Part shown: piece by piece, positions 1 through 55,366 of the stretch | Position numbering within the stretch: position 1 is the first letter of the stretch | How the letters are laid out: every line of letters begins with the position of its first letter | Virus record (IMG/VR): IMGVR_UViG_3300034061_002140 | Span: 1-55,366 of that record | Strand: one strand, 5' to 3' | DNA: 55,366 nt | Source of the DNA: a virus | The notes under the pieces: generated by a model | Seen by the model: only the letters and a program-made list of their open reading frames with translations | Told to the model about the DNA's origin: nothing | Databases searched by the model: none | Made by a program: the position numbers and the translations under genes

Positions 1-1
1 C

Positions 2-3000
2 CTACTGGATGAGGCTCTTGCTCTCGACAGGCAAGCGATGGATGCTTGGCAGAGGACCGGCAACGTCGAAGAGTTCAACCGCCTGAATGAGCGTTCGCGT
101 GATCTGCGCAGGCAGGCAACCGCCGCAGAGAAAGCTGCGGGCACAGAGTCCTACAAGTACCAGTCGTCTCACTGGGACCAACCCAACGTCCTCGCCCACA
201 TCCGCGTCAACGACCGCACCGATGCCGATGGCAGCAAGGTGCTGTTTGTCGAGGAGCTGCAGAGCGACTGGGGGCAGGAGGGGAAGAAGAGGGGGTTTGC
301 CAGCGACTCTGACATCAAGCCTGTGTCCCGCAAGGAATACGACGCCTACGTTGACAAGCTGCTCGACGACTACATAGAGAAGGCCGTTCAAGCTGGCGAA
401 GACAGGCAGGCTGCCGGCCGTCGCGGGATCAACATGCCTTTCCCTCAGATGGCGCAGGAGCTGGGTCGCGGCGATGAGTACGCGCGCATGCGAGCAGGGC
501 GCGACCTCGACATGAATGGCGGCAGCGACAAGATCCCCGCCGCCCCCTTCGTTACCAAGACCGAAGGCTGGCTGAACCTGGCGCTCAAGCGCGTGATGGT
601 CATGGCCGCAGAAGGCGGCTACGACAAGGTGGCGTTCGTCAACGGCGAGCAGTCGGCCGAGCGGTATGACCTGAGCAAGCAGGTCAACTACATCCAATGG
701 AATACCGGCTACAACGAGGGCCGCAAACTGATCACGCTGGAGCAGGTTGGCGGCAACGAGATTGGTCTGACAGTGCAGGACGGCGTTGTCGAGGACTCGT
801 CTATCGGTGCCGACGGGAAGCCTCTTGACGAGGTTCTTGGCAAAGAGATCGCCAACAAGATCCTCGCGCAGGACTCTGGCGATTTGCGCGGCCTCGACCT
901 CAAGGTCGGCGGCGAAGGCATGAAGACCTTCTACGACACCATCGTGCCCACGGCGCTGAAGAAGCTGCTGCCGAAGCTGGGTGGTGGGCAGGTAAGTGAG
1001 GTTGGCCTAAACAATCCGTACAGGCCAAGCTGGAGTGGCAGCACTCAAGCAGAGCTGGATGCAAACCGAGCTAAAGCCGAGGCTGAATACAGCCCAGTGC
1101 TACGGCAACCCGGCTTCGACATCACCCCCGCCATGCGCGAGCGCATCGCCGGCGGCGTGCCGATGTTCAGCAACCGCGTGCTGGAAGACCGCAGCGGCTT
1201 GTCTCGTCTCTCGTACCAAGGGTATGTCAAAGCTGAAGTCCCTCGTGTGCAAGCAGCCCGCAAGATGGCTGGCATCTTGGCCAAGTTGGATGCGGGCACG
1301 ATCACACCGCAAGAGTTTGAGCTGCAGGTTCGCGTGTTGTCCGAGAGGTTGGCCGAAGTGTCGGCCACCAAGGACGTCAACCGGATTGTCAGCGAGCGTG
1401 CGCGTGGTGCTGACATCGTGCGCGAGAAACTGATCGCCGCGCGTCGTCGCGGAGAGATTGAATCGGACACCGCAGAGTTTGCCCTGTGGGCGCTGCAGCA
1501 GAACCCAGCGCTTGCCGAAGGCCTTGGCATCTCGGTGCGCGCGCAACCCGAGCGCGGTGTGGCGGGCGACTACAACCCTGCTTCCGCAATCATGCGGGTG
1601 TTCAAAGGCTCCGCCAACACAGGCACAGCAGTCCACGAGATTCTGCACCACACCGAGCGCATGATGCCTGCCGAGGTGCAGACCGGCATCCGCAAGGAGT
1701 GGTCAAAGGCCTATTTCAAGGCGCTGAAGAACGCCGAGCCCAAGCAACGTGCGGCGCTTGAGAAGATGCTTGAGGCAATGGCTGGCGACCCGAAGGCTCA
1801 GACCGCTGTGCGCGATGCGTTTGCTGACGGCACGCTCAAGGCAGAGGTCCACTACCAACTGGTCAACCCCAGCGAGTTCTGGGCTGTCAACGCCACCGAC
1901 ATCCTGCGGCGTCGCTACGAGGCGGGCTCATGGATCGGCAAGGCCAAGCAGTGGCTGAGCGAGATGGTGCAGAAGGCCAGAAGCTTTGTGGGCATGCGCT
2001 CTAACGCGGCGGTCCTGCGTGCTTTGGATGGGGTGCTCAAGGGTGACGGCAAGTTCCAGGTGCGCAGCATGCTTGAGGACATGATGGGCACCTTTAACAG
2101 CCTTGTGCGCCCGGCGGTGCCTGAAGAAACTGAGATCAGCACGCAGAACCCGCAGGCGAAAAACCGCCTGTACAACCCCATCGACGACATGCTGTCGATC
2201 GATGAGGCGGCGGTGCGCGAAGCCATGGCGCTGCCGGTCAAGTCGGGCAAGACGCCGCTGGCTGAAAGCATTACCAACGCGATCTTGGGCTACGGCTTCG
2301 TCCCTCGTGACACGCCCCGCGACCAAGTCATCGAGGTCTACAAGCAGAGCATCGTCAGCAACCTGATGTACCTGTTTGGCAAGGTGCCCAGGAACATCCG
2401 CGAGCGCAGCAAGCTCTGGTACGACGGCGCGAACCGCATCGCCACCGACATGGGCAAGGCGTACGGCGTGAAGATGGAGCAGGTCGCCGGCATCATGGCG
2501 GCGATGTCCCCGCAGAAGGACTGGTTCCAGAACGTGTCCATGGCCGAGCGCGCCCTCGACATCCTGACGGGCCAGGGGAACGCGGCGTGGGACGACAACA
2601 TGCTCGCCTACGCCAAGAGCTACGTCGAAGAAACGCGTGACCGCAAGGAGCGTGAAAAGCGGCAGAAGGCCTACGACAGGGCGGAGCAGGTTGCCAAAGC
2701 CGGCACCGTCCTCGACGACATGAGCCCCGAAGATGCCGCGGTTTTCATCCGGTCCTACGACGAGGCCTACCACTCGCGCCAATACCGCATCGTCACCCCG
2801 GAAGGTGGGTTCGGCGACTTGGTGCGCAACGCCGACGGCACACCGTCCACGATGATGTGGTCGACCTACGACCCGATCGAAAAGTCGGTCAGCATCTTCC
2901 GCGACGGCAGCCGCAAGAACATCAGCGAGCAGCTCGGGGAAGAGCACAAGATCCGCTCGTTCTACAACAACATCGCCGCCCCCAACAGCCCGATCTCTCA

Positions 3001-5308
3001 CGTCACCATCGACACCCACGCCGTGGCTGCCGGCCACTTTGAGGCCCTAGCAGGTACGGACAAGGAAGTCACCGACAACTTTGGCGGCACGGGCGGATCG
3101 TCGCTGTTGGGGGTGGGTGGCACCTACGGCATCGTGGCCGATGCCTACCGCACTGCGGCCAAGATGGCTGGAGTTTCAGCCCGCGAGATGCAGTCGATCA
3201 CGTGGGAGGCGGTGCGCGGGCTGTTCGGCGAGAACATCAAGAGCTCCATCAAGCCCAAGGTGCGGGAGGTTTGGAGCCAGTTCCGCGACGGCAAGCTGTC
3301 GTTTGCCGCTGCCCGCCGCGCCATCGTCAAGATCGCCGAAGGCTACAACAAGACCAAGGGCGGGATTCTGAACCCCGATTGGGTCGGCTCTGGCCCAGGC
3401 CAAGCCGTTGCCGACGGTGGCACCAGCTACGACAAGAGCTTTGTGCCGGAGGGCGGTGTGCGCCTGCGCGAGAGCAAGGAGCTGCGCGAGAAGGTCACGA
3501 TCAACCTGTCTGCGGCCACGAGCTCCATCCCCGGCTTGAAGGAGCTCTACGCCCGGGCGATGAGTGGTGAGGCCGAGGCCGGCCAACTGTTGCAGCAGGT
3601 CGCGGAGAGCTCACTGCGGTTCCTGCTGGGCGGCACCAAGGCCCGCCTTGTCGTTGCCCCATCCACTGGTGTGTACATGTCGGACCGGGAGCCGTCGATC
3701 TCGATCCAGGTTGCGTTCGACGAGTCCGAGAGCAAGCCCGTGCTGGCCGCCCTGGCCACGTTTGCGGACAGCTACAACCAGCAGCAGATCCACGTCCGCG
3801 CCCCCACCGCGCAGCCGGTGGGCCATGACTTCGGCGACGGCTCCTACGCCACGCCGGTCTACGAGATCGATCTGCAGCGCGAACTCTCGGCGGATGATGT
3901 TTCCGCTATCATTGCTGACACCGGTCTCCTGGGGTTCACCGTCACCCCAAAGACGTTGACCGCGTACTGGGTCCGACCCACCGACAAGGCGCAACATGCC
4001 GACGACTTCAAAACCTTTAGAACCCGGATCGCCCGAGTACAAGAGCTGGCTGGCGAAAGAGGTGGCCGACCTAAATACCGAGTTGAACGCCTATACGCCT
4101 ACGGCGAAGGAGATGGCGCAGGAATCCCGTACTCGGCAATCCGTGGCGACGTTCGTACCAAGGCCGACGCAGACACCGAAACCCCGCGACTGATCGCGGA
4201 GTACCTGAACAAGGGTCCGATCAAGACCTTTGCGCAGAAGCCGCTGACCGCGGCGCAAGTCAAAGAACAGAAGCAGCTCGCCCAAGTCTTCGAGGCGCTG
4301 CCCACCAACGATCTTGCTCGGCCGGTGGTGCAGCAGGCCTACACCGCACTGACCACTGCGCTCAAGGAGCAGTTCCAGGTTCTGCCGATCAAGGTCGAGG
4401 TGATGGCTTCGGTCGAGGTCGATGGCAAAGCTTACCCGTACTGGGGTCCAAAGTCGCAGACCTTGGTAGGCAAGCTGGTCAACGACGGCATGACGGCCGA
4501 CCAGGCGCGGCGGGCCGTGCAGTATCTCCAGCGCAACTACGGCTCGCCGTCAAAGAGTTGGCGCACGGGACCACTTGCCGCGATCAAGGCGATGGACGGA
4601 GAGCCTTACGCGAACAGCACCGCAATGCGACGCGACGTCAGCGTCAACAACCGGTTCCGCGTCTACAAAACATCGCCGTCCACGTTTGGCCCTCCAGGTA
4701 GCGACTTCTCCGGCCACCCCCTGCTCCAGGAGTCTGGCCTGAAAGACGTCAACGGCTACCCGATGCTGTACAACGACGCGCTGCGGGCGGTGCACGACTA
4801 CTTTGCACACAACCTGTCGGCAGCGCAGTTCGGTCCAACTGGCGAGGCCGCAGCCTGGCGCAACCACATGGCCAGCACGTCGGATCCGCTTGCTCGGTGG
4901 GCGCTGACCGCAGAAACGCGGCTGCAAAACGCATGGCAGAACTTCCGCCCTGGCGTTGAAGATCTGTCGCTGGTGAAACGGGGCTTTGCCGAGCAGAAGG
5001 CCGCGTTGCCCCCAGTCCAGTACACGCTGACGGGCGACGCCGCGGTGGACGCGCCAATGCAAGCGTTCATCGACGGCCTTGCAGCCGACGAGCGCAGAGG
5101 CAGCCTGCCTGCCGATACATCGATCAAAGGCGTGAAGTTCAGCCCCTCCAACCGCGCCGCTCCCGAGATGGCTGCGTCCGCGCCCGCAGGCCCCGTGTCC
5201 GTCATCCTGGGCGGCCGAACCATGCGCGTGGCTGACCCAGCTATTGCCATTGAAAAGCTCGACGCTAAAATCAACCGTTACTCGGAGCTGCTGAAATGCC
5301 TGCAATGA
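2..5308 (+). CDS. Giant virion protein, C-terminal part (5' end continues from the right end of the window)
   Basis: The frame is open from base 2 with no start, giving 1768 residues, and continues in phase from the gene at 53841 if the molecule is circular. Visible blocks, numbered from the ATG at 38, include a conserved phage module near residues 40-90 (SHWDQPNVLAHIRVND, then VEELQSDW). A zincin motif HEILH lies at 533-537, with NPSEFWAVNATDI downstream as a possible third-ligand region. A further block contains MSPQKDWFQNV, and a C-terminal block contains LRAVHDYFAHN and AETRLQNAWQNF. Such mosaic proteins are typically packaged in podovirus heads and ejected with DNA. A virion-associated peptidase role is inferred. 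Function in this phage is unproven. Confidence 0.8.
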   Translation, partial: LLDEALALDRQAMDAWQRTGNVEEFNRLNERSRDLRRQATAAEKAAGTESYKYQSSHWDQPNVLAHIRVNDRTDADGSKVLFVEELQSDWGQEGKKRGFASDSDIKPVSRKEYDAYVDKLLDDYIEKAVQAGEDRQAAGRRGINMPFPQMAQELGRGDEYARMRAGRDLDMNGGSDKIPAAPFVTKTEGWLNLALKRVMVMAAEGGYDKVAFVNGEQSAERYDLSKQVNYIQWNTGYNEGRKLITLEQVGGNEIGLTVQDGVVEDSSIGADGKPLDEVLGKEIANKILAQDSGDLRGLDLKVGGEGMKTFYDTIVPTALKKLLPKLGGGQVSEVGLNNPYRPSWSGSTQAELDANRAKAEAEYSPVLRQPGFDITPAMRERIAGGVPMFSNRVLEDRSGLSRLSYQGYVKAEVPRVQAARKMAGILAKLDAGTITPQEFELQVRVLSERLAEVSATKDVNRIVSERARGADIVREKLIAARRRGEIESDTAEFALWALQQNPALAEGLGISVRAQPERGVAGDYNPASAIMRVFKGSANTGTAVHEILHHTERMMPAEVQTGIRKEWSKAYFKALKNAEPKQRAALEKMLEAMAGDPKAQTAVRDAFADGTLKAEVHYQLVNPSEFWAVNATDILRRRYEAGSWIGKAKQWLSEMVQKARSFVGMRSNAAVLRALDGVLKGDGKFQVRSMLEDMMGTFNSLVRPAVPEETEISTQNPQAKNRLYNPIDDMLSIDEAAVREAMALPVKSGKTPLAESITNAILGYGFVPRDTPRDQVIEVYKQSIVSNLMYLFGKVPRNIRERSKLWYDGANRIATDMGKAYGVKMEQVAGIMAAMSPQKDWFQNVSMAERALDILTGQGNAAWDDNMLAYAKSYVEETRDRKEREKRQKAYDRAEQVAKAGTVLDDMSPEDAAVFIRSYDEAYHSRQYRIVTPEGGFGDLVRNADGTPSTMMWSTYDPIEKSVSIFRDGSRKNISEQLGEEHKIRSFYNNIAAPNSPISHVTIDTHAVAAGHFEALAGTDKEVTDNFGGTGGSSLLGVGGTYGIVADAYRTAAKMAGVSAREMQSITWEAVRGLFGENIKSSIKPKVREVWSQFRDGKLSFAAARRAIVKIAEGYNKTKGGILNPDWVGSGPGQAVADGGTSYDKSFVPEGGVRLRESKELREKVTINLSAATSSIPGLKELYARAMSGEAEAGQLLQQVAESSLRFLLGGTKARLVVAPSTGVYMSDREPSISIQVAFDESESKPVLAALATFADSYNQQQIHVRAPTAQPVGHDFGDGSYATPVYEIDLQRELSADDVSAIIADTGLLGFTVTPKTLTAYWVRPTDKAQHADDFKTFRTRIARVQELAGERGGRPKYRVERLYAYGEGDGAGIPYSAIRGDVRTKADADTETPRLIAEYLNKGPIKTFAQKPLTAAQVKEQKQLAQVFEALPTNDLARPVVQQAYTALTTALKEQFQVLPIKVEVMASVEVDGKAYPYWGPKSQTLVGKLVNDGMTADQARRAVQYLQRNYGSPSKSWRTGPLAAIKAMDGEPYANSTAMRRDVSVNNRFRVYKTSPSTFGPPGSDFSGHPLLQESGLKDVNGYPMLYNDALRAVHDYFAHNLSAAQFGPTGEAAAWRNHMASTSDPLARWALTAETRLQNAWQNFRPGVEDLSLVKRGFAEQKAALPPVQYTLTGDAAVDAPMQAFIDGLAADERRGSLPADTSIKGVKFSPSNRAAPEMAASAPAGPVSVILGGRTMRVADPAIAIEKLDAKINRYSELLKCLQ

Positions 5309-5808
5309 AGTCAAGTGAATGGGCATCTCTGGCCAACGAGATCGGCGGCACCTTTGAAGGCGAGGGGACCGAGCAGATGTCGATGGATGCCGCGATGCGC
5401 CTGCTGGAGGACGGCAAGCGCAGCATGCAGGCGCTCATGTCTCAGGTTGAGTCGGCCATCACTGCTGCCGAGGAAGCAAAGCAGCAGAACCTGCAGCTTG
5501 TGATGTCGAAGGTCGACATGGCTGTGGCGTCAGCGGAGGAGGCCAAGAAGAAGGCCATGCCAAAGTTCGACGTCTCCTCGGTGGCCGAGGCGGTGCGCGC
5601 CAACCAGGTCAACTTCGACGCGCTGATCAAGGCCGTGCAGAACCTGAAGCTGCAGGTGAATCAAGCCGCCCCGAATATCACAATGCCAAAGATCGACATC
5701 CCGACGCCTGTCGTCAACGTCGAGATGCCCCGGCCCAAAGGCTGGAGATTCGAGTTCGTACGGGGCAAGGATGGCCTCGTCGAGTCCATCCGAGCAACAC
5801 CCGAGTAA
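5296..5808 (+). CDS. Small helical virion-associated protein
   Basis: 170 residues. The ATG at 5296 lies 8 nt after GGAG and overlaps the end of the giant gene by 13 bp; an ATG at 5305 overlapping that stop codon is an alternative start. The N-terminal two thirds is alanine/glutamate-rich and predicted coiled-coil (repeats such as SAEEAKKKAM). The C-terminal third contains short proline-punctuated MPKIDIPTP-like strands and ends in RFEFVRGKDGLVESI, a pattern often seen in small phage structural proteins. Position at the head of a tail/virion cluster suggests a structural or assembly role. I do not recognise a named family. Confidence 0.8.
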   Translation: MPAMKSSEWASLANEIGGTFEGEGTEQMSMDAAMRLLEDGKRSMQALMSQVESAITAAEEAKQQNLQLVMSKVDMAVASAEEAKKKAMPKFDVSSVAEAVRANQVNFDALIKAVQNLKLQVNQAAPNITMPKIDIPTPVVNVEMPRPKGWRFEFVRGKDGLVESIRATPE

Positions 5809-5821
5809 GGAGTAGTTCCCA

Positions 5822-6223
5822 ATGCCTAACGCCCTGTACCCCAAGTGGAAGGAAGCCCTGATTCAACAATCAGCCAACTGCGCTCTGACTGGCACGGTTC
5901 GGGCCGCGCTGGTGGACACCGGCACGTACACCTACAACGCCGCGCATGAGTTTCTGACCAGCCTGACGGGCGTGGTCGGCACGGCGCAGACCATCGGTGC
6001 GACCAAGACCTACACCAACGGCGTGTTCGACGGTGGTGACGTGACTTTCTCGGCCGTGACGGGCAACACCGCCGAGGCGCTGGTGCTCTACATCGACACC
6101 GGCACGGCAGGCACGTCGCGCCTGGTGGCGTTCATCGACACCGGCGTCACCGGACTGCCGGTCACGCCCAACGGTGGCGACATCAATACGACCTGGAACG
6201 CGAGCGGCATCTTCGCACTCTAA
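5822..6223 (+). CDS. Probable small tail/virion structural protein
   Basis: 133 residues, preceded by a strong GTAAGGAG ribosome-binding site. The N-terminus (MPNALYPKWKEALI) is followed by threonine/glycine-rich beta-type sequence such as VRAALVDTGTYTYN, and it ends in TTWNASGIFAL. This pattern is common in small phage proteins that sit with tail or baseplate genes. Located between the giant virion protein and further beta-rich virion proteins, so a structural role is inferred from context and composition only. Confidence 0.75.
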   Translation: MPNALYPKWKEALIQQSANCALTGTVRAALVDTGTYTYNAAHEFLTSLTGVVGTAQTIGATKTYTNGVFDGGDVTFSAVTGNTAEALVLYIDTGTAGTSRLVAFIDTGVTGLPVTPNGGDINTTWNASGIFAL

Positions 6224-6234
6224 AGAGGTAGGCC

Positions 6235-6441
6235 ATGAGCGTCACCGTCGGACCCAGCGACATCGGCACGCGGCGCACGGACGCCGATGTGGTCGATGGC
6301 GTTGTGCAGTTCGCTGCCGTGGTCGATACGGGCAACGGCCAAGGTTACGTGCAGGTCCACACCGACTGGCAGACACCGGCAACGCTGCGCGACTATGCGG
6401 CACGGATCAACGCAGCCGCTGACTGGCTGGAGGCAAACTGA
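6235..6441 (+). CDS. Hypothetical phage protein (68 aa)
   Basis: 68 residues, with AGAGGTAGG upstream as the ribosome-binding site. Its last base overlaps the ATG of the next gene by one nucleotide, implying translational coupling. The C-terminus (TPATLRDYAARINAAADWLEAN) is amphipathic helix. No recognised domain. It probably belongs to the same structural operon as its neighbours. Confidence 0.65.
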   Translation: MSVTVGPSDIGTRRTDADVVDGVVQFAAVVDTGNGQGYVQVHTDWQTPATLRDYAARINAAADWLEAN

Positions 6442-7238
6442 TGGCAATCACCACACTCGACGGGCTCATTGCTGCTGCCAAGCAGCGGGTGCCGATCAAG
6501 AAGACCGCCACGCGCACCACGGTGGCCAACGGCTGGTTCAGCCTGTTCGACATTGCGGGCAATCCTGGCGCTGGCACGCTCGCGGGCACCAGCACCACCA
6601 CGGGTGTTGTCCCAAATGACACCACGGCGGGCGTGCCCCTGATCGATGCCTTTGGCGGAGGAAACACTGGCTACCTGCAAAACGTCGAGTTCGCCTCGAC
6701 GGTGGCCTGTCGCCTGATGATTTACGACCTGCTGTGGAAGGGCGGGGCGTATGCCTTCAACGCCAGCACCACCGGGCAGACGCCAGCGAGCTACAGCGCC
6801 CGCGTGCCTGGCGGCACCGATTTCACCAACACCGAGATTTGGGTCGAGCAGGTGACGGCGGCCACTGGCAACCAGGCCGTGAACGTCACCTACACCAACC
6901 AGTCAGGCACCACGGGCCGGTCTACGGGTGCGGTGGGTATCGGTGCGGCGCCGACCGTGGGCCGGATGTGGCAGCTTCCGCTGGCGGCTGGTGACACGGG
7001 TGTGCAGGGCGTCACGGGCGTGGCGGGCACGGTGGCGACAGTTGGCACCTTCAACGTGCTGGTGATCCGCCCGCTGTGGTCAGGCCGGGTGATTGCGGCC
7101 AACTTTGGTGACCTGCACGACTACATGCGGGTGGGCCTGCCGCGCATGTTCGACACCTCGGCGTTGGCGGTGTGTGTCAACGCTGACGGCACATCGAGCG
7201 GCCTGCCTGAGCTGATGCTGACCATCGCCAACGGGTAA
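6441..7238 (+). CDS. Phage structural protein, beta-rich (265 aa)
   Basis: 265 residues. It opens with a short helix (LDGLIAAAKQRVPIKKTATR) and continues as glycine/threonine/valine-rich beta-type sequence, with a segment VRPLWSGR-like near residue 220 and a DLHDYMRVGLPRMFDTSALA motif before the C-terminus. The start codon overlaps the upstream gene by 1 bp. Composition and place suggest a head-fibre, decoration or tail protein. No named family is claimed. Confidence 0.75.
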   Translation: MAITTLDGLIAAAKQRVPIKKTATRTTVANGWFSLFDIAGNPGAGTLAGTSTTTGVVPNDTTAGVPLIDAFGGGNTGYLQNVEFASTVACRLMIYDLLWKGGAYAFNASTTGQTPASYSARVPGGTDFTNTEIWVEQVTAATGNQAVNVTYTNQSGTTGRSTGAVGIGAAPTVGRMWQLPLAAGDTGVQGVTGVAGTVATVGTFNVLVIRPLWSGRVIAANFGDLHDYMRVGLPRMFDTSALAVCVNADGTSSGLPELMLTIANG

Positions 7239-7241
7239 GTC

Positions 7242-8264
7242 ATGGCCGCGCCCAACCTCGGCCAAGGCATTGACCGGGGCAACTACCGGCGCCGCAACGG
7301 CATTACGCCGCCTGCGGTGCAGGGCAAGGCTGCGGGCGCCGTTGCGCAGACGGTCTTCTTTGAGGCGGTCACCGCCGGCGCGGTGACGCTTCAGCCGTCC
7401 AGGCTCGACAACGTCAATCAGTTCTTCGGCACGACCGTCGCGCCCGGCGCCGTCTCACTGGCCGCGCCGCTGCTTGCGAACAGCCAGACGTTCTACGCGC
7501 CCACGGTGTCCCTGGTCGGCGGCGCCACACAGACACTGACGGCCAGCCGCTACGACAATGCGCAGACGTTTTTCGCCGCAGCGGTAGCACCCGGCGCGGT
7601 GGCGCTGTCGCCCGTCAGGTACGACAGCGCTCAGACCTTCTACGGCCCGACCGTCACGCGGGGCGCCGTCACCCTTAGCGCCACGCGCTACGACAACGCT
7701 CAGAGCTTCCTTGCGCCTACGCTGACCACGGGCGCGGTCACGCTCACGGCGTCCAGGTTCGACAACGCACAGACGTTCTTTGCGCCCACGGTCGGGCGCG
7801 GTGCGGTCACCTTGTCGGCTGCACGGTACGACAACACGCAGGCGTTCTACAGCCCCAGCGTGGCGTCTGGTGCGGTCACGCTGGCGGCGCCGCTGCTGAC
7901 CAACGTCAACGCTTTCCCTGCGGCCACCGTCACGACTGGTGTCGTCACGCTGCAGCCTAGTCTGCTGATCAACGGCAGCCAGTTCTTCAGCGCGACGGTG
8001 GGTGCGCGCAGCGAGCCCTTCGGCCCGCCCGACTGGAAGTACCGGGTCAACACAGGCGGTGGGCCCATTGGGTCCATGGGCCCGTTCACGGTGCAGCGCA
8101 AGCGCAGGCGGCCACTGCCTGTCGACCAGCAGCAGGAAGACGCACAACCAACGGCCGACCCGTGGGACCAGCAGTTCCGCGAGATCGCCCTGGCCGAGGA
8201 CGCTGAAATCAGCGAGTTCCTCTTCGGCCTTGTCTCATCAGGAGTTCTGGATGGCCACGTATAG
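7242..8264 (+). CDS. Tandem 23-residue-repeat virion/fibre protein
   Basis: 340 residues. Residues about 40-255 are nine tandem units, mostly 23 residues (69 nt); the first has 22 and the third 26. The unit pattern is F(F/Y)xPTVxxGAVTLxxxRyDNaQ, with near-invariant GAVTL and DN.Q positions. This regular beta-strand/turn pattern suggests a fibre or solenoid. The C-terminal 85 residues are unrelated, with a basic patch KRKRRRP and an acidic helical tail. The last 14 bp overlap the start of the next gene. A structural role is inferred. Confidence 0.8.
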   Translation: MAAPNLGQGIDRGNYRRRNGITPPAVQGKAAGAVAQTVFFEAVTAGAVTLQPSRLDNVNQFFGTTVAPGAVSLAAPLLANSQTFYAPTVSLVGGATQTLTASRYDNAQTFFAAAVAPGAVALSPVRYDSAQTFYGPTVTRGAVTLSATRYDNAQSFLAPTLTTGAVTLTASRFDNAQTFFAPTVGRGAVTLSAARYDNTQAFYSPSVASGAVTLAAPLLTNVNAFPAATVTTGVVTLQPSLLINGSQFFSATVGARSEPFGPPDWKYRVNTGGGPIGSMGPFTVQRKRRRPLPVDQQQEDAQPTADPWDQQFREIALAEDAEISEFLFGLVSSGVLDGHV

Positions 8265-11208
8265 CAAGTGCATCACCACGACCGAGCTGTTCAGCCCCAA
8301 GGATGTGGCCGAGCTCGAGGGCGAGATCAAGCGCATCGGTGGCAACGGCAACGCCGCGGCCATTGCGGCAGCCAAGGCCATCATCGAGCGGGCGCAGCAG
8401 ATGCGCACCCTGATCATGGATGCGGCGGGGATGGTGCAAGAGGCACCAGCGACTGAGGCCGCCACCCCCGTCGAGGAAGAGGACATCACCGCCAGCAACC
8501 GCCGCGTGCCCATCGTCGGGCGCAACACCACGCTGCCCGCGACGACCGGCTTCGACGCTGTCCGCATCAAGCTGCAGGACGATGCGCTGCGCATGAGGCG
8601 CGTGCTCGACGCGGTCAAGGCCAAGGGCGGCAAGGTCACCGAGGCGCAGAACTTCTACGACGCCAACACCCTGATGCCAGGCCGCATCCAGGCTGCGGTG
8701 GAGGACTTCCGCATCGACGTGCTGCGGCCGATGACCGAGCGGGCGATCAAGGCCGACATTGAGATGGACGAGCTGGCCATCTACGCCTACGCCAAGCACG
8801 CCAAGGAGCGCAACGCCTACATCGCCAGCATCAACCCGCGCCTGCCTGACGGTGGCTCTGGCATGACCAACGCAGACGCCGCCGCGATCATGCAGCGGGT
8901 GGCCCAGTCGGGCAAGCAGGCCGACTACGATGCGCTGCACGCTGACCTGATGTCGATCACGGCCACCACCCGCCAGCTCATGCTGAACGAGGGCCTGATC
9001 ACGCAGGACGAGTTCGACGCCATGGACGGCGCCTACGAGTTCTACATCCCCCTGCGGGGCTGGGAGAACGTCGTGGAGGAGACCGGCGTGGCCCGGCCAG
9101 GGGTGGGCCGCGGCGTCAACATCCGGGGCCAGGAGACGATCCGCGCCCTGGGCCGCACCTCGCGTGCGGGCGGGCTGATCGAGAACGCCATCCGCGACTA
9201 CGAGCGCGTGATCCAGCGCATCGAGAAGAACGACGTGGGCAAGGTGCTGCTGGACTTCGTGCTGTCCAACCCCGACCCCGACCTGTGGGGCGTGGACGTG
9301 GTCAAGAGCAAGCCCACCTTCAACAAGGCGCAGGGCGTCGTGCAGTTCACGTCCAACGTCGAGAAGGGCGAGGACACCATCGGCGTAAAGGTGGGCGGCA
9401 ATCAGGTCTACATCAAGCTGGCCGACCCCGAGCTCGCTCGGGCGCTGCGCCAGGCCTGGAGGGACGAGACGAGCGGAATTGAGCGGGCCACCATGGCGGT
9501 GACGGGTGTCTGGAACAACTGGATGCGCGCCGTGCTGACCCGCTACAACCCGGCCTTCGCGGCGATCAACATCCCCCGCGACGCTCTGTGGTCGGGTTCC
9601 ATGGCCGCGCTGGACGAGCTGGGGGCCAAGGGCCTGGCGCGCTACACGCTCAACTTCGGCAAGGCACTGGTGGCCTCCACCAAGGCTGAGATGGGCCTCA
9701 AGGCAGACCCGCTGTACGAAGAGTTCCGCACGGCCGGCGGCATCACGGGCGGCTTCTACATGCGCTCGGTCGAGGACATCAAGAAGGATCTGCAGCGCGA
9801 CCTGATGATGGCCGGGCCGAAGTCCAAGGCCTACCCGCTGAAGGCGGCGCGGTTCGTCATGAAGGCGCTTGAGTTCCTGGGCTCGGCCAGCGAAAACGCC
9901 ACCCGGTTCGCGCTCTACACCGCCGCCAAGGATGTGGGAAAGACCCGCATCCAGGCGGCCTTGCTGGCCAAGAACGGCACCACCAACTTCAACCGCAAGG
10001 GCGAGTGGGGCGGGGCGCTGAACAACCTGTACCTGTTCTTCAACGCCGGCGTACAGGGCACCACGCAACTGGCCAAGGTTGTGAAGAACCCTGCGGTGTT
10101 GTCGACTCTGGCGGGCGTGGCTGGGGTGAGCGCGATGCTGGCCCTGTACGGCGCGTCTGCGGGCGGCAGCGACGACGACGGTGAAGCCTACTGGGACAAG
10201 GTGCCGGGCTACGAGAAGGAGCGCAACCTGATCATCATGCTGACCCCAGGCGATCCGCTGGGAGACGGCATCAACCGCGTGGGCAAGCGCGGTCGGTTCA
10301 TCAAGATCCCCGTGCAGTACGGCTTCAACATCTTCCCCAATCTGGGCTACATGACGGCCGACGTCTGGCGCAACAGCCAGGACAAGTCCCGCGGCGTCAC
10401 GCCCACCAAGGCGGCGCTGCACATGACATCGGTGGTCTTCGGGTCAGTCAACCCGTTCGGTGGATCCGTCGACGTCACCGACGGCGTGCAGGTGCTGCTG
10501 GCTGCGATGCCTACGCTGTTCGACCTGCCGGTTCAGCTTATCACCGAGCGCAACACCTTCGGTGCGCCGGCCTCTCCGTTCAAATCGCCTTACGACAACA
10601 AGCCAGACTCGGAGCGCATGTTCCCCTCATTGCGGGGCACGGGAGCTCAGAAGGTTGCCGAGAAGATCAACGAGCTGGGCGGCGGCAACGCAGGCAAGGC
10701 TGGCGAGATTGCTGGCATCGAAACCTCAATCGCACCCGGCACGATCAAGACCTTGATTGCCGGCACCACTGGCGGCCTGGGAACCTTTGCGGATCAGATG
10801 GTCGACGCAATCATCGCCATGAGCAGCGACGACGAGAACCTGCGCGCCAAGAGCATGCCGATTCTGAACCGCTTCTACGGTGAAGTGGACCAAGACGCCA
10901 CGATCAAGATCGCCTCAGACCGCCGTCGAGAGGTTGACAAGGTCGATGATGAAGTGAAGCAGCAGAAGAAGGACGACATCGAAGCCGTGCTCAATCCCGA
11001 AGAGAAGCGTCTGATGACATTGGCCACTTTGCAGGAGCAGCAGCGAAAGCAGATGTCCGCGCTGCGCAAGGAGGAGATGGGCGTCATCAAGAACAAGGAG
11101 CTCACTGAGGCCGAGAAGAAGGTCAAGCGCAAAGAGATTCAAGTAAAGCGCGACCGCTTGGCCATTGAGTTCAACGATGCCTACAGGAAGAGCTACAGCG
11201 AGAAGTAA
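8251..11208 (+). CDS. Large polyvalent virion (probable ejection) protein
   Basis: 985 residues from the ATG at 8251, preceded by AGGAG at 6 nt; the frame is open further upstream but that is less likely coding. The block around residue 430 (TRYNPAFAAINIPRDALWSG, then a helical stretch) resembles the 'large polyvalent protein associated' LPD38-type module I know from giant phage proteins; this match is by eye. A hydrophobic stretch near residues 613-637 could be a membrane segment. The C-terminal 130 residues are highly charged coiled coil (EEMGVIKNKELTEAEKK). It probably travels in the capsid and enters the cell with DNA. Confidence 0.75.
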   Translation: MATYSKCITTTELFSPKDVAELEGEIKRIGGNGNAAAIAAAKAIIERAQQMRTLIMDAAGMVQEAPATEAATPVEEEDITASNRRVPIVGRNTTLPATTGFDAVRIKLQDDALRMRRVLDAVKAKGGKVTEAQNFYDANTLMPGRIQAAVEDFRIDVLRPMTERAIKADIEMDELAIYAYAKHAKERNAYIASINPRLPDGGSGMTNADAAAIMQRVAQSGKQADYDALHADLMSITATTRQLMLNEGLITQDEFDAMDGAYEFYIPLRGWENVVEETGVARPGVGRGVNIRGQETIRALGRTSRAGGLIENAIRDYERVIQRIEKNDVGKVLLDFVLSNPDPDLWGVDVVKSKPTFNKAQGVVQFTSNVEKGEDTIGVKVGGNQVYIKLADPELARALRQAWRDETSGIERATMAVTGVWNNWMRAVLTRYNPAFAAINIPRDALWSGSMAALDELGAKGLARYTLNFGKALVASTKAEMGLKADPLYEEFRTAGGITGGFYMRSVEDIKKDLQRDLMMAGPKSKAYPLKAARFVMKALEFLGSASENATRFALYTAAKDVGKTRIQAALLAKNGTTNFNRKGEWGGALNNLYLFFNAGVQGTTQLAKVVKNPAVLSTLAGVAGVSAMLALYGASAGGSDDDGEAYWDKVPGYEKERNLIIMLTPGDPLGDGINRVGKRGRFIKIPVQYGFNIFPNLGYMTADVWRNSQDKSRGVTPTKAALHMTSVVFGSVNPFGGSVDVTDGVQVLLAAMPTLFDLPVQLITERNTFGAPASPFKSPYDNKPDSERMFPSLRGTGAQKVAEKINELGGGNAGKAGEIAGIETSIAPGTIKTLIAGTTGGLGTFADQMVDAIIAMSSDDENLRAKSMPILNRFYGEVDQDATIKIASDRRREVDKVDDEVKQQKKDDIEAVLNPEEKRLMTLATLQEQQRKQMSALRKEEMGVIKNKELTEAEKKVKRKEIQVKRDRLAIEFNDAYRKSYSEK

Positions 11209-11210
11209 GT

Positions 11211-11225
11211 ATCAGCATTGTGAAA
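11211..11225. promoter_or_regulatory. GCATTGTGAAA site before the holin gene
   Basis: The 26-bp gap between the large virion gene and the holin contains GCATTGTGAA, the same core found at other gene borders in this genome. On the reverse strand it reads TTCACAATGCTGATACT, resembling the leftward promoter at 21334. It may be a repressor operator or a weak antisense promoter. It immediately precedes the AAGG ribosome-binding site of the holin. Confidence 0.35.
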
Positions 11226-11233
11226 GGTAGACC

Positions 11234-11731
11234 ATGATCGACATCCTTGGCGGCGGCATCCTGGGCTCGGTGCTGGGCGGGCTTTTCCGTCTGGCACCAG
11301 AGGTGCTGAAGTTCCTGGACCGCAAGAACGAGCGGCTGCACGAGCTCAAGATGTTCGAGCAGCAGTGCCAGCTCGAGGCCCAGCGTGGCCAGCAGAAGCT
11401 GCAGGAGATTGGTGCCCAGCACGGCATGGCCGTCGATGTCGGTGTGCTGGACGCCTTCAAGTCAGCCGTCGAGCAGCAGACCGAGATGGTCAAGGCGGCG
11501 GGCGGCTGGGTGGCCTCGCTGTCGGCCAGCGTGCGGCCGGTGGTGACCTACTGGATCCTGGGCCTGTGGTCGTTCGTCCACGTCTGGTTTGCGTGGAATG
11601 CGTGGCTGGCCGGCGCCTCACCCAAGGAGGTGTTCGTCGCCATGATGTCTGCCGACTTCGCAGCGCTGGTGGCGGGCACCATAAATTTCTGGTTCCTGGA
11701 CCGCACCCTGAAGCAGCGCGGCCTGGCATGA
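11234..11731 (+). CDS. Holin-like membrane protein
   Basis: 165 residues. A glycine-rich hydrophobic N-terminus (residues 4-21) is followed by a charged helix (about 24-60) and two strong membrane segments at about 102-122 and 134-155. This arrangement resembles phage/GTA holins with three membrane segments (GTA_holin_3TM type; matched by eye). Its stop codon overlaps the ATG of the endolysin gene, the usual lysis-cassette order. It would form lesions in the inner membrane to release the endolysin. No spanin genes are recognisable beside it. Confidence 0.75.
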   Translation: MIDILGGGILGSVLGGLFRLAPEVLKFLDRKNERLHELKMFEQQCQLEAQRGQQKLQEIGAQHGMAVDVGVLDAFKSAVEQQTEMVKAAGGWVASLSASVRPVVTYWILGLWSFVHVWFAWNAWLAGASPKEVFVAMMSADFAALVAGTINFWFLDRTLKQRGLA

Positions 11732-12225
11732 AGCTCGACATCGCCACCGAACTGTGCAAGCGGTTTGAGGGCCTGCACCGGGTCGGGCCGGACGGTCTGA
11801 TCTACCCGTACATCTGCCCGGCCGGCTACCCCACGCAAGGGTACGGCACGGTCTACCGGCCCGACGGACGCAAGGTGTCGATGGACGACCCGCCCATTAC
11901 CCGCGAGACGGCCCTGCAGTGGCTGGTGTCAGAGCTGCTGCACACCTACGCACCCGGCGCCCTGCGGCAGTGCCCAGGCCTGCTGCCGATGGCCCTGGCC
12001 ACGGGCGATTGGCGGGTGCTGAATGCGATCGTGGACTTCGCCTACAACCTGGGCGTGGGCCGGCTGCAGACGAGCACGCTGCGCCGCAAGATCAACGCCC
12101 AGGACTGGGAGGGTGCGAAGGAGCAGCTCATGCTCTGGACCCGCGGCGGCGGCCGGGTGCTGCCCGGCCTGGTGCGCCGCCGTCAGGCCGAGGTGGAGCT
12201 GCTGCCCTCTGCCCGGTCGTCGTAG
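11728..12225 (+). CDS. GH24 lysozyme-type endolysin
   Basis: 165 residues. It matches the phage T4-lysozyme-like GH24 fold: catalytic Glu14 in KRFEGLH, and then CPAGYPTQGYG with Cys30 and Thr36 fitting the known Glu / Asp-or-Cys / Thr arrangement. The Glu-to-Cys distance (16) is longer than the usual 9 because of an insert around VGPDGLIYPY. Later motifs such as IVDFAYNLGVGRL and LPGLVRRRQAE are typical of the family. No signal peptide or anchor is seen, so export depends on the holin. It cleaves peptidoglycan. Its 3' end overlaps the convergent gene at 12183 by 43 bp. Confidence 0.92.
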   Translation: MKLDIATELCKRFEGLHRVGPDGLIYPYICPAGYPTQGYGTVYRPDGRKVSMDDPPITRETALQWLVSELLHTYAPGALRQCPGLLPMALATGDWRVLNAIVDFAYNLGVGRLQTSTLRRKINAQDWEGAKEQLMLWTRGGGRVLPGLVRRRQAEVELLPSARSS

Positions 12226-12842
12226 GTCACCGTCGAGGTGTCGCCCAGGCGCCACTTCGCGGTGTTCTCCACCCGGTAGGTCTTGGTGCAGACCTTGAAG
12301 TCGGGCGTCTTCAGTTGCGAGTGCGTGAGCGACGGGTCGAAGAACCGGCACCGGTTGTTCGGCTGCAGGGCGAACTGCCCGTTGTCCAGCGCCAGGACGT
12401 TGTAGCTCTTGTGCTCCTCGGGCGTCTCGCTGAACCCGAAGTCGGGGATGCGCGGGTCCGGGTTGCAGTTGTCCAGCGTGAAGAGGTACTCTCCGCCGTG
12501 AAGCTGGCGGTCCTTGCCGAAGAACTCGGCGCGCAGCCCACGCAGCAGCGGCTTCTCCACCACGCTGACGTGGTAGCTCAGGCAGTCCCAGATCTGCAGG
12601 ACGTCCAGCGGGAGCGGGTCGCTGTGCTCCTCCTTCCACAGGAAGGCGCTGATCGGCAGCTTGTCGTACAGGGCGCCGAACTCGGGCAGGTAGGTCTCGA
12701 AGCGGAAGGCTTGGCCGCGAATGCTCTTGACGCTGACCCAGACGCCCTCGACCAGCTCGCCCGTCCTGGCCGGGTCGTGGTCGTACAGGTACTCGGCGCG
12801 GATCCAGACCTTGTGCGGGGGCAGGGGGGTGACGAAGTTCAT
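12183..12842 (-). CDS. Unknown phage protein (219 aa)
   Basis: 219 residues encoded convergently to the endolysin and overlapping its 3' end by 43 bp. The start ATG overlaps the stop of the upstream gene (ATGA), so the two are translationally coupled. The sequence is rich in aromatic and charged residues without membrane segments and contains four cysteines spread along the chain. I recognise no domain. It sits between the lysis genes and attP on the opposite strand to the late genes, so it could be expressed from the prophage and act as a lysogenic conversion gene (inference). Confidence 0.7.
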   Translation of the reverse strand: MNFVTPLPPHKVWIRAEYLYDHDPARTGELVEGVWVSVKSIRGQAFRFETYLPEFGALYDKLPISAFLWKEEHSDPLPLDVLQIWDCLSYHVSVVEKPLLRGLRAEFFGKDRQLHGGEYLFTLDNCNPDPRIPDFGFSETPEEHKSYNVLALDNGQFALQPNNRCRFFDPSLTHSQLKTPDFKVCTKTYRVENTAKWRLGDTSTVTYDDRAEGSSSTSA

Positions 12843-13129
12843 GTCGCCTCCTTCGCCCGCATCCAGGCCGGCAGCACGGGGTAGTGCTTGCCGTCATGCG
12901 CCACCAACACCGGCTCGGCGATGTCGTCGTTGCGCACGACGCTGCAGCCATGCACCTGGGCTGGCTCCATGTCGGCCGGCTGGCCGAGCTCCTCGGACAC
13001 CTGCCGCATCCACCAGCCCGGGGCGGCGATGACGGGCAGCGGGGTCTCGCTCCACTCATTGGGCGGGACGGTCTCCTTCAGCGCCTGCAGCGAATGCAGG
13101 ACGTTGGCGATGGCAAAAACGGTACTCAC
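12839..13129 (-). CDS. Unknown phage protein (96 aa)
   Basis: 96 residues beginning with GTG at 13129, five bases after AGGAG. It contains APGWWMRQVSEELGQPADM and ends in HDGKHYPVLPAWMRAKEAT. The stop overlaps the start of the 219-residue gene downstream. No family is recognised. Its upstream region (13130-13200) lies inside the attP P-arm region and contains a GCATTGTGAATTC site, so its transcription could be affected by integration or repressor binding. Confidence 0.65.
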   Translation of the reverse strand: MSTVFAIANVLHSLQALKETVPPNEWSETPLPVIAAPGWWMRQVSEELGQPADMEPAQVHGCSVVRNDDIAEPVLVAHDGKHYPVLPAWMRAKEAT

Positions 13130-13170
13130 GGGGTCTCCTTTTCTTCAGGCTTTGTGAACGAAACCAGATG

Positions 13171-13180
13171 GCATTGTGAA
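13171..13180. promoter_or_regulatory. GCATTGTGAA site upstream of the 12839-13129 gene
   Basis: On the reverse strand this reads TTCACAATGCCATCTG, with TTGTCC 17 bp further upstream, the same arrangement as the clear promoters at 21334 and 37269 but with poorer hexamers. The TTGTCC is the complement of an integrase arm-type repeat. It is a candidate weak leftward promoter or repressor site. Confidence 0.35.
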
Positions 13181-13184
13181 TTCC

Positions 13185-13390
13185 TGGGGACAATCTCAGG
13201 GACAATTTGTGGGAAAGGCGGGGAAGCCAGGGGAAACGATCCCTTTGAAATCAACGACTTACGTCCCATTGGTTCCCCCCAATTCCCCCCCTGCTTGGGT
13301 TCGAGTCCCATCAGCCACCCCACCTTTTTCCCATATAAATCAAGCACTTACGGGGAACCCAGGGGAGCCTGGGGACAATCCGGGGACAAT
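13185..13390. repeat. Four direct GGGGACAAT repeats flanking the attP core (integrase arm sites)
   Basis: Copies lie at 13185-13194 (TGGGGACAAT), 13198-13206 (AGGGACAAT), 13370-13379 (TGGGGACAAT) and 13381-13390 (CGGGGACAAT), all in the same orientation. They form two pairs placed on either side of the tRNA-like core, with 11-13 bp spacing within each pair. This is the usual geometry of arm-type sites bound by the N-terminal domain of a tyrosine integrase. The right pair lies inside the 3' end of the integrase gene. Confidence 0.7.
13296..13322. other. attP: attP core identical in form to a tRNA-His 3' end
   Basis: The 27 bases carry a T-arm (GGGTTCGAGTCCC), the acceptor strand and a terminal CCA, with no rest of a tRNA gene upstream. 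The T-arm plus AGCCACCCCA ending is what I know from bacterial tRNA-His genes. Phage integrases often recombine into tRNA 3' ends and restore the gene from the phage copy. It lies just downstream of the integrase stop and between paired arm-type repeats. It is therefore a crossover site and not an RNA gene. Confidence 0.8.
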
Positions 13391-14530
13391 TGAGGCTTCC
13401 AGTCTCGCCATCTCCGCAGAGTCCCGATCGCCGTCGATCCACTTGGCGTAGGTCTTGAGAAACATCTCGACGCTGTGGCCGAGCTGCTTGGCGCAGAAGG
13501 CCGGCGTCATGCCAACCATCAGCATCGCCGTGGCGTAGGTGTGCCGGCAGTTGTAGGGGCGGCGGTAGCGCATGCCCAGGGCCTTGAGCACTGGCTCCCA
13601 GTAGCTGCGCCGAAAAGCCCGCTCCTCGTGCCAGCCCACCCCGTAGCGGGGATCGTGGAACACGCGCCCGTCCTCGGCCATCTGGGTGTGCTGGCGCTGG
13701 CGCTGTAGGGCCGCCAAGGCCCGGCTGTTGAGCCTGACCGTGCGAGCGGTGTCGGTCTTGGTGCTGTCCTTCTCCTCGCCCCTGACCACCGTCTCGGCCA
13801 CCAGCACGGTGCCGGAGGCCAGGTCAACGTGGCGCCAGGCTAGGCCGAACATCTCGCCCGTGCGCATGCCTGTCCAGAACCAGAACTCGACCATGTTGGC
13901 CACCTGGCCCGGGTGCCGTTCGGCCATCCTGGCGATGATCTTCTCGCGCTCCTCGGCGCTGAACGGGTCCGGCGTGGGCTTCTGGTACTTGGCGCGCTTG
14001 ATGCTGGACACAGGGTTATCCCTGAGCACCTTGTCGGTGACGGCCAGCTCGAGTGCGTCACGCAGGACGCTCACGTAGTTGTTGACGGTCTTGCCCGACA
14101 GGCCCGCCTTGCTGGCGATCGCGATCTTGATGTGGCTGGACAGCAGCTTGCGCAGGGGCAGGTCGCCCATGGCGCCGCTCTTGGGGTCGTCGTAGGGGGC
14201 AGCCTTCCAGAACTTGATCGCGCTGCTGTAGCCGGCCTTGGTGGAGTTCTCGATGCGCTGCCCGGCCAGCCAAGTGTCGAGCTGGTCTGCGACGGTCAGG
14301 CCCGAGGTGGTGCCAGAGGCCGGGAAGTACTCGGCCATGACGAACACGCCCAGCCGGATCTTGTCGTGGATCTCCTCGATCAGGCGGGTCGCATACTTGC
14401 GGTTGGCCACCGTGGGTGCCAACGGCTTGTTGTCGACCAGCAGCGTCTTGCGATACCGCTGGCCGTCGTATGTGAAGTTCAGGCGGACGCTGCCATCCCT
14501 GACCTCTACGCCATTGCTCTTTCTACCCAC
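13340..14530 (-). CDS. int: Tyrosine site-specific integrase
   Basis: 396 residues. The N-terminal ~70 residues resemble the arm-binding DUF3596 type (GSVRLNFTYDGQRYRKTL). A core-binding SAM-like domain covers about 80-175, and the catalytic domain runs from about 190 to 375. Likely catalytic residues are Arg223 (GMRTGEMFGL), Lys258, Arg329 (CRHTYAT), His352 (LGHS) and Tyr361. The position usually held by the first His of the HxxR box is Asn or Tyr here. It would catalyse integration at the adjacent attP and, with an Xis, excision. The 3' end overlaps two arm repeats; the start overlaps the Xis-like gene by 25 bp. Confidence 0.93.
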   Translation of the reverse strand: MGRKSNGVEVRDGSVRLNFTYDGQRYRKTLLVDNKPLAPTVANRKYATRLIEEIHDKIRLGVFVMAEYFPASGTTSGLTVADQLDTWLAGQRIENSTKAGYSSAIKFWKAAPYDDPKSGAMGDLPLRKLLSSHIKIAIASKAGLSGKTVNNYVSVLRDALELAVTDKVLRDNPVSSIKRAKYQKPTPDPFSAEEREKIIARMAERHPGQVANMVEFWFWTGMRTGEMFGLAWRHVDLASGTVLVAETVVRGEEKDSTKTDTARTVRLNSRALAALQRQRQHTQMAEDGRVFHDPRYGVGWHEERAFRRSYWEPVLKALGMRYRRPYNCRHTYATAMLMVGMTPAFCAKQLGHSVEMFLKTYAKWIDGDRDSAEMARLEASIVPGLSPGSPGFPVSA

Positions 14531-14694
14531 TTTTCGTACCCGTCCATGTCGATGAGGATGTGGCCGTCGGGGGCGCGCCGGTATTGCTTGCCCTCAAGCC
14601 AGACGCCTTCCTCGATCTTTCGGCGCACTGCTTTCTGGGTGTAGCCGGTCAGCCGCTCAAACAGGGGCAGGCGCACGTATCTGGTCGCAGTCAC
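14506..14694 (-). CDS. Excisionase-like DNA-binding protein
   Basis: 62 residues from a GTG at 14694 that overlaps the stop of the upstream small membrane gene (GTGA). The pattern RYVRLPLFERLTGYTQKAVR, then a KIEEGVWLEGKQYRR turn and MDGYEKWVE, matches small winged-helix phage excisionase-like proteins. An upstream ATG at 14775 exists but would overlap the membrane-protein frame. It lies directly upstream of and overlaps the integrase gene, so an Xis role in directing excision is likely. Confidence 0.75.
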   Translation of the reverse strand: MTATRYVRLPLFERLTGYTQKAVRRKIEEGVWLEGKQYRRAPDGHILIDMDGYEKWVERAMA

Positions 14695-14825
14695 GGCAGC
14701 AACCCCCAGCCAAACTTTGCGAGCTCGTAGGCCCCCCGGGCCACGAAACCGATTGCCACTAAGCCACCGGCCCACACCGTGGCCAGCACCAGCAAGTCCA
14801 ACAAGTCTATTCCTTGGCGTCTCAT
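14691..14825 (-). CDS. Small single-span membrane protein (44 aa)
   Basis: 44 residues beginning MRRQGIDLL, with a hydrophobic stretch of about 20 residues (LVLATVWAGGLVAIGFVA) and ending GLLP. Its ATG overlaps the stop of the DUF3310 gene (ATGA) and its stop overlaps the GTG of the Xis-like gene, so it fits precisely in the coupled operon. Positive residues at the N-terminus suggest a cytoplasmic N-terminus unless reversed. Function unknown. Confidence 0.6.
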   Translation of the reverse strand: MRRQGIDLLDLLVLATVWAGGLVAIGFVARGAYELAKFGWGLLP

Positions 14826-15055
14826 AGCCCTTCCTCCAGCTCCTCGACCAGCTTCTGCAGGTAGTGCTGCGCCTTGCCGATCTCCTTGAGCTGTTCGTCT
14901 TTGGTGCCCATTCGCATGATGTACTTCAGCGCGTTGCCCCGATAAAACCCGATGCGCTGCTCACGCGGCCAGGTGTCGACCACGTCCCATGGCTCGACGG
15001 CCATGTCCTTGTAGTGATTGCCACCCACCTGGGTGGCGTTTGCGGAGATTGCCAT
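14822..15055 (-). CDS. DUF3310-type phage protein
   Basis: 77 residues. The GGNHYKDMAVEPWDVVDTW opening, the FYRGNALKYIMR core and the helical end (KAQHYLQKLVEELEE) are diagnostic of the DUF3310 family, small phage proteins sometimes labelled nucleotide-kinase-like whose biochemical role is not settled. The start codon lies within a TATCACAATG element, so a regulator bound there could also block ribosome access. It heads the coupled run DUF3310, membrane protein, Xis-like, integrase. Confidence 0.8.
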   Translation of the reverse strand: MAISANATQVGGNHYKDMAVEPWDVVDTWPREQRIGFYRGNALKYIMRMGTKDEQLKEIGKAQHYLQKLVEELEEGL

Positions 15056-15081
15056 TGTGATAGTTTACCCTTGTGATATTC
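15053..15081 (-). promoter_or_regulatory. Paired TATCACAA elements before the DUF3310/xis/int operon
   Basis: On the reverse strand two copies occur in tandem: ATATCACAAGGG (about 15081-15070) and TATCACAATG (15062-15053), the second including the start codon. TAAACT lies between them where a -10 would be expected relative to the first copy. The pair resembles the repressor half-sites of the immunity region. It is probably the operator/promoter for the xis-int operon. Confidence 0.5.
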
Positions 15082-15286
15082 AGAATGGAATAGGGTCGTG
15101 AATCCATTCGTCGCACCCGGTCTTGATGACGTCGGCAGGCGGCGTTGCGTTGAACATGGAGCACGTCGTCGGGCCGTGCGCCGTGGCGTAGTGCTGGCAG
15201 GTGAAGCACTCGACCGTGATGGACTCAAGCGCCTTGAGCTCGCGGCGGAAGAGATCGCGCTTGATCTGCAGTTCCTGGCGGTTCAT
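15080..15286 (-). CDS. Cysteine-containing small phage protein (68 aa)
   Basis: 68 residues from the ATG at 15286, which overlaps the stop of the upstream gene (ATGA). It carries CFTCQHYATAHG, then TTCSMFNATPPADV and a final CDEW, four cysteines and a histidine that could bind a metal. Helical N-terminal half (ELQIKRDLFRRELKALE). The family is not identified by name. The role is unknown. Confidence 0.7.
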   Translation of the reverse strand: MNRQELQIKRDLFRRELKALESITVECFTCQHYATAHGPTTCSMFNATPPADVIKTGCDEWIHDPIPF

Positions 15287-15552
15287 GCTTGCCCCCTTGC
15301 GCGGATGGCAATAGCGCAAGCCTGCGTCCATCCCATCTCGTTGTGGTCAACCTTCCCCGTGGCGTATTCGGCATCAACTTTCTGGTCACACACCTTCGCA
15401 CACGCCTCGCGCTCGGCAGCGGCGACAAGGGCGGCGAAGCGTTCAATCTCATCTGATGTTCCGGCGTAGTACGAACTGCGATAGTTGTAATCGGCTGGCA
15501 TTGAATCAATCCCAGCCTCCCGCGCCATCCCAATGATGTCGTCGCGTGTCAT
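15283..15552 (-). CDS. Conserved-style small phage protein (89 aa)
   Basis: 89 residues. The pattern MTRDDIIGMAREAG, then EIERFAALVAAAEREACAKVCD, and a final TQACAIAIRARGQA is a widely seen layout among hypothetical proteins of beta-proteobacterial phages. It is mostly helical with three cysteines. It overlaps its neighbours at both ends by 4 bp, so it is co-translated with them. No function can be assigned. Confidence 0.7.
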   Translation of the reverse strand: MTRDDIIGMAREAGIDSMPADYNYRSSYYAGTSDEIERFAALVAAAEREACAKVCDQKVDAEYATGKVDHNEMGWTQACAIAIRARGQA

Positions 15553-15770
15553 GCTTGTCCCTCCGTTTTGGCGATGGCGGCGCGGGCTGCTGGTTCACCT
15601 GTCAAATACTCGTTGTTGTTGAGTAGTACCTTCAACGCCTCCAGCAGTTCGTCATTCACCGCGTGCAGGCGGCGTAGTTCGGCGGCGGCTTCACGGTGAT
15701 TCGTTGGCTTGCCCAGCGCCCACGCCTCCAGCGCATCAGCCAGCCGCAGGGCTTCGGGTTGTGTGGTCAT
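15549..15770 (-). CDS. Small helical phage protein (73 aa)
   Basis: 73 residues from the ATG at 15770, overlapping the helicase stop by 4 bp. MTTQPEALRLADALEAW, then HREAAAELRRLHAVNDELLEAL, is strongly helical and leucine/alanine-rich, a layout common in hypothetical phage proteins. The frame is open upstream into the helicase gene but this start fits the coupling pattern. Function unknown. Confidence 0.7.
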   Translation of the reverse strand: MTTQPEALRLADALEAWALGKPTNHREAAAELRRLHAVNDELLEALKVLLNNNEYLTGEPAARAAIAKTEGQA

Positions 15771-17374
15771 GCTTGCCCCCATTCGTAGGACACCACCTGC
15801 GGGTACTTGTCCATCTTTGTGATACGGATCATGGCGGGCTTGCGCAGAATGTCTGCGTCGTACTCCAGCCACTCAATGGCCTCCTCGGCGCTGCCCGGGA
15901 TCGCGTCGATCTTCGAGCGCGTCGCCCACCAGACCTCGGCCTTCTTGCGTGCGTAGCCCTGGTGTGACACGCACACCCATTCTCGCGCCGCCACCATGAT
16001 GCCGTTGAGGTACTCCACCCGCAGGCTGGGCGGCGAGCCCTCCTTCTGGTGCAGCCGGTAGCGCACCTCGTCCACCGGCACCTCCTCAAAGAGCGCCTCC
16101 TGCTGGCTGCTCAGCACCGCCGCGGCGCTGGCCTTGTTGCCGTGCTTGATGCGCTCGGGCTCGGGAAACTTGAACCCGCAGTCGATGCACTCGGTGGCCG
16201 ATGCCGGGTTCTGGCTGCCGCACTCCGGGCACAGCTTGGTCGGCGCCTCGCCCTTGCGCGCTGCGCTTGGCAGCCGGCCCTTGATCGCGTCCACCGGGCC
16301 CATGCGCTCGGTGGTGTCGGTGAAGTCTGCCCAGAGGCAGTTGTCCTTCCCGTCGGCCAGACGCATGCCGCGGCCGGCGATCTGCACGTACAGCACGGGG
16401 CTCTTGGTGGCGCGCAGCAGGGCGATGAAGTCCACCTGCGGCACGTCGAAGCCGGTTGTCAGCACGGCCACGTTCACCAGGCACCGGATCTGGCCCAGGC
16501 GGAAGGCCTTGATCAGGGCGGCGCGGTCGTGCTTCGGGGTCTCTGCGCTCACCACGGCTGCGTTCACGCCTCTGCGCACGAGGGATGCGCATACGTGATG
16601 CGCATGGTCGATGGTGACGGCGAACACCAGCCAGCGCTTGCGGTCGGCGGCGAGCTGCACGATCTCGTCGCAGGTGGCCTCGACCAGCTCCTCCCGGTCG
16701 GTGACCTTGGCGAGCTCGCTGACCACGTAGTCGTCGCCCGAGGTGCGCACGTCGCTGGCGTCCACGCGGGTGGCGGTGGGGGCCGGCAGCAGTGGCGTGA
16801 GGAACTGCAGGTCCAGCAGCTCGCGCATCGTCACCCGGGTGGCGACGTGCGTGAACAGCGCCTCGTCGCCTGCGGTCAGCCAGACCCCGTTGCCGCGGAA
16901 GGGCGTGCCCGTCCAGCCGATGGTGCGGGCGTGCGGGCAGGGGCGCGCCAGGTCGTTGAGGAACTGCCGCCACATCCCCGTCTCCTTGGGGTTGATGAGG
17001 TGGCACTCGTCGGCCAGCACGATGTCGATGCGCCCGAGGTTGAAGGCCTGCTTGTAGATGCTGCCGATGGTGGCGTAGGTGATCTGCCGGCCGAGCTGCT
17101 TGCGCCCGGCTGCGGCGCTGTAGATGCCCACGTCGGCCTGGGGCCAGATGGCGACGATCTTCTCGACGTTCTGCTCGAGCAGCTCCTTCTGGTGGACCAG
17201 CACCAGGATACGGGTGCCCGGGTACTCGGTGTCGGCGCGCTGCGCCAGGGCCGCGATCATCAGGCTCTTGCCGGCGCCCACCGCAGCCTCCACGATGGGG
17301 TTGCCGTCAGTGTGGCGGACGAACCAGGACCAGAGCTCGTCGAGGGTGCGGGATTGGTAGTCGCGCAACCTCAC
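15767..17374 (-). CDS. Superfamily 2 DEAD/DEAH-type helicase with zinc ribbon
   Basis: 535 residues from a GTG at 17374 that overlaps the upstream stop (GTGA); a longer open frame upstream is an out-of-frame shadow of the nuclease gene. Motif Q/I: MRLRDYQSRTLDELW, then VEAAVGAGKSLM with Lys36; motif II DECH; motif III TGTPFRG; motif VI QIAGRGMR. A C4 zinc ribbon follows (LCPECGSQNPASATECIDCG). The closest known pattern is the phage helicases of the DEAD/SNF2-like group used in replication or recombination. It sits next to a Cas4-like nuclease, so the two probably work together on DNA ends. Confidence 0.88.
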   Translation of the reverse strand: MRLRDYQSRTLDELWSWFVRHTDGNPIVEAAVGAGKSLMIAALAQRADTEYPGTRILVLVHQKELLEQNVEKIVAIWPQADVGIYSAAAGRKQLGRQITYATIGSIYKQAFNLGRIDIVLADECHLINPKETGMWRQFLNDLARPCPHARTIGWTGTPFRGNGVWLTAGDEALFTHVATRVTMRELLDLQFLTPLLPAPTATRVDASDVRTSGDDYVVSELAKVTDREELVEATCDEIVQLAADRKRWLVFAVTIDHAHHVCASLVRRGVNAAVVSAETPKHDRAALIKAFRLGQIRCLVNVAVLTTGFDVPQVDFIALLRATKSPVLYVQIAGRGMRLADGKDNCLWADFTDTTERMGPVDAIKGRLPSAARKGEAPTKLCPECGSQNPASATECIDCGFKFPEPERIKHGNKASAAAVLSSQQEALFEEVPVDEVRYRLHQKEGSPPSLRVEYLNGIMVAAREWVCVSHQGYARKKAEVWWATRSKIDAIPGSAEEAIEWLEYDADILRKPAMIRITKMDKYPQVVSYEWGQA

Positions 17375-18426
17375 GCCACCACCTCCGCAGTCGTGATCCC
17401 CTGCTGGTGCAGGGCGCCCTTCATGCGGCAGGCCTCGGCGGCCATGGACTTGTGCTCGAGGCGGTGCAGTTCCACCGACGTGAGCGCGGCCTGGCCGTTG
17501 CCATTGGCGAACGTCTGGCCGTCGTGGTCGCGGTACAGCACGTCGCCGTTCAGCACGTCCGTCTGCTGGCCGACCTTCTCCAGCAGGATCGGGATGTAGC
17601 GGTGCCGCTCGCAGCCGGTGCGCTGCTCGTTGAACTCCAGATCCTGCTCGTGCTCGGCGCACGTCCAGCGGGCCTGGCCATTGACCTCTGGCGTGGAATG
17701 CGCGCACGTCCTGCAGTTCACCTCGGGCAGCTCGGTGCCGTGGCAGATCTGCGAGAAGTGGCACATCTTGCACTCGTACCAGGACGGGTCGTTGCTGACC
17801 CGCAGCGGCGGCTCGGCGGCCCGGATCACCCGCTCGGCCTTGGCGCGCAGCCGGGCGAACTCCACCGCGTCGAACTCCAGGCGCTCCACGTACAGGTCGT
17901 CGGTGTTCTTGCACACCGCCACGTAAAGGGCCCGCTCCATGCCGGTCAGGCCCATGTAAGTCTGCATCTGCGCCCAGTGCTGGGGCTTGGCGGCCTGGAC
18001 CCGGCGCTTGACCAGATCGTCGAAGCTCTTCTGGTTGTGGGTCTTCATCTCGACCACATGCCAGGTCTTGGGCGCCTCGGGCACGCCCACTGCGGCGGCG
18101 TCCATGCTGCCGCCGAAGTGGTCACCGAGGTCGGCCACGCGCCACTGGGCGCCGTCGGGCGCGGTGGCGTGGACCTCCACCCCGATGGAGCGCAGGTCGC
18201 GCACGATGCGCGGCTCCTCGAGCTGGCCCGTCTGGAACAGGCGCAGCATGCGGCCCGAGAACCGCTCCTTCTTGGCCCAGTGAAAGGTCAGCCACAGGCG
18301 GCGCTCGCAGTTGTGGCCGATGATGCTGGCGCCCAGGTGCGGGCGGTGGCCGTCGTCTGCGGCAGCCTCGTAGGCGGCGAAGATCTTGGCGACGGTGCTG
18401 TTCAGGGGTTCTGGAATCGCAGCCAT
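17371..18426 (-). CDS. Cas4/RecB-like PD-(D/E)XK nuclease, probable Fe-S protein
   Basis: 351 residues from the ATG at 18426. The nuclease core shows Asp109 (GGSMDAAAV), Glu126-x-Lys128 (WHVVEMKTHN) and a following helix with QMQTYM. Cys40 (IIGHNCERRLW) plus Cys219, Cys222 and Cys228 (C-x2-C-x5-C) match the four-cysteine 4Fe-4S clamp of Cas4/AddB-type nucleases. A second cysteine-rich patch (CRTCAH, then WTCAEH and GCERH) follows near residues 235-280 and may bind zinc. It overlaps the helicase start by 4 bp. A role in DNA end resection for the Sak4-type recombination system is inferred. Confidence 0.85.
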   Translation of the reverse strand: MAAIPEPLNSTVAKIFAAYEAAADDGHRPHLGASIIGHNCERRLWLTFHWAKKERFSGRMLRLFQTGQLEEPRIVRDLRSIGVEVHATAPDGAQWRVADLGDHFGGSMDAAAVGVPEAPKTWHVVEMKTHNQKSFDDLVKRRVQAAKPQHWAQMQTYMGLTGMERALYVAVCKNTDDLYVERLEFDAVEFARLRAKAERVIRAAEPPLRVSNDPSWYECKMCHFSQICHGTELPEVNCRTCAHSTPEVNGQARWTCAEHEQDLEFNEQRTGCERHRYIPILLEKVGQQTDVLNGDVLYRDHDGQTFANGNGQAALTSVELHRLEHKSMAAEACRMKGALHQQGITTAEVVA

Positions 18427-18770
18427 CACAGACCCTTCGCCACTGCGTGCTCGACGCTGCGGATGCGGTCCTGCACGGTGCCGCACAGGTTCAGCGCGTC
18501 GTTGACCTGCGCCTGGGTGAGGTGCAGCGCCCTGCCGTAGTCGGCGGCCGATCGGCCCATCAGGTCGCAGACCACGCCCATCACCTGATCGGCGTGCTCG
18601 TCGGGCATGTGGCGGGCGGTGGCCAGCAGCTTGATCACGCCCGAGTTGCGGTTGACGAACACCAGAAAGTCGGCGAACGAGTCGCCGTGGATGGAGCGGG
18701 CGTTCTCGACGATCTCCTCGATGGACTCGGCGGCCTGGGTGAGGATGTGCTTGGACTTGTTGGTCAGCAT
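18426..18770 (-). CDS. Helical phage protein (114 aa), upstream of the nuclease
   Basis: 114 residues, all-helical by composition (SKHILTQAAESIEEIVENA at the start), including a MGRSAADYGRALHLTQAQVN segment that resembles a helix-turn-helix only weakly. The stop overlaps the nuclease ATG (TGATG), so the two are co-translated. No family is recognised. The shared operon with DNA-processing enzymes suggests an accessory role in replication or recombination. Confidence 0.7.
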   Translation of the reverse strand: MLTNKSKHILTQAAESIEEIVENARSIHGDSFADFLVFVNRNSGVIKLLATARHMPDEHADQVMGVVCDLMGRSAADYGRALHLTQAQVNDALNLCGTVQDRIRSVEHAVAKGL

Positions 18771-18830
18771 GGTGCAGGGCTCCTGCGGTGGTTGTACGGG
18801 CCAGCGTCCGGGGCAGGGCGCTCGCCGGTA

Positions 18831-18850
18831 CAGGGGGCGGTTGCCCCCTG
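18831..18850. terminator. Strong hairpin between small genes (attenuator or processing site)
   Basis: CAGGGGGC and GCCCCCTG form a perfect 8-bp stem with a 4-nt loop in the 84-bp gap between 18770 and 18855. No clear run of T follows on either strand, so it is not a classical intrinsic terminator. It could slow leftward polymerase, protect RNA ends or be a processing site. Confidence 0.4.
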
Positions 18851-18854
18851 CAGG

Positions 18855-19049
18855 TCAGTCGGTCTCTGCCTCTCCGGCGCGCTGGATCGCTACGCCGGCG
18901 CGCACCGCAGCCACCAGGTCGTGCTGGCTGGCGAGCTCTGCGGTGTGCGAGGTGCGGGCGATGTGGTTCACCGCAGAAGCGCGGTTGTTGGACTCGACCA
19001 GGAACGTGGCGCCGTCGTCGCGGGTCACGCGGTAGATCTTGGTCTTCAT
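18855..19049 (-). CDS. Small phage protein (64 aa)
   Basis: 64 residues. MKTKIYRVTRDDGATFLVESNNRASAVNHIART reads as a short beta-hairpin followed by helices, a layout seen in many small phage proteins of unknown role. It overlaps the upstream gene by 4 bp. No function is assigned. Confidence 0.65.
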   Translation of the reverse strand: MKTKIYRVTRDDGATFLVESNNRASAVNHIARTSHTAELASQHDLVAAVRAGVAIQRAGEAETD

Positions 19050-19228
19050 GCCTCACCCCCTTCGGACTCGGTCACGGTCACGCTGACCGGCTTGGTCAGC
19101 ACCGCGTTCACGCTGGCGCGCAGCACGTCGATGTGCGGGGCGGCCTGCTCGTAGGGGAACTTGCTCAGCGCGGTGATGCAGGCATCGACCGTCGCCATGG
19201 GCAGATTGATGGTCACTTCGGAAGTCAC
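19046..19228 (-). CDS. Small phage protein (60 aa)
   Basis: 60 residues. MTSEVTINLPMATVDACITALSKFP, then a helix and a beta-type C-terminus (PVSVTVTESEGGEA). The initiator lies downstream of AGGAGACC. It is translationally coupled to the next gene. No family is recognised. Confidence 0.65.
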   Translation of the reverse strand: MTSEVTINLPMATVDACITALSKFPYEQAAPHIDVLRASVNAVLTKPVSVTVTESEGGEA

Positions 19229-19244
19229 AGGGGTCTCCTGTAGT

Positions 19245-19277
19245 TGGGGGAAAGAAGAGGGCGGCGCAGGGCCGCCC
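19245..19277 (-). terminator. Intrinsic terminator after the DUF669 gene
   Basis: On the reverse strand GGGCGGC-CCTGC-GCCGCCC makes a perfect 7-bp stem and 5-nt loop, followed by TCTTCTTT. It begins just after the stop of the DUF669 gene, so it would reduce leftward reading from the recombination genes into the downstream small genes. Confidence 0.6.
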
Positions 19278-19285
19278 AGCGGGAC

Positions 19286-19810
19286 TCAGGCTGCGCGCTT
19301 GGCCCAGGGAGGGGCGGAGGTGCCAGCAGCGGCTGCCGGCGCGTTGGCGGGCGCCTGCGGGGCGCGGGCGGCCATGCCGGCGGCCATCGCCTGGCCGTGG
19401 ACTGGGCTGCCACCGGCAGGCTTGAAGCCGGCCACCTCGTTCTGCGGCTCGTACTGGCCGGTCTTGTCCTCGCGGATCTTGACCTTCACGCCGAACGGCT
19501 GGTTGTGGAGCTGCACCGTGTCGGTCATGCGACCCAGGCCGATGGCCTCGCAGAGCTCGCGCAGTTGCTGCTGGCTGATGCGCTCCGCATCCGCGTTGGT
19601 GTGCTGCACGTTCAGGCGCGCCCAGACCTTGCGGCCGCGGTAGCCGTCGGAGAGGATCTCCACGGTCAGCTTGAGCGACTGGCCGTTGCCCGACTTCAGC
19701 GGGACGATCTCGCTCTCGGTGACCTGACCCACGTACCAGCCCGCGGGCAGGAGCTCGTAGTTGTTTTCGCGCTTCTCAACGCTGCTGGTGTCGAAGTTGA
19801 ATTGAGCCAT
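19286..19810 (-). CDS. DUF669-family, probable single-strand DNA-binding-type protein
   Basis: 174 residues. The opening (MAQFNFDTSSVEKRENNYEL, followed by PAGWYVGQV) and the core (LKLTVEILSDGYRGRKVWARL, then HTNADAERISQQQLRELCEA) match DUF669, a family regularly encoded next to phage recombination ATPases and proposed to bind single-stranded DNA. The last 45 residues are low-complexity Ala/Pro/Gly ending in WAKRAA, reminiscent of SSB tails although not acidic. It lies between a Sak4-like ATPase and small genes. An SSB-like partner role is inferred from context. Confidence 0.82.
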   Translation of the reverse strand: MAQFNFDTSSVEKRENNYELLPAGWYVGQVTESEIVPLKSGNGQSLKLTVEILSDGYRGRKVWARLNVQHTNADAERISQQQLRELCEAIGLGRMTDTVQLHNQPFGVKVKIREDKTGQYEPQNEVAGFKPAGGSPVHGQAMAAGMAARAPQAPANAPAAAAGTSAPPWAKRAA

Positions 19811-19830
19811 GATGGCTGTCCTTTCATTGG

Positions 19831-19840
19831 CAATGTGATA
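19831..19840. promoter_or_regulatory. CAATGTGATA half-site upstream of the DUF669 gene
   Basis: In the 57-bp gap between the ATPase and DUF669 genes the reverse strand reads CATATCACATTGCC, a degenerate version of the repeated TATCACAATGSC element. No good -35 is visible. It is a candidate operator only. Confidence 0.3.
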
Positions 19841-19867
19841 TGCGGCGTGATTGAAAGCCCACGCGGC

Positions 19868-20560
19868 TTAGGCTTTTCCTGCTGAGAGAACCTTGTCTGC
19901 GATCAGGCGCAAGTTCGGCGGCTCGAACATGTCCAGCACGCCAGACCTGTCCTTTGCCTCGTACGAGTAATCCCTTGCGAGCTGAATCCAGCGAGTGGGA
20001 TTGCCTTCTGCATCCTTCTCAACGCGGATTGCGCCGACGAAATCGAAGAAGTAGGCGATGCCTTGCTTCAGCATGTTTCCGGGCATTGAAGGCGAGTAGA
20101 GCAACGCCCCAGACTGCTCGTCCTTGATCTTTTCCTGCTTGCACAGGAAGACCACGTTTCGGCCTGGCAGATCGCGGAAAGCGCGGATCAGGTCCGTCAT
20201 CTTCTCTGCCAATGCGCCGTAAGCCTGGCGCGGGTCTTTGGCGTTCTTCTTCTCTGCGTTCAGCACGACTTCCGCGATCTCGGAGATCGAGTCGAGCATC
20301 ACCCACTTGAACGCTTGCCCTTCTGGGTTGTTGGCCACGAAGTCGTAGGCCTCGTACAGCTCATCAAGCGTCTTCACCTCAATCGCTGGGATGTCGAACT
20401 TGGACAGCGACAGCAGCCCAGACTCCGCGCTGATGATGATGGTGGGCTCACCAGTGGTTGAGCACAGAGTGGTCTTTCCTGCACCGCTGGGCGCGTGAAT
20501 CAGGAACTTGAGTCCTGAGATCTGAGCGCTGTCGCGTGTTGATACGAGTTTGATTGCCAT
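19868..20560 (-). CDS. Sak4-like RecA-fold recombination ATPase (AAA_24)
   Basis: 230 residues. Walker A is HAPSGAGKTTLC with Lys29; a Walker B-like segment follows (FKWVMLDSISEIAEVVL), then VVFLCKQEKIKDEQSG with a polar sensor-like position. This is the pattern of the phage P-loop nucleotide-binding family AAA_24, which includes Sak4-type single-strand annealing proteins. With the DUF669 gene downstream it forms the common Sak4 plus SSB pair, probably promoting homologous recombination of replicating phage DNA. The start has GGAGACGACC upstream. Confidence 0.85.
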   Translation of the reverse strand: MAIKLVSTRDSAQISGLKFLIHAPSGAGKTTLCSTTGEPTIIISAESGLLSLSKFDIPAIEVKTLDELYEAYDFVANNPEGQAFKWVMLDSISEIAEVVLNAEKKNAKDPRQAYGALAEKMTDLIRAFRDLPGRNVVFLCKQEKIKDEQSGALLYSPSMPGNMLKQGIAYFFDFVGAIRVEKDAEGNPTRWIQLARDYSYEAKDRSGVLDMFEPPNLRLIADKVLSAGKA

Positions 20561-20581
20561 TGGTCGTCTCCAGTTGGCGGT

Positions 20582-20896
20582 TTAGGATTCCTTGACGAAC
20601 ACGCCTTCGGGGGACATCGTCCCGCGGCGGTCCTTGATCTCGTCGTAGGCGTAGGCCAGGGCCTGCGTCAGGTCGATGCCCGACAGGTCGGCCGCCAGGA
20701 TCAGCGTCACCAGCACGTCGCCGAACCCGTCTTCGATGGCCGGCTTGTTGCCGCGCACCACCGCACCGACCAGCTCGCCGAGCTCCTCGACGGTCTTCAG
20801 GAGCTGCGCCTGGGGCGTGCTGTTGGGGATGATCCTGCGGGCCTCAGCCCAGCGGATGACCTGCATCTGCAAGTCTTGGAAGGTTGCAGCGGACAT
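20582..20896 (-). CDS. MazG-like nucleotide pyrophosphohydrolase
   Basis: 104 residues from the ATG at 20896, which overlaps the preceding stop (TGATG). It shows the metal-binding signature of the all-alpha NTP pyrophosphatases: TVEELGELVG (Glu38, Glu41) followed by EDGFGDVLVTL (Asp56, Asp60). The length suits a single MazG-like domain. It probably hydrolyses non-canonical or alarmone nucleotides, adjusting the nucleotide pool or starvation response during infection. It is encoded with the early recombination genes. Confidence 0.85.
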   Translation of the reverse strand: MSAATFQDLQMQVIRWAEARRIIPNSTPQAQLLKTVEELGELVGAVVRGNKPAIEDGFGDVLVTLILAADLSGIDLTQALAYAYDEIKDRRGTMSPEGVFVKES

Positions 20897-21279
20897 CAGA
20901 TGGCCTCGATGGTGATGCTCGGCGTGGCCGGCTTGGTGGTGATGTAGGCGGCGGCGGCCTGAGCGTCGGCGCCTTCGAGCTTGCGCAGCGCGGAGACCGA
21001 GACGTCGGCCTTCCACTTGAACGCTGCGCTGGCAGCGGGGCTGAGCTTGCTCCAGTCGGCCTGGAGCTTGTCGGTGTCGACCTTGCGGTCCAACTTGTAG
21101 GTGATGGACACCTTGAAGCCGTTCTCCTTGGCGGAGACGGTGCCCTCGAGCATGTCTTGCTCTTTGAGCAGGATGGCGAGCTCGGCGTCGACCTCGCGGC
21201 GGGCTGCGACTGCAGCATCCTCGGCGCGCTTGGCGGCGATGCGGGCGGCGATCAGTTCGGTGAGAGTCATGGGCTTCAT
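20896..21279 (-). CDS. Phage protein, DUF7173-like (127 aa)
   Basis: 127 residues from the ATG at 21279, eight bases after GGAAG; a longer frame begins at 21306 without a good site. A helical coiled-coil N-terminal half (residues 5-45) precedes a beta-rich segment (GFKVSITYKLDRKVDTDKL) and a small domain ending in TKPATPSITIEAI. I associate this layout with the DUF7173 group of phage proteins, but only by eye. It is the first gene after the strong leftward promoter at 21334, so it is probably expressed early. Confidence 0.7.
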   Translation of the reverse strand: MKPMTLTELIAARIAAKRAEDAAVAARREVDAELAILLKEQDMLEGTVSAKENGFKVSITYKLDRKVDTDKLQADWSKLSPAASAAFKWKADVSVSALRKLEGADAQAAAAYITTKPATPSITIEAI

Positions 21280-21333
21280 GGTCTTGCTTCCTTCGTTGTG
21301 CTGCATTTGCAGCGGTTGAGAACTTGTGCGATC

Positions 21334-21361
21334 AGTATAGCCATTGTGATGCTGTAGTCAA
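21334..21361 (-). promoter_or_regulatory. Strong leftward sigma70-type promoter with embedded CACAATG element
   Basis: On the reverse strand TTGACT (21361-21356) and TATACT (21339-21334) are separated by 16 bp, and the spacer ends in TCACAATGGC. The same architecture occurs at 37269 and, slightly changed, at 29068. A second TCACAATGC copy lies just upstream (21373-21365), so a regulator could bind tandemly. It should drive the recombination operon from 21279 leftwards. Confidence 0.75.
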
Positions 21362-21373
21362 CAGCATTGTGAT

Positions 21374-21589
21374 TTATTCGGTGACAAATTGAGCGGAGAA
21401 CCACTCCGGGAACTCCGAGCGCATCCACTCGCAGGCGCGCTGCTCGGGCATCGTGTTCAGCAGGCTGATGATGGCCTCGCGGGCCTGGCTCTCGCTGAAC
21501 TCGGCGTCCAACTGCAGGTAGTGGCGCTGGCCGTACTGGGGGATCTCGCCGGGGGCGAGGCTGGCGGTCTTGACGAAAAGGCGGGTCAT
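21374..21589 (-). CDS. Hypothetical phage protein (71 aa)
   Basis: 71 residues. TASLAPGEIPQYGQRHYLQL, then DAEFSESQAREAIISLLN, with a C-terminal SEFPEWFSAQFVTE. A plausible beta then helix layout, no recognised family. It ends next to the promoter at 21334 and is the last gene of the small upstream cluster. Confidence 0.65.
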   Translation of the reverse strand: MTRLFVKTASLAPGEIPQYGQRHYLQLDAEFSESQAREAIISLLNTMPEQRACEWMRSEFPEWFSAQFVTE

Positions 21590-21599
21590 GGTGATCTCC

Positions 21600-21764
21600 T
21601 CAGAAGGGGGCCGGCTCGGCGTCCACCGGCGGCTTGGGTTGCGGGGTCGGCACGCGCTTGGGCGGGGGCGGGATGGTGGGGTAGTCCAGCAGGCGCACCG
21701 GGAAGGGCCAGGGCTTGCGCTGGACGGGCTCGCGCCCGTGGTGCATGGGGTTGGAGCGGCTCAT
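21600..21764 (-). CDS. Short proline-rich phage protein (54 aa)
   Basis: 54 residues from the ATG at 21764, overlapping the stop of the upstream gene (ATGA). Basic N-terminus (MSRSNPMHHGREPVQRKPWP) and a C-terminus dominated by prolines (IPPPPKRVPTPQPKPPVD). It has no globular look. Overlap with a clear gene and an in-frame stop support it, but it could be non-coding. Confidence 0.5.
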   Translation of the reverse strand: MSRSNPMHHGREPVQRKPWPFPVRLLDYPTIPPPPKRVPTPQPKPPVDAEPAPF

Positions 21765-22141
21765 GCGGCCTCCTTGAAGCGGCGTGCGATCATGCTGGGA
21801 ACCCGCGCTGCGATCTCGCGCTCGGACGTGTCGGTCATGCGCTCGCGCAGCTCGTGGCGGGCCAGCAAGCACTGGCGGTTGCTGCCGTTGAGGATCAGCG
21901 TCCAGAGCTGGTCCACCGTGGCGTCGCTGAAGTCTTCCCAGTTGCCATCGATGAAGGTGGTCTGGCCTTCGGCCTGCTGCAAGTTCTGGTTCAACCAGTC
22001 GCATGTCGCCCAGGTGTCGGCGAGGAACTCGTCACGGGCGTCAGCCAGGACGGATTCGGGGTAGTCGTGCATGTTGGTCAGGCCGCAGTCGCGCTGGGCG
22101 AAGCCGATGAACGTGGGGCGGGTGGCGAGGGGGAGGGTCAT
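21761..22141 (-). CDS. Hypothetical phage protein (126 aa)
   Basis: 126 residues from the ATG at 22141; an in-frame upstream extension contains the operator and is unlikely to be translated. It contains NMHDYPESVLADARDEFLA, WEDFSDATVDQLWTLILNG and ends in RVPSMIARRFKEAA. Mainly helical and acidic, of unknown function. The upstream 23-bp repeat with a dyad (22173-22195) is probably its operator. Confidence 0.65.
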   Translation of the reverse strand: MTLPLATRPTFIGFAQRDCGLTNMHDYPESVLADARDEFLADTWATCDWLNQNLQQAEGQTTFIDGNWEDFSDATVDQLWTLILNGSNRQCLLARHELRERMTDTSEREIAARVPSMIARRFKEAA

Positions 22142-22172
22142 GTCGATCTCCAGTGGGTGTGTCGATGGAGCA

Positions 22173-22195
22173 GACTGTATCACGATTGTGATATT
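22173..22195. promoter_or_regulatory. Operator copy 1: 23-bp repeat with TATCAC-N4-GTGATA dyad
   Basis: A 23-bp element differing at one position from 23038-23060. It contains a perfect 6+4+6 dyad (22178-22193). Two further half-sites (CAATGTGATCATTGTGA, about 22207-22223) lie just to its right, partly inside the 3' end of the 22215 gene. It is upstream of the leftward gene starting at 22141. Probably bound by CI or Cro. Confidence 0.65.
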
Positions 22196-22214
22196 GCTGC
22201 AGTAGACAATGTGA

Positions 22215-22415
22215 TCATTGTGAAGTCGAGCGGCGCTGCAGGTAGTCCCGCAGGTGGCCAACCGTGTTGCTCCGGTCGAGCCAGACGCCGGAGAAGCGCA
22301 CGCCGTTGTCAACCTTCTCGACGATGTGGACGCCGCCGCCGAAGCGGTACGGCTCCAGCGTCGTGTTCGGCAGCGCGGCGATCCGCTGGAGGAGCTTCGA
22401 TTGCTCGGTGGTCAT
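22215..22415 (-). CDS. Small phage protein (66 aa)
   Basis: 66 residues from the ATG at 22415 with AAGGAGACC upstream. MTTEQSKLLQRIAALPNTT, then YRFGGGVHIVEKVDNGVRF and a helical arginine-rich end (LRDYLQRRSTSQ). The stop lies inside a run of TTGTGA-type half-sites. No family is known. Confidence 0.6.
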   Translation of the reverse strand: MTTEQSKLLQRIAALPNTTLEPYRFGGGVHIVEKVDNGVRFSGVWLDRSNTVGHLRDYLQRRSTSQ

Positions 22416-22432
22416 GGTGGTCTCCTTGAAGT

Positions 22433-22600
22433 TCAGGAAGCGAGCCACTCGTCGTAGCTCTTGAGCGGCGCACCGCCGCGGGTGATGTCGCCACCCTTGC
22501 CGTTGTCGGCGCAGGCCAGATAGATCTGGTACTCCTGGTCGTTGGTGCCGCGCACGGGGGTCTGCCAGTTGGCAGCAGGGAGGAGGGCGTCGTTGTTCAT
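22433..22600 (-). CDS. Small phage protein (55 aa)
   Basis: 55 residues starting MNNDALLPAANWQTPV and ending KSYDEWLAS, with a middle segment YQIYLACADNGKGGDI. It is a short globular-looking protein lying on the same strand as its neighbours in an otherwise unexplained gap. GGGAGGAG-like sequence is within the coding start and TTCT precedes it, so initiation strength is unclear. Function unknown. Confidence 0.5.
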   Translation of the reverse strand: MNNDALLPAANWQTPVRGTNDQEYQIYLACADNGKGGDITRGGAPLKSYDEWLAS

Positions 22601-22672
22601 GGTGTGGTCTTCTGGTTGTGTGTCGGGGTGACTTCACTGGCATGCGCACGATTCATGCGCATGACTGAGGGG

Positions 22673-22900
22673 TCAGGCCCAGGCGCGCAGATGGTTGGTC
22701 ACGAAGCCCTCGACGTGCGCCGTCAGCCGGGCCAGGTCGGTGCAGCCGGCATTGAGGCGGTGCTCGCTGATGCGGCCATTGCGGCCAATCGCCCAGATTG
22801 AAAACTCGGGGTCGGGCCCCGGCAAGAAGCCCACAACGACCCCGGCCTCGGGGGCGCGGGCGGTCTTGGCGGCGGCGTTGGCGATGTCGATGGCGTTCAT
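22673..22900 (-). CDS. Small phage protein (75 aa)
   Basis: 75 residues from the ATG at 22900, preceded by AGGAGCAACAAC. It contains ANAAAKTARAPEAGVVVGF, PGPDPEFSIWAIGRNGRIS and a helical C-terminus (LARLTAHVEGFVTNHLRAWA). A longer frame reaching 23002 lacks a good start. The first gene of the leftward run after cI. Function unknown. Confidence 0.6.
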   Translation of the reverse strand: MNAIDIANAAAKTARAPEAGVVVGFLPGPDPEFSIWAIGRNGRISEHRLNAGCTDLARLTAHVEGFVTNHLRAWA

Positions 22901-23112
22901 GTTGTTGCTCCTGAGCTGTCGTTCGGGGTGTCGGCTGAGGATCAGTTCGGAACCATCTTGCCGGTGCTCCTGTAGTGCCGTGAGGCCAGAAGACTTACCC
23001 AACTCACTCCGTGCTATTGATCACCAACCGACAGCTCGACTGTATCACGCTTGTGATATTCAGGAGCAGGCAAGACCACACGTTTTTATCAACAATGTGA
23101 TCAAGCGCAAGG
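22901..23112. promoter_or_regulatory. Leader/control gap between cI and the leftward operon
   Basis: 212 bp with no supported gene. It holds the second operator (23038-23060), two degenerate half-sites near 23094-23105, and a 9-bp inverted repeat of GAGCTGTCG (22913-22921 with 23029-23037, 107 bp apart) that could fold the leader RNA. This is where a P(L)-type promoter and leader would be expected. Confidence 0.5.
23038..23060. promoter_or_regulatory. Operator copy 2: 23-bp repeat with TATCAC-N4-GTGATA dyad
   Basis: Matches 22173-22195 at 22 of 23 positions. The dyad occupies 23043-23058. It lies about 140 bp upstream of the first leftward early gene and 53 bp downstream of the cI stop, as expected for an operator at a leftward promoter. 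-10 and -35 elements are not convincing. Confidence 0.65.
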
Positions 23113-23487
23113 TCACTTGCGCATGGCGTTGGCTGCAGCAATCAAGGCAGCCTGGGCCTGGGGGTCCATCGCGCGGAAGGCCTCGAGCAGCTCCTGCTCG
23201 GACTCCTGCGTCATCTTGTTCATCTGCCAGGGATCACCCGTTCCGTCGATGACCCATTGCGGGTTGCACTGCAGTGCGGCGGCGAGCTTCAGAAGACTGG
23301 GGGCGTTAGGTTTGCGCGAGGCGCCGGTGATCCAGTTGCTGATGGTGGCTTGAGTCAGTTCCATTTTGGCGGCGAGTTCGGTCTGTTTGTAGCCCCTGGC
23401 TTCTATGAGCCAGCGGATCCGTTCGCCTATCGTCGCCGACTTAGCCCACTTTGCAAAAGACCTATCAGATTCGACGGGTTTTTTCAT
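23113..23487 (-). CDS. CI-like XRE-family repressor
   Basis: 124 residues from the ATG at 23487 (an in-frame GTG lies 12 bases upstream). A canonical helix-turn-helix occupies about residues 21-75: GERIRWLIEARGYKQTELAA, then MELTQATISNWITG. The C-terminal ~45 residues are acidic helix (QESEQELLEAFRAM) with no LexA/S24 peptidase Ser-Lys dyad. It is divergent from a Cro-like gene across 116 bp containing TTGTGA/TCACAA sites, so it is the probable lysogeny repressor. Absence of the peptidase domain means induction is unlikely to use RecA-stimulated self-cleavage. Confidence 0.85.
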   Translation of the reverse strand: MKKPVESDRSFAKWAKSATIGERIRWLIEARGYKQTELAAKMELTQATISNWITGASRKPNAPSLLKLAAALQCNPQWVIDGTGDPWQMNKMTQESEQELLEAFRAMDPQAQAALIAAANAMRK

Positions 23488-23537
23488 GCTGCAGATCACT
23501 CTCGTTCTTCATTCGTAGAAACAACGACTTGCCAGAC

Positions 23538-23603
23538 TTCACAAGGCTGATGGTCATGCAGTACACTGCCGACCTCTTTGTGATATTCACAACAAATTCA
23601 CAC
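23538..23603. promoter_or_regulatory. Divergent cI-cro control region with TTGTGA-TAT-TCACAA operator
   Basis: A perfect dyad TTGTGA-N3-TCACAA occupies 23578-23592. A half-site TTCACAA lies at 23538-23544 and another TTCACA just before the Cro ATG. A rightward promoter could use TTCACA (23538) and TACACT (23562-23567) with an 18-bp spacer, so repressor binding would overlap its -35 or the start region. No clear ribosome-binding site precedes the Cro start. Confidence 0.6.
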
Positions 23604-23831
23604 ATGCACGTCGATCAAGTCATCCATTTTTGGGGCACCCAGGTCGCGGCGGCGGCTGCGATTGGAGTCACGCAACCCACGATCAGCATGTGGCGCGCAC
23701 GCGGCGCTGTACCGCGTCTGCAGCAGCTACGCATAGAGCACCTCTCAGGCGGACGCCTCAAGGCAGACAAAGCCATCCTGGGCCGTAAGCCAGTTGCTCG
23801 AAATTCTAGTCGCAAAGTATCACGCGCTTGA
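23604..23831 (+). CDS. Cro/YdaS-like antirepressor
   Basis: 75 residues. MHVDQVIHFWGTQVAAAAAI, then GVTQPTISMWRARGAVPRLQQ is the short helix-turn-helix of the Cro/YdaS type, with the recognition helix around residues 23-33. A basic tail follows (RKPVARNSSRKVS). It is divergent from the CI-like gene and its stop lies in another operator-like element (23818-23833). It would compete with CI for the shared operators and favour lytic growth. The start lacks a Shine-Dalgarno sequence. Confidence 0.8.
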   Translation: MHVDQVIHFWGTQVAAAAAIGVTQPTISMWRARGAVPRLQQLRIEHLSGGRLKADKAILGRKPVARNSSRKVSRA

Positions 23832-23870
23832 TACCAGGCGCAATTGAGCTTGCGCAAGTATCACAATGCC
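23818..23870 (+). promoter_or_regulatory. Operator/promoter region before the primase-helicase gene
   Basis: A degenerate dyad TATCAC-GCGC-TTGATA (23818-23833) overlaps the Cro stop, and TATCACAATGCC (23859-23870) follows, with CATATT/ATATTT just downstream as a -10 and TTGCGC about 15-16 bp upstream as a -35. It matches the common promoter/operator theme of this genome. It probably contributes to rightward transcription of the replication gene; the remaining ~100 bp to 23978 show no gene. Confidence 0.45.
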
Positions 23871-23977
23871 CATATTTGACCCGGCACAGGCGGCCACCTG
23901 AGGGCGTGGGCTTCGCGGCTTCACCACACTCGCGCCGGGTCAACCTACATCTGTGAACCGCTGGAAACGAAGCCGGA

Positions 23978-25987
23978 ATGATGACCACATCCGAGGTGTC
24001 TAGCTCACCAGGCGCCGTTGCCAACAGCGATTTCCTTCGCGAGTTGCTGCAGGCCGCTCCCAACGGCAGCGCCGTCTGGGTCAATGCGTTCATCGGCAAC
24101 CCCAACGGGTCCGACGCCAGTTGGCAGGGCAAGCCCTACAACGCGGCCACGATGGTTCAGGAGGTCGACTCCTGGTCACGCCAGAACACCTACTTCTCGG
24201 TCGCCGCCATGCGGCGCGACTCGGACGGCGAGCTGCACCGGCGCAAGTCTCACTTCGCTAAGCTGCTGGCCCTGGTGGCCGACGACGTCGAGCCGGCAGA
24301 TCTGCAGGGCACGCCAAGCTGGGGCATCGAGACCAGCCCCAACAAGCGACAGATCGGCATTTTGCTGGACAGGTCGGACCCGGACTGCAGCAACCTGGAC
24401 TTGGTCACCCGCGTCGTCACCGCGATGGCCGAGAAGGGCCTGATCAAGGCCGACAGGTCTGGCAACAACGCGGTGCGCTACGTGCGCCTGCCCACGGGGC
24501 AGAACCAGAAGCCACGCGACTCGGGCGCCTGGCAGGTGCAGGTCGAGTACTGGAACCCGGCGAACCGCTACAGCCTCGAGGACGCGGTCGGCATCTTCGG
24601 GCTGGACCTGGACGAGCTGCGCCAGCAAGCGGCCGAGCACCGGCCCACCAGCACCATGGTCGAGGGCGAGCAGGACGAGCGCCTGCGCGTGCTCACCGGC
24701 AACATCCTGCGCGGCGAGGCGCTGCACGACTCCATCAATGTGATGGCGGCCAGCCTGGTGGCCTCGGGCGCCAAGGGCGGTGCGGTGGTCAACATCCTGC
24801 GCGCCATGATGGAGTCGAGCTCCGCGGCCAGAGACGACCGGTGGGCGCAGCGCTACCAGGACATCCCACGCAGCGTGGCCACCGCGGAGCAGAAGTTCCG
24901 CCTGCCGCCGCCACCTGTGGCCCAGGTGGTCGACCCCGAGACGGGTGAGCTCATCGATCAGCCGATCTTCACCCCCGTCTGGCAGCTCCTGTCTGACATC
25001 AAGCAGATCAAGTGGGTCATCGAGGGCTACCTCGAGCAGGACGCGCTGGCCATGGTGTTCGGGCCATCAGGCGTGGGCAAGAGCTTCGTCGTGGTCGACT
25101 GGGCCTGCTGCGTGGCCACGGGCACACCCTGGCACGGCAACGCGGTGGAGCCAGGCGCGGTGTTCTACATCGCGGGCGAGGGCCACAACGGACTGACCCG
25201 GCGCTTCGCGGGCTGGAGCAAGGCCCGCGGGAAGGCCATCACCAAGGACACCCCGCTCTTCAAGAGCAACCACGCCATCTTGCTGCTGAACCAGGCCGAG
25301 GCGGACAAGCTGGCCGCAGAGATCGAGCGCATGGCGGCCGCCACCGGCCAGGCCCCGCGACTGATCATGGTCGACACCCTGGCGCGCAACTTCGGCCCCG
25401 GCGACGAGAACAAGCAGGAAGACGCCAACGCATTCATCGCGGCCGTCGACCGGCTGCGGCGTCAATGGAACTGCACGATCATCATCGTCCACCACTCTGG
25501 ACACGACATGGACCGCGCCCGCGGCTCGAGCGTGTTCAAGGCCGCCATGGACCAGGAGATCGCGATCAAGGGCGGCAACGGCAAGCTGGAGGTCATCTGC
25601 ACCAAGATGAAGGACGCCGAGGCGCCGGCAGCCCGTGCCTTCAGGATCGTCCAGATGGGACTGGGGTTCCGCGACGACGCAGACGTCGAGATCCTCGGCG
25701 CAGCCCTGGAAGTCGACGGCAACCCGCTCGAGTTCAAGGTCGGCACCACCACCGCTGGCCAGCCCGTCACCGCCCTGCAGGTCGTCAAGGCGATCTACCC
25801 GCAGTGGCCAGGCACCCCCGGCCTGTGCTCCATCCTGGGCTGCTCCGAGCGCTCCATCAGCCGCCTCATGAAGGCCATGGGGGACAACGGCCTGGCTGTC
25901 AGATCCAAGTCAGGAAAGGGCTGGGAAGCGTCCGAAAAGGCGGTCAACGAGCTGTCCATGACGGGAGCGCTGCTGCTTAAAAATTAA
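23978..25987 (+). CDS. Replication protein: RepB-like primase plus RepA/DnaB-type AAA helicase
   Basis: 669 residues. The N-terminal third resembles RepB-like/primase-polymerase domains: LALVADDVEP (Asp102, Asp103), then NNAVRYVRLPTG near 169. An AAA_25/RepA-like helicase follows with Walker A FGPSGVGKS (362-369), Walker B LIMVDTLARN (about 463-472) and IIVHHSGHDMDRARGS (about 502-517). The C-terminus has a winged helix-like segment (LGCSERSISRLMKAMG). It probably starts and drives phage replication at the repeat-rich region just downstream. The start is ATGATG with a weak ribosome-binding site. Confidence 0.85.
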   Translation: MMTTSEVSSSPGAVANSDFLRELLQAAPNGSAVWVNAFIGNPNGSDASWQGKPYNAATMVQEVDSWSRQNTYFSVAAMRRDSDGELHRRKSHFAKLLALVADDVEPADLQGTPSWGIETSPNKRQIGILLDRSDPDCSNLDLVTRVVTAMAEKGLIKADRSGNNAVRYVRLPTGQNQKPRDSGAWQVQVEYWNPANRYSLEDAVGIFGLDLDELRQQAAEHRPTSTMVEGEQDERLRVLTGNILRGEALHDSINVMAASLVASGAKGGAVVNILRAMMESSSAARDDRWAQRYQDIPRSVATAEQKFRLPPPPVAQVVDPETGELIDQPIFTPVWQLLSDIKQIKWVIEGYLEQDALAMVFGPSGVGKSFVVVDWACCVATGTPWHGNAVEPGAVFYIAGEGHNGLTRRFAGWSKARGKAITKDTPLFKSNHAILLLNQAEADKLAAEIERMAAATGQAPRLIMVDTLARNFGPGDENKQEDANAFIAAVDRLRRQWNCTIIIVHHSGHDMDRARGSSVFKAAMDQEIAIKGGNGKLEVICTKMKDAEAPAARAFRIVQMGLGFRDDADVEILGAALEVDGNPLEFKVGTTTAGQPVTALQVVKAIYPQWPGTPGLCSILGCSERSISRLMKAMGDNGLAVRSKSGKGWEASEKAVNELSMTGALLLKN

Positions 25988-25994
25988 GCAAATC

Positions 25995-26220
25995 ATCTCG
26001 CCAATGTCTTGGCGAGATGTGATATTTCGATCTCGCCAGCGTCTTGGCGAGACGTGGCGAGACGAGGAAAAAATGAACGTAAGTGCTTGTCAGCAAACAC
26101 AAATCATCTCGCCAGCTCTTTGGCGAGATGTTGGCGGGATCATCTCGCCAACTCGCCACACCCTTAAGGGGTGGCGAGATGTTGGCGGGCAGGCCTTTTG
26201 AGCCCGCCAAACTGCTCAAA
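25995..26220. repeat. Inverted-repeat cluster ATCTCGCCA / TGGCGAGAT: candidate replication origin
   Basis: Three perfect or near-perfect dyads share one layout, ATCTCGCCA-N6-TGGCGAGA(T/C): 25995-26018, 26030-26053 and 26106-26129. Extra half-sites lie at 26055-26063, 26142-26150, 26151-26159, 26172-26180, and GC-richer variants TTGGCGGGC at 26131, 26182 and (inverted) 26212. A palindrome CCCTTAAGGG sits at 26161. The 281-bp gap holds no convincing gene and follows the replication gene, as iterons in origins often do. Binding by the replication protein is inferred. Confidence 0.65.
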
Positions 26221-26268
26221 AATGAGGCAACTCAAGGTCTGACCGGAAATAGGTTAGCAGTCACTAAC

Positions 26269-26712
26269 ATGACCCAGACGATTACCCTTGAACTGCCGTA
26301 TCCGCCCACCGGCAATCACGCAACGAAGCACACCCGCACCGGCGGGCACTACAAGACGGCCGAGACCGTGGCGTATCGGGCCGCTGTGCTGCGATTGCTG
26401 GCCGGGATGGGGCTGGGTAAGGGTATGGCCAGAAAATCGATCCTGGGGCCTCTGGCGGGTCCGTTGAAGGCGTCTTGGGTCATCGCCCCACCCGACCACC
26501 GGGCCAGAGACCTCGACAACGTGCGCAAGGAAGCAGCCGATGCGCTCACCCTGGCCGGCCTGTGGGTCGACGACTCGTGCAAGGTGCTCCGCCAGGAGAC
26601 CTTCGAGTGGGTGCCGCCCGAGCCGGGCGGGAAGGTGCTGCTGACGGTCGAAACGCTGAGCAACTGTACAGGCGTACAGTCTGGGATTTATGACTGCAAA
26701 AAACGTGCCTGA
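26269..26712 (+). CDS. rusA: RusA-like Holliday junction resolvase
   Basis: 147 residues from the ATG at 26269. The N-terminus ITLELPYPPTGNHATKH is typical of RusA. The catalytic acidic residues are DLDNVRKEAADAL (Asp81, Asp83) and LWVDDSC (Asp101/102), in the spacing of the family. It cuts four-way junctions arising from recombination or replication, helping to process concatemers before packaging. It overlaps the next gene by 23 bp. Longer in-frame extensions into the repeat region are unlikely. Confidence 0.9.
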   Translation: MTQTITLELPYPPTGNHATKHTRTGGHYKTAETVAYRAAVLRLLAGMGLGKGMARKSILGPLAGPLKASWVIAPPDHRARDLDNVRKEAADALTLAGLWVDDSCKVLRQETFEWVPPEPGGKVLLTVETLSNCTGVQSGIYDCKKRA

Positions 26713-27043
26713 TTGGGTCAACGAGTTGCTGCAGGTCTGGGCCGGCGGCGATTGGGGGCAGGCCAGACGGGATCTGGGCTACCCGAGCGTGTCGCCAATG
26801 TTCCGCGGCGTGGCCGACTCGGCCGAGGAACTCGAGGTCACCGGCTACAGCCCGCTGGAGGTGCGGGCGGTGCAGGCTGCGGTGGACTGGCTGCACGTCG
26901 TGCATGAGCCGCACTGGCGGGCGCTGACCCGCAGATGGCGCCCGTGGCTGCGAGACAGCCTGGCGGCCAGCCCGGACGAAGACCGACTGGTGCGCGAGGC
27001 CGCGCAGATGATCGCCGCCTATGTTGACAAAACTCTGGGGTGA
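26690..27043 (+). CDS. Possible Q-type late antiterminator (unproven)
   Basis: 117 residues. VNELLQVWAGGDWGQARRDL, then GYPSVSPMFRG and EVRAVQAAVDWLHVVHEPHW is reminiscent of small phage Q-like antitermination proteins: a W and GYPS...MFR start, then a helical region with AV..L. The resemblance is by eye only. It sits directly after RusA, the usual place of Q-type regulators, and upstream of late genes with promoter-terminator pairs. It is mostly helical and basic in its centre (LTRRWRPWLRD). It could alternatively be another small regulator. Confidence 0.4.
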   Translation: MTAKNVPDWVNELLQVWAGGDWGQARRDLGYPSVSPMFRGVADSAEELEVTGYSPLEVRAVQAAVDWLHVVHEPHWRALTRRWRPWLRDSLAASPDEDRLVREAAQMIAAYVDKTLG

Positions 27044-27064
27044 TTGGCTGGCGCCGGCATATAG

Positions 27065-27077
27065 GCATTGTGATAAT
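27065..27077 (+). promoter_or_regulatory. Extended -10 promoter/operator GCATTGTGATAAT
   Basis: TGT followed by GATAAT (27072-27077) is a reasonable extended -10 element. The overlapping GCATTGTGATA is the recurring half-site of this phage. No good -35 is seen 17 bp upstream. It lies in the 63-bp gap before the run of nine short genes beginning at 27107. Confidence 0.4.
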
Positions 27078-27106
27078 CGGGACTTCATCAACTCATGGAG
27101 ACGACC

Positions 27107-27295
27107 ATGATTTTTTGGCGCAACTTGTTTCGCACACCGTCGCCCGAGATGCTCGCCGCACGCGAGCTCGATCAGGCCCGTCGCTCGCTGCTGGAGGCTC
27201 ACTCCGCGGCCGAGTACGCCGACAGCATGATCTCCTACCACCAGGCGCGCATCGAGCGGCTGAACGAGTTCCTGGCGCAGGAGCGCGCATCGTGA
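27107..27295 (+). CDS. Small helical phage protein (62 aa)
   Basis: 62 residues starting MIFWRNLFRTPSPEMLAARE, then a long helix (LDQARRSLLEAHSAAEYADS and a YHQARIERLNEFLAQE tail). GGAG lies 6 bases before this ATG; another ATG at 27095 is less well placed. The stop overlaps the GTG of the next gene. The amphipathic start and long coiled helix could associate with membrane or with partner proteins. No function known. Confidence 0.65.
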   Translation: MIFWRNLFRTPSPEMLAARELDQARRSLLEAHSAAEYADSMISYHQARIERLNEFLAQERAS

Positions 27296-27495
27296 GGCCG
27301 GGCTGCAATGGACCGTGCCAGCAGGGCAGGGTGAGTTGCCCGACGCCGGAGGCGTGCGAGGTTGATGCTGAAGAGCCCAGCTTCTACGGCCGCGAGCACT
27401 GGCGCGAGGTGCTGACCGATGCGGCGCTGACGGCCTGCGTCGCAGCTTTGGTGATGTTGGCGGCCGTGGTGGTGGTCTCGAGGTGCGCGGCATGA
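27292..27495 (+). CDS. Cysteine-rich protein with C-terminal membrane span (67 aa)
   Basis: 67 residues from a GTG at 27292 overlapping the previous stop. The N-terminus has a cysteine cluster (CNGPCQQGRVSCPTPEAC) and the C-terminus a hydrophobic helix (ALTACVAALVMLAAVVVVS), so the cysteine-rich part could face either side of the inner membrane. Small proteins of this type are common in phages of this group, without assigned roles. Confidence 0.65.
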   Translation: MRPGCNGPCQQGRVSCPTPEACEVDAEEPSFYGREHWREVLTDAALTACVAALVMLAAVVVVSRCAA

Positions 27496-27692
27496 CCGTC
27501 AAGCTCACCAGCGACCGCAGTGCAGCAGTCGACCAGGAGTACTTCTGGCGCCCGATGCAGACCTGCCCGGTGAGCACCAAGGTCCAGCTCCTGGGCCGTG
27601 GTGGCGTGGCCGTCTACGGCGCCTGGGACGGCAAGTCCGACTGGTGGCGCGGCTGGGCACCCTTGCCCAAGCGACCGGAGGGCATGCAGTGA
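27492..27692 (+). CDS. Small protein with DUF551-like pattern (66 aa)
   Basis: 66 residues. FWRPMQTCPVSTKVQLLGRG, then AVYGAWDGKSDWWRGWAPLPKRP resembles DUF551-type phage proteins, where a tryptophan-rich turn precedes a WAPLP ending. The match is by eye. Overlaps its upstream and downstream neighbours by 4 bp each. Function unknown. Confidence 0.6.
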   Translation: MTVKLTSDRSAAVDQEYFWRPMQTCPVSTKVQLLGRGGVAVYGAWDGKSDWWRGWAPLPKRPEGMQ

Positions 27693-27835
27693 AGCGCGAC
27701 GACCGCAACCCGCCCGACAGCACGCGCCGCCGCTGCAGCAAGTGCCAGCAGAACCGTCCGTCTTTTGGCGGCAGGACCAACAAGATCACCAGGCTGTGGC
27801 GCTGCGTCACCTGCCTGTCCGAAGTCAAGCCATGA
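27689..27835 (+). CDS. Zinc-ribbon mini-protein (48 aa), paralogue of the 28400 gene
   Basis: 48 residues from GTG at 27689. RRCSKCQQNRPSFGGRTN, then ITRLWRCVTCLSEVKP forms two CxxC pairs, a zinc ribbon, separated by 20 residues. The 28400 gene shows the same arrangement with LRLWRCAACTDK, so the two look like duplicated domains. Such mini zinc ribbons often bind nucleic acid or protein partners. Confidence 0.65.
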   Translation: MKRDDRNPPDSTRRRCSKCQQNRPSFGGRTNKITRLWRCVTCLSEVKP

Positions 27836-28170
27836 AGCCTTCATTCGCGGAGATCCGCGGCGTGCTGGAGTGCTGCGGACCCCTCACCATGAGGGAGGTC
27901 GCGCAGTTCTTCCCCGACGTCGACTACCGCCGCATCTCCTGCTTCCTGACCGCCATGCGCCTGACCGTCGTGACCAAGCAGGTCTACATCCAGTCCTGGA
28001 CGATGGAAGGCATCGGACGGCCATACCCGCGCCCGGTCTACGCGCTGGGCAACAAGCCCGACGCACGCAAGCCCAAGCCGATGAACAACGCCGAGCGCCA
28101 GCGCCGCGCACGCGCCAGGCTCAAGCCGCCAGCGCTGCCCAACAGCGTGTTCGCCTGGAGGCCTGCATGA
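27832..28170 (+). CDS. Probable winged-helix DNA-binding protein (112 aa)
   Basis: 112 residues. FAEIRGVLECCGPLTMREVA, then FFPDVDYRRISCFLTAMRL suggests a winged-helix domain in the first 75 residues. A basic C-terminus (NNAERQRRARARLKPPALP) could bind DNA or RNA. It overlaps both neighbours by 4 bp. The neighbour at 28167 also has a winged-helix look, so this is a small regulatory gene pair within the cluster. No target is known. Confidence 0.6.
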   Translation: MKPSFAEIRGVLECCGPLTMREVAQFFPDVDYRRISCFLTAMRLTVVTKQVYIQSWTMEGIGRPYPRPVYALGNKPDARKPKPMNNAERQRRARARLKPPALPNSVFAWRPA

Positions 28171-28403
28171 GCATCGTCACACCCGTGTGCGTGTTCTTCG
28201 CCACCAACCCTGACGAGGAGCTGACCAGCGAGGACATCGGCATCAAGTGGGGCGTCGACCCGAACAACGTCGGCAAGTCGCTGCGCTACGCCGAGCACAA
28301 GGGCTGGGTGCAGTCGACCAAGAAGCCCAACCCCTCAAGGCCCAGCAAGCAGATCCTGTTCTACACCGCAGGCCCGCGCCTGCTCAAGGAGATCGGTCAA
28401 TGA
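28167..28403 (+). CDS. Probable winged-helix protein (78 aa)
   Basis: 78 residues. DEELTSEDIGIKWGVDPNNV, then LRYAEHKGWVQSTKK is a compact helix-turn-helix followed by a wing. ATGA overlaps both ends couple it with its neighbours. It could repress or activate phage or host genes; nothing in the sequence says which. Confidence 0.55.
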   Translation: MSIVTPVCVFFATNPDEELTSEDIGIKWGVDPNNVGKSLRYAEHKGWVQSTKKPNPSRPSKQILFYTAGPRLLKEIGQ

Positions 28404-28588
28404 CCATCTACAGCAACGTCAAAGACACCACGATGCGCCAGCCTGCGGGCAGCTCCGGGCTGGCCTTTCGCAAGTCGTGCTCGGCCTGCGGCCAGCACAA
28501 GGAGATCCGCGGCGGTTCGATCTTTAGCCGACTGCGCCTGTGGCGCTGCGCGGCCTGCACCGACAAGTCGAGGAGCAAAGATGAGTGA
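28400..28588 (+). CDS. Zinc-ribbon small protein (62 aa)
   Basis: 62 residues. CSACGQHKEIRGGSIFSRLR, then LWRCAACTDKSRSKDE gives two CxxC pairs like those of the 27689 gene. The N-terminal 25 residues are polar and unstructured (NVKDTTMRQPAGSSGLAF). Possible nucleic-acid or host-factor binding protein. It overlaps the next gene by 8 bp. Confidence 0.6.
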   Translation: MTIYSNVKDTTMRQPAGSSGLAFRKSCSACGQHKEIRGGSIFSRLRLWRCAACTDKSRSKDE

Positions 28589-28805
28589 CTTGAGAACCGC
28601 CGCCCAGAAGATGCTGCGGGACATTGAGGATGGCCTGCCATTTGAGCATCTGGACGACGTGTCGGCGCCATTGTTGCGCGCCGCGCTGGCGCATCCCGAG
28701 CGCCACCTCACCGACGAGGTCATCGCCGACCTCTGGCACCAAAACGGCGGCTTCCACCACCACTTCGCCAGGCACATCGAGCGATGGCTCAAGGGCGGCG
28801 CATGA
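28581..28805 (+). CDS. Hypothetical phage protein (74 aa)
   Basis: 74 residues, mainly helical: LRTAAQKMLRDIEDGLPFEH, then LRAALAHPERHLTDEVIADL and a histidine-rich end (HQNGGFHHHFARHIERW). Many histidines near the C-terminus could bind metal. Unknown family. Confidence 0.6.
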   Translation: MSDLRTAAQKMLRDIEDGLPFEHLDDVSAPLLRAALAHPERHLTDEVIADLWHQNGGFHHHFARHIERWLKGGA

Positions 28806-29071
28806 AAGAACTCCGCATCCGCGACGTCCGCACGACGGACAGGGAGCGCGAGAAGATGCGCAACCAGATGCGCAGACGCCGCGCCAAACACGGCTGGACC
28901 TCCCTGCAGGTCGACCTGGACATCGACGCCGCAGCCTGCCTGCTCTACCTGCAAAAGCAGTGGGGCTTCCCCTCCAGGCGCGCCGCAGTGCAGGTCTCGC
29001 TGCAGTACCTCGCCAAGCAGACCCGCCTCGGTCTCAGGGAGATCAAGCTGGGATTCGACCCAGAGGATTGA
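28802..29071 (+). CDS. Hypothetical phage protein (89 aa), upstream of late promoter
   Basis: 89 residues. A basic N-terminal half (TTDREREKMRNQMRRRRAKH) precedes a helical domain (LDIDAAACLLYLQKQWGFPS, RAAVQVSLQYLAKQ) resembling a ribbon-helix-helix-like or small DNA-binding protein. Its last bases overlap the promoter at 29068, so it is the last gene before the late leader. Function unknown. Confidence 0.6.
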   Translation: MKELRIRDVRTTDREREKMRNQMRRRRAKHGWTSLQVDLDIDAAACLLYLQKQWGFPSRRAAVQVSLQYLAKQTRLGLREIKLGFDPED

Positions 29072-29095
29072 CAGCAAGTATGTCAATGCTATAGT
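29068..29095 (+). promoter_or_regulatory. Late promoter A (TTGACA-16-TATAGT)
   Basis: TTGACA (29068-29073) and TATAGT (29090-29095) are 16 bp apart, and the spacer ends in GTCAATGC, matching promoter B at 37269. It starts inside the end of the 28802 gene and points to terS. A terminator-like hairpin follows about 34 bp after the -10 (29129), so reading through would need antitermination or leakiness. Confidence 0.75.
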
Positions 29096-29128
29096 CCCCG
29101 CCGGGGCAGTCCGTCCCACCGATTCCAA

Positions 29129-29150
29129 GCCCGCCACCCGGCGGGCTTTT
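29129..29150 (+). terminator. Terminator-like hairpin in leader A
   Basis: GCCCGCC (29129-29135) and GGCGGGC (29140-29146) form a perfect 7-bp stem with loop ACCC, followed by four T, about 30-50 nt downstream of the expected start site. The same stem and loop sizes occur at 37354 and 48241. The space to the terS start at 29225 otherwise holds no gene. Confidence 0.7.
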
Positions 29151-29224
29151 CACTTTTGGGCCCGGCCAACCTGAGCCGGTGTCCGTCTCCCATCGAGGAG
29201 GGGCGGCTCGGGCCCATCTACGTT

Positions 29225-29689
29225 ATGACTGAGACGCCAAAGAAGTTCACCGGCAAGCCCCACGGCAAGTGGGGAAAGCTCGACGCAGCCCTGCGGCCGC
29301 ACGTCGATGCCATGCTGGCCCTCTACATCGAGGGCATGTCCATGCGCCAGATCGTCGAGCAGCTCCAGCTCAACGTGACGGCCTCCTCGGCCCGCAACTA
29401 CCTGAGCATCCACCACCCCGAGGACTACGACCGGGCGATGATCGAGCGCGCCCACGAGATGGTCGAGCGCAACGCCGAGGACGCCTCCATTGCCTCAGCC
29501 AACGGTGACTCATCCGGCCTGAAGACCGCCATCGAGACCCGCTTCAAGCTGGCCGCGCTGTATGCGCCAGACACGTATGGGGACCGCAAGCGGGTGGAGC
29601 TCACCGGCAAGGACGGCGGGTCCATCAAGCTCGAGGCGCTGTCCGATGACGCGCTGCTGAAGATCGCCGCCCAGGGGGCCGCCGAGTGA
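29225..29689 (+). CDS. terS: Small terminase subunit (TerS)
   Basis: 154 residues from the ATG at 29225. The N-terminal half carries a helix-turn-helix-like DNA-binding region (GMSMRQIVEQLQLNVTASSA), then a helical centre (ERAHEMVERNAEDASIASAN) and a C-terminal LTGKDGGSIKLEALSDDALL tail typical of small terminases. It directly precedes TerL and shares a GTGA overlap with it. It would recognise phage DNA (pac or cos) and start packaging. Confidence 0.8.
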   Translation: MTETPKKFTGKPHGKWGKLDAALRPHVDAMLALYIEGMSMRQIVEQLQLNVTASSARNYLSIHHPEDYDRAMIERAHEMVERNAEDASIASANGDSSGLKTAIETRFKLAALYAPDTYGDRKRVELTGKDGGSIKLEALSDDALLKIAAQGAAE

Positions 29690-31170
29690 TCAGCCCGGCT
29701 GCAGCCGCTGCCGAACTGCTGTCCCGCCGCAAGGCCAGGGCGTCGTTTACCGGCTACTGCGAGTACCGGCTGCCGCCGGACCAGAAGATGGCCGCGCACC
29801 ACCACCTGCTGGCCGATGCGCTGGACGAGGTGGAGCGCGGCGAGTGCGATCGCCTGCTGGTGATGATGCCGCCAGGCTCAGCCAAGTCCACCTACGGGTC
29901 GGTCTACTTCGCCGAGTACTTCGTCGGGCGCAACCCCCAGCTCAGCGTCATCGCAGCCAGCCACACCGCGGAGCTCGCTGAGCGGTTCGGCCGCCGGGTG
30001 CGCAACGGCGTGGCAGACCAGCAGTTCAAGACCCTGTTCAACGTCGAGCTCGCAGCCGACTCCACGGCCGCTGGCCGTTGGTCGACGAACCATGGCGGCG
30101 AGTACACCGCAGTGGGCGTGGGCGGATCCGTCACCGGCCGCCGCGGCGACCTGATCATCGTCGACGACCCGGTGCGCAGCCGCGAGGACGCCGACAGTGA
30201 GCGCATCCGCGAGAAGACCTGGGACTGGTGGGTCAACGACCTGATGACCCGCGGCAAGCCCGGCTGCCGCATGGTGGTTATTGGCACGAGGTGGCACGAG
30301 GACGACCTGCAGGGCCGCCTGCTCGAGCGCGAGCCCGAGAAGTGGCGCGTCATCAAGCTGCCGATGATCGCGGGCGAAAACGACCCGCTCAAGCGCAAGC
30401 CCGGTGAGCGCCTGTGGCACGAGTGGTTCACCGACGAGATGGTGCAGCAGGCGCAGGCCGACCCGCGCTCGTGGATCTCGCTGTACCAGCAAGAGCCCAG
30501 GCCGACTGAGGGCGCGGAGTTCCGCCGCTCGTGGATCTGCCGGTACAACGACAAGCCCACGAAGTCGAACAAGGTCATCCTCGTCGACCCTGCTGGCGAC
30601 CCGATGAACAAGAGCGGGGGCAAGCGCAAGCTGTCCGACCGCACCGTGATGTGGGTGGTCGCCCTGGCGCCTGACCAGAACGCCTACATCGTCGACGGCA
30701 TTATCGACCGGCTGAACCTGACGCAGCGCGTGGACCGCTTGTTTGAGCTCCACCGCAAGCACAAGCCCATGCAGGTGCGCTACGAGCGCTACGGGATGAT
30801 GGGCGACGTCGAGGCGATCCGCGCCGAGCAGGAGCGCCGGCAGTACCGATTCAAGGTCACCGAGGTGGCTGGTGCGGTTGAGAAGAACGCCCGCATCCGC
30901 CGGCTGATCCCCTGGTTTGAGGGCGGGCGCATCTGGTTTCCGCAGCAGCTCAAGTACACCGACGTGCAGGAGCGCGAGCACGACCTGATCCAGGAGCTGG
31001 TCGAGGTCGAGTACGCCACGTTCCCGGTGGGTCGGTTCGATGACGGCATGGACTGCCTTGCCCGCTTGGCTGAGCCCACGCTGATGCTGCCCTGGCCCGA
31101 TGACGAGATGGACATGCCTGCGGGCGCGCAGGCCGCCTGGGCCGTGATGGACGAAGTGGCCGGCTATTGA
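29686..31170 (+). CDS. terL: Large terminase subunit (TerL)
   Basis: 494 residues from a GTG at 29686 overlapping the TerS stop. ATPase: Walker A MPPGSAKSTY (Lys67), Walker B DLIIVDDP (Asp160, Asp161) with coupling motif VIGTRWHEDDL near 197-207. Nuclease: VILVDPAGD (Asp301), NAYIVDGI (Asp337) and a late FDDGMDCLARL. This set and length are typical of podovirus/siphovirus terminases. It powers DNA packaging through the portal and cuts concatemers. Confidence 0.95.
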   Translation: MISPAAAAAELLSRRKARASFTGYCEYRLPPDQKMAAHHHLLADALDEVERGECDRLLVMMPPGSAKSTYGSVYFAEYFVGRNPQLSVIAASHTAELAERFGRRVRNGVADQQFKTLFNVELAADSTAAGRWSTNHGGEYTAVGVGGSVTGRRGDLIIVDDPVRSREDADSERIREKTWDWWVNDLMTRGKPGCRMVVIGTRWHEDDLQGRLLEREPEKWRVIKLPMIAGENDPLKRKPGERLWHEWFTDEMVQQAQADPRSWISLYQQEPRPTEGAEFRRSWICRYNDKPTKSNKVILVDPAGDPMNKSGGKRKLSDRTVMWVVALAPDQNAYIVDGIIDRLNLTQRVDRLFELHRKHKPMQVRYERYGMMGDVEAIRAEQERRQYRFKVTEVAGAVEKNARIRRLIPWFEGGRIWFPQQLKYTDVQEREHDLIQELVEVEYATFPVGRFDDGMDCLARLAEPTLMLPWPDDEMDMPAGAQAAWAVMDEVAGY

Positions 31171-31179
31171 GGAAACACC

Positions 31180-33408
31180 ATGGACCCCAAAGACATCCCC
31201 CAAGACGTTGCCATCATGGTCGGCGATCAGCTCATGACGCCCGACCAGTTCGAGGCCATGAAGCGCTCCGAGGTCGAGCGCATGCAGGGCCTGTTCGTGC
31301 AGATGCGCGACAAGTGGGTCCAGCACCGCGCCCAGTCCGGCGTCGAGCGCCGCTGGCGCAAGGCCACCGACCTGTACTTCGGGGAGCGCGAGGAGTCCGA
31401 CAACGCACTCGAGTCCACGCTGCGCAACGGCCCGCCCGCCCGCAAGGTGGCTGATGGCAACCGCTCCCGCGTGGTCGTCAACATCGTGCGGCCCAAGGTG
31501 GACCAGGCCACCGCCAGGATGTGCGAGATCCTGTTCCCGGTGGACGACCGCAACTGGGCGATCAAGCCCACGCCGCTGCCCGAGATGGCCGAGCGGGTGG
31601 GCGACAAGCGCGCCACGGTCGACCCGGCCACCGGGCAGCCCACCGGGCTGACTGCGGACCAAGAGGTCAAGGTCATCCTCGAGGCGGCGCAGCAGGCCGC
31701 CGAGGGCATGCAGCGCGCCATCGACGACAACCTGACCGAGTGCGGCTACAACAGCCAGGGCCGCAAGATGGTCGAGGACGGCGTGCGCCTGGGCACCGGC
31801 ATCCTGTTCGGGCCCTTCCCGTCGCGCACCTCCAGCAAGGTCTGGCTGCCTCAGCCCGACGGCACGCAGGTCATGGAGATCAACGAGGGCATCGCCCCCG
31901 CGTCCGAGCGCGTGGACCCGTGGGACGTGTTCTTCGACCCGTCGTGCGGCAACGACCACCAGGCCGGCCGCGGCGTGTTCCGCCGGCGCATGGTCAACCG
32001 CAAGGCGCTGCGCAAGCTGGTGGGCCTGCCCGGCTACGACGCCGACGCCATCCGCGAGGTGCTGCGCTCGGAGCCCAGGTGCATCCGCGTGGCTGAGGGG
32101 CGCATCACCCGCCAGCCGCTGTACGACGACAGCTACGAGCTGTGGGAGTACCACGGCGAGGTCGAGCCCGACGAGATGGAGGCGCTGTCCGAGCGCACCG
32201 GTGACCCGCTGACCGACGTCGACTTCGGCGTGCTGGTGATGGTCAACGACAAGGTGATCGGCGCGCTGCCGTCGTGGGTGGCTGACAAGACCCTGCCGTG
32301 TGACGTCTGGTGCTGGCGCAAGGCCGACGACTCCCCCTGCGGCTACGGGCTGCCCGACGAGCTCGAGCACCAGCAGCGGGTGGTCAACGCCGCCTGGCGT
32401 CAGGTCATGGACAACGGCCGCAACACCATGGGCGGCCAGATCGTCATGAAGAAGGGCATGATCGTCCCGGTCAACAACAGCTACGAGATCACGCCCAACA
32501 AGATCTGGCTGGCCAAGGACGAGCTCGACGACGTGCGCTCGGCCTTCAGCGTCTTCGAGTTCAACAGCCACCTCGAGGAGCTGCTGGGCGTGGCCAACGC
32601 CGCGATGACGTTCGCCGACCAGGAGTCCAGCATGCCGCAGATCCTGGGCGGCCAGCAGGGCAGTGCGCCCGAGACCGTGGGCGGCATGGTCATGCTCTAC
32701 AACAACGCCAGCGGCGTGCTGCGCCAGCGGGTGAAGCTGTACGACGACAGCGTCACGCGGCCGCACATCGCCCGGTACTACGACTGGCACATGGCCAACA
32801 ACGAAGACCCGGCCATCAAGGGCGACTACGAGGTCGACGCCCGCGGCAGCACCGCCCTGGTGGAGCGCGACATCCAGAACCAGGCGCTGCTGAACCTCGC
32901 CAACATCACCAACAACCCGCGCTACATCCCGCATCTCAAGGAGCGCGAGGAGCTCAAGGCGATCCTGAAGGCCTTCAAGGTCAACCCCGAGGAGTTGATG
33001 AAGGACGAGGAGACCGTGCAGCAGGAGATTGAGGCCCAGGCCCAGCAGGGCATGCCCGAGGATCCGCGCATGGTGTCGGCCCAGATGCAACTGCAGGCCA
33101 AGCAGCTCGAGCTCGAGGACCGCAAGGAGCAGCGCGCATTCGAGCAGGCTCGCAACGAGTCCGACATGCAACTGCGCCGGGAGACGCTGGCCTACAACAC
33201 CGCCCGCGAGCAGTCCGAGGCCGAGATCGCATCGGTGGACGCTCAGCTCTCCCGCGAGATCGCGATCGCCAAGATGCAGCAGGACGGCCAGATCACCCGC
33301 GAGGAGATGGAGTCCAAGTCGCGCCTGGAGCTGATCAAGATCTCCGACCAGCGCGAGCGGTTCAACGCCGAGGCGATGCTGCGCGTGCGCACCGGCCAAG
33401 GCATCTGA
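31180..33408 (+). CDS. Portal protein
   Basis: 742 residues, longer than many portals. Wing/stem-like middle with MGGQIVMKKGMIVPVNNSY and a conserved acidic and aromatic stretch (WRKATDLYFGEREESDNALE) near the N-terminus. The C-terminal 180 residues are long coiled coil (LELEDRKEQRAFEQARNESD) reminiscent of the barrel region of P22-type portals. Located right after TerL with GAGGAA before the ATG. It forms the ring for DNA entry and exit. Family name by context and pattern. Confidence 0.88.
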   Translation: MDPKDIPQDVAIMVGDQLMTPDQFEAMKRSEVERMQGLFVQMRDKWVQHRAQSGVERRWRKATDLYFGEREESDNALESTLRNGPPARKVADGNRSRVVVNIVRPKVDQATARMCEILFPVDDRNWAIKPTPLPEMAERVGDKRATVDPATGQPTGLTADQEVKVILEAAQQAAEGMQRAIDDNLTECGYNSQGRKMVEDGVRLGTGILFGPFPSRTSSKVWLPQPDGTQVMEINEGIAPASERVDPWDVFFDPSCGNDHQAGRGVFRRRMVNRKALRKLVGLPGYDADAIREVLRSEPRCIRVAEGRITRQPLYDDSYELWEYHGEVEPDEMEALSERTGDPLTDVDFGVLVMVNDKVIGALPSWVADKTLPCDVWCWRKADDSPCGYGLPDELEHQQRVVNAAWRQVMDNGRNTMGGQIVMKKGMIVPVNNSYEITPNKIWLAKDELDDVRSAFSVFEFNSHLEELLGVANAAMTFADQESSMPQILGGQQGSAPETVGGMVMLYNNASGVLRQRVKLYDDSVTRPHIARYYDWHMANNEDPAIKGDYEVDARGSTALVERDIQNQALLNLANITNNPRYIPHLKEREELKAILKAFKVNPEELMKDEETVQQEIEAQAQQGMPEDPRMVSAQMQLQAKQLELEDRKEQRAFEQARNESDMQLRRETLAYNTAREQSEAEIASVDAQLSREIAIAKMQQDGQITREEMESKSRLELIKISDQRERFNAEAMLRVRTGQGI

Positions 33409-33413
33409 AGAAT

Positions 33414-33427
33414 TATCACAATACAAT
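33414..33427 (+). promoter_or_regulatory. TATCACAATACAAT element before the 33455 gene
   Basis: TATCACAAT and an overlapping TACAAT (33422-33427) in the gap after the portal gene. Without a good -35 it may be a weak promoter or operator. The next gene has a strong GGAAGGAAAA ribosome-binding site. Confidence 0.35.
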
Positions 33428-33454
33428 TACCCGACGAGGTAGGAAGGAAAAATC

Positions 33455-33760
33455 ATGCCCAATCTCTACATCACCGAGTTCGCGCAAGAGGGTGTCGATG
33501 CGCAAGGCCGCATCGTGCCGGTGGCGAAGGTGCCGGCCGTCACCGAACAGAAGGTCGTGTTCAGCACGAGCGCGCAGAGCGCCACGCTTGATCCGCTGAC
33601 CACGCTGGTGCGGCTGCACGCCGACGGCATCTGCTCGGTGGCGTTTGGCACGAACCCCACGGCCACGACGAGCAACTTGCGACTGGGTCTGAACCAGACC
33701 GAGTACTTCGCGGTTCAGCAGAACTGCGGCCTGAAGATCGCTGCGATCAACAACACCTGA
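33455..33760 (+). CDS. Small beta-rich virion protein (101 aa)
   Basis: 101 residues. MPNLYITEFAQEGVDAQGRI, then VVFSTSAQSATLDPLTTLVR and VAFGTNPTATTSNLRL is a beta-strand-rich small protein. Its pattern is frequent among phage structural proteins near portals (head stabilisation or decoration). A strong ribosome-binding site suggests high expression. Function inferred from place only. Confidence 0.7.
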   Translation: MPNLYITEFAQEGVDAQGRIVPVAKVPAVTEQKVVFSTSAQSATLDPLTTLVRLHADGICSVAFGTNPTATTSNLRLGLNQTEYFAVQQNCGLKIAAINNT

Positions 33761-33766
33761 CGCGAT

Positions 33767-36565
33767 ATGTTTCCAGTACCGACCCAAGGCTTGATGGGGG
33801 CGATGTCGGGTGCCGACATCTCGGCAGGCATCGCACTGGCGCTGGACTTCATCAACGGCGCCACGTCACTTGATCGACGCATCACCTTCTCCCGCACCAG
33901 CAACGCCACGCTGACAAACAGCAATGGCCGGGTTGCTTACGCGCCGCACAACCTGCTGACGAACTCGGAGGACTTTGAGGCTAGTGCGTGGACGAAGACG
34001 AACGCAAGCATTACTGCTAATGCTGCTGTCGCGCCCGATGGGACCACTACGGCAGATCGATTGATACCTGCGCTAAGTGCAACTGACGCTCGCGCTAGTC
34101 AAGCTGTTACTGGAGTAGCTGATACAAGATACACGCTTTCTGCTTATGGAAAAGCAGATGCTTTTAGTTCAATGCGCGTGTATGCCGACAATGGAGCAAG
34201 TTCATTTGCATTGGTGGCATACAACTTAAGCACTGGTGCTGTGCTGGCTTCAGCAACTACTGGAGGAACTTGGACAGGCGCGGCTTCAACCATTGAAAAT
34301 GTAGGTAACGGTTGGTACAGGATTACGCTTTCCTGGCTTGCTACAGGTGCAGCACCAACCAGATCGCAAATTTGGTGCTTAAACACCGGCGACGGCACCT
34401 CGGGCATCTTCATCTGGGGAGCCCAACTCAACGTAGCCAACGCGCCGGTCAATCTGCTGACGTTCTCAGGTGACCTTGCAAACGCTGCTTGGACCTTAAA
34501 CAACCCTGGCACGCGCACCGGAAACACAGATGTTGCGCCAGATGGGACGACGACCGCAGCCACAATAACGGACAACATTACCAGCAACTTTACCTCTGTT
34601 CGTCAAACAGTAACAGTAGCCAACAACAGTCAGCAGTACACCGCATCGGTCTACATCAAAAAGACCACATCGGCATCGTCATACCCTGGTTTGGGTCTCA
34701 CGTTGTCTGGTGGCACCATAAAGTACGCCAGCCTTGCGTTGAACACTACGACAGGAGCAGCAACGGCTCGCACAGGCGAGACGCCGGATTTCATTACTGT
34801 GACGGACGTTGGCACGTATTGGCGAGTGCAATGGGCAATCACCAACAACACAACAGGAAACACATCACTCATAGTTGATGTGTACGCAGCAGTAAATATT
34901 GATGCAAGCGCTACGTGGACTGCTACAACGACTGGGTCAACGGTAGCTTGGGGCGCTCAACTCAACACCGGCTCCACTGCTCTGCCCTATGTAGCAACGA
35001 CCAGCAGCATCTATCTGCCGCCGAGCTATAACAGCACAACACCCAAAAATCTCCTTGGCTTCACGCAGGAGTTTGACAATGCGGCGTGGACGAAATCAAC
35101 GGTAACCGTATCGGCAAATGCTGTAACAGACCCCAATGGCACTTTAACCGCAGATCGAGTTACTCCAACAGGTACTGCGGTTTATGACTCTCGCGTATTC
35201 CAGCCAATATCTGCTATATCAGGCGTAGTTTACACACTGTCTGTGTGGGCAAAATCCTCAGCATCAAATCCAAGTTTGACGCTTGCATTGTTAAATTGGG
35301 GGGGTCAGACATTTTCGCTTACGTCAAACTGGGCTCGATATTCTGTATCAGTGACGGCAGCGTCCACAATTTCAGCAAACTTTAATATTTACGCAGGTGT
35401 AGTTAACCCAACTAACGGAGTGGTCTCATCAATTAATGAAGTTGACATCTGGGGAGCCCAGCTCAGCAACAGCGCCAGCGTGGACAGCTACGTCTACAAC
35501 CCAGCCGCTGCGCCCACCAGCACGGCCTACTACGGACCGAGGTTTGACTACAACCCGACGACGCTGGCGGCTAACGGGCTGCTGATTGAGGAGCAGCGGA
35601 CGAATTTGTTTTTGAACAGCGACTTCAATACTGGTGGCGCTGGGACTGGACTGGTTACTTCGTCAACAATGACGGGGCCGACGGGCGCAACAATTACTGC
35701 CGCGGCTTTTGGTCATGATGGAACAACTACATCGTTTTTATACAAAGGCACGGTTGCTGCCACAACGCAATATGCAATAAGTGTTTTTGTTCGAATGGAT
35801 GACGGTAATGCACCTGTTTTTGGCTCCGCAACAAGTGATAGTCCGTTAAATGATTTTGCTTTAGTTGTAAGCGGCGCAACTTTTTCCCCATTAACCTTTA
35901 CCATCCAAAATTTCGGTGGTGGTCTTTATAGGGTAGCCGGCGTTGTCACTTCGCAAGCCACTAACTTAGGAAATAACGGTGTTGTCAAATACAACACCAA
36001 CAGCAATAGGACGTTCAAAACAAGTGCTTGGCAAATAGAAGCAGGCTCCTTTGCCACTTCTCTGATCCCCACAGTAGCCTCCCAAGTCACCCGAGCAGCG
36101 GACAATGCGTCGATGCTGGGGGATAACTTTGCGACTTGGTATAACCAGACGGAAAGCACTCTGTCTGTGCAGTGGTCTCAATATGCGCTGCCGTCAACTA
36201 CGTCCAGAGTTGTGACGATTGATAACGGCACAGTCAACAGCATTCTTCAAATCCAATCGTCTTCGTCAAACAGGACTGGTGCGCTGGATGTTGGCGGCGC
36301 GGGGGTCTTTGCGTACAGCACCTCGGCTATCACGGTCAACGCAATCAACAAGGGCGCTGTTGCAATCAAGACCGCAGATTCGTCGGTGTCATTTGGCGGC
36401 ACTATCACTGGCACCAGTACGACCGCGTACACGCCGCCTGCAATGAACACGCTGCGGATTGGAAGCAACGTCGGTTCTGGTCAGTACCTGAACGGCACTG
36501 TGCGCTCCTTGGCGTATTACCCCGTCAGGCTCCCGGCAGCAACTCTTCAGAGCATCACAGCATGA
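33767..36565 (+). CDS. Large LamG/carbohydrate-binding-like tail or spike adhesin
   Basis: 932 residues. Three related modules begin NLLTNSEDFEASAWTK (residue 62), NLLTFSGDLANAAWTL (229) and NLLGFTQEFDNAAWTK (428), followed by a fourth motif LLIEEQRTNLFLNSDF. Each has beta-jelly-roll-like sequence with WGAQL ends. The C-terminal domain ends in RSLAYYPVRL, a LamG-like fibre ending. DNA composition is visibly more AT-rich than its neighbours, suggesting transfer. It lies between portal and scaffold genes, unusual for a receptor-binding protein. It probably binds surface polysaccharide. Confidence 0.78.
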   Translation: MFPVPTQGLMGAMSGADISAGIALALDFINGATSLDRRITFSRTSNATLTNSNGRVAYAPHNLLTNSEDFEASAWTKTNASITANAAVAPDGTTTADRLIPALSATDARASQAVTGVADTRYTLSAYGKADAFSSMRVYADNGASSFALVAYNLSTGAVLASATTGGTWTGAASTIENVGNGWYRITLSWLATGAAPTRSQIWCLNTGDGTSGIFIWGAQLNVANAPVNLLTFSGDLANAAWTLNNPGTRTGNTDVAPDGTTTAATITDNITSNFTSVRQTVTVANNSQQYTASVYIKKTTSASSYPGLGLTLSGGTIKYASLALNTTTGAATARTGETPDFITVTDVGTYWRVQWAITNNTTGNTSLIVDVYAAVNIDASATWTATTTGSTVAWGAQLNTGSTALPYVATTSSIYLPPSYNSTTPKNLLGFTQEFDNAAWTKSTVTVSANAVTDPNGTLTADRVTPTGTAVYDSRVFQPISAISGVVYTLSVWAKSSASNPSLTLALLNWGGQTFSLTSNWARYSVSVTAASTISANFNIYAGVVNPTNGVVSSINEVDIWGAQLSNSASVDSYVYNPAAAPTSTAYYGPRFDYNPTTLAANGLLIEEQRTNLFLNSDFNTGGAGTGLVTSSTMTGPTGATITAAAFGHDGTTTSFLYKGTVAATTQYAISVFVRMDDGNAPVFGSATSDSPLNDFALVVSGATFSPLTFTIQNFGGGLYRVAGVVTSQATNLGNNGVVKYNTNSNRTFKTSAWQIEAGSFATSLIPTVASQVTRAADNASMLGDNFATWYNQTESTLSVQWSQYALPSTTSRVVTIDNGTVNSILQIQSSSSNRTGALDVGGAGVFAYSTSAITVNAINKGAVAIKTADSSVSFGGTITGTSTTAYTPPAMNTLRIGSNVGSGQYLNGTVRSLAYYPVRLPAATLQSITA

Positions 36566-36861
36566 CCGACGAAACCCTAACCGAGCCCGTCAATGGACTG
36601 CATGACTATGTGCTCAAGTTTGAGAGCGAAGAGCAGGCTGAGGCGTTGCTGTACAAAACAGTGCCGTGTTTGACTTCATTGTCCAAAGGAGAGCACTTTT
36701 CGTGGACGACACCTCGGTACAAGTCTGTGGACATGATCGGTCCTCTTGGTGAGTCTGAGGGCTACTTTGCTCATGTGCAGAACTTGTCCCCGGCTCCTGA
36801 GCTTGAGCGGTTCATCGCAAAGCCGCGCCCCGTAATCCAACCGAGAGCAGCGTATGCCTGA
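36562..36861 (+). CDS. Small protein (99 aa), paralogue of the next gene
   Basis: 99 residues. LHDYVLKFESEEQAEALLYK, then KSVDMIGPLGESEGYFAHVQ and NLSPAPELERF. The gene at 36854 shares the plan D-Y-V-F-x-E-x-E-A-LY ... DMIG ... GY.A.V.N..PAPEL..F. It follows directly after the adhesin (ATGA overlap), so these could be adhesin chaperones or accessory proteins. The family is not known. Confidence 0.7.
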   Translation: MTDETLTEPVNGLHDYVLKFESEEQAEALLYKTVPCLTSLSKGEHFSWTTPRYKSVDMIGPLGESEGYFAHVQNLSPAPELERFIAKPRPVIQPRAAYA

Positions 36862-37222
36862 CATGACCGACACCGTTGACACGCTAGAGGCACCTCCCCT
36901 TGCTGAAACCCTAACCGAGCCCATCGTCACCGAGGGCTACTGCGACTACATGGTGGTCTTCGCTGATGAGGATGAGGCCTATTCGGTCCTGTACGACTCA
37001 AGCACCGATGGTGAAGGCAACGTGACGCTGACGCCCAAGTTCACTGCGGTGGACATGATTGGCACGATCTACGAGCCTGCGCCTGATCCGGTGCCTGAGA
37101 ACTACAAGCCGCTGCCGTACACGGGCTACCACGCCAACGTGCGCAACATCGGGCCAGCGCCTGAGCTGGATGTGTTTGTGGTGACGCCGAGCCCGGTGAC
37201 GCCGCTGAGGGTGTGGGCTTGA
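36854..37222 (+). CDS. Small protein (122 aa), paralogue of the previous gene
   Basis: 122 residues. DYMVVFADEDEAYSVLYDSS, then FTAVDMIGTIYEPAPDPVPE and NIGPAPELDVFVV. It is a longer form of the 36562 product, probably from tandem duplication with an inserted acidic/proline segment. It overlaps that gene by 8 bp. It ends just upstream of promoter B. Possibly assists the adhesin. Confidence 0.7.
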   Translation: MPDMTDTVDTLEAPPLAETLTEPIVTEGYCDYMVVFADEDEAYSVLYDSSTDGEGNVTLTPKFTAVDMIGTIYEPAPDPVPENYKPLPYTGYHANVRNIGPAPELDVFVVTPSPVTPLRVWA

Positions 37223-37268
37223 TCGAGGCCTCCATCACTTGCAGCCTTGGTCAGAAAAGTGAACAGGC

Positions 37269-37296
37269 TTGACTCGCGACTTCACAATGCTATAGT
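37269..37296 (+). promoter_or_regulatory. Late promoter B (TTGACT-16-TATAGT)
   Basis: TTGACT (37269-37274) and TATAGT (37291-37296) with a 16-bp spacer ending in TTCACAATGC, the same as the leftward promoter at 21334. It lies after the 36854 gene and points to the scaffold/capsid operon. A hairpin with five T follows about 57 bp after the -10. Confidence 0.75.
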
Positions 37297-37353
37297 TCGC
37301 CCCGGGTCACTGTCAGTGCAGTTTCCCGTTCTCCCTGGCGAAAGCCCTTTACA

Positions 37354-37376
37354 GGTCACCACTCGGTGGCCTTTTT
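37354..37376 (+). terminator. Terminator-like hairpin in leader B
   Basis: GGTCACC (37354-37360) and GGTGGCC (37365-37371), one G-T wobble, 4-nt loop ACTC, followed by TTTTT. An additional small hairpin (CACTG-T-CAGTG, about 37309-37319) lies nearer the promoter. The coding start at 37387 is only 10 bp away, so the hairpin could also affect translation. Confidence 0.7.
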
Positions 37377-37386
37377 CTTTGGTGCG

Positions 37387-37620
37387 ATGAAGTACGAAGA
37401 CTTCCAGACGCCGACCTGGAAGCGGCTGACGCAAGGCCTTGAGCAGCGGCTCGAGGAGTTGCGTGAGCTGAATGACAACCAGTCCTTCGGCCCAGAAAAG
37501 ACAGCGGCGATTCGTGGCTCGATCGCCGAGGTCAAACGAATCCTCGCCCTTGCGGACGACGCAAGCGCGGGGCAAGCGGTCTCCCCCGAGGAACTCCTTG
37601 GCGAAGACAACCCGGCCTGA
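37387..37620 (+). CDS. Small helical head-morphogenesis-type protein (77 aa)
   Basis: 77 residues. MKYEDFQTPTWKRLTQGLEQ, then RLEELRELNDNQSFGPEKTA is helical and coiled. It begins immediately after leader B and precedes the scaffold. Proteins of this size and place often act in head assembly or completion. The start was chosen because upstream codons pass through the terminator hairpin. No named family. Confidence 0.65.
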   Translation: MKYEDFQTPTWKRLTQGLEQRLEELRELNDNQSFGPEKTAAIRGSIAEVKRILALADDASAGQAVSPEELLGEDNPA

Positions 37621-37645
37621 CGGCCAACCGTGAGACGAGAGCCCA

Positions 37646-38539
37646 ATGTCAACCACCACACAGGAAAGAACCAACCCGCAGGACGAAGCCAAGAAGATCT
37701 GGGACGAGCTGGACGCAGAAGAGATTGGGAGAGACCCGGTCGCTGCAGAACGCACGGCCACAGACGAGCAACTGGAGCAGGCGAGCAGCCAGGCTCTTGC
37801 TGAACAGCAGCCCGCCCCTGAGGCCGGCACGCAGCAGCAGGCCGCCCCAAGCCCTGATCAGCAAGCTCTTCTGGATCGCATCTCTGGTTTGGAGTCATCT
37901 CTGAACCAGGCGACGCAGCGACTTCGTAATGCAGAAGGCCACATCGGCGGCCTGAACAGCCAACTGAAGCAGCAGCTTCAGACGGCGCATCAGGTGGCAA
38001 ACCAAGGCGGCGATGCACCGTCAGCGAAGCAACTCGCTGATGCGCAAAGGTCCACCAAGGCGATGGAGAACCTTCGGCGCGACTACCCAGAGTTCGCCGA
38101 GGCGATGGACGCAGCGCTCGAGGAGCGGCTGCAGGAAGTGGTCAAGCGGATCCCGCAGCAGCCACAGCCTGTGCAGGCCCAGCCCTCGGTCACCGCTGAC
38201 GACTTGAATCGCCTGCAGTCGGAGTTTGCGGTGGAAGTGCGCCACCCGGGTTGGAAAGAGACTGTGACGCAGCCTGTCTTCCGAGGCTGGCTGGAGAGGC
38301 AACCGAGAGAAGTGCAGATGCTGGCGGCGAGCGCAAGCCCGCAGGACGCTGTGCGACTCCTGGACCTCTACGCAGACGGCACGAAGACGTCGGCAGCAAC
38401 AAGAACGCAGCGCCTGTCGGCTGCGGCGGCCATCCCTTCAGGCCGCTCTGGTTCGGCTACCCGGACCAAGGCGGTGGAGGACATGTCCCCGCAGGAGTAC
38501 TGGCGCTACCTCGATGAACTTGATCGCCAAAAAAGGTAA
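37646..38539 (+). CDS. Scaffold-like protein
   Basis: 297 residues. It starts MSTTTQERTNPQDEAKKIWD, is very Gln/Ala/Glu-rich with coiled-coil stretches (ALLDRISGLESSLNQATQRL), and has a DYPEFAEAMDAALEERLQEV block. It ends with MSPQEYWRYLDELDRQKR, a C-terminal basic helix such as scaffolds use to bind capsid. Immediately upstream of the major capsid gene. Expected to direct procapsid assembly and leave or be lost before maturation. Confidence 0.8.
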   Translation: MSTTTQERTNPQDEAKKIWDELDAEEIGRDPVAAERTATDEQLEQASSQALAEQQPAPEAGTQQQAAPSPDQQALLDRISGLESSLNQATQRLRNAEGHIGGLNSQLKQQLQTAHQVANQGGDAPSAKQLADAQRSTKAMENLRRDYPEFAEAMDAALEERLQEVVKRIPQQPQPVQAQPSVTADDLNRLQSEFAVEVRHPGWKETVTQPVFRGWLERQPREVQMLAASASPQDAVRLLDLYADGTKTSAATRTQRLSAAAAIPSGRSGSATRTKAVEDMSPQEYWRYLDELDRQKR

Positions 38540-38545
38540 CCGATC

Positions 38546-39583
38546 ATGACCATGCAGACCTATTCCCTGGTTCCTTCGCGGAACCTCATCATGGCCGAGC
38601 GCGAGATGCTCAAGCACGCCGAGCCCATCAAGGTGCTGGGCAGCTTCGGCATGCAGAAGCAAGTGCCCCAGAACAAGACCGACACGGTCGTGTTCCGTCG
38701 CTCGCTGCCGATCGACGCCGGCTCCAACGGCGCCCCGTCCGTCACCACCAGCAACTACCTGCTGCAAGAAGGCGTGACCCCCTCGGCTCGCACCATCACG
38801 TACCAGGACGTGCAGGTCACCCTGCAGCAGTACGGCGTGCTGATGAAGCTCTCGTCCAAGGCCGAGTCCATGTACGAGGATGACATCCCCGGCGACATGA
38901 CCAAGCTGGTGGGCGAGCACATGGCCACCATCGAAGAGCTGATCGCCTACGGCGTGGTGCGCGGTGGTACGAACGTGGTGTTCGCCAACGGCGCTGCCCG
39001 CAACGCGGTCAACACCGCCATCACGCTGAACAAGCTGCGCCAGGCCGCTCGTCAGCTCGAGGCCGCGCACGCCAAGCGCGTGACCGAGAAGCTGTCCGCC
39101 GGCCCGAACTTCGGCACCTCCGGCATCCACCCGGCCTACTTGGTGTTCATCCACACCGACATGGAAGCCGACATCCGCAACCTGGCGGGCTTCACCCCTG
39201 TCGTCGAGTACGGCACCCAGAAGCCTGTGCATGAGCGCGAGATCGGTGCGGTGGAGCAGTTCCGCTTCATCACCAGCCCGTACTTCCGCCCGTTCCTGCA
39301 GGCTGGCGGCACGGTCGCGGCGGGTGCATTCCTGTCCAACGGTGGCACCGCTGGCACCACGGCTGACGTCTACCCCCTGATGGTGGTGGCTCAGGAGGCC
39401 TGGGGTCAGGTGGCACTGAAGGGCATGGGCGCGATCCAGCCGATCTACCTGCCGGCAAAGCAGATCACGCACGCCAACCCGATGGGTCAGTTCGGATACG
39501 TCGGCGCGAACTTCTATAAGTCCGCGGTGCGTCTGAACGAGAACTGGATGGTCCGCCTCGAGGCGGCCGCTTCCGGCCTGTGA
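38546..39583 (+). CDS. Major capsid protein, N4-gp56 type
   Basis: 345 residues. MTMQTYSLVPSRNLIMAERE, then QKQVPQNKTDTVVFRRSLPI and TPSARTITYQDVQVTLQQYG match the N4-gp56 group of HK97-fold capsid proteins. The C-terminus QFGYVGANFYKSAVRLNENW also fits. It follows the scaffold with 6 bp between, and a terminator-like hairpin follows it, so expression is separated from the next small genes. It forms the T-number shell. Confidence 0.9.
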   Translation: MTMQTYSLVPSRNLIMAEREMLKHAEPIKVLGSFGMQKQVPQNKTDTVVFRRSLPIDAGSNGAPSVTTSNYLLQEGVTPSARTITYQDVQVTLQQYGVLMKLSSKAESMYEDDIPGDMTKLVGEHMATIEELIAYGVVRGGTNVVFANGAARNAVNTAITLNKLRQAARQLEAAHAKRVTEKLSAGPNFGTSGIHPAYLVFIHTDMEADIRNLAGFTPVVEYGTQKPVHEREIGAVEQFRFITSPYFRPFLQAGGTVAAGAFLSNGGTAGTTADVYPLMVVAQEAWGQVALKGMGAIQPIYLPAKQITHANPMGQFGYVGANFYKSAVRLNENWMVRLEAAASGL

Positions 39584-39593
39584 TGTGACTGAG

Positions 39594-39615
39594 GGGGGCT
39601 TAGGCCCCCTTCTCT
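39594..39615 (+). terminator. Hairpin after the capsid gene
   Basis: GGGGGC-TTAG-GCCCCC, a 6-bp perfect stem and 4-nt loop followed by TTCTCT. Likely a partial terminator that sets the level of capsid relative to downstream genes. Confidence 0.65.
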
Positions 39616-39627
39616 GAAAGGACTCTC

Positions 39628-39840
39628 ATGCCCTACAGACTTACTCTCAACAGGACGCACGGCTTGGCCGTCAGCGATCGGTCTGCGCTCACCCGTGAGC
39701 TGGACACGCTGCGCGCCGAGCTCAACGACGTGCGTACCAAGTACGCAGCCCTTCTGGCGAAGCTGGACCTCGATGGTGGTGTCACCGACACCAACTACGC
39801 GGCCACCGTCGGCTTGGCTGCAGCTCAATTCACTGCCTGA
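39628..39840 (+). CDS. Small virion protein (70 aa)
   Basis: 70 residues. MPYRLTLNRTHGLAVSDRSA, then LDTLRAELNDVRTKYAALLA (helical) and DTNYAATVGLAAAQFTA. The helix-rich middle and small size fit a head-stabilising or decoration-associated protein. GAAAGGACTC lies before the ATG. Confidence 0.65.
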   Translation: MPYRLTLNRTHGLAVSDRSALTRELDTLRAELNDVRTKYAALLAKLDLDGGVTDTNYAATVGLAAAQFTA

Positions 39841-39861
39841 TCACGAAAGGATCTCACGATC

Positions 39862-40323
39862 ATGGACAACCTCAAGCTCTCGCAAGGCGGCTCGTTCGCC
39901 CTGACCTCCGGCGGCCTGGCCGAAGGCACCAACGCCAACACCTACCAGACCGCCAACACGATCACCTTCGTGACCGACGGCGTGCTCCGGTCCAAGGCGG
40001 CCACCAACAACGTCGCGTTCTCTGCCGGCCACGCCACCGTGCCCGTGTCGAGCTCGTGCCTGTACCTGGTGTGCCTGGACTCTGGCGGCAACTTCTCAAC
40101 CGTGGCCGGCCGCGCTGTGCCCACGGCTGATGTCACCGCTGGTGTGCGTGGCCTGGAGTGGCCGGCCTCGCCGGTTGGCGAGATCGCTGTTGTGGGCGCG
40201 ATTCGCGTCGACACCAACGCCTCGGCGACGTTCACCCCTGGCGCGGTGGACCTGAGTGCGTCCGGCATCACCGGCACGTACTTCAACCTGTTCGCTGTCC
40301 CCACCCGGCCCCTGACGGCCTGA
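39862..40323 (+). CDS. Putative capsid decoration or head-fibre protein (153 aa)
   Basis: 153 residues, beta-rich: FALTSGGLAEGTNANTYQTA, then VTDGVLRSKAATNNVAFSAG, ATVPVSSSCLYLVCLDSGGN and a final VDLSASGITGTYFNLF. The size and position after the capsid gene suggest decoration of the head, or a small fibre. A hairpin with UUCG-like loop follows the stop. No named family. Confidence 0.65.
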   Translation: MDNLKLSQGGSFALTSGGLAEGTNANTYQTANTITFVTDGVLRSKAATNNVAFSAGHATVPVSSSCLYLVCLDSGGNFSTVAGRAVPTADVTAGVRGLEWPASPVGEIAVVGAIRVDTNASATFTPGAVDLSASGITGTYFNLFAVPTRPLTA

Positions 40324-40331
40324 TGAAAACT

Positions 40332-40355
40332 GGGGGCTGCCTTCGGGCGGCCCCC
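40332..40355 (+). terminator. Stable hairpin with C(UUCG)G loop
   Basis: GGGGGCTGC-C-TTCG-G-GCGGCCCCC, with one G-T wobble, forms about 10 bp closed by a C(UUCG)G tetraloop, known for unusual stability. There is no run of T after it. It probably slows polymerase or protects upstream mRNA from exonucleases, thereby affecting the ratio of neighbouring structural genes. Confidence 0.6.
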
Positions 40356-40384
40356 GGTGAACGCAACCCAAGGAGACTTTCATC

Positions 40385-40888
40385 ATGGCAGGCAACCGCG
40401 TCAACAGCTACGAGCGACAGCGCACCATCGACTCGGAAGACGTCGACATCGTGGGCAAGGTGCAGACCACCAGCATCGACGACACCGCGGCCGGCAAGGC
40501 GGGCGGCAATGCGATCGAGGTGGACATGGACCGCGTCTACAGCTCCAAGCAGCTCGACGACGAGCAGTTCATGCGCGACGAGCTCGAGGTTCACTTCCAC
40601 GAGCCGCAGTCCGAGAACGATCCCGCGTTCGTCGAGGTCAACGTCAACGGCGACTACAAGATGGCCGTGCGCGGTGACACCGTGCGGCTGCGCCGCTACC
40701 ACGTCGCTGTGCTGGCCCAGGCCAAGCAGTCGCGGGTGCGCCAGAAGAAGATCGTGAACCCCGACGGGTCGATGGGCTTCGTCGAGGAGAACGTCCTGTC
40801 ACTGAGCTACCCCTTCAGCGTCACGCACGACCCGAACCCCAAGCGTGGTGCGCCGTGGCTGAAGCAGATGCTGTCCACCCCGGCCTGA
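40385..40888 (+). CDS. Structural protein (167 aa), head or connector region
   Basis: 167 residues. ERQRTIDSEDVDIVGKVQTT, then DEQFMRDELEVHFHEPQSEN and FVEENVLSLSYPFSVTHDPN; beta-rich. GGAGACTTTC lies before the ATG. Position between decoration and adaptor genes suggests head-completion or tail-joining function. I recognise no named family. Confidence 0.7.
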   Translation: MAGNRVNSYERQRTIDSEDVDIVGKVQTTSIDDTAAGKAGGNAIEVDMDRVYSSKQLDDEQFMRDELEVHFHEPQSENDPAFVEVNVNGDYKMAVRGDTVRLRRYHVAVLAQAKQSRVRQKKIVNPDGSMGFVEENVLSLSYPFSVTHDPNPKRGAPWLKQMLSTPA

Positions 40889-40889
40889 C

Positions 40890-41570
40890 ATGAACTTCCT
40901 GCAGCTCGCCCAGTCTCTGCGCCAGGAGTGCGGCGTCTCTGGTTCTGGCCCGTCTTCGACGGTCAGCCAGACGGGCGAGGCCAAGCGGCTGGTCGACTGG
41001 ATCAATGCCGCATGGTTGGAGATCCAGGGTCTGCACGACACCTGGCACTTCATGCGCGATACGTTCAGCTTCCAGACGGTGGCGGGCACGGGCGACTACA
41101 CGCCCACGGCCGCAGGCCTGAGCGACCACCGCTACTGGTTCAAGGACACGCTGCGCACGTACAAGACCGCGCTGGGCCTGGCCGACGAGCAGTGGCTGAT
41201 TGAGTGGGAGTACCAGGTCTTTCGCAACACCTACCGCTTCGGGCTGCAGACGACGCAGCAGGGGCGCCCGGTGGTGTTTGCCGAGAAGCCCATGGACAAG
41301 GCGCTGATGCTGGGCAGCGTGCCCGACGACGTCTACACCGTGGTCGGCGAGTACCAGAAGAAGCCTACGCAGTTGTCTGGCGACACGGATACCCCCGAGA
41401 TGCCCGAGCACTTGCACCAAGTCATCGTCTACAAGGCGATGGAGTACTACGGCTTGTTTGAGTCCGCGCCCGAGGTGCTGAGCCGCGCTCGCACCGGGTA
41501 CGCGGCACTCAAGGGTCAGCTCGAGCGCGAGCAACTCCCGGCCGTCTATCTGGGCAACCCGCTGGCCTGA
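40890..41570 (+). CDS. Head-tail adaptor protein (Su10 gp-type)
   Basis: 226 residues. NFLQLAQSLRQECGVSGSGP, then TGEAKRLVDWINAAWLEIQG and QLSGDTDTPEMPEHLHQVIV is the pattern of the podovirus/Su10-like adaptor that sits under the portal ring: helical bundle with conserved WI..AW. and a PD.P..P...H..I segment. It overlaps the spacing of the nozzle gene by 10 bp. It would link the portal to the tail nozzle. Confidence 0.82.
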   Translation: MNFLQLAQSLRQECGVSGSGPSSTVSQTGEAKRLVDWINAAWLEIQGLHDTWHFMRDTFSFQTVAGTGDYTPTAAGLSDHRYWFKDTLRTYKTALGLADEQWLIEWEYQVFRNTYRFGLQTTQQGRPVVFAEKPMDKALMLGSVPDDVYTVVGEYQKKPTQLSGDTDTPEMPEHLHQVIVYKAMEYYGLFESAPEVLSRARTGYAALKGQLEREQLPAVYLGNPLA

Positions 41571-41580
41571 AGCATCGGAC

Positions 41581-43623
41581 ATGGAGAAGCTGCCTGCAGT
41601 TCAGTACGACCTGATCAAGCTCGCTGGCGGGCTGGATCAGATCACGCCGACGCTGTCACTGCCATCGGGCTTTGCGCGCCGTGCAGCCAACTTTGAGTGC
41701 AGCCTGAACGGTGGCTATACCCGCATTGCTGGGTATGACCGCTACGACGGCAGGGCCAGCCCGGCGGACGCCCGCTACAACGTCCTGACCTGCACGCTCA
41801 CCGGCTCCGTTGCGGTGGGCAACACCATCACCGGCCTGTCCAGTGCGGCGACCGGCAAGGTGATTGCGATCAGCGGCGCCGACCTGATCATCACCCGCGA
41901 GACAGGCACGTTCTCTGTCAGCGAGTACATCTCGGTGTCTGCGGTCAACGTCGGGCAGATCACATCCATCGTCGGCGTCGTGGCCGACGGGCTGACGGAC
42001 GCCACGTACAAGCTGCTGGCGGCCAACGATTACCGTGCCAGCATCGCCGCCGTGCCGGGCTCGGGCCCGATCCGCGGCGTGCGCTGGTACAAGAGCGACG
42101 TCTACGCCTGGCGCAACAACGCAGGCGGCACCGCACTGGCGATCTACAAGTCCACCTCAAGCGGGTGGACCGCAGTGAGCCTGGGCAAGGAACTGGCCTT
42201 CAGCGCCGGCAGCGCCGAGATCCTTGAGGGCAACACCATCACCGGCGCCACCAGCGGCGCCACGGGCGTCGTGGCCCGCGTGGTGGTGCAGTCTGGTACG
42301 TGGGCCACCAGCGACGCAGCAGGGCGCCTGATCCTGTCCAGCACTTCCGGCACCTTCCAGGCTGCCGAGAACCTGCAGGTGGCGGCCGCTACCAAAGCGG
42401 TGGCCGGCGGCGCAGCCACGCAGATCACGCTGTCGCCCAACGGCCGCGTGGAGACGGTGGTCGCCAACTTCGGCGGTGGCACGAACAACAAGCGCATCTA
42501 CGGCATCGACGGGATCAACCGGGCGTTTGAGTTCGACGGCACGACCTATGTGCCTCTGAGCACGTCGATGAACCCCGACGTGCCGACCAAGATCGCCACG
42601 CACAAGCAGCACCTGTTCCTGGCCTTCGGCGCCTCGCTGCAGTTCTCCTCCATCGGCGACCCGTACTCCTGGGATCCGGTGCTGGGTGCGGGCGAGATCG
42701 CGATGAACGACCTGATCACCGAGCTGATCCTGCTGCCGGGTGACCAGAGCAGCGGGGCGCTGGCGGTCTACACCAAGTCCGATACCTCGGTGCTGTACGG
42801 CTCGAGCGAGGCCAACTTCGCGCTGTCCACGTTCAACGTCGGCACGGGCAGCATGCCCTACACCGCGCAGAACCTCGACCAGACCTACGTGCTCAACGAG
42901 CGCGGGATCATGGCCCTGGGCACGACGCTGAACTTCGGCAACTTCGCCACCGCTACGCTGACGATGAACCTGCGGCCATTCATCCAGGCCAACAGGACGC
43001 TGGCCTCAGCCAGCATCGTCAACCGCGAGAAGGGGCAGTACCGGGTCTTCTTCAGCGACGGTAATGCGCTGTACCTCACCATGGCCAGCGGCAAGTACAT
43101 GGGCGCAATGCCGGTGCAGTACCCCGACCCTGTGCTGTGCGCGACTGAGGGCGAGAGGGCTGACGGCACCGAGACGGCGTTCTTCGGGTCTGACAACGGA
43201 TTCGTGTACCAGATGGACACGAGCGCCTCGTTCGACGGCGAGGACATCGCCGCCAACATCAGCCTGGTCTACAACAACGTGCGCTCGCCCCGGCTGCGCA
43301 AGCGGTTCCGCAAGGCCAGCGTGGAGCTCACGGGTGACTCCTACTCGGTGTTCCAGTTCGGCGTGGACTTCGGCTACCGATCGCAGGAGATCGACCAGCC
43401 CGCCGACAGCACGCACGCCAACGACCTGCGGGCGGCCTTCTGGGACACGTTCGAGTGGGACAACTTCGTGTTCGACGGCAACGACCTGATCCCCAGCGAG
43501 GTGGAGCTGGCGGGCACCGCGGAGAACCTGGCCATCCGCATCTCCTCGGTGTCGAACCTGATCCAGCCGTTCACCGTGAACAGCATCATCCTGCATTACA
43601 CGCCGCGGCGCGGTCTGAGGTAA
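41581..43623 (+). CDS. Tail nozzle/tube-like protein
   Basis: 680 residues. QYDLIKLAGGLDQITPTLSL start, then GGTNNKRIYGIDGINRAFEF, KIATHKQHLFLAFGASLQFS and YSWDPVLGAGEIAMNDLITE. WD-like beta-propeller features and the position after the adaptor match the short-tail nozzle of podoviruses. The C-terminus FRKASVELTGDSYSVFQFGV and HYTPRRG also fits a beta-rich channel part. It forms the DNA exit tube below the adaptor. Confidence 0.85.
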   Translation: MEKLPAVQYDLIKLAGGLDQITPTLSLPSGFARRAANFECSLNGGYTRIAGYDRYDGRASPADARYNVLTCTLTGSVAVGNTITGLSSAATGKVIAISGADLIITRETGTFSVSEYISVSAVNVGQITSIVGVVADGLTDATYKLLAANDYRASIAAVPGSGPIRGVRWYKSDVYAWRNNAGGTALAIYKSTSSGWTAVSLGKELAFSAGSAEILEGNTITGATSGATGVVARVVVQSGTWATSDAAGRLILSSTSGTFQAAENLQVAAATKAVAGGAATQITLSPNGRVETVVANFGGGTNNKRIYGIDGINRAFEFDGTTYVPLSTSMNPDVPTKIATHKQHLFLAFGASLQFSSIGDPYSWDPVLGAGEIAMNDLITELILLPGDQSSGALAVYTKSDTSVLYGSSEANFALSTFNVGTGSMPYTAQNLDQTYVLNERGIMALGTTLNFGNFATATLTMNLRPFIQANRTLASASIVNREKGQYRVFFSDGNALYLTMASGKYMGAMPVQYPDPVLCATEGERADGTETAFFGSDNGFVYQMDTSASFDGEDIAANISLVYNNVRSPRLRKRFRKASVELTGDSYSVFQFGVDFGYRSQEIDQPADSTHANDLRAAFWDTFEWDNFVFDGNDLIPSEVELAGTAENLAIRISSVSNLIQPFTVNSIILHYTPRRGLR

Positions 43624-43626
43624 TCC

Positions 43627-45513
43627 ATGCCAAGCAACGACTACTACGACCACACCACGTACCCGGGCCCCAACGCGCCAGGCTCTTCGGCCGCCCTGCG
43701 AGCCGAGCTCGACTCCATTGAGCAGGGCTTCCTGAAGCTGCCGACGCTGACTGGCAACGGCAACAAGGTGGTGGTGATCAATGCCGGCGGCACGGCCCTG
43801 ACAAGCACGCTGTCGCTGTCTGGCCTGACGCTGAACAGCACGACGATCGGCGCGACCACGCCGGCCTCGGGTTCGTTCACCACGCTGTCGGCCAGCGGAG
43901 CGGCCAACCTGGGCAGCTCGGTCACGATTGCTGGCGGCACGATCAACGGCACGCAGATCGGCAACACGACGCCCTCAAGCGGCGCGTTCACGACGCTGTC
44001 GGCGAGCTCTGGCCTGACAGGCAACGTGACGGGCAACGTCACGGGCAACCTGACTGGAAACGTCACTGCAAGCAGCGGCACCTCCACGTTCAACAACGTC
44101 ACGGTCAACGGCACGCTGGACATGGCCAGTGCGACCGTGGGCACGATCTCCGGGCTGCAGACGCCGAGCGCCAGCGACGATGCGGCCAACAAGGACTACG
44201 TCGACACCCAGCGCGACACGCGCCTGGCGCTGGCCGGCGGCACCATGAGCGGTGCCATCGCCATGGGGTCCAACAAGATCACCGGCCTGGGCACACCGAC
44301 GTCATCGGCCGACGCCACGACCAAGACCTACGTTGACACGCAGGACGCGCTGCGGCTGGCGCTGACGGGCGGCACGATGTCGGGCGCCATCGCGATGGGC
44401 ACGAACGCCATCACGGGTATGGCAGACCCGACCAACGCGCAGGATGCCGCGACCAAGAACTACATCGACACGCTTTTCGGTAGCACGGCCTCTGCAGCGG
44501 CCTCAGCCTCTGCGGCCGCGACCAGCGCGACCAATGCGGCCAACAGCGCCACCACGGCGTCAGGGCATGCGTCCGCAGCGTCCACAAGCGCCAACGATGC
44601 GGCGGCCAGCTACGACGCCTTTGACGACCGCTACCTGGGCGCCAAGGCCAGCGACCCCACGCTCGACAACGACGGCAACGCGCTGCTGACTGGGGCGATC
44701 TACTGGAACACGACGTCCAGCATCATGAAGGTGTGGACGGGGTCTGCGTGGATCGCGACCTACCTTCCGGCCTCAGGCTACCTGCCGCTGTCTGGCGGCA
44801 CGATGACGGGCAACCTGACGGTCAACACCGGGGCCGACTCTCGCGTCCTGCTGCAGAGCAGTGGCACGACGCAGGGCCAGTTCCAGACCACTGCAAGCCA
44901 AGTGCGCGTGGCGTCCAACAACACGCTGCCACTGGTGCTGTCTACCAACGGTGTGGACCGTTTGACGTTTGACGACGTCGGCAACGTCACCTTTGGTTCA
45001 GTAACGGCAAGCGGCGCCTACACCTTCCGCGGCACGAACGCTGCGGACATGGTGGTGCTGGAGTCTCTTGACACATCGGCCTCTGCCGCGCCGGATCTGG
45101 TGCTCTATCGCAACTCGGCGAGCCCTGCGGTTGCAGACCAGCTCGGCGTCATCATCTGGCGCGGCAAGGACAGCGGAGCCGCTGACCAGCAGTACGCCCG
45201 GGTCGGCGCGGAGATTACAGACCCGACTGCTGGATCCGAGGATGCCGACTTGTGGTTTGAGACCACCGGGAACGGCGCAGCCGCCGAGCGTTTTCGGATT
45301 GGCTCGCTAGGTCAGCTCGGCATCGGTGGAGCTACCTACGGCACCAGCGGCCAGGCTCTGGTGTCTGGGGGCGGTTCTGCCGCCCCGACGTGGGCTGATG
45401 TCCTCACGGCCACAGGCACGGAGACGCTGACGAACAAGACTATCGACGGCGCCAACAACACCATCACAAACGTGACCCCCCACTTTCTACTCATGGCTAC
45501 AGGAGTGATCTGA
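43627..45513 (+). CDS. Tail fibre protein
   Basis: 628 residues. The N-terminus (PNAPGSSAALRAELDSIEQG) is a typical virion anchor. Low-complexity beta repeats follow (TGNVTGNVTGNLTGNV; LAGGTMSGAIAMG twice; KNYIDTLF), then an Ala/Ser-rich stalk and a C-terminal domain (QALVSGGGSAAPTWADVLTA, TNKTIDGANNTITNV) seen in many phage fibres. It probably carries receptor-binding or adhesin-holding function and works with the glycine-rich adhesin downstream. Confidence 0.85.
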   Translation: MPSNDYYDHTTYPGPNAPGSSAALRAELDSIEQGFLKLPTLTGNGNKVVVINAGGTALTSTLSLSGLTLNSTTIGATTPASGSFTTLSASGAANLGSSVTIAGGTINGTQIGNTTPSSGAFTTLSASSGLTGNVTGNVTGNLTGNVTASSGTSTFNNVTVNGTLDMASATVGTISGLQTPSASDDAANKDYVDTQRDTRLALAGGTMSGAIAMGSNKITGLGTPTSSADATTKTYVDTQDALRLALTGGTMSGAIAMGTNAITGMADPTNAQDAATKNYIDTLFGSTASAAASASAAATSATNAANSATTASGHASAASTSANDAAASYDAFDDRYLGAKASDPTLDNDGNALLTGAIYWNTTSSIMKVWTGSAWIATYLPASGYLPLSGGTMTGNLTVNTGADSRVLLQSSGTTQGQFQTTASQVRVASNNTLPLVLSTNGVDRLTFDDVGNVTFGSVTASGAYTFRGTNAADMVVLESLDTSASAAPDLVLYRNSASPAVADQLGVIIWRGKDSGAADQQYARVGAEITDPTAGSEDADLWFETTGNGAAAERFRIGSLGQLGIGGATYGTSGQALVSGGGSAAPTWADVLTATGTETLTNKTIDGANNTITNVTPHFLLMATGVI

Positions 45514-45514
45514 C

Positions 45515-45913
45515 ATGGCGGCTCAACCAGCTTACGCAAACGTCCCCAAGGCTGCGGTAACAGCAATCTCTACCGCAAACACCAATCGGGATGGCACCGG
45601 AACACTCGGCACTGTTTTTACGGCCGGGACCTCCGGCTCAAGAATAGACCGGATTGTTGTCCAGGCAACAGGAACGACGACCGCAGGAATGGTCCGCTTG
45701 TTCTTGCACAACGGCACGACGGCATTCTTGTATGACGAGGTGCCGGTAAGCGCTACGACACCAAGCGCAACAGTGCAGGCTTTTGCTGCAACGCTTGAAG
45801 CGTTCTCTGCTCCAAGGCTCATGCCTCTGGTCCTGCAGACTGGTTGGAGCTTGAGGGCCAGCACGCACAACGCGGAGTCATTCAACATTGTTGCAGTTGG
45901 AGGTGACCTGTAA
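45515..45913 (+). CDS. Small beta-rich appendage protein (132 aa)
   Basis: 132 residues. TNRDGTGTLGTVFTAGTSGS, then RIDRIVVQATGTTTAGMVRL, then an alternating beta strand pattern. It is next to the tail fibre and overlaps the glycine-rich gene by one base. Proteins with this layout accompany tail fibres in some phages. The role (fibre tip, chaperone or capsid-tail accessory) is unclear. Confidence 0.65.
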   Translation: MAAQPAYANVPKAAVTAISTANTNRDGTGTLGTVFTAGTSGSRIDRIVVQATGTTTAGMVRLFLHNGTTAFLYDEVPVSATTPSATVQAFAATLEAFSAPRLMPLVLQTGWSLRASTHNAESFNIVAVGGDL

Positions 45914-46953
45914 TGAACAATGGATTGTTGCCCATGATGGGCTTTCCCAAAGCCGACGGACTGTACTCGTCTGAAGATAAGGCGATTGCTCCTGCAGTTT
46001 TTGGTTCAGGGCAGTTTCAGATCTTTACTGCTAATGACACTTTTGTGGTGCCAATAGGTGTTTCTCGCATTCGAGTGACGGTAATTGGAGCGGGCGGCGG
46101 CGGCGGCTCTGGTGGAAACGGCGGAGCATCAACGGGCGGCGGCGGCGGCGGATGTGCGATCAGCGTTGTTGAAGTTTCTCGCGGCCAATCGTTCTCCGTC
46201 ACAGTCGGTACTGGCGGCGCAGGCGGGGCATCCGCAGCCGGATCAGCAGGGGGAACTTCTTCTTTTGGCGGCCTGCTCAGCGCAACTGGCGGCGGCGGCG
46301 GAAGCTCAAGCGGTACGGCAGCAACGGGCGGCACTGGTAGCGGCGGCAATTTTGCCAACTTCACGGGCGGCGGTTCTGGAGCGACTTCTGGAAGTTACGC
46401 TGTTTCGGGCGGAGGGTCGAGCGCGACAATTTATGGCAACGGAAAAGCATCTGGCGGCACAACCACAGCCAATTCAGGCTCGGGTGGCGCAAGTATTTTC
46501 TACTCTAGTGTTTCTTACACCAACGTACCATGCGGCGCCGGGACCGGAGGTCCCAATGTTGTAAACACTACTAGCACTGTTAATAATTTTGGTGGTCCTG
46601 GATTTCTTGGTGCTGCGGGCCCGGCGGCGGTGTCTACTGGAGCTGCAAATGGCGGAAGCGCGGGTACGCTTGTGCTTTCTAACACTTTCTGGGGAGCTTT
46701 GGTGGGATCTGGAGGCGGCTCCAATGGTAATGGTGGGGGTGGTCCGGGCGGGCCGGGTGCTGGTGGCGCCGGAACTTTAACAGCAAGTACTGGCGGAGCG
46801 GGTGGCATTTTTGGTGGCGGAGGGTCTGCTTCGGGAAGCTCCAGTCTCGCCACAGGTGGCGTGGGAGGCCCCGGTGGCGGAGGCGGCGCCGGCATGGGCG
46901 TTGGTGGTGTCGGCGGCGCAGGCGGTGTGGGCCTTGTCTTTGTGGAGTACTGA
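45913..46953 (+). CDS. Glycine-rich tail adhesin
   Basis: 346 residues. A short N-terminal beta region (FTANDTFVVPIGVSRIRVTV) leads to long glycine runs (GAGGGGGSGGNGGASTGGG and many GGGG stretches) to the C-terminus, ending VGGVGGAGGVGLVFVEY. Glycine-rich adhesins of this kind cap tail fibres of T2/S16-like phages and form polyglycine II-like lattices. The DNA is less GC-biased in the first part. It probably makes the last contact with the host receptor. Confidence 0.75.
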   Translation: MNNGLLPMMGFPKADGLYSSEDKAIAPAVFGSGQFQIFTANDTFVVPIGVSRIRVTVIGAGGGGGSGGNGGASTGGGGGGCAISVVEVSRGQSFSVTVGTGGAGGASAAGSAGGTSSFGGLLSATGGGGGSSSGTAATGGTGSGGNFANFTGGGSGATSGSYAVSGGGSSATIYGNGKASGGTTTANSGSGGASIFYSSVSYTNVPCGAGTGGPNVVNTTSTVNNFGGPGFLGAAGPAAVSTGAANGGSAGTLVLSNTFWGALVGSGGGSNGNGGGGPGGPGAGGAGTLTASTGGAGGIFGGGGSASGSSSLATGGVGGPGGGGGAGMGVGGVGGAGGVGLVFVEY

Positions 46954-46954
46954 C

Positions 46955-47347
46955 ATGAAAAAAGCCTGGATTGAAAACGCTCGCATCCGCGATGTTGCCC
47001 CTGGAAACCCGGCCGATCTCTATGTGCCGGAAATCGCGCAGTTCTACGACACTGACGTCCCAGACGATGCTGCCAACGGTGACGGCTGGGTTGACGGCCA
47101 ACTGGTCAAGCCCACGCCGACGCCGCCTGCGCCACTCCCGCCCCGGAAGTGGTCTGACGCAGACGTGCGCGCGGGCCTGTCCCTGGCGGAGCGCGTGAAG
47201 TGGGACAGCGACTCCAGCAACACCATCAAGACTGCCAAGATCGAGATGGCCACGCCGCAGGAGCTTGCGCACACCACCGAGGTGCTGCAGATGCTGGTCG
47301 ATGCCGGAGACATCAGTGCGGCCTCTATGGCCGCTATCTTGGCCTGA
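46955..47347 (+). CDS. Fibre-associated protein (130 aa), likely chaperone-like or truncated
   Basis: 130 residues. MKKAWIENARIRDVAPGNPA, then PEIAQFYDTDVPDDAANGDG, PTPTPPAPLPPRKWSDADVR and QMLVDAGDISAASMAAILA. It follows the adhesin and looks like the small tail-fibre-assembly or adhesin-accessory proteins found there. The same few codons (ATC-TTG/CTG-GCC) recur after its stop in another frame, suggesting its original 3' end was changed. Confidence 0.65.
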   Translation: MKKAWIENARIRDVAPGNPADLYVPEIAQFYDTDVPDDAANGDGWVDGQLVKPTPTPPAPLPPRKWSDADVRAGLSLAERVKWDSDSSNTIKTAKIEMATPQELAHTTEVLQMLVDAGDISAASMAAILA

Positions 47348-47348
47348 T

Positions 47349-47444
47349 GCCATCCTGGCCGAGGTGCAGGCTGGCACGCGGCCGATGCCTGCCGGGTTCG
47401 CCGACGTCGAGCCTGAGCTGCCCACGCTGGCGTGGCCTATCTGA
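47349..47444 (+). pseudogene. Possible C-terminal remnant in a +1 frame
   Basis: Downstream of the 46955 stop, a +1-shifted open stretch begins AILAEVQAGTRPMPAGFADV and ends LPTLAWPI then TGA. It starts by repeating the AILA that ends the upstream gene. It may be the original C-terminus of that protein separated by a small duplication/indel. Too short to be certain. The rest of the gap to 47471 has one TCACAATGCC site. Confidence 0.35.
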
Positions 47445-47447
47445 TAA

Positions 47448-47462
47448 TCACAATGCCATAGG
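47448..47462 (+). promoter_or_regulatory. TCACAATGCCATAGG element before the 47471 gene
   Basis: Resembles the TCACAATGCTATAGT part of promoter B but with a weaker -10 (CATAGG) and no good -35; GATAAT lies just upstream (47443-47448). It could allow separate expression of the small genes at 47471-48169 or be a repressor site. Confidence 0.35.
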
Positions 47463-47470
47463 ATGCCCGC

Positions 47471-47833
47471 ATGATCGCCGACCTCATCGCCGTCCTGTTC
47501 CTGAGTCGCGACATCGCGCACCGGGAGCATCTGTCGACCACCAGCTTCTCTCAGCACATGGCGCTCGGTGAGTTCTACCCGGGTGTGATCGATCTGGCTG
47601 ACAAGCTGGCCGAGGCCTACCAGGGCCGGCACGGCCTGATCGGCACCATCCCCCTGGCCGAGAACGACTTCAAGTCCGGCGGCGCGGTGGGCATCCTGTC
47701 CCAGCACCTGATGTGGATCGAGAACAACCGCTACAAGGCCGCGGCCAAGACAGATTCGACCCTGCAGAACATCATCGACGAGGTGATCGCGCTGTACCTC
47801 AGCACGCTCTACAAGCTCAAGCACTTGAAGTAA
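47471..47833 (+). CDS. DUF5856-like protein (120 aa)
   Basis: 120 residues, helical. LFLSRDIAHREHLSTTSFSQ, then HMALGEFYPGVIDLADKLAE and AVGILSQHLMWIENNRYKAA. The pattern of histidine/glutamate-containing helices resembles the ferritin/Dps-like DUF5856 phage family, matched by eye. It may bind metal. It lies between tail-fibre and coiled-coil membrane genes without an obvious link to either. Confidence 0.65.
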   Translation: MIADLIAVLFLSRDIAHREHLSTTSFSQHMALGEFYPGVIDLADKLAEAYQGRHGLIGTIPLAENDFKSGGAVGILSQHLMWIENNRYKAAAKTDSTLQNIIDEVIALYLSTLYKLKHLK

Positions 47834-47848
47834 GGAAGGCCCCGGCGC

Positions 47849-48169
47849 ATGTCAGACACGACTCAAGATCCCACCGTGCTCAGCATCCAGCTCAAGACCC
47901 TCCACGAGGACGTCAGCGAAATGAAGAGCGTTCTCAAGGATCTCGCCACGGCGATCACCAAGCTGGCGCTGATTGAAGAGCGCCAGGCCAATGCGGCTGC
48001 GGCGCTCGAGCGGGCGTTCGGTGCGCTGGAGCGGGTAGAGAGCCGGGTGTCCGCGCTTGAAAAGGACGTGCCGGCCAACAAGCGCGTGGGCGTCTGGGTG
48101 GACCGTGCGATCTGGGCCGGCATGGGCCTGCTGGCGATGACCGTGATCAAGAAGTCTGGCCTCGGCTGA
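47849..48169 (+). CDS. Coiled-coil protein with C-terminal membrane segment (106 aa)
   Basis: 106 residues. A long amphipathic coiled coil (LKTLHEDVSEMKSVLKDLAT, then AALERAFGALERVESRVSAL) precedes a C-terminal hydrophobic helix (VDRAIWAGMGLLAMTVI). It recalls XhlA/hemolysin-type or spanin-like phage proteins that act at the inner membrane in lysis. It is separated from the holin-endolysin pair in this map. The role is undetermined. Confidence 0.65.
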   Translation: MSDTTQDPTVLSIQLKTLHEDVSEMKSVLKDLATAITKLALIEERQANAAAALERAFGALERVESRVSALEKDVPANKRVGVWVDRAIWAGMGLLAMTVIKKSGLG

Positions 48170-48173
48170 AAAC

Positions 48174-48202
48174 TTCACAATGCCATTGAATGGCTCTACA
48201 AT
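48174..48202 (+). promoter_or_regulatory. Late promoter C (TTCACA-17-TACAAT)
   Basis: TTCACA (48174-48179) overlaps the TTCACAATGCC element and TACAAT (48197-48202) is 17 bp downstream. It is weaker than A and B in its -35. A hairpin followed by TTT lies about 38 bp after the -10, and the next gene begins at 48280. Leaders A and C both begin CCCCG after the -10. Confidence 0.5.
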
Positions 48203-48240
48203 CCCCGTCGGCCAACTCCGTTCCGAGTCTGGTCAACGGG

Positions 48241-48261
48241 GGCCCGCACATGCGGGCCTTT
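48241..48261 (+). terminator. Terminator-like hairpin in leader C
   Basis: GGCCCGC (48241-48247) and GCGGGCC (48252-48258), 7 bp with a 4-nt loop ACAT (two bases could extend the stem), followed by TTT. Same stem and loop lengths as leaders A and B. Located 19 bp before the start of the 48280 gene. Confidence 0.65.
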
Positions 48262-48279
48262 GTCGTTTGAGGACTTGAT

Positions 48280-51087
48280 ATGGCCACGATGGTTCCCAAC
48301 AACCCCTTCGACGTCCAGGCGCCAGCGCCTGCACCTGCGCCGAATCAGGGTCTGATCCAGCAGGCGGCCGCATTCAATCCGCAGACGCGCCAAGTTGACC
48401 GTGCCACGGAGACGACGGCCGGGCAGGTCGAGTCCCTGCTGTCGAAGAACAACCCGCTGATGCAGCGCGCCCGCACGATGGCGCTGCAGCAGATGAACCA
48501 GCGGGGCCTGGTCAACAGCTCCATGGCCATCGGCGCCTCGCAGGCCGCGATGATCGACCGCATCACGCCGATCGCGCAGGCCGACGCGCAGACCTACAGC
48601 AACCAGGCGCTGGCCAACCAGAGCACGGTCAACCAGGCCGGCCAGTTCAATGCGAGCGAGCAGAACAAGTTCTCCTTGCAGAAGTCGGAGCAGCAGTTCA
48701 CGTCGGGCGAAAACGCAACCCAGCGTCAGTTCCAGACGGGCGAGCGTGTTGGGTCTCAGGCGTTCCAGTCTCAGGAGGCTGCCAACCAGCGTGCGTTCCA
48801 GTCTGCGCAGTCGGAGCTGGATCGGGCCACGCAGGTGTCTCTGGCCGACAAGAGCATTGAGGCGACACGAGCGCTTGAGGCTGCTCGTCAGAACTTCCAG
48901 GCTGCGCAGAGCGCGATAGACCGCGACCAGCAGATGCGGGTGTTGGACGCTCAGCAGACATTCCAGTCTGCGCAGGCCAGCCTGGACCGCGCCACGCAAG
49001 TCTCATTGGCCGACAAGTCGATTGCCGCACAGGCCAGCCTTGCGCAGGCGCAGCAGGCTTTCCAGTCCGCGCAGAATCAGTTGGACCGCAGCCAACAGAT
49101 GGCGGTTCTGGGGGCGCAGCAGAAGTTCCAGAAGGCCGAGGCTGAACTGGATCGTGCGCAGCAAGTGGCGCTGGCCGACAAGAGCATCGAGGCCAACAAG
49201 GCGCTGGAGACGGCACGGCAGAACTTCACTGCCGCGCAGTCCGAACTTGATCGGACTCAGCAGGCCACGCTGCAGACGCAGCAACAAGAGTTCACCAGGA
49301 CCGAGAACGCAGCAGGCCGCACGTTTGAGTCTGGGCAGCGGGAGCTTGACCGCACCCAGCAGGCGGATCTTGCCTCGAAAGCCCAGACCTTCCAGGCTAC
49401 TCAGAACGAGCAGGATCGGGCGCAGCAGCTCATGCTGGCGGACAAGAACATCACCGCTCAGCAAGCTCTGGAGAAGGCGCGGCAGGAGTTCCAGGGCGGT
49501 GAGTCTGCGCTGGATCGGACGCAGCAGCGAGAGCTGCAGACGCAACAGCAGGACTTCACCAGAGGCGAGAACGCCGCCAACAGGACTTTTGAGCAGGGTC
49601 AGCGAGAGCTTGATCGCACCCAGCAAGCCGACTTGGCGTCCAAGGCGCAAACATTCCAGGCTTCGCAGAACGAGAAGGATCGTGCTCAGCAACTGATGCT
49701 CGCTGACAAGAACATCACGGCTCAGCAGGCACTTGAGACGGCGCGGCAGGAGTTCCAACGAGGCGAGTCTGCGCTTGACCGCACGCAGCAGGCGTCCCTT
49801 GCTCAAGCGGCGCAGACCTTCCAAGCATCACAGGCGGAGAAGGACCGCGCTCAGCAGTTGATGCTCACGGACAAGACAATCGACGCCAACAAGGCGCTGG
49901 AGCAGGCAAGACAGGAGTTTCAGCGCGGCGAGAGCGCGCTCGACCGCACTCAGCAACAGGCCTTGGAGACCGCACGCCAGACATTCCAGGCTTCTCAAGC
50001 GGAAATGGATCGTGCCCAGCAACTGATGTTGACTGACAGGACCATCACTGCGAACAAGGCGCTGGAGACTGCACGGCAGGAGTTCCAGCGGGGCGAGAGC
50101 GCGCTTGACCGCACGCAGCAAGCAAACCTGGCCTCGGCGGCGCAGACTTTCCAGGCCACCCAGAACGAGAAAGACCGTGCTCAGCAGATCATGCTGACCG
50201 ACAAAAACATCACGGCGCAACAAGCACTCGAGCAGTCACGTCAAGAGTTCCAGCGTGGCGAAGGAATCATCGCCCGGCAGTTTGAGTCTGGCCAGCGTCA
50301 ACTTGATCGCGATCAGCAGTCGTCTCTGGCAAGCGCTGCTCAGACTTTCCAGGCTACGCAAAACGAAAAGGACCGAGCTCAGCAGCTCATGCTGACAGAC
50401 AGGACCATTTCAGCCAACAAGGCGCTTGAAACCGCGCGGCAGGAATTCCAGCGAGGCGAGAACATCGCAGACCGCACCCAGCAAACCACTCTCCAGACCA
50501 ACCAGCAGACCTTCCAGTCTGGCCAGAACGCGCTGGACCGCACGCAGCAGCAGACCCTGCAGACAGCCCAGCAGTCGTTCCAGCAGACACAGAACCAGCT
50601 TGATCGCAACCACCAGGAGTCGATGACTCGGCTGTCGAACAGCCTCAGCCAAGCCAACGTCTCGGGCACCTTCGCGGCCAACATCACTGCGAACACCAGC
50701 TCTGCGATCAACGCGATCTTGGGTGACGGCAACCTGACGGCAGAGGCCAAGCGCGGTGCGATCGACAACATCATTGCCAACGCCAACAGCACGCTGCAGT
50801 GGGGCTCGTCGTTCTACAACACGCCGCTGCCGGCGGTGACTGCGCCTGGGTCTACCGGGATCATCGGCGGGGTGATCAATCCTGCGCCGGCGGCTCCTGC
50901 GCCAGCGCCTGCAGCACCTGCGCCCGCACCTGCCGCTCCCGCGCCTGCGCCCGCACCGGCGCCCGCACCGTCTCCTGCGCCGGCACCCGCACCGGTGCAG
51001 CCCGAGCCTCGCGACCAGTGGGGCCGCACGGTCGATGACCCGATGTTCGGCCAAGACCCGAACAACTACGGCAACAACACCTACTGA
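48280..51087 (+). CDS. Extreme 11-residue-repeat coiled-coil virion protein
   Basis: 935 residues. From about residue 147 to 780 it is built of 11-residue units, for example ALDRTQQASLA / QAAQTFQASQA / EKDRAQQLMLA / DKNITAQQALE / TARQEFQRGES, which form a 55-residue super-repeat. Repeats of 11 residues (hendecads) predict a right-handed or straight coiled coil that would exceed 90 nm if fully extended. The N-terminal ~145 residues are helical and glutamine-rich; the C-terminus is Pro/Ala-rich (NPAPAAPAPAPAAPAP). Located at the start of the ejection-protein block. Function not known; long helical virion or ejection protein inferred. Confidence 0.85.
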   Translation: MATMVPNNPFDVQAPAPAPAPNQGLIQQAAAFNPQTRQVDRATETTAGQVESLLSKNNPLMQRARTMALQQMNQRGLVNSSMAIGASQAAMIDRITPIAQADAQTYSNQALANQSTVNQAGQFNASEQNKFSLQKSEQQFTSGENATQRQFQTGERVGSQAFQSQEAANQRAFQSAQSELDRATQVSLADKSIEATRALEAARQNFQAAQSAIDRDQQMRVLDAQQTFQSAQASLDRATQVSLADKSIAAQASLAQAQQAFQSAQNQLDRSQQMAVLGAQQKFQKAEAELDRAQQVALADKSIEANKALETARQNFTAAQSELDRTQQATLQTQQQEFTRTENAAGRTFESGQRELDRTQQADLASKAQTFQATQNEQDRAQQLMLADKNITAQQALEKARQEFQGGESALDRTQQRELQTQQQDFTRGENAANRTFEQGQRELDRTQQADLASKAQTFQASQNEKDRAQQLMLADKNITAQQALETARQEFQRGESALDRTQQASLAQAAQTFQASQAEKDRAQQLMLTDKTIDANKALEQARQEFQRGESALDRTQQQALETARQTFQASQAEMDRAQQLMLTDRTITANKALETARQEFQRGESALDRTQQANLASAAQTFQATQNEKDRAQQIMLTDKNITAQQALEQSRQEFQRGEGIIARQFESGQRQLDRDQQSSLASAAQTFQATQNEKDRAQQLMLTDRTISANKALETARQEFQRGENIADRTQQTTLQTNQQTFQSGQNALDRTQQQTLQTAQQSFQQTQNQLDRNHQESMTRLSNSLSQANVSGTFAANITANTSSAINAILGDGNLTAEAKRGAIDNIIANANSTLQWGSSFYNTPLPAVTAPGSTGIIGGVINPAPAAPAPAPAAPAPAPAAPAPAPAPAPAPSPAPAPAPVQPEPRDQWGRTVDDPMFGQDPNNYGNNTY
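48718..50620 (+). repeat. 165-bp (5 x 33 bp) tandem coding repeats
   Basis: The AGGAGTTCC-type segment that encodes QEFQRGE occurs at 49748, 49913, 50078 and 50243, exactly 165 bp apart. The next copy is 198 bp on (50441) and the previous one 264 bp before (49484). All distances are multiples of 33 bp, showing growth and loss by units of eleven codons. Nucleotide identity is moderate, so the repeats are not all recent. Confidence 0.85.
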
Positions 51088-51089
51088 CC

Positions 51090-51533
51090 ATGCAGGTCCG
51101 CAAGGCCACCTACAAGGACATCGCCGCGGTCGTGGACATCGCGGTGGAGTCGGTCATGCGCGATCCCCTGCCGGTGACCGTGGACCGCGAGGCGATGCGC
51201 GAGATGGCCATGCAGTGCCTGAACCCGGCGCACTTCATGTGGGTGGGCGAGGACGACAGCGGCAACGTGGTGGCCGCGGTGGCGGCGATGACGCAGCGCT
51301 CGTTCTGGTATCGCGGGCTGCAGTGCTCGGTGCTGCTGTACTACACGCGCCTGCCGGGCCTGGGCGCGGCGCTGCTGCGCGAGTTCGCCCGGTGGGTGAA
51401 GTCCCGCACGGGAGTCAAGGTCGCGGTGCTGGAGCTCGAGCCCAGCACTGATGTGCGGCTGCTCCGGTTTCTGCGCCGCATCGGGTTCGTGCGCAAGTCG
51501 ATCAACATGAGCTACGTCAGGAGCGCAGCATGA
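51090..51533 (+). CDS. GNAT-fold N-acetyltransferase-like protein
   Basis: 147 residues. MQVRKATYKDIAAVVDIAVE start, central HFMWVGEDDSGNVVAAVAAM, and a LPGLGAALLREFARWVKSRT segment in the place of the acetyl-CoA-binding motif A, although the usual RxxGxG/A is not perfect. C-terminal LRFLRRIGFVRKSINMSY is typical of GNATs. It lies inside the ejection-protein block, so it may be carried in the particle or act on virion/host proteins. The substrate cannot be seen. Confidence 0.75.
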   Translation: MQVRKATYKDIAAVVDIAVESVMRDPLPVTVDREAMREMAMQCLNPAHFMWVGEDDSGNVVAAVAAMTQRSFWYRGLQCSVLLYYTRLPGLGAALLREFARWVKSRTGVKVAVLELEPSTDVRLLRFLRRIGFVRKSINMSYVRSAA

Positions 51534-52267
51534 GCAAGGTAGTTCGCGGCATTGGCCGAGCCGTCGGCAAGGTCGTCAAGGGCGTGGTCAACACCGTCAA
51601 GAAGGTGGCCAAGTCGAAGTTCGGCAAGATCCTGATCGGGGCTGCGCTGGTGTACTTCGGTGGCGCGGCGCTGATGGGTGGCATTGGCGGCGCGTCTGCT
51701 GGCGGCCTATCGGGTGCGCTGACTGGGGCTTCAAAAGCCGTGAGCGGTGCATGGGGTGCCCTCACCAGCGGCAGCGTGAGTGCCATGGGCAGCGCCTTTA
51801 CGGGCTCCTACGGCGCTGGTCAGGCGGCTGTCACCGGCTTGGGCGGTAGCGTTGCCGGCACAGGCCTGTCTGCTGCAGCAACAGGCGGCGGCACAGGCGC
51901 TGGCTTGAGCGTGCCAACAGCAGGGTCAGCGACCGGCGCTGTGGGCGGCAGCAGCCTAGTCCCTGCAGCAGCACCGAGTTACTCCCTCGCCGGAGGAGCC
52001 GCCGGCAGTGGCGCTGGCCTGTCGACGGCCGGGATGAACATCGCCCCAGGCCTGGGTGGCGCAGGAGCCGGCGCCAGCAAGGGCTTCATCGCCAGCGCCA
52101 TGTCCAGTCCCTACTTTGCGCCGGCTGTAGTCACGTCCGGCACGCAGCTCGTCGGCGGCGTCATGCAAGGTGTTGGCGCGCGGCAGGAGCAGAAGCGCCA
52201 AGAGCAACTGACGGCTGAGCAGAAGGCTGCCTACAACCGCAACATCGCCAACTTCCGCTACGCCTGA
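51530..52267 (+). CDS. Gly/Ala-rich internal virion protein
   Basis: 245 residues. A basic amphipathic start (VGKVVKGVVNTVKKVAKSKF) leads to a hydrophobic segment (GKILIGAALVYFGGAALMGG), and most of the rest is Gly/Ala/Ser-rich with possible membrane-interacting stretches. A helical C-terminus (RQEQKRQEQLTAEQKAAYNR) ends the protein. Such composition is common in small podovirus ejection proteins that insert into membranes. It overlaps the GNAT gene by 4 bp. Confidence 0.75.
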   Translation: MSKVVRGIGRAVGKVVKGVVNTVKKVAKSKFGKILIGAALVYFGGAALMGGIGGASAGGLSGALTGASKAVSGAWGALTSGSVSAMGSAFTGSYGAGQAAVTGLGGSVAGTGLSAAATGGGTGAGLSVPTAGSATGAVGGSSLVPAAAPSYSLAGGAAGSGAGLSTAGMNIAPGLGGAGAGASKGFIASAMSSPYFAPAVVTSGTQLVGGVMQGVGARQEQKRQEQLTAEQKAAYNRNIANFRYA

Positions 52268-52278
52268 AAGGAACGACC

Positions 52279-52854
52279 ATGGCAGGACTGATCAAAGACC
52301 AGATGGCGCCGTCGTCGGACGTGGACGACGCCATGCAGCAACCGCCCGTCACCACGCCAGCTTCAGGGCCGCAGGAAATGAATGCCCAGCAGCAGGGCCA
52401 GGAGCCCGCTGGTGAGGGCGTTGACCCTGAGTCGGACCCTGGGTATCAGCAGGCCGCTCAATTCGCCATGGAGGCCCTGTACAAGAACAAAGCAGCCAAG
52501 GACATTGCCAAGGCACTCAAGACTGCGCGTGACCCGGTGGAGGCGCTGGCAAACACCGCCTACGAGATCATCACCATCATCGACGAGCGCACCGACGGCG
52601 CGGTTCCTGACGAGATGCTGGCCGCCTTCGCGACCTTCGTGCTTGAGGAGATCTCTGAGATCGCCGAGGCGGCCAACGTCCCTCTGCAGCCGTCCGACGT
52701 GGCGATGGCCCTGAAGCAGATGATCCTGCGCTTCTTGGGCGAGCAGGGCGTGGACACGACGCAACTGCAGCAGGCCATGGACCAGGTCGACCCTGAGGAG
52801 TTCAACCGCATGGCTGAGGGCGAGGAGCCTGAGCTTGAGGAGATGCCAGCATGA
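52279..52854 (+). CDS. Acidic helical virion-associated protein (191 aa)
   Basis: 191 residues. A disordered acidic N-terminus (QQQGQEPAGEGVDPESDPGY) precedes a helical domain (QFAMEALYKNKAAKDIAKAL, then TAYEIITIIDERTDGAVPDE and MALKQMILRFLGEQGVDTTQ) and an acidic C-terminus (EEPELEEMPA). GAAAGGAACG precedes the ATG. It overlaps the next gene by 4 bp. Similar acidic helical proteins sit among podovirus internal proteins. Function inferred from place. Confidence 0.7.
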   Translation: MAGLIKDQMAPSSDVDDAMQQPPVTTPASGPQEMNAQQQGQEPAGEGVDPESDPGYQQAAQFAMEALYKNKAAKDIAKALKTARDPVEALANTAYEIITIIDERTDGAVPDEMLAAFATFVLEEISEIAEAANVPLQPSDVAMALKQMILRFLGEQGVDTTQLQQAMDQVDPEEFNRMAEGEEPELEEMPA

Positions 52855-53837
52855 GCGGACTGATCTGGGCCGGGATCGGCAAAGGCATCGCAGATGCCGG
52901 GACCACCTTTGGCAGCTACATGCTGAAGGACATCGAGGACCAGCGCAGACGCGAAGACGAGGAGCGGCGCGAGGCCAACGCCATCAAGCGGGCCGAGGAG
53001 GCTGAAAGGATCCGCGCCGAGCGCGAGGAAAAGAAGGCCGAGACGCTGAAGCAGCGCGTGACCACGGAGACCGCGCAGGTTGAGCAGCGCGCCACGCAGA
53101 TGGGGACCGAGCGCCGCACTGCGCGCTTGGACTCAGACGCTGGCAAGCTGTCCGCGTCCAGCATGGCGGAGGACCGAGAGGGCCTGGCGATTGACAAGGA
53201 GAAGATGCTCGAGCTTCTCCGAAATGATCCAGCGCTTCGCGAGAGCTACCGCAAGTCGGGCCTGATCGAGGGGGCCGCCGAGTCCACCCGCGACCCGCGG
53301 ATGATCGCTGCCGAGGACCGCGTGACTGCGGCCATGGGCATCGGCGCGCACTCGTCTGTGCTGGACGCTTACACGAAAGCCAAGGCGGACACGCTGCGCG
53401 AGGTGGCCGAGGAGAACAGAGAGAAGCAGCGCGCCGCCGCGCAGGCTGCGACAGATCTCAGGCTGGATCAGCAAGGCAGGAAGACGGATGCTCTGGTGGA
53501 GTACCTGGGAAGAAAGGGCGGCGTGGCTGAGCGCAACGCCGAGACCGCAGAACAGCGCGAGGCGCGGCTGGCAAAGGGCGGTGGCAAGGCGGCGAGCGGC
53601 GGTGGTCAGCCTGGCCTGAGGGGCATGACACCGGAGCGCCTTTCAGCGGAAGGCGAGACGCTGCGCAAGGCGGCAGACAAAGCGACCGGAGAGCGCAAGC
53701 AGAGGCTTGAAGCTCAGCTTGACGAGGTGTTTGCCGAGATGAAACGTCGGAGAGAGTCGGGCGGCGCGTCACCGACCGCGGCCCCGGCTCCCCGGCCATC
53801 TTCGACGACGAAGAACTACAGCAATCTCTGGAAGTAA
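52851..53837 (+). CDS. Coiled-coil internal virion protein (328 aa)
   Basis: 328 residues. N-terminal amphipathic segment (GLIWAGIGKGIADAGTTFGS), then a very charged helix (IEDQRRREDEERREANAIKR, EAERIRAEREEKKAETLKQR) and later Glu/Arg/Lys-rich stretches, with a glycine hinge (GGGKAASGGGQPGLRG). It fits podovirus ejection proteins that form long helical assemblies. It directly precedes the giant protein. No named family. Confidence 0.75.
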   Translation: MSGLIWAGIGKGIADAGTTFGSYMLKDIEDQRRREDEERREANAIKRAEEAERIRAEREEKKAETLKQRVTTETAQVEQRATQMGTERRTARLDSDAGKLSASSMAEDREGLAIDKEKMLELLRNDPALRESYRKSGLIEGAAESTRDPRMIAAEDRVTAAMGIGAHSSVLDAYTKAKADTLREVAEENREKQRAAAQAATDLRLDQQGRKTDALVEYLGRKGGVAERNAETAEQREARLAKGGGKAASGGGQPGLRGMTPERLSAEGETLRKAADKATGERKQRLEAQLDEVFAEMKRRRESGGASPTAAPAPRPSSTTKNYSNLWK

Positions 53838-53840
53838 AGC

Positions 53841-55366
53841 ATGGCAAAGAAGTGGTCTGACGTAGCGGCAAGCGCCGCATTCCAGGCCCTCTCGTTCGAG
53901 GAACAAGAGGAAGCGCGCCGCCAGTACTTTGAGCAGATCATTGCTCCTCAGGTGCCTGAGGAAGACATTTCGCTCGCGCGAGACCAGTTCTTTGCCGACA
54001 CGACACGCAGCGCCGGCGGTGGCCGCGGATTCATCAACCCGCCGATGGCCGGGCAGCCGCAGCCGACCTACCCCAAGCTGCGCCCTGCGCCTGCACCCGC
54101 GACGGACTACTCCGACATGGCGACGGCCATGCAGGGTACGCCGATGTCTCGGCCGCAGCCCGCTGCACCGGCGCCAGCGCCAGCGAAACCGCCGCCCTAC
54201 AAGAACCGACTCGAGGCCCTTGACGACGCCGTCAACTTGGTCGAGGAGGGGGCAGACTTCAAGAAGGTGGCCCAGGCCTTCTCGCAGATTGGCATCGGCG
54301 AGGGCGACATCATGTCGCACGGCAAGGCGCGCAAGTCGCCGATGTTCGATCTGCCGGAGATGTCTCGCAAGCAGATCGACCAGTACGTCAAGCCGCAACC
54401 GCAGCCGATGCCGGAGCCGACGGGCACCATCACTGCGGTCGAGCCAACGGCGCTGCAAGAGATCGGTAACACGTTCAAGCGCGGCTCGCTGCAGGCCGGC
54501 CAGATCCTGGACAACTTGTCCTTCAAGGCTGGCATCTTTGACGCCAGCACAACCGCCGAGCGGATGCGCGAGCGCAACCGCCAGATGGGTGCGGCAGCGC
54601 CTTCGGGCGATGTGGCCGAGGGCCTCGAGCGCCTGCAGGCTGCCAACGAGACGGGCGACTACGGGACCGTCGCACGCGAGGTGCTGGACCCCAGCAACTG
54701 GAAGGCCCTGGCTGCGCTGGTGGCCGAGTCCGCGGTGGCATCCTCGCCGGCCATTGCCGCAACCGTTGGCGGCACCCTGGTGGCCGGACCCTTCGGTGCG
54801 GCCGGCGCCACTGCGCTGACGTCGTTCACGATGGAGTACGGCGCCGCGGTAGGCGACGTGCTGGAGAAGCGCAAGGTCAACCTCGCTGATCCTGTTGCGG
54901 TGCGCCGCACGCTTGAGGACCCCGAGTTCATTGCTGAGACGCGCGAGCGCGGGCTCAAGCGCGGCGTCCCGATCGCGGCGTTCGACGCGCTGTCGGCTGG
55001 CTTTGCCGGCCGCTTCGTCAAGACCGTCGAGCGCGCTGTTGAGTCTGGCGCCATCGCGGCCAAGAGCGCGCCCCGTGCATTCACTGTTGCCGGCCTGAAG
55101 GAAGGCGGCCTGCAGGTCGGAGCTGGCATGGCGGGCGAGGCAACGGGCCAGGTTGCCACCGGCGAGAACAAGCCACTGGACGTGCTGATCGAGGGCCTGG
55201 CTGAGCTGCCTGGCGGCGTCGCTGAAGTTGGCGGCAACCTCTATTCGTCGCGCAACCGCACGCCCGAGGGGATGATCGCGAGCGCGATCAGTGGTGCTCC
55301 AGGGTATAAGCAACGTGATGTCGACGCGCGTGCGGCCTCCGAGTTCGCTGCACCGCTGCCGACAAT
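53841..55366 (+). CDS. Giant virion protein, N-terminal part (runs off the right end)
   Basis: 508 complete codons from the ATG at 53841 with no stop before the end of the window. The frame matches base 2 at the left end (the last two bases AT plus the first base C make one codon), so together they would encode about 2277 residues. N-terminal tract: FEQIIAPQVPEEDISLARDQ, a Pro/Ala-rich linker, a helical module (ALDDAVNLVEEGADFKKVAQ), then membrane-like stretches (GTLVAGPFGAAGATALTSFT). This is the usual style of giant podovirus internal proteins. Confidence 0.75.
   Translation, partial: MAKKWSDVAASAAFQALSFEEQEEARRQYFEQIIAPQVPEEDISLARDQFFADTTRSAGGGRGFINPPMAGQPQPTYPKLRPAPAPATDYSDMATAMQGTPMSRPQPAAPAPAPAKPPPYKNRLEALDDAVNLVEEGADFKKVAQAFSQIGIGEGDIMSHGKARKSPMFDLPEMSRKQIDQYVKPQPQPMPEPTGTITAVEPTALQEIGNTFKRGSLQAGQILDNLSFKAGIFDASTTAERMRERNRQMGAAAPSGDVAEGLERLQAANETGDYGTVAREVLDPSNWKALAALVAESAVASSPAIAATVGGTLVAGPFGAAGATALTSFTMEYGAAVGDVLEKRKVNLADPVAVRRTLEDPEFIAETRERGLKRGVPIAAFDALSAGFAGRFVKTVERAVESGAIAAKSAPRAFTVAGLKEGGLQVGAGMAGEATGQVATGENKPLDVLIEGLAELPGGVAEVGGNLYSSRNRTPEGMIASAISGAPGYKQRDVDARAASEFAAPLPT

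Follow-up and report, generated by a model that had tools for sequence, protein, structure and literature searches.

The hendecad gene and its neighbourhood

The window analysed here is an entire IMG/VR record (IMGVR_UViG_3300034061_002140; 55,366 nucleotides). Its portal, terminase and coat match those of podovirus-type phages, its head and tail gene order resembles that of HMO-2011, and the portal, the gene order and the cassette described below are as in HMO-2011 and StenR_269, consistent with the podovirus origin proposed in a preliminary description of this DNA. Joined end to end, the record gives an uninterrupted reading frame across a giant gene, and it has no end repeat; the record is therefore probably a complete, circularly permuted genome cut within that gene. 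The gene under study is a plus-strand ORF located shortly before the giant gene, and the features of this region are as follows:

48280..51087, + strand: hendecad protein gene, 935 aa, without cysteine
48280..48399, + strand: N-terminal leader (residues 1-40), low confidence or disordered in the AF2 model
48400..48642, + strand: conserved N-domain (residues 41-121), a helical hairpin with the turn RGLVNSSM
48643..50655, + strand: hendecad array (residues 122-792), 61 units of 33 bp, core columns 1/4/8/11
48841..48873, + strand: first D-type hendecad, LADKSIEATRA, the first of nine super-repeat marks
49006, 49171, 49435, 49699, 49864, 50029, 50194 and 50392, + strand: starts of the other eight D-type marks
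50656..50829, + strand: conserved C-domain (residues 793-850), two short helices
50830..51084, + strand: Pro/Ala-rich C-terminal tail, which in relatives varies in length, not by steps of 11
51090..51533, + strand: GNAT acetyltransferase, the gene right after the hendecad gene in the cassette
51530..52267, + strand: g245, with an N-terminal hydrophobic segment, cysteine-free
52279..52854, + strand: g191, cassette gene
52851..53837, + strand: g328, cassette gene
53841..55366, + strand: N-terminal part of the giant protein (2277 aa, 1 Cys), continuing in frame into 1-5308

The start of the hendecad protein (MAT..xNPFD) is common to most relatives, the RGL of the N-domain hairpin, the signature of the family, lies at residue 75, and the C-domain follows the pattern ..AINAI..DGNL..EAK..AI.N.I.N.....LQW... 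The tail-fibre genes are separate and located upstream (43627-46953). Between them and the hendecad gene, a small protein (47471-47833) matches DUF5856 and a PHROG of starvation-inducible transcriptional regulators (2.2e-19).

The hendecad gene opens a conserved cassette that ends in the giant protein, which bears out the link to particle and DNA-delivery proteins suggested earlier. GNAT is found downstream in 52 of the 66 relatives with enough flanking sequence and g245 in 40 of 60, and in MW202426, Pun_Y3 and StenR_269 the family gene is located upstream of a giant or putative vRNAP gene. StenR_269 carries the putative vRNAP in the place of the giant, and its family gene lies directly 3' of the tip attachment gene. 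The giant protein matches a DNA-ejection-protein PHROG at its N-terminus and an endolysin PHROG further along, while g245 gives a very weak, partial match to PHROG 805 (the T7 gp14 family) that profile comparison did not confirm. Taken together, the hendecad protein, g245, g191, g328 and the giant contain one cysteine in 3976 residues; cysteine avoidance is also seen in the major capsid protein and a tail fibre. In its position, conserved among relatives, the cassette resembles the T7 set of small, middle and giant internal proteins, but no homology was detected between T7 gp13-gp16 and profiles of the neighbouring genes, nor between the family and T7 gp14 when profiles from 6 sequences were compared. 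When we speak of an ejection cassette, we therefore do so on the basis of position and content and not of proven homology. Beyond the giant gene, a 1068-aa ORF (8002-11208) carries an LPD38 large polyvalent protein domain (E 2.6e-22) and may be injected too.

An initial scan yielded 14 close relatives, and a search with an N-domain profile produced 378 matches in viral contigs, 80 of which were retained, as well as 13 in bacterial genomes, including Acidovorax, Chromohalobacter, Shewanella and Arsukibacterium. The members in several Acidovorax genomes (L101-L104 and L110) are likely prophages and could indicate cultured hosts. We define the family by an RGL..SSM hairpin, hendecads and the C-domain; the window protein has RGLxNSSM with flanking helices, and GNAT and the cassette genes follow downstream. 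Among annotated phages, MW202426, Pun_Y3, Bas95, HTVC033P, StenR_269 and ctYwJ313 encode a member, that of the E. coli phage (Bas95_0022) having a short array. HMO-2011 gp25 (E 9.8e-17) and MQM1 gp18 (E 3.5e-13), both annotated only as hypothetical, belong to the family by N-domain profile and 11-residue periodicity, although their hendecads are fewer and more degenerate than those of the window protein. In one relative (L009, 6001-9365) the array is split over two overlapping ORFs of 801 and 552 aa, because either the phage itself carries a frameshift or the assembly is wrong here. No PHROG family was matched by the window protein, 24 short relatives or 9 distant ones, and Pfam contained no family for the window protein or the 24 short relatives, with a lone stray match at E 0.0097. 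A sequence search of solved structures produced low-complexity or chance matches only; Foldseek found only generic helices in the PDB, none better than E 1, and a single clear match in a viral library, to an uncharacterised phage protein (1.6e-14). In the literature consulted, we found no paper devoted to podovirus proteins of this hendecad kind, nor any proteomic analysis of the virion of a family member.

Hendecad periodicity and predicted structure

Residues 122-792 align as 61 rows of 11 in a single register with zero indels. The preliminary description had placed about 58 units at 48718-50620; it was right about the hendecads and too short in their extent, the true array being longer at both ends. 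The 11-residue period and the 55-residue super-repeat that it reported are both evident in the residue autocorrelation of the window protein, which is strongest at lag 55 (z 25.7), followed by lags 22 (13.8), 33 (11.6) and 11 (7.0). Each super-repeat comprises five row types (roughly xxxLDRxQQxx, LxxAxQTFQAx, QxExDRAQQLM, L(A,T)DKxIxAxxA and LExARQEFQRG). The L[AT]D[KR] marks start at residues 188, 243, 298, 386, 474, 529, 584, 639 and 705, so that they follow one another in steps of 55, 55, 88, 88, 55, 55, 55 and 66 aa, i.e. exactly the 165-bp spacing with 198- and 264-bp variants noted before. The copies of the long DNA repeat families D1-D4 are likewise 66, 99, 165, 198, 264, 330 and 363 bp apart, all multiples of 33 bp. 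In the hydrophobicity power spectrum a peak of 304 stands at 3.667 residues, or exactly 11/3, against a largest value of about 63 in 500 shuffles; a purely 7-residue pattern, which would have spoken against hendecads, is not seen, the power being 0.8 at 3.5 residues and 7.4 at 3.6. With 61 units in register and this 11/3 peak, the very long hendecad helix proposed earlier is well founded.

The chemistry of the columns, tallied over 42 in-phase relatives, is that of an amphipathic helix. Column 1 is L (40%) or Q (36%), column 4 is L/A, column 8 is F (39%) or Q (27%) and column 11 is A/G; column 9 is Q in 57%, and columns 5 and 6 are Q/D and Q/R. A Gln-rich stripe adjoins a hydrophobic stripe along the array. 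By convention the core positions of a hendecad are a, d, e and h, which columns 1/4/8/11 fit if column 8 is taken as a, and the array thus combines the 11/3 hydrophobic period with the core expected of a hendecad coiled coil. Proline is absent from the 671-residue array of the window protein and occurs 3 times in 19,382 residues of family arrays. An amphipathic helix with an 11-residue period could in principle also bind membranes in the manner of apolipoproteins or synucleins. Such binders normally have basic flanks. Here, Gln interrupts the hydrophobic stripe (27-36% in columns 1 and 8), Lys is scarce and the net charge is -11 over 671 residues, all of which makes membrane binding a very improbable function of the array.

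AF2 predicts, for a 335-aa relative (24-row alignment), one unbroken helix of 183 residues (87-269) with a pLDDT of about 80-92 across most of the array. The monomer model of the 935-aa window protein (25 rows) has low confidence (mean pLDDT 65.1) and shows helix almost throughout residues 82-846; wherever this helix breaks inside the array, it does so at one of the nine L[AT]DK units. These breaks may be hinges or may be artefacts of the model, since the helix of the short relative runs unbroken through its L[AT]DK unit and the arrays stay in phase on both sides of such units. A straight helix of 61 units would measure about 100 nm at 1.5 A per residue, and the family would range from about 21 to 140 nm.

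Given the low confidence and the break at each L[AT]DK, the chain may form a segmented bundle that folds back on itself. Taken further, this suggests a protein that stays in the head as a core or packing rod, its hinged 55-residue super-repeats folding into a compact helical bundle that organises the ejection proteins or the DNA and forms no conduit. The location of the gene in the ejection cassette and the large differences in length tolerated among relatives would suit such a scaffold as well. Helix-breaking hinges, however, would not need a strict 11-residue phase across them, and the continuity of the helix through the same unit in the short relative likewise argues for something other than an internal scaffold, a role that we hold to be unlikely, though a serious rival.

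Array length changes in whole units

For 49 distinct proteins in which the C-domain could be recognised, we took as length the distance between the RGL of the N-domain and the point where the C-domain starts. This distance is 709 residues in the window protein, or 5 mod 11, and 42 of the 49 have this remainder; the arrays span 13 to 85 units. When each length is counted once to reduce the effect of relatedness, 29 of 36 distinct lengths are in phase (p ~3e-23). Among the moduli from 5 to 19, 11 alone has an effect on the distance, and the lengths of the N-leader and C-tail are scattered over residues mod 11. The earlier expectation that relatives differ by whole 33-bp units therefore holds as a strong, not absolute, rule, as it fails in 7 of the 49. 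One exception (L031) carries a 15-residue duplication, two (L002 and L003) have in common that a net 4 residues are missing where the array starts, two (L061 and L085) have perfect rows to the end of the array and shift only at the C-junction, and one (L100) is a remote relative. The remaining one, L007, has an insert of about 70 non-repeat residues (residues ~580-650, nt 7738-7950), the sole such insert among the close relatives. The loss of 4 residues from 11 leaves a heptad, 15 residues make a pentadecad, and a continuous coiled coil tolerates both; the L031 duplication and the L002/L003 loss are coiled-coil-compatible steps.

Comparisons of near-identical phages show the growth by whole 33-bp units that had been proposed. 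L032 and L035 are identical in the N-domain, the C-domain and the downstream DNA and differ by one clean block of 165 bp, although the compared sequences are metagenome assemblies and a 31-bp direct repeat at this junction calls for caution. L002 and L003, with 99.1% identity in the array, are separated by a 198-bp step; for L013 and L014 the differences amount to 66+165+165 bp, and between the window and L004 they are 66, 99, 99 and 33 bp. Furthermore, L003 and L010 have downstream DNA that is 99.8% identical and arrays that are 370 residues apart in length; array length is therefore labile.

Recombination between repeats yields whole units automatically, and the quantisation could accordingly be a purely mutational outcome of slippage of tandem units, with no selection on phase; the 31-bp repeat at the L032/L035 junction speaks for this. 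However, across arrays of 13-85 units, indels other than whole units have seldom become fixed, while the flanking linkers vary freely. The units are also diverged at the DNA level: the longest exact repeat within the window's array is about 20 bp, and the unit added in L035 is only 59% and 74% identical to its neighbours. Array dN/dS is 0.08-0.25 in seven pairs, and the protein is therefore under purifying selection. We regard a mutational explanation without selection on phase as improbable.

Possible roles in DNA delivery

The protein is probably a modular rod that is carried in the phage particle or injected from it, a role that we infer from the evidence above. As to what the rod does, we tentatively favour, at slightly less than even chance, a protein of the ejection cassette that works as a coiled-coil rod or tube, because of the likeness to phiX174 H and because the channels of T7 and the N4-like phage DEV are made from internal proteins. 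As the first protein of the cassette, it would consist of an N-terminal hairpin, one very long, nearly proline-free hendecad helix and a small conserved C-domain. Copies would associate laterally via their hydrophobic stripes, giving a coiled-coil rod or tube that is straight or has a slight right-handed twist. They would be packaged, leave the head alongside the other cassette proteins and line or extend the path of the DNA into the cell, like the phiX174 H tube or the T7 and DEV periplasmic tunnels. The L[AT]DK units, placed every 55-88 residues, may serve as hinges that let a 100-nm chain fold within a smaller head. Unit number would shift through recombination between repeats, and the surviving steps would mostly retain the 11-residue phase because other steps break the coiled-coil register.

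Length counts against part of this. Long members exceed the Gram-negative envelope several-fold and array length is very variable. The needle or fixed tube across the periplasm that had been put forward for this protein fares poorly in view of straight lengths of about 100 nm for a continuous helix here and about 21-140 nm in relatives, even between phages with near-identical flanks; a periplasmic tube in particular is weakened because the lengths are large, labile and match no envelope.

A tail needle or external fibre would be a variable-length, probably trimeric, hendecad coil that closes the nozzle or stands out from the tail until contact, when it would be lost or driven inward. The P22 needle gp26 is a trimeric coil with a distal tip and belongs to a separate family, and its gene directly precedes the ejection genes, an arrangement that, like the location of the StenR_269 gene directly after that for tip attachment, would suit a needle here. 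The gp26-type needles of P22-like phages share with the present family that they are coiled-coil virion proteins whose length differs among phages (cited in PMC10925440). However, both terminal domains of our proteins are conserved family-wide with no variable receptor-binding knob seen, and the tail fibres are encoded by separate genes. A straight rod of 100-140 nm should also stand out on particles, and we found no particle image of a member that shows one, though StenR_269, the sole described isolate, carries only a short member. A needle is in our judgement not likely, though a serious rival.

The principle of the hendecad fold and the idea of ejected conduits are already known. What is new, relative to the libraries searched, is a widespread and unlisted family whose arrays, strictly locked in phase, reach 85 hendecads. 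It is common among environmental podoviruses, the abundant marine HMO-2011 group included, and yet the members tested match no PHROG family and, convincingly, no Pfam family. With lengths so strictly quantised, the family offers a clean experiment of nature on the register of coiled coils. On a broader and rather doubtful proposal, this would be a widespread podovirus DNA-delivery family in which the number of phase-locked 33-bp modules (13-85 units, ~21-140 nm) sets the length of a rod or tube and recombination resizes it in one step. If so, a phage lineage could lengthen or shorten its delivery device through a single recombination event; should these proteins be ejected as rods or tubes, they would rank with the longest regular hendecad helices that viruses are known to have and would put to a direct test how a phage with a short tail spans the envelope. 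Bas95_0022, in an E. coli phage, opens the way to a first laboratory test.

Among known systems, T7 and the N4-like phage DEV make periplasmic channels from internal proteins, and T7 gp14/gp15/gp16 and DEV gp73/gp72/gp71 share with the present genes the layout of a multi-protein podovirus cassette ending in a giant. Those ejection proteins are helical and form a trans-envelope channel, but a hendecad array is not among the features given in the portions of these reports drawn on here (PMC8954989, PMC10925440). In addition, T7 gp15, at about 20 nm, is far shorter than the longest arrays of the family. The nearest known system in kind is phiX174 H. It differs in having just three hendecads followed by heptads and in coming from an ssDNA microvirus, and homology to the family is not detectable. 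When H hendecads were scored against the family profile, the best register set the lumen-facing Q1/Q8 on the Q-rich columns 9/5, which is better than shuffled sequence (p 0.0005) but not clearly better than a column-permuted control (p = 0.074). H assembles as a decamer into a tube; QKELTKMQLDN is one of its hendecads, and Gln, Asn and Arg residues line the lumen. It has in common with the family long helices, Gln-rich 11,3 hendecads and a hydrophobic stripe beside a Gln stripe, and is itself an ejected conduit protein (PMC7354561).
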